32,908 nt of DNA from a bacterium (lineage in GTDB: Bacteria > Zhuqueibacterota > QNDG01): assembly GCA_021158245.1 (NCBI GenBank), contig JAGGVB010000068.1, forward strand, positions 1-32,908, read 5' to 3'. The notes under the pieces are model-generated. The model did not search any database, had not been told where the DNA came from, and was given only the letters and a program-made list of their open reading frames with translations. Positions within the stretch are counted from its first letter, which is position 1. Each line of letters opens with the position of its first letter. The translations under genes were made by a program, and so were the position numbers. Positions 1 through 32,908 of the stretch are shown in pieces.

Positions 1-39
1 AATATATATATTTTAAGATTGTTAATCAATAGGAAAAAA

Positions 40-283
40 GTTAATGGAAAAGTTGGTAATACTATCAAGGTAATTCAGGAAGATACGAAAAATGCTTCGA
101 TGTCTATGGATGAAGTTAAAATTGCTGTTTATCTACAATTACTGCGGCCATGAAAGAAATGATCTCCGGGTCTGAAGAGATTTCAAGGAATAACGGAGCT
201 GAGCAGCTTTCTGATACAGCCGTAGATCTGGCGAAACAGACTGAAGTGCTGGGGGGTTGGTGGGGCAGTTTAAGCTGGAATAG
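40..283 (+). pseudogene. Methyl-accepting chemotaxis protein, C-terminal remnant (copy 1)
   Basis: Three reading frames of the plus strand together spell the end of an MCP signalling domain. One frame near 40-135 reads IKVIQEDTKNASMSMDE. A second from 138 reads ITAAMKEMISGSEEISRN and then GAEQLSDTAVDLAKQTEVL. A third near the end reads LVGQFKLE and stops at 281-283, a typical MCP C-terminus. The frames are separated by at least two frameshifts. About a dozen residues are missing between SRN and GAEQLSD, where family members continue with IDKINSVTAE. The rest of the gene lies upstream of the window or is lost. It shares a 55-bp segment with a second fragment at 1930-1984. Not functional. Confidence 0.8.
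138..192 (+). repeat. 55-bp direct repeat, copy 1 (MCP-derived)
   Basis: This stretch matches 1930-1984 with 3 mismatches by eye. Both encode the MCP segment ITAA-KEM--GSEEISRN. The two copies bracket the ATPase gene at 414-1628. Confidence 0.85.
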
Positions 284-379
284 AAGTAAATATTGAGACC
301 GTACTGGGAACGGAGGCTCCATACATCCTGGATGACAGTACATCGTCTTGTTGCTATTTTTGAAATTGAAAAACTAATG

Positions 380-408
380 TTGCAAAATAACATATTATTT
401 TGTATACT
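380..408 (+). promoter_or_regulatory. Promoter of the DUF4143 ATPase gene with an internal palindromic operator
   Basis: A -35 box TTGCAA (380-385) and a -10 box TATACT (403-408) are separated by exactly 17 bp. The spacer contains a perfect inverted repeat, CAAAATAA then CATA then TTATTTTG (383-402). A protein bound there would block RNA polymerase. The predicted transcription start falls almost on the ATG at 414, so the mRNA may be leaderless, which fits the absence of a Shine-Dalgarno sequence. The binding protein is unknown. Confidence 0.55.
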
Positions 409-413
409 ATGGT

Positions 414-1628
414 ATGCAGAATAGGCCTTTAAAATTTATCAATAGAATCAGTGAATCGATTATTAAAAAAGATTTCCAGTCGAAAAAAATAATTTTGATT
501 CTCGGAGCGCGGCAGGTTGGTAAAACAACATTGATCCGTCACATTCTTGAAGATAAAAACACATCCTTTTTAAATTTCGATATTAAAATTGATAAAGATC
601 GTTTCCTGGCGGCTTCTGTACTCAATGCCGAAGATGCTATGACTGTATTTCATAGACCTGATTTTCTGATAATAGATGAAGTCCAAAGGCTTCCGGAAGC
701 AGCAGGGATAGTTAAAGGCTGGTATGATTCCAATCTTCCCGTTATTTTTATTCTTTTAGGTTCATCAAGCATACAAATAGCAGATAAGGCTGCTGAAAGC
801 CTGGCCGGCCGTAATAGAAAACTAATTCTGCCGTCCTTAACATTTTGGGAAATTATTCGTGCCCAATCATGGAGTCATGGATTTTCTGCAGAGCAGGTGC
901 AGCAGCAATTCCCTGAACAAATTGAAACATCTTTATTAAACTGTATGGCTTTCGGCCATTATCCGGAAACCGTTGGTAATTCAGATAAGCGGCCCTATCT
1001 GTTGAATTTGACTTCAGATATTCTTTGGAAAGATTTTCTTCAGTTAGGTTTAATAAAAACGCCTGAATCATTACATCAGCTTTTAACATTGCTGGCACAT
1101 CAGATCGGATCAGAAGTTTCGGTGAATGAACTATCTAATTCTACCGGCCTTGCCAGAAAAACAGTAGAACGGTATTTGGCTTTGCTTGAACAGGCATTTA
1201 TTATTTTCCGTTTACCTGCCTTCAGTACAAACCCAAGGAAAGAAATTTGCAAAAGTAAAAAAATATTCTTTTGGGATACGGGAATTCGTAATGCCCTGTT
1301 AAACTCTTTTTCTACCAGTGAAATGAGGCCTGATATCGGTGCTCTTTGGGAAAATTGGGTCATAGCTGAATTTTCCCGACAGAATTTATTGACCGGCCGG
1401 TATAAAAAATTATATTTTTGGAGATCCAGATCAGGAACTGAAGTAGATTTAATAATTCAGCAGGATGACCGGATACAGCCGTTTGAAATTAAATGGAATC
1501 CCAAAAAACGGGCAAAACGTGCATTTTTTGAACAATATGGAGTAAAAGTGCAAATTATTAATAAATTAAAGCCATTGTTTTTTATTGATAAAGCCGCGGC
1601 CTGCAGTCTGCCGGCCGGGATTAAATAA
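414..1628 (+). CDS. AAA_14 / DUF4143 family ATPase
   Basis: This is a full-length 404-residue member of the family of ATPases with an N-terminal AAA_14 domain and a C-terminal DUF4143 nuclease-like domain. Walker A is GARQVGKT at residues 31-38. Walker B is FLIIDEVQ near 84-91. A sensor-like ILLGSSS lies near 113-119. The C-terminal part has a PD-(D/E)xK-like pattern: E313/E319, GTEVD at 341-345 and FEIK at 357-360. The biological role of the family is poorly known; mobile-element, defence or toxin-like roles have been proposed. The ATG is chosen because an ideal promoter ends just before it, although no ribosome site is visible. It sits alone between two MCP gene fragments, and a decayed relative lies just downstream on the other strand, so it probably arrived by transfer. 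Confidence 0.88.
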   Translation: MQNRPLKFINRISESIIKKDFQSKKIILILGARQVGKTTLIRHILEDKNTSFLNFDIKIDKDRFLAASVLNAEDAMTVFHRPDFLIIDEVQRLPEAAGIVKGWYDSNLPVIFILLGSSSIQIADKAAESLAGRNRKLILPSLTFWEIIRAQSWSHGFSAEQVQQQFPEQIETSLLNCMAFGHYPETVGNSDKRPYLLNLTSDILWKDFLQLGLIKTPESLHQLLTLLAHQIGSEVSVNELSNSTGLARKTVERYLALLEQAFIIFRLPAFSTNPRKEICKSKKIFFWDTGIRNALLNSFSTSEMRPDIGALWENWVIAEFSRQNLLTGRYKKLYFWRSRSGTEVDLIIQQDDRIQPFEIKWNPKKRAKRAFFEQYGVKVQIINKLKPLFFIDKAAACSLPAGIK

Positions 1629-1659
1629 CTGCGATTGGTTTTGAGGATGTCCATTTTTT

Positions 1660-1862
1660 TACTTACTTGGAATAAACAAATTTTTGTCCTACCATTGTCG
1701 GCACGGTGTTAAAACTTTTGAAAGATATTGATGCTTTGTTTTTCTTGCATATTTACCAAAATCATCAATATATGTATCCATAATTCCTCGTTGAATTTTT
1801 TGACACAATATGATATCACGGGAAGTAATGTATTCCTTTAATTTACCGGATTTTTCTCAATC
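1660..1862 (-). pseudogene. Remnant of a second AAA_14/DUF4143 ATPase
   Basis: Read on the minus strand, this stretch encodes YITSRDIILCQKIQRGIMDT, then YIDDFGKYARKTKHQYLSKV. After a frameshift it continues as TVPTMVGQKFVYSK. This matches the middle of one subfamily of AAA_14/DUF4143 ATPases, where an 'IQ..I..TY.DDF.KYA' segment is followed by 'SVP...G.KF.YSK'. There is no start, Walker motif or C-terminal domain here, and stops follow on both sides. It belongs to a different subfamily from the intact ATPase next door. The identification rests on recalled family pattern only. Confidence 0.6.
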
Positions 1863-1904
1863 AGCAGTCCTATGAAATATTGAGCGAAATTATTCAGTCA
1901 GTGG

Positions 1905-2010
1905 CCCTGTCATATATATGATCAATCAGATTACTGCGGCCACGAAAGAAATGAGCTTCGGGTCTGAAGAGATTTCAAGGAATATTGACAAAATAAATTC
2001 GGTGACAGGG
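1905..2010 (+). pseudogene. Methyl-accepting chemotaxis protein remnant (copy 2)
   Basis: The plus strand from 1921 reads INQITAATKEMSFGSEEISR followed by NIDKINSVTG. This is an internal piece of an MCP signalling domain. It runs further than copy 1 at the point where copy 1 has a deletion, and lacks the C-terminus that copy 1 keeps. It is bounded by unrelated sequence and cannot be expressed as a working protein. Confidence 0.75.
1930..1984 (+). repeat. 55-bp direct repeat, copy 2 (MCP-derived)
   Basis: Matches 138-192 with 3 mismatches, in the same orientation. The distance between copies is about 1.8 kb and includes the whole ATPase gene. Confidence 0.85.
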
Positions 2011-2052
2011 TGCGCCTTGGCGTATTTTTATAACAGCAATGCTGTTAAACCT

Positions 2053-2430
2053 TCAGTTTTCCCGTTTTCTCAGATACCAGCTTATTATAAAAAATGACCC
2101 GAGGATTATTATTAGAAGAGTAAGTATAAATGTAAACAGAAAAAAGTTCTGGCCTTGTATGTTAAAAAAGTACATCCCTGCAATACCCAGCAGACAAATA
2201 ATTATCCCTCCCACTAATTCCTGTTTCCATGCTAAAAAAATCAGTACAAGAAGGACAAACCACGGCAGAGCATTGGGGCTGTTTTTAATAATTCCACTCA
2301 CTCCTCCGCCGTTATTTTCAGATCCTGAGAACAGTGCAAATACAAATACCAGAATTCCTAAAACAAGCAGAAAATATCTTGCAGTATTACGCAGGATATT
2401 TGCAGTTTTAATACTCCTGTTATTTTCCAT
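2053..2430 (-). CDS. Small four-helix membrane protein of unknown function
   Basis: The 125-residue product has a polar N-terminus followed by four hydrophobic stretches at about residues 17-37, 55-70, 71-91 and 95-119, and ends with a charged WYLRKREN tail. I do not recognise a named family with confidence; it resembles the small DUF membrane proteins common in Bacteroidetes-like genomes. AAGGAG lies about 7 bases before the ATG and supports the start. It is downstream of, and co-directional with, the NifX-like gene, 178 bp away across an imperfect inverted repeat, so co-transcription is uncertain. Confidence 0.7.
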   Translation of the reverse strand: MENNRSIKTANILRNTARYFLLVLGILVFVFALFSGSENNGGGVSGIIKNSPNALPWFVLLVLIFLAWKQELVGGIIICLLGIAGMYFFNIQGQNFFLFTFILTLLIIILGSFFIISWYLRKREN

Positions 2431-2490
2431 AATTAATTCTCCTTTGTCAAAATAGCGACCTGTCTCCCTGCCAAATCATACACAACAACT

Positions 2491-2580
2491 TTAACCTTGC
2501 AGAAGCAAAGCGGCGTGGCAATCTCCAAAATTGAACACGAATGCAGGAGATTGCTTCTTCCGGCACAATGGCAGGGTTAA
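2491..2580. repeat. Imperfect 90-bp palindrome
   Basis: A perfect 9-bp inverted repeat, GCAATCTCC (2518-2526) and GGAGATTGC (2546-2554), is enclosed by a weaker outer pair, TTAACCTTGC (2491-2500) and GCAGGGTTAA (2571-2580). The structure separates the NifX-like gene from the membrane-protein gene. It could be a terminator or processing hairpin, but lacks a clear U-run, or a REP/MITE-like repeat unit. Confidence 0.5.
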
Positions 2581-2608
2581 AATTTTTGATACAGCCCCAA
2601 TACTTTGT

Positions 2609-3025
2609 TTAGTCTGTTCTCTGCATATAAAGATTCTGCAAATTGCCGTCAATATACGCCTGTACTGCATCGTCAATTACAGGTTTGTCAGTTAAGACAA
2701 CATCAAGCCCTGCACTTTTAAAGCTCTCGTAAGCTCCTGATCCCATGCCGCCGGCAATAAGAACATCACAATCGGAAATTTCCGCAGCCATCATTCCATG
2801 CCTGCTTGCTGCTGCAGAACCATAACCGTGACGCCCTGTAGCATCTAAATGCGGATCATCTTCTGCGTGATGTTGAGGCTGCTGTGCAAAATGCCCTGTA
2901 CCGCGCTCGCGCATCTCTTTTCCCTTTATTTCCTTGTCTTCAACCGAATAAATTTTGTAATATCTGGACCTGCCGAAATGCTGGCTAATACTCTCTCCGT
3001 CATTTGTTACCACTGCAATTTTCAT
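2609..3025 (-). CDS. NifX/NifB-type iron-molybdenum cofactor-binding family protein (COG1433)
   Basis: This is a small cytoplasmic protein of the dinitrogenase iron-molybdenum cofactor biosynthesis family. It starts MKIAVVTNDGESISQHFGRS, the standard N-terminus, and contains DVLIAGGMGSGAYESFKSAG and AVQAYIDGNL. A His-rich loop (GHFAQQPQHHAEDDPH) in the middle is common in these proteins and may bind metal. Stand-alone members occur widely in organisms without nitrogenase and may carry metal-sulfur clusters. The start at 3025 is preferred over upstream codons because AGGAG lies 8 bases before it and homologues begin there. It lies 84 bp downstream of an ArsR-type regulator, probably in one transcript. 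No other nitrogenase gene is present. Confidence 0.85.
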   Translation of the reverse strand: MKIAVVTNDGESISQHFGRSRYYKIYSVEDKEIKGKEMRERGTGHFAQQPQHHAEDDPHLDATGRHGYGSAAASRHGMMAAEISDCDVLIAGGMGSGAYESFKSAGLDVVLTDKPVIDDAVQAYIDGNLQNLYMQRTD

Positions 3026-3109
3026 GTTATTACTCCTGTTAGTTTTAATGAAAATAATTCCGTTAGCTATATCCTGGTTTCCCAATAAACCAATGGGTCA
3101 GAATGTTTT

Positions 3110-3463
3110 TTAAAAAAACGACTGGCGCTGCTCAAACCAATCCCTGAGTGACTCTGTTGTAAGATCAAGAATTTGAAATACCCTGATATCAGCTATACTA
3201 AAATAGAGAGTTACCCCCTCTTTACGTGCTGAAACAAGGCCCACATTCCGCAGCATCATAAGATGGCGTGATACTACAGAAGCGTCCAGTTCCAAAACAT
3301 GTATAATGTCAGCAGAACTCTTCTCCCCTTCCTTCAGAAGCTCAAGAATTTTTATTCTCTGGCCGCTTGCAAGGGCCATAAAAAATCTGCTGCGAGGATC
3401 CGCCATCAGGCACATCATCGGCCCACCCATTCCCAATTTATTCTTTTTAATTCCACGCGGCAT
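3110..3463 (-). CDS. ArsR/SmtB-family winged-helix transcriptional regulator
   Basis: About 117 residues. The segment RIKILELLKEGEKSSADIIH, then LELDASVVSRHLMMLRNVGL, then ARKEGVTLYFSI is the classic ArsR helix-turn-helix plus wing. Such proteins usually repress their own operon and release on binding metal or another signal. I see one Cys (in MCLMADPRSR) and no CxC metal site, so the inducer cannot be stated. An ATG 12 bases upstream at 3475 is also possible, but the ATG at 3463 has GGAG placed 6 bases before it and is preferred. Its partner downstream is the NifX-like gene. A matching operator candidate lies directly upstream. Confidence 0.85.
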   Translation of the reverse strand: MPRGIKKNKLGMGGPMMCLMADPRSRFFMALASGQRIKILELLKEGEKSSADIIHVLELDASVVSRHLMMLRNVGLVSARKEGVTLYFSIADIRVFQILDLTTESLRDWFEQRQSFF

Positions 3464-3473
3464 AAACAGCTCC

Positions 3474-3499
3474 ATTGCATTATTGCATCATTGTGCAAT
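3474..3499 (-). promoter_or_regulatory. Candidate ArsR-type operator
   Basis: ATTGCA (3482-3487) and TGCAAT (3494-3499) form an inverted repeat with 6-bp spacing. A third ATTGCA starts at 3474. The site lies immediately upstream of the regulator start, where autoregulation would act. Confidence 0.45.
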
Positions 3500-3679
3500 A
3501 AAGATAACAAAACACACACCGTTTGTCAAGAACTATTTTTTTGCACCAACACAAAAAAGACATCTTACAGGACACTGTGCAAAAGCCGGGTTATTAAGCA
3601 ACGATTACCGTTACAAGCTGATTCCGATTTATCGGGGAGTTTTCAGGAGAAATATGTGTTATGCGATTATTTATTTTAC

Positions 3680-3803
3680 AACGGTGAGTATATGAGGCGT
3701 TGGGCGTTTTATTGCACCAACTTTTCAATTTACTATGCCGTTTGTTTATATTCATAATCATTCGATTTAATAACTTATTGCCCAATGCCTTATATACATT
3801 GTT
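3680..3803. repeat. Cassette-type recombination-site-like palindrome A
   Basis: The left arm (3680-3705, AACGGTGAGTATATGAGGCG then TTGGGC) is nearly the reverse complement of the right arm (3780-3803, GCCCAATGCC then TTATATACATTGTT). A 74-base centre separates them. Both the arms and the centre align with element B at 5292-5416 in the same orientation. It lies 68 bp past the 3' end of the broken AlbA_2 gene. This is the layout expected of an attC site after a cassette ORF, though no integrase gene is visible. Confidence 0.6.
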
Positions 3804-3844
3804 CTGTGCTGGGTTTCTTTCATTATTATCATTCTTTTTTTTAT

Positions 3845-3872
3845 TGTGCAATATGTGCAATTTTTGTGCAAT
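3845..3872 (-). repeat. Three short direct repeats of ATTGCACA
   Basis: TGTGCAAT on the plus strand occurs at 3845-3852, 3854-3861 and 3865-3872, touching the stop codon of the AlbA_2 gene. The same octamer occurs in the ArsR operator candidate at 3492-3499. Confidence 0.5.
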
Positions 3873-5194
3873 CATTTTTTTAATTCATAAAAACTTCCGG
3901 CTCCTCGTTTCCCGCTTGATATTAAAATATCCTTTTCTAACAATTCAGACAAATCATTACTTGCTGTATTTCGTGAGCAATTATTTAATGTTTGATATTC
4001 TTTATTAGATATTTTCCCTTTTTCTTTCACATATAAAACTGCTTTAATCTGTCTTTTGTTAAGATTAAGATTTTCAAGATTTTCTTTGTTAAAAATGTCT
4101 TTATTAAATATTATCCAAAAATCACTTCCTTCACTTTTAAATTCAGGTGTTGGTAGTCCGTGTTTTTTACTTTGTTCTATGATTTTTATAGTTCCTCGTC
4201 CCCAAGCTTCGATATAACCAGCTCTAAAAAAAGCGTTTGCAATATCTGGATTACGAGGTTTTGAAGAATGTTTTTGTAGCAGCTTTTTAACTGTCCAATT
4301 TTCAGGTAGTCTGCCTTCATTCCAAATCATCAATTTATCATCATAAACACTTATTTGTATTGGATAGCCATAAGCATAATCCTTATGTGCTATTGCGTTT
4401 AGTAATGCTTCTCTAACAGCATCTTTTGGATATTCGTAAGTTTCTACTCGATGAATACCTTCATATGAAATTATTGCTTTAATGTATTTGGTAAACAGAA
4501 TTTCAATAGTTTTTTCAACTTGTTCGAATAAGTTTCCGTGAACTTCATCTTGATAAATTAATTCTGTGTCTGATTGAAAATATCCAATTTTCACAAATGC
4601 TCCTGTTACAAATTTTTCAGGGTCAGAGTGAAAAAGTAAAACAGCAGCTCTTTTAAGTAATGATTTCTCTGTTAGTTTTAAATTTTCAAGAATATTTTCG
4701 TCATTCTCATTTAAAATACTTTCGTCAATTCTTTTACTTTTAACTGCTCGTTTTGTGAAAAAATTTAATGTTTCATCTTTTAAGTCGGTTGCTGAAATTT
4801 TTGGAATTGGCACACTATCCCAAGTTTTACCTCTCTTTTCAAGTAAAAATTTATCCAACGCAACACCTTTTAGCTCTTGTTTAGTACTTCCACTCCTGTA
4901 AAAATATTGACCTTTGTAATTAACAGCAAATGGTTATGGTTCAACAATGATTTCAAGATATTCGCCTTTTCCTGTTTTATGCAAGTTTACTTCAACTAAA
5001 ATTCCAAGAATATCTCTTACTTTATTGGGTATGTCTTCAAGAAATTTTTTTGAATTTTTCAGCCCGACAACTTCACCTTTGTCATTTTTCCCGATGAATA
5101 TTTTTCCTCCATTTGCATTTGCAAAACCGCAAATCCATTTCAGATACTCATCTTTCCAAATTTCTTTCCACTCAATATTTTGACTTTCTTGCAT
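3872..5194 (-). pseudogene. Schlafen/AlbA_2-domain ATP-binding transcriptional regulator, interrupted by an in-frame stop
   Basis: One reading frame of about 440 codons runs through the region, broken by a single TAA at 4934-4936. The N-terminal part is an AlbA_2 domain (SQNIEWKE, then GFANANGGKIFIGKNDKGEV). After the stop the same frame continues PFAVNYKGQYFYRSGSTKQE, the expected sequence, then a GHKL-like ATPase region (REALLNAIAHKDYAYGYPIQ; GYIEAWGRGTIKIIEQS), and a C-terminal winged helix near residues 375-440. Relatives usually have Ser or Pro at the stop position, so TCA to TAA is a likely change. Both parts otherwise look intact, so the mutation is recent or a sequence error. A shorter product could restart at the TTG at 4858. 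It lies in the AT-rich island between palindromes A and B. Confidence 0.85.
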
Positions 5195-5291
5195 TTATTT
5201 TCTTTTCCTACAAAAATATTGTTTTTATTTTAGTTTATAGAATTATTTACTGATTTTTATTGCTATCATTTCTCGTCAGGCCACCTTACCC

Positions 5292-5416
5292 CCAACGACC
5301 ACTTGTAAGCGTAGTGCGGGATTAATGCACTTCACTTTCAATTTGCACCGCCGTTTATTAAATCTTATTTCGTTCATTATTAACACTTCACCCGCATTAC
5401 GTTTACAATTTGTTGG
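5292..5416. repeat. Cassette-type recombination-site-like palindrome B
   Basis: The left arm (5292-5320) contains CCAACGACC and TTGTAAGCGTAGTGCGGG. The right arm (5391-5416) contains CCCGCATTACGTTTACAATT then TGTTGG. The two are near-perfect reverse complements around a 70-base centre. The centre shares the pattern TTAATGCAC, ACTTTCAATTT, GCCGTTT and TTAACACTT with element A. It begins 10 bp past the 3' end of the esterase gene. Confidence 0.65.
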
Positions 5417-5426
5417 CAACAGTAAT

Positions 5427-6743
5427 TTATTCAAGTAAATATAATAATCCTTTTGCAAAAGTTTTTCTGGAATTTGACCAGTCGTGCCATCCGTTGAATT
5501 CTATGTATTTATAATCGTATTTTTTATCTTCTAATACTCTGACCATTCTGCGATTACTCCCCAAAACTTGATTTTCCTGTAAACCCCAGTCTAAGAATAT
5601 TTTTATATTTCTTTTCTCTTCCGTCATAAACTTCTCTATTAACCAATCAGTTCTTATCCATTCACCTTTTATTTCTTCAAGTTCTTTATCCCGCCAAAAA
5701 GAGCCAGATTGCGATAATACTTTTCCAAAAATATCGGGGTTGTAATATGAAATATAACTGGCACACAATCCGCCATAACTCATACCGCCAATAATATTTT
5801 CATCGGGTTTTGTACTTAAATTATATTTTTCTCTGATTATTGGTAAGAATTGTGTAGTAAATTCATCTTTAAAATCAGAATTTAGAGAAAGGATTACGCC
5901 TCTCGTGCTACGAAATGTTCCGAACATAACAGCAATCATCGGTTTTATTTTGTTCTCAACAATTAGATTATCAAGAATGTTTGGCACTTCAATACGGTGC
6001 AAATACATAAATGCATCAAACAAATAAACTACCGGGTATGATTGTGGGCGGTTTTTATTATAGCCGGGTGGCAAATACACATAAATATTTCGTTCTCTGT
6101 TAACAACCCTATCTGTGTATTCCAGAGTATCAATTCGGCTTCCAATATTGCTGTGTTTTTTAATATTCAAATTAGGTACTTCTTTTTTCAATTCAAAAAC
6201 TGAGAATGTATATCCTTCAATCTCACCGGTAGGTATTCTGTCCGGATTGAATTTATCAATTTCCTTGTGTTCTTTCCCAGTGATGGTATTCTTGATTATA
6301 AAACGATATGAAAAACAAATATCTACTGGAACTTTATAACATCTGTAATGAAAAGGGGTATTACCTAATTTGTGCAAAGTCATATCACCAAATCTATAAT
6401 CACTATAAATGCCTTGTACTTCAAAAGAAATTTCAATGTTTTTATTATCGGCTTTATACAAAAATGTGATATATTTATAATCGGTATCTAATGTGTCATC
6501 TTCTATAAATGGCAAACCGGATTTTTGAGCATTGACCCAAAGATTTTTAATCTCAGTTTTTAGGGTTTTATTGTCTGATTTCAATAAAGTCTTAATTATC
6601 GGGCTGATGGTTGTGTATGGTCGATTAATTTCGGCAAACCGAATTTTCTTTTCTAATTCTGTATTGTTTACGCTTGTTTCATTTCGACATGCACTAAAAA
6701 ACAAAATCAGAATAAAAAGGATTAAAAAATTTTGTTTTATCAT
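5427..6743 (-). CDS. Esterase-family (alpha/beta hydrolase, enterochelin-esterase-like) lipoprotein
   Basis: The 438-residue protein begins with a lipoprotein signal, a hydrophobic run to FFSAC with the lipidated Cys at 19. The C-terminal half is a putative-esterase domain (COG2382/COG2819 type). It has YPVVYLFDAFMYLHR, the nucleophile elbow GGMSYGG with Ser322, and a C-terminal FNGWHDW with His420 as the likely catalytic His. The N-terminal half resembles the beta-sandwich that precedes the hydrolase in this family. The substrate is unknown; siderophore, xylan-ester or peptide substrates are known in relatives. No Shine-Dalgarno is present before the ATG and the region is very AT-rich, as in Bacteroidetes genes, which suggests transfer. 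It is followed within 10 bp by palindrome B. Confidence 0.85.
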   Translation of the reverse strand: MIKQNFLILFILILFFSACRNETSVNNTELEKKIRFAEINRPYTTISPIIKTLLKSDNKTLKTEIKNLWVNAQKSGLPFIEDDTLDTDYKYITFLYKADNKNIEISFEVQGIYSDYRFGDMTLHKLGNTPFHYRCYKVPVDICFSYRFIIKNTITGKEHKEIDKFNPDRIPTGEIEGYTFSVFELKKEVPNLNIKKHSNIGSRIDTLEYTDRVVNRERNIYVYLPPGYNKNRPQSYPVVYLFDAFMYLHRIEVPNILDNLIVENKIKPMIAVMFGTFRSTRGVILSLNSDFKDEFTTQFLPIIREKYNLSTKPDENIIGGMSYGGLCASYISYYNPDIFGKVLSQSGSFWRDKELEEIKGEWIRTDWLIEKFMTEEKRNIKIFLDWGLQENQVLGSNRRMVRVLEDKKYDYKYIEFNGWHDWSNSRKTFAKGLLYLLE

Positions 6744-6847
6744 AATTTATTATTTATTCAATTTGATTATTTTTTAATATTATTGATGGATTTCAGTAAT
6801 ATCGTGTTCTCTATTCAATAGTTGTCATTCGTACTTCTTTTATTGTT

Positions 6848-6911
6848 GCCAACGACTGTGTATACTCATTGTTGTTATCCCTTCAAATTGGGCGAATAAC
6901 AACAATTGTTG
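6848..6911. repeat. Degenerate cassette-type palindrome C
   Basis: GCCAACGACTGTGTATACTC at 6848-6867 resembles the outer arm of elements A and B. It runs into an inverted repeat ATTGTTGTTAT-CCC / GGG-CGAATAACAACAAT (about 6868-6906). The long centre found in A and B is missing. It follows the tail of a broken ORF ending at 6943, the same gene-then-palindrome order. Confidence 0.4.
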
Positions 6912-6942
6912 ATATCTCTTCTTTATCATTCTTTTTCTTTCC

Positions 6943-7005
6943 TTATTCAAAAAAATCATCCATTGGATTTTCTATTTTATCAATCGCTTTGTTTAATTCC
7001 TCGAT
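6943..7005 (-). pseudogene. 3' tail of a lost gene at the island edge
   Basis: The minus strand reads IEELNKAIDKIENPMDDFFE and then TAA at 6945-6943, which looks like a genuine protein C-terminus. It has no upstream coding region, because the HEPN gene stop codon lies immediately before it in the same frame. The family cannot be told from 20 residues. The sharp change from AT-rich to more balanced composition occurs here, so I read it as the junction of the foreign island. Confidence 0.4.
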
Positions 7006-7395
7006 TTAATGCAGCAGCGACCGTATCGTGTCAATAAATACTGCAGTAGCATCAACAAGAGGTTCAACTGTTTCCGCATCTAAAGATACGAAGTCAATAT
7101 AGTCCCCTTCCTGACGCAGATCAAACAACCGATTATAAAGACGTCCGTTTTCTTTTGTCACTATACCTGTTTTAACATAATGCCGGTTGAATAATGCCTT
7201 AACGCCGCTGTGTTTAGTCGCCGTATGGTTATCCCGCACCAATAAAGCAGAAACAGTGTAAAAAGCCGCATAGTAGAGACGGTTAGCACAAGTATTCCAA
7301 TGTCCTATATTTTGCATCAGACGCGCTTCTTCCAGCGTTTCTGTTGCTCGTTTCAAACGGTAGGCAATCAACGCCTGAAGGTCTTCTGCCCTCAT
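7006..7395 (-). CDS. HEPN-domain protein (toxin of an MNT/HEPN pair)
   Basis: This is a 129-residue all-helical HEPN protein of the COG1895 group. The family segment ANRLYYAAFYTVSALLV is at about residues 37-53, followed by KHSGVKALFN and LFDLRQEGDYIDF at about 90-102. HEPN toxins are usually RNases with an R-x4-6-H motif. Here the equivalent place has R94-QEG-D98-Y99, the R/D-Y variant common in this subgroup, whose nuclease activity is less certain. The start at 7395 is chosen because its ATG overlaps the stop of the MNT gene (ATGA), which indicates translational coupling. A longer reading frame upstream is a read-through of the MNT gene in another frame. The MNT partner is expected to neutralise it. 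Confidence 0.85.
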   Translation of the reverse strand: MRAEDLQALIAYRLKRATETLEEARLMQNIGHWNTCANRLYYAAFYTVSALLVRDNHTATKHSGVKALFNRHYVKTGIVTKENGRLYNRLFDLRQEGDYIDFVSLDAETVEPLVDATAVFIDTIRSLLH

Positions 7396-7718
7396 ATAGC
7401 AACCCCGTAGCTTTCGACCTGTTGACGCAATGGAACAACCGCGTAACGCTCTGACAACCATTCTTGTTTGCTGCGAATGATACTGCTCAGTACTGTGTCG
7501 GTCTCCAGTTCTATATCATACAAACAATCTTTTATTTTCGTCTCAAGTATTCTGTCTACCGGAATAGGCAGCAATATCAGAAAATCCCAGTCGGAGTCGG
7601 ATCTGGCTGTACCTGTGGCGCGTGAACCATATAAGACGATTTCCGCATCAGGTACTAAAGCCTGAATAGCAGTTTTCACTTGCTTGAGTAAAGTACTTCT
7701 TACGATCTCCTGTGCCAT
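7392..7718 (-). CDS. MNT-family nucleotidyltransferase (antitoxin of an MNT/HEPN pair)
   Basis: This 108-residue minimal nucleotidyltransferase has the active-site signature YGSRATGTARSDSDWD. Gly31-Ser32 and Asp43/Asp45 bind the nucleotide and metal, with Asp74 as a candidate third acidic residue. In characterised MntA/HepT systems the MNT protein transfers AMP groups to the HEPN toxin and inactivates it. AAGGA lies 8 bases before the ATG. It overlaps the HEPN gene by 4 bases. The pair sits at the edge of the transferred island and its base composition is more balanced than the island, so it may be a separate acquisition. Confidence 0.88.
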   Translation of the reverse strand: MAQEIVRSTLLKQVKTAIQALVPDAEIVLYGSRATGTARSDSDWDFLILLPIPVDRILETKIKDCLYDIELETDTVLSSIIRSKQEWLSERYAVVPLRQQVESYGVAI

Positions 7719-8143
7719 TTTTTTGGTCCTTATTCTCTACATTATTACTAATTCCCGGAAGACTTGTGCAAACTACATATCATAAACTCTTCAACAACTC
7801 TTTCATATATCCCATCTATTCCAAATCTTCCCCTATATGAAAATATATGTATTCCTTAGCAAACTTGCAAAATCTAAAATCTCCAATCAGCATCAATCAT
7901 TCAATCCACACCCACCCAAACACACTTTCCCCGCTCTGCAAAGCAGTCTGAAAATATAAAATCAGAATAAATAGTTTGTTTTCTCAAGGCAAAGCCTGCA
8001 CAAAAATTAAATATCGGATATGGCTATCCCTTTTACAAACTCTTCTCTTTAGAATGGACATAAGCAATGAATATAAAATTTATGAGAAGATCTGGTTTAT
8101 TTTATAAAAATTATATTAGAAAATCAAGCAAAAACAGTTTCTG
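7719..8143. other. Non-coding stretch of 425 bp
   Basis: No reading frame with family-like sequence was found on either strand. Short fragments on the minus strand (such as FGIDGIYERVVEEFM near 7770-7820) might be decayed coding sequence but are too short to assign. The gap lies between the MNT promoter side and the end of the DUF4185 gene. A small AACAG-AAA-CTGTT hairpin followed by T residues on the minus strand (about 8130-8145) is a weak terminator candidate for that gene. Confidence 0.4.
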
Positions 8144-9316
8144 TTATTCCTTTCCAAGCACAGCTTTCATCAAAACAGCTGTGTAAGGATTCCAGGTTGA
8201 CATTGTAAAATAAACAGTCAGTCTGTTTTCCGTATCAACAGCAAGATTTTCGAACTGATAGGGCCCGTATTCTCCGCCCCACACATTCTCCCGTCCCGGA
8301 TCATGTACGCTGTCCTGGTGTGCATATTCCCAGCTTACATGCATAAAATGCCCGTAACCGTTATCATCCCACGGATCAAAAACAAGCTGAACTTCAGACC
8401 AAGGGCCCCACGGATAGTCGGCAGCACGCATGTTAATTCCTCTGGGGTTCATATTATTGTAAAGCATAATCCACTTGCCGAAAACCGGATAATAAATTAC
8501 AGAGAGTTCTCCTATTCCGGACTGTTCGAATAAAGGCGCTGCATTGGATTCATTAAAGCTCCACTGTGGTATATTTGATTTGTTCATACCCGTAAAATAG
8601 CGGATTGAAGACGGGTTTTCAATATCATCTGATTTCTGGCATGCAAGATAAACCCGGCTGTTTCTGTATTTTCCCGTACCGAACAGAACCAGGCCCTGTC
8701 CGCTGTTTACAGGGAATCCTTGCCACAGGGCAAAATCAATTTTAATTAAAGAGATATTTATAAAATGATTTTTAGACACATCACATAAATACTGAAAAGA
8801 AAATCCGTTATTATCAGACCTGGCCAGAACAGTACTGCCCATGGTTTTTGTAATATCATTCCAGTCAGTTGTATGAAAGATGTACATTTTTCCGTTCAGG
8901 CTCACTCCTTCCACAGGAACTTCATATGCGCCCTGATCTATGCCAGGTATGTTAATGGGACGGTAATGGCCGTTAAGATCCCGAATAAAAGTGAGATTAA
9001 GTCCGTTTTCAGGATTTGTATCAGTGGTAAAAGCAATTGCATCGTCATCAGGAACCGCACCACCGAAACTGTCGCCAAAAAGAAGATAAGTTTTTTCATT
9101 GTGCTGAAACGGAATACCCAAATCCGTTGAAACAAGGCCGTATCTGTTTTTTGTTTTGTTGGCGGTTGAATCCTGTTTTTCTCTGTCAAAATCACCTACT
9201 AATTGTTCGATTTTTTCTGTCCGTGAAATAACTGTTATTCGGGAGGTGTTTTCCGGTTGGCTGGTACCTGGAGAACATGATAATATTAATAAGAGAAGCA
9301 AAATAAATACAATCAT
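8144..9316 (-). CDS. DUF4185-type beta-propeller lipoprotein
   Basis: The 390-residue protein starts with a very short hydrophobic signal ending ILSC (Cys14), a lipobox. The signal lacks the usual Lys or Arg near the start, which is odd. The body matches the DUF4185 / five-bladed propeller glycoside-hydrolase-like fold: STDLGIPFQHNEKTYLLFGD near the N-terminus, then VEGVSLNGKMYIFHTTDW, YYPVFGKWIMLYNN, WGPWSEVQLVFDP and VYFTMSTWNPYTAVLM at the end. Members are thought to bind or cleave carbohydrate, but the substrate is not known. GGGAT lies before the ATG. It lies downstream of copA across a 188-bp gap holding a palindromic repeat, so it probably has its own promoter. Confidence 0.75.
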   Translation of the reverse strand: MIVFILLLLLILSCSPGTSQPENTSRITVISRTEKIEQLVGDFDREKQDSTANKTKNRYGLVSTDLGIPFQHNEKTYLLFGDSFGGAVPDDDAIAFTTDTNPENGLNLTFIRDLNGHYRPINIPGIDQGAYEVPVEGVSLNGKMYIFHTTDWNDITKTMGSTVLARSDNNGFSFQYLCDVSKNHFINISLIKIDFALWQGFPVNSGQGLVLFGTGKYRNSRVYLACQKSDDIENPSSIRYFTGMNKSNIPQWSFNESNAAPLFEQSGIGELSVIYYPVFGKWIMLYNNMNPRGINMRAADYPWGPWSEVQLVFDPWDDNGYGHFMHVSWEYAHQDSVHDPGRENVWGGEYGPYQFENLAVDTENRLTVYFTMSTWNPYTAVLMKAVLGKE

Positions 9317-9447
9317 ACTTTATCCCATGCTTTTAACAAGATAAAATTTATTTATAATAAAATCAATTATATGTTGTTTCTTACTGGAAAGACTTAATAT
9401 TTTTTTGTCCGGCCTCTCTAAAATCTCCGCCCGGAAATGCGATGTAG

Positions 9448-9467
9448 GGGCGAACGGTCGTTCGCCC
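9448..9467. repeat. Short palindromic repeat (REP-like)
   Basis: GGGCGAACG and CGTTCGCCC form perfect 9-bp arms separated by GT. The same kind of GTAGGGGCGAAC / GTTCGCCC palindrome occurs as an interspersed intergenic repeat in many uncultured bacterial genomes. It lies downstream of copA and is more GC-rich than its surroundings. Confidence 0.6.
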
Positions 9468-9504
9468 TCAGCTTCCAGATAGAACCCGGAAGAACCTGAT
9501 AAAC

Positions 9505-12174
9505 TCAAAGACGCACTTTCATCAATCTCCTGGAATTTGTCACAACATTTATAGAGCTGAATGCCATAGCAGCCTCTGCAAGAACCGGATGCATCAGGCC
9601 AAGCACTGCGAGAGGTATCATTACAACATTGTAGAAAAATGCCCAGAACAGATTCTGCTTTATTTTTTTAAATGTAGCCCTGCTCAGGTGTACTGCTTTT
9701 GCCACGCTTTCAACATTTCCTTTAACAAGGACAATATCGCCGGCTTCAATTGCAATATCAGTTCCTGTGCCGATTGCAATACCGACATCAGCCTGAGTAA
9801 GTGCAGGCGCATCATTAATACCGTCACCAACCATTGCAACAATTTCACCATTTTGCTGAAGCTCTTTTACCTTCTCTGCTTTTTCATTCGGCAAAACATT
9901 TGCCATAAATTTTTCAATACCTACAAGAGCTGCAATAGCTTTTGCTGTTTTTTCGTTGTCCCCTGTAATCATAACAGGTTTCATACCGAGGGATTTAAGC
10001 TTTTCCACAGCTCTTCTGCTGCTCTCTTTTATAGTATCTGCAACTGCTATCAATCCCATGACCTGATTATTTCTTACAACAATTACTACACTTTTTGCCT
10101 GTGATTCAAGTTCTGCCTTTTTAACAAGAAGAGGTTCAGACAGTGGAATCCTCTCGGACTTCATAAGCTCCTCTGTACCCGCAAGTACGGAAAAATTGTC
10201 AATTACTCCTTTTATTCCTTTTCCCGGAACTGCTTTAAATTCCCGAATTGTTCCTGTTTCTATTCCTTCGGCTCTGCAAAACTCAACAATTGCCATAGCT
10301 ACCGGATGTTCTGATCCTGTTTCTGCTGTTGCTGCGGTTTTAAGCATATCTTCCCTTTTAAAATTGCTTGCTGGAAAGATATCCGTAACTCCCGGTTTTC
10401 CTGTTGTGACAGTACCTGTTTTATCAAGGACAATTGTTGTAACATCTTTCATCCTCTGAATAGCAGAGCCTTTCCGTATGAGAATGCCGTTTTCCGCACC
10501 CTTTCCCGATCCGACCATAAGAGCTGTAGGTGTTGCAAGGCCGAGAGCGCAGGGGCAAGCAATTACAAGTACTGCAATAAAGGAAAAAAAAGCCAGAGCA
10601 GCAGCAGACATGTCAGGATTTACCCACGGGAGAATAAGAGATCCTTTTATTATAATTCCATGGAAAAACTCTGGAAACAGGAGCCAGAATCCCAGAGTCA
10701 ATACTGCTATAAGCAGGATTACAGGCACAAAAACAGCAGTAACTTTGTCTGCAACTGCCTGAATAGGCACTTTTGAAGTTTGGGCCTCTTCAACCATACG
10801 AATAATCTGGCTGAGAAAGGTTTCTTTTCCAAGCTTTGTGGCCTTTATTTTCAGGAGAGAGTCAATATTTATTGTAGCTCCTATAACACTGTTGCCTTGA
10901 GTTTTCTCTACAGGCATGGATTCGCCTGTTGCCAGAGATTCGTCAACAGAGCCCATACCCTCAATTATAATTCCGTCAGTTGGTATCTTCTCACCGGGCT
11001 TTACAATCATAATATCATTTTTCTGCAGAAGAGAAATCGGAATGGTCAATTCTTTTCCGTCCCTTTCAATTCGGGCCTCTTTTGCTTCGAGAGTCAGCAG
11101 CCTTTTAATAGCCTGAGATGCCCGGCCCTTGGACTTTGTTTCTATGTATCTTCCGGTCAGGTGGAATGCCATAATCATTGCACCGACACCTGTAAAGTTT
11201 TGGAATTCCGGAACAACGCCGGCAAGGTGCAGAATAGCTGCAATTCCAGTTGAAAAGGAGGACAACGTCCCCATTGCAATAAGTACATCCATATTGGGAG
11301 AAAGATTTATCGCAGATTTCCATGCACTTCGGAAAGTTTCTTTTCCGGGAATAAAGAATACCAGTGCAGTAAGAACAAATGTGGCTATGGCTGAAAATGC
11401 AGGGCCGAAAACTTGTTTTCCGAAAATCATCTCAGGGATCATAAGGAAAATCACAGGAGCAGTAAATGCCCATGCAAGGAGCATCTTTGTTTTTGCCCTG
11501 TTAATCTTTTTTTCATCCAGGTCTTCCTGAGCCTGGCTGCTTTTATCTTCATCCTTTAATACAAGTTTATATCCTTTTTTTGACACTGCTTCTGCAAGTG
11601 CATTAAATTCTATCCTATCAGAGTTAAAAACAACCTTTGCTGTTTCAGTTGTAAGATTGACTACTGCATCAATAACGCCTTCTTCGGATAAAAGAGCTTT
11701 CTCTACAGTTGATACACACCCGGCACAGTGCATCCCCTCTACAGAAAAAAACGCCTCATTTTTTTCCAGATCCTTCAGTTTTGCCTTGTACCCGGCTTTT
11801 TCTACAGCCTTCTCTATCTCATGAATACTTACCATGGATTTATCAAAATAGAGATGTGCTGATTCTGTTATAAGGTTCACTGCTACATCTATAACGCCGT
11901 CTAATTTTTTAATACTTTTTTCGACTGATGAAACACAGCCTGCACAGTGCATGCCTTCAATTATAAGATTGATTTCATCTTTGCTGCTGATTTTATCCTG
12001 CATTGTTTTTCTTTTATCAATTTCTTTCTCTGAATTAATAAATTTTTCAGGATTAATTAAAAATTTATTTTTGCATGAATCAGAGCAGAAAAAATATTTT
12101 TTATTTCTATATATGGAAGAGAGTGCTCTGTCTGTGTCTTTCACTGTCATTTTACAAACAGGGTCTATATGCAT
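9505..12174 (-). CDS. copA: Copper-exporting P1B-type ATPase with N-terminal YHS and two HMA domains
   Basis: This 889-residue inner-membrane pump exports Cu+ (or Ag+) at the cost of ATP. Domains in order: a YHS domain (residues 1-46, [19 protein letters not shown]); HMA 1 with GMHCAGC at C77/C80; HMA 2 with C150/C153; transmembrane helices; the [10 protein letters not shown] actuator motif; the CPC metal site in IACPCALG (C540/C542); phosphorylation motif DKTGT at D584; GSEHP; and GDGINDAP before the last helices. All catalytic residues are present. The start is set at 12174 because AAGGAT lies 8 bases before it and the YHS domain begins there; the longer frame opens with TTG and no ribosome site. 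It begins 26 bp after the vapC stop, so it may share the vapBC transcript. No CopY/CueR regulator is adjacent. Confidence 0.93.
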
Positions 12175-12199
12175 AAATTTTATCCTTATTAATTGCAAG

Positions 12200-12625
12200 T
12201 TATGATTGAATTCTATTTTTCATATCAGCATTAAATAAAATAATAGGGATATTCTTTTGATAGGAAATAAAATCTTTATCGTTTGTAAATATTGGTAATT
12301 TATATCTTGATGAAACCGAACAAATTAAAAAATCAGTATTAGATCCCTGAATACCTTTCTGTCGATTAATGTTGAAATATTCTGCGGCAAGTTCATAATC
12401 TTCCGTTTCCAGAAATAAATCAGGAAATGCTGAAAGATATTTTTTAAGATGGTCAAATTGATTTTTTATTTTAATGCCGGATAAAATCTCCTGCCTGATT
12501 GGGCCAATCATCTGTACAAGGGCATCATTTATTAAATCTTTTAGAACTGACACTGAGGGATCCTTATTATTCCGGTTTCTTCGTAACGCCAGAGACCAGA
12601 TGCATGTATCAACAAGGATCTTCAT
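12200..12625 (-). CDS. vapC: VapC-type PIN-domain ribonuclease toxin
   Basis: The 141-residue PIN domain has all the expected acidic residues. Asp6 is in ILVDTCIW, Glu46 in IRQEILSG, Asp98 in GSNTDFLI, and Asp116/Asp118 in TNDKDF. PIN toxins are Mg-dependent RNases that cut tRNA or rRNA and are held inactive by VapB. The ATG overlaps the vapB stop by four bases (ATGA), the usual coupling. The copA start follows 26 bp after its stop. It could also be called a plain type II PIN toxin because the target cannot be inferred. Confidence 0.88.
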
Positions 12626-12822
12626 TTTACGAGCCTCTGTTTTTTGTAATTGTAATTTTTGTCATATTCGATTTTACCGAATAAATTTATAATATCAGAT
12701 TGTCGATGCCGTTGAATATATTCCTTTAAAGCCTCAGTAACTGCTTCTTTTTTTGTTTTATGTTTACCGATTTTTTTTGCTGTTTCTATCAGAGAATCGT
12801 CTATTGCCAGATTTGTAGCCAT
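12622..12822 (-). CDS. vapB: VapB-type antitoxin
   Basis: This 66-residue protein reads MATNLAIDDSLIETAKKIGK, then HKTKKEAVTEALKEYIQRHR. This is the standard DUF2191/VapB ribbon-helix-helix N-terminus that binds the operator as a dimer. The C-terminal part (INLFGKIEYDKNYNYKKQR) is the tail that would wrap the VapC active site. AAGGAG lies 7 bases before the ATG. It overlaps vapC by four bases and has a strong promoter with a palindromic operator upstream. Confidence 0.88.
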   Translation of the reverse strand: MATNLAIDDSLIETAKKIGKHKTKKEAVTEALKEYIQRHRQSDIINLFGKIEYDKNYNYKKQRLVK

Positions 12823-12860
12823 TTTAATTTCTCCTTGTGTCTTGATAATTTCTACACATT

Positions 12861-12889
12861 AGTATACACAATTAACTGTGTAACATCAA
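12861..12889 (-). promoter_or_regulatory. vapBC promoter and operator
   Basis: On the minus strand, TTGATG (12889-12884) and TATACT (12866-12861) are separated by exactly 17 bp. The spacer is almost filled by a near-palindrome, TACACA-GTTAAT-TGTGTA (12882-12865), which overlaps the -10 box. This is the arrangement expected for autorepression by the VapBC complex. Confidence 0.65.
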
Positions 12890-12933
12890 GAAGATTTTTT
12901 AATATAACATCAGCTTAATCCAATAATAATTTC

Positions 12934-12969
12934 AACAGTGCAGCCGGCAAGTTTGCCGGCCACACTGTT
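12934..12969 (-). terminator. Terminator-like hairpin after hcp
   Basis: AACAGTG-CA-GCCGGCAA, a GT loop, then TTGCCGGC-CA-CACTGTT form a stem broken only by a CA/CA mismatch. It starts about 28 bp past the hcp stop on the minus strand. The run after it is only moderately T-rich (GTTGAAATTATTATT), so a repeat element of the same shape is an alternative. Confidence 0.55.
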
Positions 12970-12997
12970 TTGCCAAAGGGTTCAACCTTTGAGGGTT

Positions 12998-14662
12998 CTA
13001 TCTGCCTGCCATGATTGCTTCAACATCAGAAGCAGCATCTCCCACAGGCTTAATATCAAATTTTTCTACAAGTACATTAACAACAGCAGGAGAAAGAAAT
13101 GCAGGAAGCGTAGGCCCAAGCCTTATGCCCTTAAACCCGAGATATAGAAGAGCAAGAAGAACTGCAACCGCTTTCTGCTCATACCATGCTATATCAAAGG
13201 AGATGGGCAGGTCATTTACATTTTCCATACCGAAGATTTCTTTGAGTTTAAGGGCAATAACTGCAAGTGAGTAGGAGTCGTTGCACTGGCCTGCATCCAG
13301 AACTCTTGGTATTCCTCCGATTTCTCCGAGGTTTAATTTATTGTACCTGAATTTTGCGCATCCTGCAGTAAGTATTACAGCGTCTTTTGGAAGGGTTTCC
13401 GCCACTTCTGTAAAATAATTTCTCGATTTGTGGCGTCCATCGCATCCTGCCATTACAACAAACCGTTTAATTGCGCCTGTTTTGACAGCATCAACAATCT
13501 TATCAGCAAGAGCAAGTACCTGATGATGTGCAAACCCTCCTATAATTTCGCCTTTTTCTATTTCCACAGGCGGCTGACATTTTTTTGCCATATCAATAAT
13601 CTCGGAAAAATCTTTCTGCCCGTTTTCTTCTCTGTCCGAAATGTGTTTTACGTTAGGGAAACCTACGTTGCCGGTTGTAAAAACTCTTTCTTTATAAGAA
13701 TCTTTCGGAGGGACCAGACAGTTTGTTGTCATAAGTATAGGGCCATTAAACTGCTCAAACTCCACATTCTGTTTCCACCACGCATTTCCGTAATTGCCGA
13801 CAAAATGTTTGTATTTCTTAAAAGCAGGATAGTAATTTGCAGGAAGCATCTCGCCATGGGTGTAGACATCAACTCCGGTGCCTTGTGTCTGGTCCAAAAG
13901 TTCCTGCATGTCTTTTAAGTCATGGCCGCTTATTAAAATACCGGGATTGTTCCTTACGCCTATATTTACCTTTGTAATTTCCGGATTGCCGTAAGTTTCA
14001 GTATTTGCTTTATCAAGAAGCGCCATTGTGTCAACTGCAACTTTACCGGCCTGAATAACAAAGTCAAACATTGTTTCCTGAGTAATATCCTCAGTTGTTG
14101 ATTTAAGCGCATTCATAAAAAATCTGTATATGGAATCATCCTCATATCCAAGGACATACGCATGTTCGGCATATGCAGCAATGCCTTTCAATCCTATAAT
14201 CAACAGTTCCCTAAGAGATCTGACATCCTCGTTTTCCGTTGCAAGGACAGAGGCCTCTATGCTCTTAGAAAGGAACTCTTCAGCTGTTGAACCAGCCCAT
14301 GTTGCCGAGTCATGCATAATTTCTGTGAATTCTTCTCCGGTTTTTTCGCGGTAAGATTTAAGGAAGTGTTCTCTTGCATTATCTCTTAAATCAAGTGCTT
14401 CTCTTATAAGCTCTGCAAGCTTTTCATCGTCAAAAGTTACATTTGTTATAGTAGTAAAAAGGCCTTTTGCAACAAATCTTCCATGCTCCATGATATTATC
14501 ACCAATCTCATCACTCTTAAGCCCCCAGATTGAAATACCTTTTAAAACATAAATTAAAACATCCATAAGATTGGCTGTTGTGTCATTTTTCCCGCACACT
14601 CCTCTTACTGTACAGCCCTGATTTTTTGCGGTTTCCTGACACTGATAACAAAACATACTCAT
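12998..14662 (-). CDS. hcp: Hybrid-cluster protein (hydroxylamine / NO reductase type)
   Basis: This 554-residue cytoplasmic iron-sulfur enzyme is known in other bacteria to reduce hydroxylamine and to detoxify nitric oxide. The N-terminus [20 protein letters not shown] has cluster ligands C5-x2-C8-x8-C17-x5-C23, the compact spacing of the strict-anaerobe class rather than the longer enterobacterial one. Hybrid-cluster motifs are visible further on: GHDL near 250, [41 protein letters not shown]. Length matches the family (about 550). GAGGAG lies 7 bases before the ATG. The upstream ferredoxin gene is 46 bp away in the same direction, and the pair shares a regulated promoter at about 15620. 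Confidence 0.95.
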
Positions 14663-14708
14663 ATTTCTGCTCCTCTGTGATTTTTTTTAGATTGCATTAT
14701 CGCTATTT

Positions 14709-15569
14709 CTATATATTTAATATGTCTATCCATTCTTCCTGCAGTATTTCTCCTTTTATTGATACAATTACTACTTTTACGGGAACCATTCTTATTGCTT
14801 CAGACATGGCCTTTTTCAAAATCTGAATCATGCCTCCACAGCACGGCACCTGCATTATAAGTACCGTAATTGTATTAACCTTTGCTTCATCAATCATTGT
14901 TTTCAATTTTTCAACATAGATTTCTCTGCCTCCGTCAAGTTTTGGGCATGCAATTGCAATTGATTTTCCTTTTAACCACTTGGTATGGAAATCCCCGAGA
15001 GTAAATGCAGTACAATCTGCAGCGAGAAGAAGATCCGCATTTTTGTAGTACTCTGCAGTCGGCATTGCAAGATGAAGCTGTACAGGCCAATGTGCAAGAT
15101 ATGAAGGGCATTCCGCAGATTCAAAAATTTTGTCTGGTTTCCGATCAATGCTTAAGCTGATACTGCCCGGGCATCCGGATAGCTTCACTCTCTGATGGCT
15201 GCGTACCGTATGTTTTTCTTCAGGCAGTTCTATCCGTTCTTTATCAAGGTAATGTACTGCCTGATTGTACAATTCGGTTTCTCCGTGGTCATTCAGATGT
15301 TTCAAATGTGCGCGTATTGTATTTGCACCGTGATGAACAATATTCTCCATAACCTTATCTTCGTTGTAAGGTTCAGCTGCTCTCTCTTCAATTGTAATAG
15401 CTCCTTCAGGGCAGTGTCCGAGGCATTCGCCAAGCCCGTCGCAAAAAATGTCACTTACAAGACGGGCCTTATTGTCTATTATTTGTATGGCATTTTCCGG
15501 GCAATGGGGAATACATAAGCCGCATCCTGTGCATTTCTCCTCGTCTATTTTGATGATTTCCCTTTTCAC
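14709..15569 (-). CDS. frdX: 4Fe-4S ferredoxin-like partner of Hcp (FrdX type)
   Basis: The 286-residue protein carries an N-terminal ferredoxin domain. The first cluster has C13-x2-C16-x2-C19-x3-C23 (KCTGCGLCIPHCP). The second has C43-x5-C49-x3-C53 (CDGLGECLGHCPEG). The long C-terminal part keeps Cys in SGCPGS, AECPSYL, AADCTAF, ACPKLD and VPCCGGM, possible further ligands. Genes of this type accompany hcp in anaerobes and belong to the HcpR regulon; electron donation to Hcp is the inferred role. The start is a GTG with AAAGGGA upstream. It is the first gene of the operon with hcp. Confidence 0.85.
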   Translation of the reverse strand: MKREIIKIDEEKCTGCGLCIPHCPENAIQIIDNKARLVSDIFCDGLGECLGHCPEGAITIEERAAEPYNEDKVMENIVHHGANTIRAHLKHLNDHGETELYNQAVHYLDKERIELPEEKHTVRSHQRVKLSGCPGSISLSIDRKPDKIFESAECPSYLAHWPVQLHLAMPTAEYYKNADLLLAADCTAFTLGDFHTKWLKGKSIAIACPKLDGGREIYVEKLKTMIDEAKVNTITVLIMQVPCCGGMIQILKKAMSEAIRMVPVKVVIVSIKGEILQEEWIDILNI

Positions 15570-15622
15570 CCGATTTCCCTTTAACCAAAAATAAATTAGG
15601 ATTTCTTTCTTTTCGATATTAA

Positions 15623-15663
15623 ATTATATAAATAAGCAGTATGAATCCTTGATATGGATCAAG
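15623..15663 (-). promoter_or_regulatory. frdX-hcp promoter with an FNR-type activator site
   Basis: A perfect palindrome CTTGAT-ATGG-ATCAAG (15648-15663) matches the FNR consensus TTGAT-N4-ATCAA. On the minus strand a TATAAT -10 box lies at 15628-15623 with a poor -35 (CAAGGA). The palindrome centre is about 40 bp before the predicted start, where class II Crp/Fnr activators bind. Confidence 0.7.
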
Positions 15664-15678
15664 AAAATCAAATATAAT
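15649..15678 (+). promoter_or_regulatory. Promoter of the Crp/Fnr regulator gene
   Basis: TTGATA (15649-15654) and TATAAT (15673-15678) are 18 bp apart on the plus strand. The -35 box lies inside the FNR-type palindrome, so a bound regulator should repress its own gene while activating the opposite operon. Confidence 0.6.
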
Positions 15679-15700
15679 TGAAAAACATGCAATCTTTTAT

Positions 15701-16342
15701 GTGAATTCTATGGATACATTTAACATCATAAAACAAACACCGCTCTTTAAAGCCCTTTCTGAAGAGATGGCAGAATCTCTTGCAAATATTGCCCTTAAAA
15801 AAAGAGTATTAAGAAGAGAAATAATATTTTATGAAGGTGATCCCGGATATTCCATTTACGTGCTTATCAGCGGACAGGTGCAGCTGTATAAGACGAGACC
15901 CGGTGGTAAAGAAATTGTTGTAAAGATGATCAAAGAGAAGGAAATGTTCGGAGAAGTTATCCTTTTTGAAGAAAACAGTTATCCCGTAAGCGCAGTCGCT
16001 CTGTCAGACAGCTCTCTTCTTATGCTGCCAAAGCATCAGTTTTCCTGTCTTCTTGAGAAGCCGAGATTCCGTGAAGAATTTATTACCGTACTAATGCATA
16101 AAATGAGGTATCTTACAAATCAGATACAGTACCTTGCAAGTTATGATGTTGAGGAGAGGCTGTTCCGGTTTTTTAATGAACATTTCGGCAAAAAAGATAA
16201 ATTCAAAATAGATATTTCCAAAAAAGATATTGCTTCAATCATAAACACAACTCCCGAAACTCTCTCCCGAGTCTTGCTGAGGTTAAAAAAAGAAAATAAG
16301 ATTGACTGGGACGAAAGCACAATAACCATAAAAAAAGGCTGA
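15701..16342 (+). CDS. Crp/Fnr-family regulator, HcpR-like
   Basis: About 213 residues: a cyclic-nucleotide-type sensor domain (residues 15-115, FYEGDPGYSIYVLISGQVQL), a dimer helix, and a helix-turn-helix (KKDIASIINTTPETLSRVLL, residues 174-193). The recognition helix has E186-x2-S189-R190, the same contacts FNR uses to read TTGAT, and exactly that site lies upstream. The four Fe-S cysteines of FNR are absent, so it is not an oxygen-sensing FNR. HcpR proteins of anaerobes sense NO, probably through haem. The start is either GTG 15701 or ATG 15710; no good ribosome site marks either. It is divergent from frdX-hcp, which supports the HcpR assignment. Confidence 0.85.
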   Translation: MNSMDTFNIIKQTPLFKALSEEMAESLANIALKKRVLRREIIFYEGDPGYSIYVLISGQVQLYKTRPGGKEIVVKMIKEKEMFGEVILFEENSYPVSAVALSDSSLLMLPKHQFSCLLEKPRFREEFITVLMHKMRYLTNQIQYLASYDVEERLFRFFNEHFGKKDKFKIDISKKDIASIINTTPETLSRVLLRLKKENKIDWDESTITIKKG

Positions 16343-16667
16343 AATCAGATTAAGCAGCCAACAGAGCAAATATATTATTCTTGCACCCCCCCGTTAAAGA
16401 AGATGCAGTAACCTCACTAAAATTAATGGCTTTAAAGCAGATATCCCGTACAGCTAAATTGAATACTGAATATAGAGTAGCGTGGCAACATAACAAAAAA
16501 ACATCTGTATATATACTTCATGCAGGCGCAATTGAGATTAAATTTTCGGGGGGTGCAAGTTTTTAAATAAAAAACGTTGATTTTAAACAGATAATTTGAT
16601 ATTATTTATACAGAGAAAATAATTTTTCTATTATAAAATTACTATTGATGAATCCAGGAAAATTAAA
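16343..16667. other. 325-bp intergenic stretch holding a small inverted-repeat element
   Basis: No gene is supported. Most of the stretch is the inverted-repeat-bounded element at 16380-16559. The remainder (16560-16667) is AT-rich leader sequence for the next gene, with AGGAAAA 5 to 12 bases before its ATG. Confidence 0.5.
16380..16559. mobile_element. MITE-like 180-bp element with C/G-tract terminal inverted repeats
   Basis: CTTGCACCCCCCCG at 16380-16393 is mirrored by CGGGGGGTGCAAG at 16547-16559. The arms match apart from one extra C in the tract. The inside (about 150 bp) shows no protein family. A reading frame that happens to span it is not protein-like. No target duplication is obvious in the AT-rich flanks. 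Confidence 0.45.
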
Positions 16668-18017
16668 ATGACATTCAGAAAGTGGGTTAACAAGCTTAAT
16701 GAAACATATATGAGCGGATATACATGGGACATTTATAATGATTCACTAATTAGTGATACATTAACCCGGGATCAAATACTGGCCATACAGTGGCAAAAGC
16801 TTACAGCCATTATTAATCATGTATATGAGAACGTACCTTTTTATCGCAGGCAATGGAAATCTCTCGGCATACACCCCAAAGACATTCATGATTTCACTGA
16901 TTTCAGCAGTAAAATACCCATTGTCACCAAAGAGGATGTCAGAAATAATATTGAGCTGTTTTTTGCAGATAAAATTCGCCCCGGATTATACAAAGTTAAT
17001 ACATCAGGATCAACCGGAATCCCCGGCACATTTTATCATGACAGTTATTCACGCAGTTATGCAATAGCAATGCGATACAGGGGCAGAAACTGGTGGAATG
17101 TATCCCCAACCGATAATGAAATCAGAATCTGGGGAAGATCAACTTCTTTCAGCCCCTCCCTGAAAGTACGCACAAAAGACAAACTTAAACGATTTAAAGA
17201 TCGTCTGATAGGCGTCAGATATTTATCTACTTTTTATATGCATGAAGAAAAACTGGATTACTGGCTGAATGCAATAAGACAGCATAATCCTGTCGTTATT
17301 TTAGGATATGCCTCGGCCATTTATACTTTTTCAAAATACCTTAAAAATAAAAATATCAATCTTTTTGACCTACCATTAAAAGTAATAACATACACCTCAG
17401 ATTCTTTCTATGATCACCAGAAAGACTTAACACGCCAGGTATTTTGTAAAAATATTGCTTCTGAATACGGATCAGTGGAGATTGGAATTATCGGATTTGA
17501 GGCGCCTTGTGGAAATATCCATATAATGGACGACGCTGTATATCTGGAAAGCATAGAATTTAACGATGAAAAAAATCAATTAGTCGTAACAAATTTAGAG
17601 AATTTTTCTTTCCCTTTAATCAGATACCATACTCAGGACACAGGAACAGTATCTCAAAAAACATGTTCCTGTGAAAGTCCTTTAAACATAATGCACCTTG
17701 AACAGGGCCGTATTTTTGACTTTTTTTATAATGCAAAAGGTGAATTAATTGATCCTGCCAGCATTGACCACGCTGTAAACAGGCCTTTATACACTGAAAA
17801 AGGATGCCGGAGATATCAAGTTATTCAGCAGACAATGGATCAGATTGATGTAATAATTGAATCTTCTTTTCCTGTCTCTGATAATGCAAAAGCAGCTATT
17901 ATAAATAATCTTAATAATCTGATAGGCAAAGATATTTCTGTCAATATTTTCCGGTCAGATCACATAACACCCGAGAAGTCAGGGAAGTTTAAATTTATTA
18001 TTTCGCATTTGCATTAA
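16668..18017 (+). CDS. PaaK/CapK-like adenylate-forming enzyme
   Basis: The 449-residue enzyme belongs to the phenylacetate-CoA-ligase-like / CapK branch of the ANL superfamily. The ATP-binding loop is VNTSGSTGIPG (about residues 110-120), with ASEYGSVEIG and RYHTQDTG further on and a small C-terminal domain containing the Lys-rich SGKFKFI end. Its N-terminus (HVYENVPFYRRQWKSLGI) is diagnostic of the CapK/PaaK group. Members activate a carboxylic acid with ATP, and many lie in polysaccharide or lipid gene clusters; the substrate here is unknown. AGGAAAA precedes the ATG. The next gene, a UPF0104 membrane protein, starts 46 bp downstream in the same direction, so the two are likely co-transcribed. 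Confidence 0.85.
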   Translation: MTFRKWVNKLNETYMSGYTWDIYNDSLISDTLTRDQILAIQWQKLTAIINHVYENVPFYRRQWKSLGIHPKDIHDFTDFSSKIPIVTKEDVRNNIELFFADKIRPGLYKVNTSGSTGIPGTFYHDSYSRSYAIAMRYRGRNWWNVSPTDNEIRIWGRSTSFSPSLKVRTKDKLKRFKDRLIGVRYLSTFYMHEEKLDYWLNAIRQHNPVVILGYASAIYTFSKYLKNKNINLFDLPLKVITYTSDSFYDHQKDLTRQVFCKNIASEYGSVEIGIIGFEAPCGNIHIMDDAVYLESIEFNDEKNQLVVTNLENFSFPLIRYHTQDTGTVSQKTCSCESPLNIMHLEQGRIFDFFYNAKGELIDPASIDHAVNRPLYTEKGCRRYQVIQQTMDQIDVIIESSFPVSDNAKAAIINNLNNLIGKDISVNIFRSDHITPEKSGKFKFIISHLH

Positions 18018-18063
18018 AAATATATTTTTACGTTATTATTAACTGGGAAAAACGGATAACCGA

Positions 18064-19083
18064 ATGTCAGAAAACAATAATAAAAAAACTCTTTATCAAG
18101 CAGTACGGATAATATCAAGCATAGGGCTTATTTCAATTATCTTATTAAAAACAAATTTTCATGATCTATTCAAAGTAATTAAAACTGTAAATCCGGTTTT
18201 TCTTCTTCTCGCAATGTTATTCATGTTCTGTGAAATACTATTAATGTCTTTAAGAATGCACTATTTGTTGAAAATAAAATCAATGAAGGTACCTTTTTAC
18301 GCATTAATAAAATTTAACATGATGGGAAGTTTTGTCGGCAATTTCCTGCCCACAAAACTTGGCGTTGACGGATTAAGGACCTATTTTCTTGCAAAATATA
18401 CAAAACAGACAGTGCACAGTATTTCACTTATTACATTTGATAAATTTCTTAATATTATTGTTGTTACAATATTTGCTACTTTAAGTTTTGTCTTTGCAGG
18501 CTATTATAAAAGGTTTCCCTCATTCGGGGTCCTTATTTTAACAATGATTACCGGAATATTTTTGGTTTTGTTTCTTGTAAGAGAGAAATCCGGAATAAAA
18601 GTAAAGGACTATTTAAAACGTAAAAAATGGTCTGGAAAAATTGTTGCTTTTATTAATGAGTTTTCAGGCTCTTTTGCACAACTACACTACAATAAACACA
18701 AACTATTGATAATTTTTATCTTAGGTATATTTTTTCAAATAAACCGAATTATTACAACGTATTTTTTTGCAAGAGCAGTAAATATCAATGTTGATTTTAT
18801 GTATTTTTTTCTCATTGTCCCCATAATAATGATTCTTGGCATGCTGCCATTCTCTTTTGCCGGAATCGGAATAACTCAATTCAGCGCAGTCCAGTTTTTT
18901 AAGCTTGTGGGAATACAAACCGAGTCTTCTCTTGGTTTTACGATGATTATATATTTCTCCAGAATTGTAATTGCCTTTCCAGGGCTTTACTTTTTTTACA
19001 AAGAAGGCATGGGCACACTTATGGAATCTGTTTCCAAAATCGGTAAACAGTGGACAAAAAGAAATGAATCTGATTCAGAATGA
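18064..19083 (+). CDS. UPF0104 / lysylphosphatidylglycerol-synthase-TM family membrane protein (1)
   Basis: The 339-residue protein has about eight hydrophobic segments, starting with one at residues 15-25 and ending with LYFFYKEGMGTLMES. The segment FVGNFLPTKLGVDGLRTYFL and the later PFSFAGIGITQFSAVQFF are the two signature loops of the family (MprF flippase domain, AglD). These proteins are thought to flip or help transfer lipid-linked groups. A paralogue lies at 23304-24344. It follows the adenylating enzyme closely and ends just before a strong bidirectional terminator. Confidence 0.85.
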   Translation: MSENNNKKTLYQAVRIISSIGLISIILLKTNFHDLFKVIKTVNPVFLLLAMLFMFCEILLMSLRMHYLLKIKSMKVPFYALIKFNMMGSFVGNFLPTKLGVDGLRTYFLAKYTKQTVHSISLITFDKFLNIIVVTIFATLSFVFAGYYKRFPSFGVLILTMITGIFLVLFLVREKSGIKVKDYLKRKKWSGKIVAFINEFSGSFAQLHYNKHKLLIIFILGIFFQINRIITTYFFARAVNINVDFMYFFLIVPIIMILGMLPFSFAGIGITQFSAVQFFKLVGIQTESSLGFTMIIYFSRIVIAFPGLYFFYKEGMGTLMESVSKIGKQWTKRNESDSE

Positions 19084-19107
19084 TACCGGGCTGTTCAAAA
19101 TATTCAC

Positions 19108-19147
19108 ATTTAAAAGAGGCGGCTTTATAAGGCCGCCTCTTTTAAAT
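19108..19147. terminator. Bidirectional rho-independent terminator
   Basis: A perfect 16-bp stem (ATTTAAAAGAGGCGGC at 19108-19123 with its complement at 19132-19147) and an 8-base loop has T-runs in both directions. It lies between the convergent UPF0104 gene and S9 peptidase gene and would end both. Confidence 0.9.
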
Positions 19148-19155
19148 TTTGATTC

Positions 19156-22104
19156 TTAAGTTTCCTTAATCTTTTTATCTTCTGATTTCTCAGCTTTTTT
19201 CTTCTCCTTCTCAGGGGGATTAAGCAGCTTTACCCTATCTTTAAGATGTTCTTTTATCTTCAGATACGGCACGCCTTTTTCCCACCATTCCGGAGCAGGA
19301 GCATCTTTTAAATAATGGTCAAAAAATTCTTTCATCCTGACCATATAATCTTTACGGTTTTCCATCTTTCTAAGGCCATGATTTTCACCTTTATACTCCA
19401 GCAAAACAACGGGTTTTTTAAGCCGCCGCAGAGTATTAAAATATTCAATCCCCTGATTCCAGTCAACAGCTCCGTCCTTATCATTATGAAGAATAATAAG
19501 TGGAGTAACAACCTTTTCAGCATGGTATACAGGTGAGTTTCTTGTATAAGCATCAAGATTATCCCAGAAACCGCCGTAAAATCTGCCCTGGCTGGATTCA
19601 AAAATAGCCATGTTTCCGCCTCCTGAATTCCAGTAGATAGAGGAATACATACTTATCATATTTGTAAGAGGAGCACCTGCTACTGCTGCTTTAAATATCG
19701 GTGTCTGAGTAATATCAAAAGCCGTCTGATAACCTCCCCATGAATGCCCATGAATTCCGATATGATCTTTATCAACAATTCCGGTTTTAATTGCAGCTTT
19801 TACAGCAGGAACAATACATCCTGCAGAAGACATCCCCGGATCATTTATCTTAAAAGTAATGTCCGGAGTCAGAACCGCATAACCATTACTTGTGTAAAAC
19901 GCTTGATTAAAACCTCCCCATGCTATGCCGGGCATAGGATAGTTATTCGCTCTCTGGGACAGTTTTTCGTACATGTATACAATTGTAGGATAACTCTTGC
20001 CCTTTTCGTAATTAGCAGGCAGGTAAAGTGCTCCCTGCAGTTTTTGTCCGCGGTCATTGATAAAATCAACAAGCTTGACTCCTGCAGACCAGCAGAACTC
20101 TTTTTGCTGAGGATTTGCATTTGTTATACGTTTTCCGTTCTGCAGGTTATTGCCTGCAACATAGTAATCCGGAAAATCATGATTCGTTTCTCTTGTGTAA
20201 AGAAAGACATTTTGGTTCTTTGCTTTAAGAAGCCTGCTGAATGAAGCATTCCCCCACAGCAGCCTCTTCGGTCCCGGCCTGCCTTTGTCAATTTTCACAA
20301 TTCCCTTTTTTTTGGTCCATTCTCCGTATACGGTAAAATACTGAGGTTTTGAGAAATCAACTCCCTTTTCTTTGTGATAAATTCTGAAACGATATTGATA
20401 GCGCAGAGAATCTTTTCTGCCGTTAAGAGTAAGATTTACTCCATGCCCTCCGTGAACCGGTACTGACCAGATATCCCAGTTATCGTTTAAAAGAACGCCC
20501 TTGCCGTTTTTTAGCCACGACATAAAACGCGTGGGAGGATTCTTTACGTTGTGATCATCTTCCGTATTAATAAAAGAAACAGGAAGATTTTTTGTTATAT
20601 TGTATGATCTGGAATTTAGCATATCATAAGTATAAAAATTCCCTTCTTTATAATAGATAAAATGTGTACCATCAGGAGAAGGGCTGTAATCCCATCTGCT
20701 CTTTTTTAAAACGAGTTTACGCTTTCCTGTTTTAAGGTCCAACACATATACATCTCTGTAAAAGCGGCCGTCAAGATTGCCCATTAATTCATAAGCGTTG
20801 TCATCATATCCAAGTGCATAATGTCCCTTTGGAGCTGCTTCTACTCTTCTTATATCATCATCTGCAAGACGGAAGAATTTTTTCTCTTTTACTCTGTAAA
20901 TTGAGAGATAACTGTATTTCTTGTCTCTCTGCTCTTCCACCCACTGCTGAGACTGGAGTCTTTTATCCTTCCAGTGCCAGATAACCATGTCTGGCAGTTT
21001 GGGTTCATCTTCCTTCTTTTCCCCCATTTCCTTACTGCCTTTTTTATCTTTGCCTTCCTTCTTGTCTTCAGCCTCTTTTGCTTTCTTTTTCTCCTCTTCT
21101 CTCTTCTTTTCGGCTTTATCTGTCAGCTCGGTTTTATTTATCCCGAAAATAATTGCAGAGAGATCTTCTGTCCATTCAGGGGCTCTGTTATGGCTGATAG
21201 TCATATTTTCAGGAAAGGATGCGTCTTTGAGCGGATTATAAACTATTTTTACAGGGGATTTTTTTGAAAAATCACAGAACCCGATTAGTGTGTAGAGTTT
21301 ATCCTTGTAATCTTCATTTTTCTTGCCTTTAAGCACAGCAAAAGCATCACCCTTTTCTGTCCAGCTTAATTTTTCAAAAACTGCCATATCATTATCAAGG
21401 GACTGCAGCACTCCTGTGTACATATTTCGCAGAAGAATACCGTTGCCTTTTTTACCTTCAGCATCTACAACCATTGAAAGCCATTTACCATACTTGTCAA
21501 ATTGAAACTCAGAGATGCTTCCAAAAAACAGACTCTTGCTGTTATTAAGATTGTAAAGAAGCAGCCCTGCCCCTTTTGCCTTGTCTTTTGATTTTGAAGA
21601 ATTCTCGGATGAATACTCTTTCAATGCTATCCAGTCAGGATTTTCTCCTGAAAATTCAAAATTCTGTATTTTATCAAAAGTTGTGTCTTTTCCTGTAGTT
21701 AAATTTACAAGACACAACTTATCGTAAAGTTTTTTCCTCGTCTTTTTTGATGCTTTAACTGCTTTTGTTGCAGGAGATATTGCAAATGCCGCCCACTTTG
21801 AATCAAATGAAAATAATATTTTTGTGCCGTACCCCTTTTTACCTGCTTCAAATTTATATTCAGTTGTATCTGCAGTATTTCTTAATATAACTTTACTATC
21901 GCCTTCATTAGGTGATAAAACATATCCGAACCATTTGCCGTTATTTGATACTATTGCCGAACGAATACTTTCCCATTTTGCAATATCCCAGATTGCAAGT
22001 GGCTTCTTTTTAATACTCTGCCCTTTTTCCGCAAAGACTGAAAGATTGAAAATAAATAAAATCGCCAGTAAAATTGGTAAATATCGCTTTCCTATTCGTT
22101 TCAT
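19156..22104 (-). CDS. Secreted S9 (prolyl oligopeptidase family) serine peptidase
   Basis: The 982-residue protein has an N-terminal signal peptide (KRYLPILLAILFIFNLSVFA), a long beta-propeller region and a C-terminal alpha/beta hydrolase. The nucleophile elbow is HGHSWGGY with Ser788. Asp877 in HNDKDGAVDW and His909 in GENHG complete the triad. It should cleave peptides in the periplasm or outside the cell. An insert of Lys/Glu-rich low complexity (about residues 326-368) interrupts the propeller, and a second charged tail ends the protein. GGGAGA lies 8 bases before the ATG. It is unlike its lipid-related neighbours and is transcribed on its own. Confidence 0.9.
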   Translation of the reverse strand: MKRIGKRYLPILLAILFIFNLSVFAEKGQSIKKKPLAIWDIAKWESIRSAIVSNNGKWFGYVLSPNEGDSKVILRNTADTTEYKFEAGKKGYGTKILFSFDSKWAAFAISPATKAVKASKKTRKKLYDKLCLVNLTTGKDTTFDKIQNFEFSGENPDWIALKEYSSENSSKSKDKAKGAGLLLYNLNNSKSLFFGSISEFQFDKYGKWLSMVVDAEGKKGNGILLRNMYTGVLQSLDNDMAVFEKLSWTEKGDAFAVLKGKKNEDYKDKLYTLIGFCDFSKKSPVKIVYNPLKDASFPENMTISHNRAPEWTEDLSAIIFGINKTELTDKAEKKREEEKKKAKEAEDKKEGKDKKGSKEMGEKKEDEPKLPDMVIWHWKDKRLQSQQWVEEQRDKKYSYLSIYRVKEKKFFRLADDDIRRVEAAPKGHYALGYDDNAYELMGNLDGRFYRDVYVLDLKTGKRKLVLKKSRWDYSPSPDGTHFIYYKEGNFYTYDMLNSRSYNITKNLPVSFINTEDDHNVKNPPTRFMSWLKNGKGVLLNDNWDIWSVPVHGGHGVNLTLNGRKDSLRYQYRFRIYHKEKGVDFSKPQYFTVYGEWTKKKGIVKIDKGRPGPKRLLWGNASFSRLLKAKNQNVFLYTRETNHDFPDYYVAGNNLQNGKRITNANPQQKEFCWSAGVKLVDFINDRGQKLQGALYLPANYEKGKSYPTIVYMYEKLSQRANNYPMPGIAWGGFNQAFYTSNGYAVLTPDITFKINDPGMSSAGCIVPAVKAAIKTGIVDKDHIGIHGHSWGGYQTAFDITQTPIFKAAVAGAPLTNMISMYSSIYWNSGGGNMAIFESSQGRFYGGFWDNLDAYTRNSPVYHAEKVVTPLIILHNDKDGAVDWNQGIEYFNTLRRLKKPVVLLEYKGENHGLRKMENRKDYMVRMKEFFDHYLKDAPAPEWWEKGVPYLKIKEHLKDRVKLLNPPEKEKKKAEKSEDKKIKET

Positions 22105-22170
22105 TTGTTATCTCCCATTTTAATTGAACTATCTTTTTGATTATAATTATTATTAACAAACGGCATCATA

Positions 22171-22186
22171 TTTTGTACGTACAAAA
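22171..22186. promoter_or_regulatory. Perfect 16-bp palindrome, operator candidate
   Basis: TTTTGTACGTACAAAA is a perfect palindrome in the intergenic region between the divergent peptidase and CDP-alcohol phosphotransferase genes, 67 bp from one start and 168 bp from the other. The shape resembles GntR- or TetR-type operators. No regulator gene is adjacent. Confidence 0.5.
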
Positions 22187-22353
22187 ATACCGAATGTTTT
22201 AAAAAACTTCCGCCTTTCTGTTATATCTATCTTCTCTTGCATAAATATCTTTTAATAATTAATCTGTCTGCAGATTTTATTTGTATTTACAAACTTTTTT
22301 TGTATATTTTGTGTCTTGATGCATACAGATAAAAATAATAAAAATGGAAAACA

Positions 22354-23307
22354 ATGAAACATGGATTAAAAAAAAGTTTTGCCCGTTCTATCAAACCGGT
22401 TGAGACTGAAGAACCAATAGATCTTTTTATATTCAGGCCAATCGGCCTGATGCTAGTAATGATTTTAAAAGATTTACCAATATCTCCGAACGTAATTACT
22501 GTATTCTCATCTATTACAGGATTAGCTTCAGGTTATTTCTTTGCTCAGGCAACACCTTTATCTGCCATGCAAGGAGCATTTTTTTTAATCCTTACGAATA
22601 TTCTGGACTGCACAGACGGCCAGCTTGCCCGGTTCAGGGGCACAAGTTCAAGGCTCGGTAAAACACTTGACGGTATAGGCGATAGTGTAACTTACTTTTC
22701 CATAACTGCAGGGGTTACTATCAGCATGATTCACAACAGCAGCATACAGCCGTGGCTATTGTGGGTGTTTGCCGTGATTGCACTTATAAATGAAGTCATA
22801 CACATACATCTTTTTGATCATTTTAAAAACGAATTAATCTTCTATTCAATACCGGAATACCATGAAAAACTTGAAAGTATTGAATCATTAAAAAACCATA
22901 AAAAAACCCCGGAATATATTGCCTCAAGTAAAATACACAAATTTTCCTTTTCAGCATATTTAATCTATTATATAATAGAAGAGACTCTGTCTATGCTTGC
23001 ACACCCCAAAAATTACAAAGGCTTTCTCGGATGGTATGAAACAGATTCAATAACACCGGAGGAAGTTAAGCAATCATTCCGGAAGAATTACCTCCAATAC
23101 AATAATCTGATGGTCAGAGGATGGAGCCTCCTCGGTGCAACAGCACATATTTCAGTATTTATTATTGCAGGGCTTCTTAACCGTTTGGACCTTGTATTTT
23201 GGGTTATATGTGTTCCTTTTAATATATGGCTTGTTTTTTTAATAATTGCCCAAAGAACTATTTTCCATTATGAATTGAGGAATGCTGATAAAATAATTTC
23301 AGGTTAA
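22354..23307 (+). CDS. CDP-alcohol phosphotransferase family enzyme
   Basis: The 317-residue membrane enzyme carries the complete family signature D85-x2-DG-x2-AR-x8-G102-x3-D106-x3-D110 (DCTDGQLAR ... GKTLDGIGD). It would move a phospho-alcohol group from a CDP-activated donor to an acceptor alcohol, releasing CMP. An insert of about 90 residues between the catalytic helices and the last membrane helices (HEKLESIESLKNHKKTPEYI) is soluble and charged; it is longer than in PgsA or PssA. The ribosome site is weak. It ends convergently with the second UPF0104 gene, stops overlapping by 4 bp. The neighbouring cytidylyltransferase-like gene suggests the donor is made locally. Confidence 0.85.
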   Translation: MKHGLKKSFARSIKPVETEEPIDLFIFRPIGLMLVMILKDLPISPNVITVFSSITGLASGYFFAQATPLSAMQGAFFLILTNILDCTDGQLARFRGTSSRLGKTLDGIGDSVTYFSITAGVTISMIHNSSIQPWLLWVFAVIALINEVIHIHLFDHFKNELIFYSIPEYHEKLESIESLKNHKKTPEYIASSKIHKFSFSAYLIYYIIEETLSMLAHPKNYKGFLGWYETDSITPEEVKQSFRKNYLQYNNLMVRGWSLLGATAHISVFIIAGLLNRLDLVFWVICVPFNIWLVFLIIAQRTIFHYELRNADKIISG

Positions 23308-24344
23308 TCAGCTTCCTGCAGTTCCTCTGGTTTTTTTACCAGAATATCTGAAAAATACTTTGCAGTTACAAAACCGCCTAATATTGCTGTTAAAAACTGG
23401 TAGAAGAAGCGCCACAGAAGTACAGCAACTCCAAGAAGATATTTTGGCACTGCTCCTGCAAAAATAATTACAAATATCACTTCTCCCAATCCGGATGTAC
23501 CCGGAGTAGGCATAAACACAATAAGAAACAGCAACAATGCACTTAAAGCAAATCCTTTAACATAAGGCAATGATATTCCCAAACCGCTGAATATTGCCCA
23601 CAGCATTGCAACCTGAGTCAGATACATCATTCCGCTTAAAAATGTCCCGGCTGTAAAATAACCAAACCCCGTACCAAAAAACTGCCGGAAACTGGCACGT
23701 GCAACTAATATCTCTCTTGATGATTTTTCAATGAAATTTTTCTTATCTTTAATAATATGCAGTCGTTTAAGTATGTGTGCCGCCATACCTGCAAATTTAA
23801 TGACTATATTCGGGCGTAAAAGTCCGGCGACTGCAATGAAACCAAATGCTATAAAAAGTCCGCCGGTAATCAGAAATATTATTCTGAGGCTCTGTATACT
23901 CGTAATTAACCGCCCGAAAAACAGCAGAGAAAAAATGGCTCCAGAAAACACAAACAACGCCATTGTCAGAACTCTTGTTATTACTACTGAAGTGCCCTTG
24001 CCGCTTGATATACCCTCTTTCCTCAATACATAAACCATAAAAGGCTGGCCGCCAAAGCTGAATGGTGTAATTAAATTGAAAAATACAATTAATGCGGACA
24101 ATTTGACAGCTTCAAAAAATTTAATTGTTTCGCCTGTTCCTTTAACAAAAAATAACAGCCTTAAGCCATCAATAAATAATTCGGTAAAATACAGGCCTAT
24201 GACTAACAACAGATATCTGATATCTATTGATTTAACAGCCTTGTATGTTTCACTGTTTGCAGTAAACAGAAAAATCAATACAATTGTAATAAAACTCAGC
24301 CCTAAAAAAATGAGCAGTCTTCGCATGTTCAGGGATAATTTCAT
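23304..24344 (-). CDS. UPF0104 / lysylphosphatidylglycerol-synthase-TM family membrane protein (2)
   Basis: The 346-residue protein has eight or so hydrophobic segments. The family loops are FNLITPFSFGGQPFMVYVLR and MPTPGTSGLGEVIF, clearer matches to the MprF/AglD core than in the paralogue at 18064. Role inferred: flipping or transfer of a lipid headgroup at the inner membrane. Its start overlaps the end of the nucleotidyltransferase gene by 4 bases, which indicates translational coupling and a shared pathway. The paralogue pair in one cluster is notable. Confidence 0.87.
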   Translation of the reverse strand: MKLSLNMRRLLIFLGLSFITIVLIFLFTANSETYKAVKSIDIRYLLLVIGLYFTELFIDGLRLLFFVKGTGETIKFFEAVKLSALIVFFNLITPFSFGGQPFMVYVLRKEGISSGKGTSVVITRVLTMALFVFSGAIFSLLFFGRLITSIQSLRIIFLITGGLFIAFGFIAVAGLLRPNIVIKFAGMAAHILKRLHIIKDKKNFIEKSSREILVARASFRQFFGTGFGYFTAGTFLSGMMYLTQVAMLWAIFSGLGISLPYVKGFALSALLLFLIVFMPTPGTSGLGEVIFVIIFAGAVPKYLLGVAVLLWRFFYQFLTAILGGFVTAKYFSDILVKKPEELQEAD

Positions 24345-25084
24345 TCTTGGCCTGTAAAATATGTTTTTATAATCTCCTGAGCTCTTTGATAATCATCAGG
24401 AGTGTCAATTTCAATGCATTTATAGGGAGAGATATCTAATCCAAAAAGCTCCTCTCCTTTATCAATCACTGCCTGGAATGAAAGTTCATAAAATTCATTC
24501 GCGCCTGATTTATAATTAATACTTATATCAAGCTCATTAAATAATTCAGTTCCGAATGATGCACTGAATTTCTCTATTCCGATTGATTCTCCGTTTGAAG
24601 ATTCAATGTTCAGTTCCTTGCTTATTTTACGCACTAATCCGAAACTATCTAATTTCACTTTCATATCTTCGGCAAATATATCTCCTTCTGTTCTTACAGA
24701 AAGAATGTCTTTGTGTTTGTCATCCAATACTTTTTGAATAATATGCCGGTCAAAAACTATATCTGCATCAAGCAGTAAAAACTGTCCGTATATTGAATCC
24801 TTTGCCAGCCACAAAGAGTAGCTGTTATTGGTAGTTGAATATTTATCATTATGTATCCACTTGACATTCAAACCGGGAAAATGTTTAAGCACATGTTCCT
24901 TTAACTGATCACTTTCAAATCCTGTAACTATGACAAATTCATTCAAACCGGCCCAAATCAAATTTCGGAGTGTAAAATCCAAAATGGTTTTGCCGTCAGA
25001 CAGAGGTAAAAGGCACTTGGGTTTTGAATTAGTTAACGGCTTTAATCTTTTTGATTCCCCTGCTGCAAGAATAACAACCTGCAT
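24341..25084 (-). CDS. Nucleotidyltransferase for a phospho-alcohol (LicC / inositol-phosphate cytidylyltransferase type)
   Basis: The 247-residue Rossmann-like enzyme begins VVILAAGESKRLKPLTNSKP, the nucleotide-binding signature. It has STTNNSYSLWLAKDS (about residues 83-97) and LLDADIVF with the metal-binding D106-x-D108. The N-NSYSLWLA block is typical of the LicC and inositol-1-phosphate cytidylyltransferase group that activates alcohol phosphates with CTP. The product would be the CDP-alcohol for the phosphotransferase at 22354. It overlaps the UPF0104 gene downstream by 4 bases. Divergent from the aminotransferase gene across a 227-bp region. The exact substrate is unknown. Confidence 0.83.
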   Translation of the reverse strand: MQVVILAAGESKRLKPLTNSKPKCLLPLSDGKTILDFTLRNLIWAGLNEFVIVTGFESDQLKEHVLKHFPGLNVKWIHNDKYSTTNNSYSLWLAKDSIYGQFLLLDADIVFDRHIIQKVLDDKHKDILSVRTEGDIFAEDMKVKLDSFGLVRKISKELNIESSNGESIGIEKFSASFGTELFNELDISINYKSGANEFYELSFQAVIDKGEELFGLDISPYKCIEIDTPDDYQRAQEIIKTYFTGQE

Positions 25085-25200
25085 TATTTAGTCCCGTAAT
25101 TTAATAGTACAATAAACCTCTGCTTAAAATAAATTTTTCTAAGCTACAACATAGGGAGCAAATATACAAGAAATTTTATTTGTAATTTTTAAAAAAAACC

Positions 25201-25229
25201 TTGAGTTATTTAAAAAAATGAATTAAATT
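25201..25229 (+). promoter_or_regulatory. Possible promoter of the aminotransferase gene
   Basis: TTGAGT (25201-25206) and TAAATT (25224-25229) are separated by 17 bp in the region between the divergent nucleotidyltransferase and aminotransferase genes. The match is fair and the area is AT-rich, so chance is possible. Confidence 0.35.
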
Positions 25230-25311
25230 TATCGTCTTTAAAAATAACGTAGGAAATGGTAGTACCAATAATAATTGTAAAATTGGACTTTTGACCGGGG
25301 ATCAGATAATT

Positions 25312-26382
25312 ATGCAGAAAATACTTCTAAATAAAAACGAAAACAAATACGGGCCTTCTCAAAAATGTCTCGACACACTGACTAATGCAAAAATAAATGA
25401 TTTAACCGATTATACGAGAGATGACAACAACACTCTGCGTACCAAACTGTCGGAAAGATTCAATGTCCCTGTTGAGCAGATAATTCTCGGCTATGGTTCA
25501 GAAGATCTGATTCACCGCATATTTGATACATTTCTGCAGCCGCAGGATAAAGTATTGCTATGCAGCCACGGCTGGTACTACTATTGTAACCTATGCAAAA
25601 AAAGAAACATGCAGCAGCACCATTATCATCTCTACAGGCAAAAGGACAATTATATTTATAATTATGATGAACTTCATAACCAGTTTAATGAAATAAAACC
25701 CAAATTAACCATAATCGGTTCCCCGACAAATCCTACAGGTACATGTTTCAGCACTTCCGAATTTGAGAAAACGATTGCAAATGTCCGGGATGATCAGATT
25801 CTTTTCTATGATATTGCCTACTACGGGTTTTCAAAAGAAGATGACCCACCCATTGCAGAATGGATTAAAAATTCTAAAAATCTGGTTATCACAAGCTCCT
25901 TCTCAAAATATTTTGCTCTCGCAGGAGTGAGAATAGGTTATGCATTTATAAGCAGCAATTTAATCGATAAATTTATGCCAAGCAAGAGACTCCTCGGGTT
26001 CAGTCAAATCCTGGAGAATGTAGCAATAGCTGCACTTGATTCTGAAGATTACTACTCGGATATAGCAGCAAAAATTGGCAATGACCGCAAGGCAATTATC
26101 CAAAAAATTAACTCCATACCCGGATTCACTGCATTTGATTCCAAAGCAAATTTTATCCTTGCGGAGTACCCTAAAGAGGTGAGGGAACTCTTTGAGCAGG
26201 AACTTGACAAAAAAAATGTCCTGATTAAATTTATCTCAGGCGAGCCATTATTCCAGAATATGGTAAGGATAAGCATAGGCACACAAGAGCATACAAAACT
26301 GCTTCTCGAAGCATTGGACAATCTGTCATATATTCTGGAAAAAAATTATGCTGACAGTATTGAAGCTTCTGTTATTGAATAG
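25312..26382 (+). CDS. HisC-like class I/II PLP-dependent aminotransferase
   Basis: The 356-residue enzyme has the fold-type I motifs: SPTNPTGT with Asn140, D167-x2-Y170 in FYDIAYYGF, the PLP lysine K199 in TSSFSKYFALAG, and R207 in VRIGY. It resembles histidinol-phosphate aminotransferase but has no his genes around it. The start at 25312 is chosen because relatives begin near MQKILLNKNENKYGPS; the longer frame opens with TTG. In other bacteria, HisC-like enzymes beside cytidylyltransferases make amino-alcohol phosphates (for example serinol phosphate in Campylobacter surface glycans), or decarboxylate amino acid phosphates as CobD does. Either would suit the neighbouring CDP-alcohol genes. 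The substrate is inference only. Confidence 0.85.
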   Translation: MQKILLNKNENKYGPSQKCLDTLTNAKINDLTDYTRDDNNTLRTKLSERFNVPVEQIILGYGSEDLIHRIFDTFLQPQDKVLLCSHGWYYYCNLCKKRNMQQHHYHLYRQKDNYIYNYDELHNQFNEIKPKLTIIGSPTNPTGTCFSTSEFEKTIANVRDDQILFYDIAYYGFSKEDDPPIAEWIKNSKNLVITSSFSKYFALAGVRIGYAFISSNLIDKFMPSKRLLGFSQILENVAIAALDSEDYYSDIAAKIGNDRKAIIQKINSIPGFTAFDSKANFILAEYPKEVRELFEQELDKKNVLIKFISGEPLFQNMVRISIGTQEHTKLLLEALDNLSYILEKNYADSIEASVIE

Positions 26383-26463
26383 ACATAATCTTTTCGCTTT
26401 CAGTAATACAGCCTTATTATAATACTGACAGCAACGGTTATCATCATTTATAACTTGGAAATA

Positions 26464-27456
26464 TTAAACTGCCGCTGTTTTCTTTGTAACAAAAATAAAA
26501 TCCATAAACCGTTTCAGCCACACAGCAATTGCTGCTAAGATCAGACGTGGAATTGTAATCCACCATGCTGAAACTCCTATAGCAACAAAAAGCATAGTAT
26601 CTTCCAATAAAGAGTGTGAAATCGCAACATGATAATTTAAAAGGTTCACATTATCACGGGATATCTTTCCCCGCTTTACATAATCCAACATCACACCCGA
26701 CCCGTATGCAAGGCCCAGAGTATTGGCAATAATCCAGAGAAATGCTGCCTGATATGGAACGCCAAGGATCAAGAGAGGATATTTTAAAATACTGGAAAGG
26801 AATTCCGTAACACCGAACTCTTCCAGAATTCGCTGCAGTATCATGAGCAGAGTAATAAGTATCATAATTTTGATACAGAGATGTAAAATCCCAACAGCCC
26901 ATATTTGCAATTCAATCATAAAGCCGCTGCCTGCTGAAATTGTACTCTTAACAACTGTTTCTGGCAGTTGTAATGAATCTGAAGGAAGAAATTTATTAAG
27001 TGCCACTGCGCCTGCAAAACTCGCAGAAAGCCTTAGTATAATCATCTTTAATGCAGATGAGCCTGTTTTTTTCTGAACCATGCTCTCTACAGGCAAATTG
27101 TGAGAAATGAGACACATTAGTGCGAGAATAGTTACAATACGTCCTGTAAGGCCAAGAGTTTGTATTACGGCTATACTTGAATAGACATTTAAAAAACAGG
27201 CAGTTGCAAAAACTATTGCAGATTCTCCGGGCAACCCTGCAAAAGCGAATGCAGGAGCAAAGAACTGTGCAATAACTTCAAGTACACCTGTTATTTTGAG
27301 AATAAATACTAAAAAAGAGACCGGAACAGTAATTGATAACAGCCAAACACCTGTTTTAAGTGCAGGCGGCATGGCATCTTTAACGCATAAACGTAATCGT
27401 TCCTGCCATTTTGTGATATTTACAGCATCCGGTTCGTGCTCAGTATTTTGTTCCAT
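26464..27456 (-). CDS. Nucleoside-recognition (GATE) domain membrane protein
   Basis: The 330-residue protein carries two GATE-type halves with about eight hydrophobic segments. The first has LKTGVWLLSITVPVSFLVFI, then ACFLNVYSSIAVIQTLGLTG. The second has LGVPYQAAFLWIIANTLGLA, then HVAISHSLLEDTMLFVAIG. The family includes SpmA/SpmB, YjiH and the FeoB core and is thought to transport small solutes; the substrate is unknown. ACGGGG precedes the ATG. It lies 53 bp downstream of the BNR lipoprotein gene in the same direction. Confidence 0.8.
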   Translation of the reverse strand: MEQNTEHEPDAVNITKWQERLRLCVKDAMPPALKTGVWLLSITVPVSFLVFILKITGVLEVIAQFFAPAFAFAGLPGESAIVFATACFLNVYSSIAVIQTLGLTGRIVTILALMCLISHNLPVESMVQKKTGSSALKMIILRLSASFAGAVALNKFLPSDSLQLPETVVKSTISAGSGFMIELQIWAVGILHLCIKIMILITLLMILQRILEEFGVTEFLSSILKYPLLILGVPYQAAFLWIIANTLGLAYGSGVMLDYVKRGKISRDNVNLLNYHVAISHSLLEDTMLFVAIGVSAWWITIPRLILAAIAVWLKRFMDFIFVTKKTAAV

Positions 27457-27509
27457 TCAAACCCCGTATCACATTACAAATACATATAACAAAACATTTT
27501 CAATCCGGA

Positions 27510-28865
27510 TTAATAACTTCCTTTTTCTGCAACAACCTTTACAGATTTTGAAGGCCTGCTTTCCATACCAGTACCGATTATCAATTTCCCTCTGCCGATG
27601 ACTTGAGTAATTGAATAAAAATAGTCCTGTCCCTGTTTTACAGATTCGTCAATATAGCTTGATTTAAAAACAGTTGCAAATCTTTTTCTGGTTAAAAGAG
27701 AATCAAAAGAATCAGATGTATCTCTGTAAACAGCATAATAGTCTGCGCCTTGCGTTGCATTCCACCTCAGATGGACATACTTATTATGATCAACCGATGC
27801 TGAAAGGCCGGAAGGGCTTTTTAGTAAAGTATTTTTTCGAATAATTATTCTTATCCCGTGTTTATTTTTTTGTATATCCTGAGAAAAGGCAATATAAATT
27901 TTATCATCAAAACTTTTTACAATTGGATACATACAGTTTCCCTGTGCATTCTTAAGGGGTCTTTCGTCTTCCCATGTAACCCCATTGTTGTAACTCCGGA
28001 TAATTGATATCCCTTTCGGCCACATATCCTGAAAAACAGCAAACATAGAACCACTGCCTGTTTTTACAATTCCCGGAAATGTACCCTCCATACCTGTATT
28101 AAAAGGTAAAGACCATGTATGCCCCCCGTCTTTGGAGATACTCTCATATATAAAACCCTGCGAGTCCCTGCTCTGCATAAGGCAGAGAAAATCTTTTTCC
28201 CCTGTCTCGATAATTGAAGGATTTTCCAAGTTGAAACTATCCGTACTATCTCCCGAAAATATATCAACTCTGCGCCAGGTCTCACCCCTGTCTTCGGACA
28301 GAAGAGCACCGACATAGGATGCTACATCTCCGGAAGCAGCAGATACACCCACAAAAAGATCTCCGTTTTCAGCCTCAAGAATCCCTCCTGAAACATTCAG
28401 GCTGCTCTTTTCTCCTGCCGGAATCATACGAGGGGCTGTAAATGTCACTCCATTATCAAATGACTCTATAAGGAAAATACCGATCGGGATATCACTTCCT
28501 TTTTTATCATCACGTCTCGATTGATTAAACACAATGATAACCAGCCCATCCTTTAACCGGCACACTACCGGATTATAGCATTTCCATCCGCTTTTTACAA
28601 GTACGCCGGGTTTTGACCATCCAGCTATACCGGACTTTGATTTGCACATCAAAATTTCCGATTCGGCGCTCCTTTCATTATGTTCCGTAAAAACTACAAA
28701 AATTTTACCGTCTCCCAATTTGATAAAATCCAGATGGCCCATATTGTTATCGGATTCAATAACTGTGGCCACTTTCTCCGTATCAATTTTATATAATTCT
28801 TTAATTTTTCCGCATCCAGCAAATAAAACTGCGAAAAACAAAACCATAATATATTTTATTCTCAT
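27510..28865 (-). CDS. BNR/sialidase-fold lipoprotein with C-terminal fibronectin type III domain
   Basis: The product is about 451 residues. The signal sequence ends LFAGC with Cys18 as the lipid anchor. Four Asp-box repeats are visible: SFDNGVTF, SEDRGETWR, SKDGGHTWS and SYNNGVTWE, which define a six-bladed sialidase-type propeller. A fibronectin type III domain follows (LSASVDHNKYVHLRWNATQG to the C-terminus). The Arg triad of true sialidases is not evident, so carbohydrate binding or another hydrolase activity is as likely as sialidase. The start at 28865 has GGAGG 4 bases upstream and is chosen over a codon 27 bases earlier. Confidence 0.8.
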   Translation of the reverse strand: MRIKYIMVLFFAVLFAGCGKIKELYKIDTEKVATVIESDNNMGHLDFIKLGDGKIFVVFTEHNERSAESEILMCKSKSGIAGWSKPGVLVKSGWKCYNPVVCRLKDGLVIIVFNQSRRDDKKGSDIPIGIFLIESFDNGVTFTAPRMIPAGEKSSLNVSGGILEAENGDLFVGVSAASGDVASYVGALLSEDRGETWRRVDIFSGDSTDSFNLENPSIIETGEKDFLCLMQSRDSQGFIYESISKDGGHTWSLPFNTGMEGTFPGIVKTGSGSMFAVFQDMWPKGISIIRSYNNGVTWEDERPLKNAQGNCMYPIVKSFDDKIYIAFSQDIQKNKHGIRIIIRKNTLLKSPSGLSASVDHNKYVHLRWNATQGADYYAVYRDTSDSFDSLLTRKRFATVFKSSYIDESVKQGQDYFYSITQVIGRGKLIIGTGMESRPSKSVKVVAEKGSY

Positions 28866-28948
28866 AATACCTCCAAAAATATTTTTTTGCAACTATTTTT
28901 CTCTCTTAAGTGTCTATATATATGAAGAGGAAAAAACAAGGAGAAAAA

Positions 28949-29029
28949 ATGTTAACAACAATTATCGCCATAGTATTCATCGTACTTCTTCTGGCATGGG
29001 GAGCTCCTGTAAAACAAAAATCAGTATAA
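28949..29029 (+). CDS. 26-residue single-helix membrane peptide
   Basis: AAGGAG lies 5 bases before an ATG that opens MLTTIIAIVFIVLLLAWGAP and then VKQKSV before TAA. The peptide is one hydrophobic helix with a short basic tail, the typical form of small bacterial membrane proteins. It is in the gap between two minus-strand genes and reads in the opposite direction. The function is unknown. The ribosome site quality and a clean hydrophobic pattern argue for a real gene, but so short a frame could be chance. Confidence 0.5.
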   Translation: MLTTIIAIVFIVLLLAWGAPVKQKSV

Positions 29030-29046
29030 GCATCAAAAGTTCAATT

Positions 29047-29424
29047 TTAATACCGCTGTGCCCAGAATGCATCTTTAAAATGTTTTATTGATACACTGCT
29101 TTTTTGGAAAACAACTGCAATTACATCAAATCTGTAATCTTCAACATCAGGGTTCTGAGATCCAATATATCGCTCAGCAATCCTGGCAATCTGGCGCTGT
29201 TTTTTCATACTTACCCTTTCTTCGGGATTTCCAAACTCCAGGCCATTGCTGCTTTTTACTTCTACAAAAACAATAGTATCATGTTCACGAGCTATTATGT
29301 CTATCTCTCCATGGCCGGAACGAAAATTTTTACATACAATCTTGTAGCCAAGCTTTTCTAAAAATTTTACAGCTTCGAATTCTCCTCTTCCTCCTGTAAC
29401 AAGATTCCTTCCGTTGTTCGTCAT
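29047..29424 (-). CDS. yraN: YraN/UPF0102 family endonuclease-like protein
   Basis: The 125-residue protein contains GRGEFEAVKFLEKLGYKIVC, NFRSGHGEIDIIAREHDTIV and FVEVKSS, the restriction-endonuclease-like core of the UPF0102 family with the E-x-D-x-VEVK pattern. It is widespread next to rnhB and its cellular role is still unclear. The start at 29424 overlaps the rnhB stop (ATGA) with GGGGGAA upstream; the longer frame is read-through of rnhB in another phase. Last gene of the GH92-rnhB-yraN run. Confidence 0.9.
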   Translation of the reverse strand: MTNNGRNLVTGGRGEFEAVKFLEKLGYKIVCKNFRSGHGEIDIIAREHDTIVFVEVKSSNGLEFGNPEERVSMKKQRQIARIAERYIGSQNPDVEDYRFDVIAVVFQKSSVSIKHFKDAFWAQRY

Positions 29425-30056
29425 AAGTTCCCCCATCCTCCGATTTTGAATGATCTTCTGTGAATCGGGCACATACCGAATTTTTTAACTGACAGAACGT
29501 GTTCTTTTGTGCCGTAACCTTTATGTTTGTTAAATCCATATTCCGGATATATTTTATGAAATTCCATCATCATTCTGTCACGTGTTACCTTTGCAATAAT
29601 TGATGCTGCCGCAATAGAGAATGATAGAGAATCTCCCCTGATAATGGGTTTCTGAGGCCATAAAACATCAGGTATTGCTCTTCCGTCCACAAGCAGAAAA
29701 AGAGGCGATGCACTTAATTCGGAAACAGCAATACGCATGGCCTTGTAGGTGGCCTGCAGAATATTTATCCTGTCAATTTCCTCTGAGTCAACAACTCCTA
29801 CACCTATTGAAAGGGCTCTCTCTTTTATTATTTGAAATATTTCTTCTCTCTTTTTCGGTGTCAGTTTTTTTGAGTCGTTAACTCCGGTAAAAAAAACATC
29901 TTTGGGAAAAACGACTGCAGATGCTACAACAGGCCCTGCAAGAGGGCCTCTTCCGGCCTCATCTATTCCCGCTGCATAACTGCCTTTCAGCCAGACCTCC
30001 CGATCATAAATCAGCATCTTCTCTATTCGTTCGATTTCCAAAGCTTCAGACAGCAT
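29421..30056 (-). CDS. rnhB: Ribonuclease HII
   Basis: The 211-residue enzyme removes RNA from RNA-DNA hybrids, including single ribonucleotides. It has the full signature: GIDEAGRGPLAGPV with the first Asp-Glu pair, NDSKKL, LLVDG and the IIRGDSLSFSIAAASIIAKV block, then GYGTKEH. It starts 8 bp after the GH92 stop with GGGG upstream, and overlaps yraN by 4 bases, so it is co-transcribed with both. Confidence 0.95.
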   Translation of the reverse strand: MLSEALEIERIEKMLIYDREVWLKGSYAAGIDEAGRGPLAGPVVASAVVFPKDVFFTGVNDSKKLTPKKREEIFQIIKERALSIGVGVVDSEEIDRINILQATYKAMRIAVSELSASPLFLLVDGRAIPDVLWPQKPIIRGDSLSFSIAAASIIAKVTRDRMMMEFHKIYPEYGFNKHKGYGTKEHVLSVKKFGMCPIHRRSFKIGGWGNL

Positions 30057-30064
30057 ATTTGAAT

Positions 30065-32908
30065 CTACCCCTGTTTAATAATTATTTCATCAACAAACAG
30101 CCATCCCTTATTACCTGCTCCGGGATGCCACTTGGGAATATCCCCTATATTCTGAGCCCTGACTCTTACGTATCTTGTTTTTAAATTCCTGAACTTCTTA
30201 ACAATGTCCTTTACAATTACTCCCTCTTCGTCTTCAGGGACATTACTCTTTAATTCCGCAGCTTTTGAAAAATGACTGCCGTCATCTGATACAAAAATAT
30301 CAACTTTCTTCGGCATCCATATCCACGACCGCTGATTCTGCAGGAATCCGGCCCCTATTTCAGTTACTGCTTTGACTTTTCCGAGATCCACAACAGCATC
30401 AAGGTTCCTGCCGGAATAGCCCTGCCACATTCCTGTCATAAAATCATTGCCGCCGCGCAGTTGGTCAATAAGCCCCTCTTTCCCTCCTGCTGTATACTGA
30501 TTATCATATTTCGTATTAAGAATAATTTTCCAGTTATGATTAATCTTTAAAAATTTTGATGTAACACAAAAACTGAAACCCCATCCGCTTAAATAGGAAA
30601 CCATTTTAATTGTTGTTGTTTTTTTAAGAATAATAGGTTTTTTGTATATCTTTGAGTTTTTTGTCGGATAAGATCCGTCAAGAGTGTAATAAATTACTGC
30701 ATTTGTATCGGGTGCTGCAAACTCTGCAATTGTTGAATTTCTGAATGTCCGATCCCCTCTTTTCACATACGGGACTCTTGTTATAAGCTCATCATTGATG
30801 CCTGAAACCGGCCTCTGCCCCTTTCCGGATCCCCATTTGTGATCAGGCTTTCCCGACATTGTAAATGACAGCACCCCTCCGTTCATAATATCATTATGAC
30901 TTATAAACGATTTTGAATACTCTTTCCCGTTAAGCACTGCAGATGTTATATAAAAGTTCTTTCCTGGTAAATTTTCCGCTTCAACAGTAAAAATTTTTCC
31001 GTTTTCAAGATGAATCACAGCTTTTTTAAAAACCGGAGTGCCGATTGCATAAACCGTGCTGCCCGGTGTAACAGGATAAAACCCGAGAGCACTTAGTACA
31101 TACCATGCAGACATCTGGCCGCAGTCTTCATTTCCGCTTAAACCGTCAGGCTCGTCTCTGTACATTTCAGAAAGTATCTTATGCACTATCTGCTGAGTTT
31201 TCCATGGTTTTCCTGCATAATCATACAGATACGCAATATGGTGGCTCGGTTCATTCCCGTGAGCATACTGCCCTATCAGCCCGGTAATATCAGGCTGTTC
31301 TCTTCCACTCAGTTTTGTTTTTGCAGAAAACAGGCCGTCAAGCTTCTTTGAAAAAAGCTCATCACTTCCATAGAGGGATATAAGGCCATTTACATCCTGA
31401 GGCACAAAAAACGAATACTGCCACGAATTACCTTCTGTAAAATTAAAATTTACTTCTGCAGGATCAAAAGGGGAACTCCACATTCCATTCATTCGTGCAC
31501 GCATAAAATGCGTCTGCAGATCAAATATATTTTTATAATACTGAGCCCTTTTTGTGTAAACTCTGTAATCATCATCTCTGGCAAGTGCTTTTGCCATCTG
31601 TGCAATACACCAGTCATCGTAGGAGTATTCCAGAGTCTTTGATACAGATTCTCTGTCCGCATCATAAGGGATATATCCCTGTTTTATATAAGCATCAATT
31701 CCGAAACGTTTTTGTCTGCTGCTTGCTTTCATAGCTTCAAAAGCAAGATCAGTATCAAAATTTTTAATGCCCTTTACAAAAGCATCTGTAATTACCGGTA
31801 CTGCATGATAACCTATCATGCAATGAGTGTAATTGCCTGCAAGTTCCCACATCGGCAGATAACCGCCGTTTTTGTATTGATTCAGAAAAGTTTTTATAAA
31901 ATCCAATGTTCTTTTCTGCTGAATAATTGTAAACAGGGGATGCTCGGCACGGAATGTATCCCACAAAGAGAATATTGTATAATTTGTAAAGTTCTCTGCA
32001 TAATGGATTTTATTATCCGTACCGCGATATCTTCTGTCAACATCCATGAATAAGTTAGGAGCACTAAAAGAGTGATATAGCGCAGTGTAGAAAATAGTTT
32101 TATTCTTTCTAGAATTGTCTTCAACTTCAATTACATTCAATGCTTTGTTCCATGCATTCTCTGCATCTGATTTGACTTTCTCAAAATCCCATCCCGAAAT
32201 TTCAGCATCAAGATTTTTTCTTGCGCCATCAATATCAACTGCTGAAATTCCAACTTTGACAAGCAGAGGCCCGCTGCCGAGAGAGTCGAAATGCAGTATT
32301 GTCTTGATATTTTTCCCCTTTGCTGTTTTATAATTGCCGCATAGCGAATCATTTAAAAATATTTCAGAATTTGAAAACGGCCGTGAAAAACGGGCAACAA
32401 AATAAACATATTGATCGTCTGCCCACGATGATGATTCCCGGAACCCTTCGATCTCACCGCTGCTGACAATTTTTATTCCGGACTTTAAGACCCTGTCACG
32501 ATGCTTAAGATCAATCAAAACACCTGGCTTTGCGTCTCTCGGGAAAAAATATCTGTGGAATCCCGCCCTTTTTGCAGCTGTCAGATCAACTTTTATTTTG
32601 TAATCATCAAGAAAAACCGAATAAAAACCGGGAGATGCTTTTTCGCGTCTATGTGAAAATCTCGAACCGTATCCCGAATCAGGGGAACCTTTATATCCGC
32701 TGTCAAGATGTTCATTACCGGTAAAAGGCATGAAAAGGATATCACATAAATCAGGAATACCTGTTCCGCTTAAATGAGTGTGGCTGAACCCGTAAATAAC
32801 ATTATCAGAATAATGATAGCCGGAACATCCGTCCCATCCTGTCAGCCTTGTATCAGGGCCTAACTGTACACTTCCGAACGGAACTGCTGCACCGGGATAA
32901 GTATGCCC
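30065..32908 (-). CDS. GH92 alpha-mannosidase, N-terminus outside the window
   Basis: The frame stays open to the window edge, so the gene is partial at its 5' end. The first visible codons read GHTYPGAAVPFGSVQLGPDT, followed by GWDGCSGYHYSD and YGFSHTHLSGTG, which are standard early GH92 blocks. The catalytic region has HGNEPSHHIAYLYDYAG and NEDCGQMSAWYVLSALGFYP. GH92 enzymes are calcium-dependent exo-mannosidases of exported glycan-degradation systems. Two accessory parts follow: a chitobiase/hexosaminidase C-terminal-like segment (AVIYYTLDGSYPT) and a discoidin-like F5/8 type C domain (WIWMPKKVDIFVSDDG) to the end. It heads, in this window, a run with rnhB and yraN. An internal ATG at 32731 is not the start. 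Confidence 0.93.
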   Translation of the reverse strand, partial: GHTYPGAAVPFGSVQLGPDTRLTGWDGCSGYHYSDNVIYGFSHTHLSGTGIPDLCDILFMPFTGNEHLDSGYKGSPDSGYGSRFSHRREKASPGFYSVFLDDYKIKVDLTAAKRAGFHRYFFPRDAKPGVLIDLKHRDRVLKSGIKIVSSGEIEGFRESSSWADDQYVYFVARFSRPFSNSEIFLNDSLCGNYKTAKGKNIKTILHFDSLGSGPLLVKVGISAVDIDGARKNLDAEISGWDFEKVKSDAENAWNKALNVIEVEDNSRKNKTIFYTALYHSFSAPNLFMDVDRRYRGTDNKIHYAENFTNYTIFSLWDTFRAEHPLFTIIQQKRTLDFIKTFLNQYKNGGYLPMWELAGNYTHCMIGYHAVPVITDAFVKGIKNFDTDLAFEAMKASSRQKRFGIDAYIKQGYIPYDADRESVSKTLEYSYDDWCIAQMAKALARDDDYRVYTKRAQYYKNIFDLQTHFMRARMNGMWSSPFDPAEVNFNFTEGNSWQYSFFVPQDVNGLISLYGSDELFSKKLDGLFSAKTKLSGREQPDITGLIGQYAHGNEPSHHIAYLYDYAGKPWKTQQIVHKILSEMYRDEPDGLSGNEDCGQMSAWYVLSALGFYPVTPGSTVYAIGTPVFKKAVIHLENGKIFTVEAENLPGKNFYITSAVLNGKEYSKSFISHNDIMNGGVLSFTMSGKPDHKWGSGKGQRPVSGINDELITRVPYVKRGDRTFRNSTIAEFAAPDTNAVIYYTLDGSYPTKNSKIYKKPIILKKTTTIKMVSYLSGWGFSFCVTSKFLKINHNWKIILNTKYDNQYTAGGKEGLIDQLRGGNDFMTGMWQGYSGRNLDAVVDLGKVKAVTEIGAGFLQNQRSWIWMPKKVDIFVSDDGSHFSKAAELKSNVPEDEEGVIVKDIVKKFRNLKTRYVRVRAQNIGDIPKWHPGAGNKGWLFVDEIIIKQG

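Follow-up and report, generated by a model that had tools for sequence, protein, structure and literature searches.

A conserved aminotransferase, nucleotidyltransferase and CDP-alcohol phosphotransferase cassette and a candidate pathway to an amino-phospholipid headgroup

Known routes to CDP-activated headgroups and related precedents

In the Kennedy pathway (CDP-choline/CDP-ethanolamine; CEPT1), activation of an amino-alcohol phosphate with CTP is followed by the action of a class I CDP-alcohol phosphotransferase. The three-enzyme cassette described here is predicted to use the same chemistry, but it has a HisC-type PLP aminotransferase (AT) where the Kennedy pathway has a kinase, its nucleotidyltransferase (NTase) is LicC-like, and its CDP-alcohol phosphotransferase (CDPOH) carries an insert of its own. 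The cytidylyltransferases LicC (choline phosphate) and PntC (aminoethylphosphonate) share their metal and amine-contact positions with the cassette NTase (PMC6697681), whereas the cassette is without the licA, licB, licD or PEP mutase partners of those systems. A similar arrangement is found in the alternative inositol-lipid cluster of Prevotella and Bacteroides vulgatus, where an NTP transferase adjoins a CDP-alcohol phosphotransferase near an LPG_synthase-type membrane protein (PMC9246714). That cluster contains MIPS and a HAD phosphatase where the cassette has AT, and the cassette NTase differs in having the acidic amine site.

Precedents for the first step come from the Campylobacter jejuni capsule, where PLP enzymes convert central metabolites to small amino-alcohol phosphates. 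Cj1437 is an aminotransferase that forms serinol phosphate from dihydroxyacetone phosphate (DHAP), while Cj1436 is a demonstrated L-serine-phosphate decarboxylase that yields ethanolamine phosphate (PMC11800397). Both serve capsule glucuronate amidation, without CDP activation or lipid transfer, unlike the proposed cassette (PMC11800397). An amino-polyol phosphate headgroup is found in the aminopentanetetrol (APT) phospholipids of Aquificae and methanogens (PMC4318418, PMC3035279, PMC6423904). These are known as lipids from other organisms; an aminotransferase acting on a ketose phosphate could start the synthesis of their headgroup, with activation by CTP and phosphotransfer to follow, much like the steps proposed for the cassette. 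No genes assigned to APT lipids were found in the literature searched. A scan of genome contigs with narrow patterns returned none from Aquificae.

A conserved three-gene cassette

All of the genes named in an earlier note on this DNA are present in the window, by which we mean the whole 32,908-nucleotide stretch analysed (Table 1). The note also described a 4-base overlap between the NTase gene and a UPF0104 gene, which is confirmed as ATGA at 24341-24344; CDPOH and this UPF0104 gene, which are convergent, likewise share a 4-base overlap. The annotated AT gene starts with TTG at 25291, while an ATG at 25312 agrees better with homologues and is the probable true start.

Table 1. Genes between positions 16,668 and 26,382 of the window
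Gene product	Coordinates	Strand	Remarks
CapK-like	16668-18017	+	outside cassette
UPF0104 (LPG_synthase_TM), the first of two	18064-19083	+	outside cassette
S9 peptidase	19156-22104	-	outside cassette
CDP-alcohol phosphotransferase (CDPOH)	22354-23307	+	CDP-OH_P_transf 50.1 bits, full catalytic motif
UPF0104/LPG_synthase_TM membrane protein	23304-24344	-	PF03706 117.2 bits; flippase-like TIGR00374 109.7 bits
LicC/PntC-like CTP nucleotidyltransferase (NTase)	24341-25084	-	nearest solved structures LicC 1jyk, PntC 6pd1
HisC-like PLP aminotransferase (AT)	25291-26382	+	Aminotran_1_2 149.5 bits

The cassette of AT, NTase and CDPOH is genuine and conserved. Of 59 related genomes, exactly the same 5 carry each of the enzymes, with clear score gaps, and the trio recurs together, linked or unlinked, in metagenome-assembled genomes (MAGs) labelled as six phyla. 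The MAGs in which the clustering itself is kept bear the phylum labels Ignavibacteriota, Bacteroidota, Spirochaetota, Acidobacteriota, Krumholzibacteriota and Chlorobiota. Even when not linked, the NTase was still present in 10 of 11 genomes with AT and in none of 9 without it, although kinship among the genomes inflates such counts of co-inheritance. Seven genomes with CDPOH have neither AT nor NTase, so the CDPOH family has other uses. Overall, it is likely that the three enzymes act as a joint pathway. We found no paper describing the cassette in the literature searched, and no equivalog among the NCBIfam profiles.

The earlier proposal that six genes serve one chemistry, to be checked by comparing gene neighbourhoods across relatives, thus stands in part: AT, NTase and CDPOH remain associated from phylum to phylum, joined in near relatives by the NTase-linked UPF0104 gene, whose place next to the cassette is conserved in the five nearest genomes alone. 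Linkage of the CapK-like gene, the first UPF0104 gene and the S9 peptidase is not conserved, and these were rejected as members; the secreted peptidase had already been singled out as not fitting. As for the earlier label UPF0104/MprF-type, both UPF0104 proteins contain LPG_synthase_TM, but the NTase-linked protein (346 aa) consists of this domain only and the C-terminal aminoacyl-transfer domain of MprF is not present. Its role may be flippase-like.

Enzyme assignments and the nature of the substrate

AT is the best HisC match in its own genome, which would fit a histidinol-phosphate aminotransferase placed here by chance. Its score against the hisC profile TIGR01141 is about 241 bits (240.7-240.9), below the cut-off of 276.55, and no histidinol dehydrogenase was found in the 95% complete genome. 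The cassette ATs also form a separate clade (support 100/100), distinct from the HisC-like paralogues that these genomes also encode, and their linkage is kept across phyla. While the catalytic residues N147, D174, Y177, K206, R214 and R326 are invariant, K313, R43, W95, Y97 and R233 are conserved in the cassette ATs only. From the missing dehydrogenase, the score under the cut-off and the separate clade with its own active-site residues, we conclude that AT lies outside histidine synthesis, and the chance-placement reading is highly improbable. AT would instead make an amino-alcohol phosphate, the first step of the pathway.

The closest solved structures to the NTase are LicC (1jyk) and PntC (6pd1). 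Residues D106 and E200, invariant in 25/25 cassette members, align with the amine contacts D105/D192 of LicC and E104/E196 of PntC, as named for those enzymes (PMC6697681). The signature and metal residues R13, K23, D108, E225 and D227 are also invariant in all 25. These observations support a LicC/PntC-like enzyme whose acidic residues bind an amine, over one that acts on a sugar or inositol, and make it reasonably probable that the cassette substrate bears an amine. The NTase would then form a CDP-amino-alcohol as the second step. The two assignments speak against a place in known histidine or sugar-nucleotide pathways, which would have counted against the earlier proposal. Aminoethylphosphonate, the substrate in the PntC pathway, is disfavoured, as no PEP mutase scored over the cut-off in 24 cassette genomes; control genomes likewise had none over the cut-off. 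More remote relatives of the NTase (about 30%) within this phylum were excluded from the cassette by their different gene contexts and variable amine site.

Could the NTase and CDPOH instead form an alternative pathway to inositol lipids through CDP-inositol, with AT a bystander? The same pair beside MIPS is the proposed alternative cluster of Bacteroidetes (PMC9246714), and the genome studied here does have MIPS, though on another contig (C169), where it sits beside a PIP-synthase-like gene of its own. MIPS was looked for in 24 cassette genomes and not found in 16 of them, and the inositol-phosphate cytidylyltransferase (IPCT, 2xme) has Gly at the position of Asp106, which is Asp in all cassette NTases; inositol is disfavoured as the substrate. 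Together with the co-inheritance of AT with both NTase and CDPOH, this leaves the inositol pathway very unlikely.

The motif DX2DGX2ARX8GX3DX3D of CDPOH is complete at residues 85-110, with the last Asp retained in 45/53 homologues, and the best fold match is AF2299. The unusual insert described earlier is borne out by a confident model (mean pLDDT 93), in which extra helices at about 167-230, an insert of roughly 65 residues, lie between membrane-length helices. CDPOH is predicted to move the headgroup onto a lipid alcohol, the third step. In principle, the CDP-activated product might instead be attached to a surface glycan, as happens in the Lic and Pnt pathways, and not to a membrane lipid. 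LicC and PntC work in glycan decoration (PMC6697681), and one distant NTase relative adjoins a glycerophosphotransferase and an ABC transporter. In the cassette, however, neither LicD nor a glycosyltransferase is the constant partner of the NTase; that place is taken by a membrane CDP-alcohol phosphotransferase, and we consider a glycan product quite unlikely.

A proposed headgroup pathway and its meaning

We favour, as a probable reading of the sequence evidence, a single Kennedy-type CDP-amino-alcohol headgroup pathway formed by the three enzymes. AT would aminate a small keto-phosphate, of which DHAP is the simplest candidate, with glutamate as the probable amino donor; the product would be an amino-alcohol phosphate, for instance serinol phosphate. 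The NTase would couple this to CTP, and CDPOH would transfer the amino-alcohol phosphate to diacylglycerol or a similar lipid alcohol, yielding an amino-phospholipid in addition to PE and PI. In near relatives only, the NTase-linked UPF0104 protein would move this lipid across the membrane.

HisC-type folds can be decarboxylases too, so serinol phosphate is only a guess, and we put it forward tentatively. AT might thus be a PLP phosphoserine decarboxylase and the cassette a de novo CDP-ethanolamine pathway, in which serine phosphate would be converted to ethanolamine phosphate and then to CDP-ethanolamine, ending in PE or a different lipid that carries ethanolamine phosphate. Cj1436 provides a precedent (PMC11800397), the profile of CobD (TIGR01140), a phospho-amino-acid decarboxylase family, is matched by 32/32 cassette ATs tested, and the extra conserved Arg43 and Arg233 could hold a carboxylate. 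The CobD score of AT is 130.1 bits, under the curated cut-off of 290.55 and well short of its HisC score, while the top fold matches are all HisC, with HisC the best; moreover, Pss/Psd already supply PE in almost all carriers. The decarboxylase route is therefore rather unlikely, as is ethanolamine phosphate as the substrate. A larger aminopolyol is a somewhat fainter prospect.

The earlier statement that the usual PE and inositol-lipid genes are lacking holds within the window, but PE genes and MIPS/PIP-synthase genes are present on other parts of the genome. Because they exist there, the cassette would be an additional headgroup route. Replacement of the PE pathway was rejected, with Psd present in 35/36 genomes. 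The presence of Psd in nearly all carriers leaves the need for another amino-lipid unexplained.

Returning to the amino-alcohol pathway, the cassette probably gives a phospholipid headgroup through genes not described before. The product may possibly be a bacterial phospholipid class whose amino-polyol phosphate headgroup has had no genes linked to it before: phosphatidylserinol, with DHAP as the starting point, or a lipid with the APT headgroup, formed when a ketose phosphate is transaminated. Neither the gene triad nor a phosphoserinol lipid is described in the literature searched, which covered few subscription journals.

If the proposed pathway is correct, bacteria of at least six phyla would have in common an overlooked way of making a CDP-activated amino-alcohol and a phospholipid de novo. 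Current annotation would be missing this route because the enzymes are labelled HisC, sugar nucleotidyltransferase and CDP-alcohol transferase, and caution is needed in labelling cassette aminotransferases as HisC. The cassette would also offer a set of genes to test as the source of unidentified aminophospholipids seen in environmental lipidomes, possibly including the aminopentanetetrol lipids.

Conservation of the gene set among relatives

The genes named in the earlier note were all recovered in the window where it had placed them (see the table below), and three of them form what we call the cassette: a HisC-like PLP aminotransferase (AT), a LicC/PntC-like nucleotidyltransferase (NTase) and a CDP-alcohol phosphotransferase (CDPOH). 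Across 59 related genomes, strong matches scored 294-547 bits for NTase (next 158), 280-709 for CDPOH (next 71) and 472-492 for AT (next 200), and fell in an identical set of five genomes, namely the window's own (G000), G011, G014, G022 and G026. These five span three families, in which other congeneric or confamilial genomes lack all three genes, so AT, NTase and CDPOH seem to have been gained and lost as one unit. The gene-neighbourhood comparison proposed earlier finds AT, CDPOH, UPF0104 and NTase adjoining in 5/5 carriers, with AT placed differently in the window. Of the genes originally put forward as one pathway, the CapK-like and first UPF0104 proteins are not kept with the cassette in relatives, nor is the S9 peptidase. 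CapK homologues (27-28%) occur in the three g13 genomes, but at other positions, and the g13 S9-type peptidases a few genes off match at only 26-31%.

The 4-base NTase/UPF0104 overlap described previously is present (ATGA at 24341-24344), and the 3′ end of CDPOH lies 4 bases within the convergent UPF0104 gene. The AT frame opens with TTG, while an ATG at 25312 fits homologues better. Elsewhere in the window, what looks like an ordinary nitrosative-stress locus encodes a prismane (hybrid-cluster) protein together with a 4Fe-4S protein of ferredoxin type and a diverged regulator of the CRP/FNR type. A heavy-metal P-type ATPase has a YHS domain at its N terminus as well as heavy-metal-associated (HMA) domains.

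Coordinates of the features discussed
Feature	Sequence	Position	Strand	Detail
P-type ATPase	window	9505-12198		
Prismane locus	window	12998-16342		
CapK-like	window	16668-18017	+	
First UPF0104	window	18064-19083	+	
S9 peptidase	window	19156-22104	-	
CDPOH	window	22354-23307	+	
NTase-linked UPF0104	window	23304-24344	-	
NTase	window	24341-25084	-	
AT	window	25291-26382	+	
MIPS/PIP-synthase-like locus (L044)	C169, own genome	about 4104-6448		
MIPS	C169	4338-4676 (Pfam match)		437 aa frame
PIP-synthase-like CDP-alcohol phosphotransferase	C169	5819-6448		
Diverged NTase/CDPOH pair (L033)	G052	1084-2702		

Spread across phyla

Scanning the CDPOH alignment against 84,980 species, each represented by a single genome, gave 50 loci. 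AT, NTase or both adjoin CDPOH in genomes, almost all uncultured MAGs with depositors' phylum labels, assigned to Ignavibacteriota (most), Bacteroidota, Spirochaetota, Acidobacteriota, Krumholzibacteriota and Chlorobiota. Outer neighbours vary: one Ignavibacteria group has polyphosphate kinase, DUF192 and rhomboid genes nearby and a second has GAPDH and PGK, leaving AT, NTase and CDPOH as the constant part. Where an Ignavibacteria group has AT-CDPOH with no NTase beside it, NTase is encoded elsewhere in 10/11 genomes (E 4e-74 to 2e-81), compared with 0/9 CDPOH genomes without AT at that level (Fisher p=1.2e-4, uncorrected for kinship, which inflates these counts). That the genes are co-inherited even when unlinked is good evidence that they belong to a single pathway.

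The CDPOH relatives in Tannerella/Tannerellaceae MAGs (L070, L075, L077, L079, L081, L084, L094) lack AT and NTase and show this phosphotransferase family in a further use; in L079 the gene is flanked by a short-chain dehydrogenase on one side and an acyltransferase on the other. Tandem CDPOH-like genes occur at L055, L062, L071 and L072, with neither AT nor NTase adjoining. In G052, a diverged NTase (37%) overlaps a CDPOH (28%) by 4 bases; no AT at cassette level was found in that genome, and the pair possibly serves a related pathway with another substrate.

Predicted chemistry

From the enzyme families, AT would form an amino-alcohol phosphate, NTase would convert it to a CDP derivative and CDPOH would then attach the amino-alcohol phosphate group to a lipid alcohol; in near relatives a flippase-like protein is coupled to NTase. 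By sequence and predicted fold, AT is nearest to HisC; it scores below the HisC cut-off, and no histidinol dehydrogenase was found in its own genome. In a tree with 19 HisC-like paralogues from the same genomes, 34 cassette ATs form one separate clade (support 100/100, stem 1.72 changes per site). The catalytic residues Asn147, Asp174, Tyr177, Lys206, Arg214 and Arg326 are invariant, while cassette ATs differ from paralogues at Lys313 (mostly Arg), Arg43 (mostly Asp), Trp95 (Phe/Tyr), Tyr97 (small or aliphatic) and Arg233 (mostly Leu). The bulkier Trp95 and Tyr97 suggest a substrate side chain smaller than imidazole.

HisC chemistry converts R-CO-CH2-OP to R-CH(NH2)-CH2-OP, which from DHAP would yield serinol phosphate. 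Cj1437 has been demonstrated to carry out this reaction (PMC11800397). Alternatively, AT could be a decarboxylase producing ethanolamine-P from phosphoserine, as demonstrated for Cj1436 (PMC11800397). DHAP as the AT substrate would fit the triose-phosphate setting of one Ignavibacteria group (L076, L080, L082, L083, L085, L087-L089, L099), where the AT and CDPOH genes come after those for GAPDH and phosphoglycerate kinase (as annotated for L083), though this could be chance. More speculatively, larger ketose phosphates could give amino-polyols via AT, such as the aminopentanetetrol headgroup known from Aquificae and methanogens (PMC4318418, PMC3035279, PMC6423904).

The closest solved structures to NTase are LicC and PntC. 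PntC Glu196 and Glu104 (LicC Asp192 and Asp105) are positioned for contact with the substrate amine (PMC6697681). LicC Asp105 and PntC Glu104 align with NTase Asp106, and LicC Asp192 with Glu200; both NTase residues adjoin an aromatic pair (198-199) and are invariant in 25/25 cassette NTases. Inositol-phosphate cytidylyltransferase has Gly at the Asp106 position, which varies in non-cassette relatives. Together, these comparisons favour an amine-bearing phosphate as substrate. CDPOH has the full CDP-alcohol motif (DCTDGQLAR-X8-GKTLDGIGD), and AF2299 and other CDP-alcohol phosphotransferases rank first in a fold search. Its AlphaFold2 model (pLDDT 93, pTM 0.90) bears out the unusual insert reported earlier, with extra helices at ~167-230 between membrane-length helices.

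Other lipid routes and the nearest described system

PE and inositol lipid genes are absent beside the cluster, as the earlier note had it, but present in the genome: pssA and psd adjoin on contig C171, and MIPS lies on C169, close to a PIP-synthase-like CDP-alcohol phosphotransferase. With Psd present in 35/36 genomes tested, replacement of PE synthesis by the cassette is ruled out. The own genome seems to have a separate inositol-lipid route on C169 and 16/24 cassette genomes gave no MIPS match, making inositol an unlikely cassette substrate. PEP mutase gave no match over cut-off in 24 genomes, nor in any control genome.

No NCBIfam equivalog scored above cut-off for the window's AT or NTase, and no description of the triad was found in the literature searched. 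Among systems already described, the nearest is the alternative cluster for inositol lipids in Prevotella and B. vulgatus, in which an NTP transferase and its CDP-alcohol phosphotransferase partner accompany MIPS and a HAD hydrolase (PMC9246714); in the cassette, an aminotransferase stands where that cluster has MIPS. We rate the cassette as a putative new form of Kennedy-type (CDP-alcohol) headgroup pathway.
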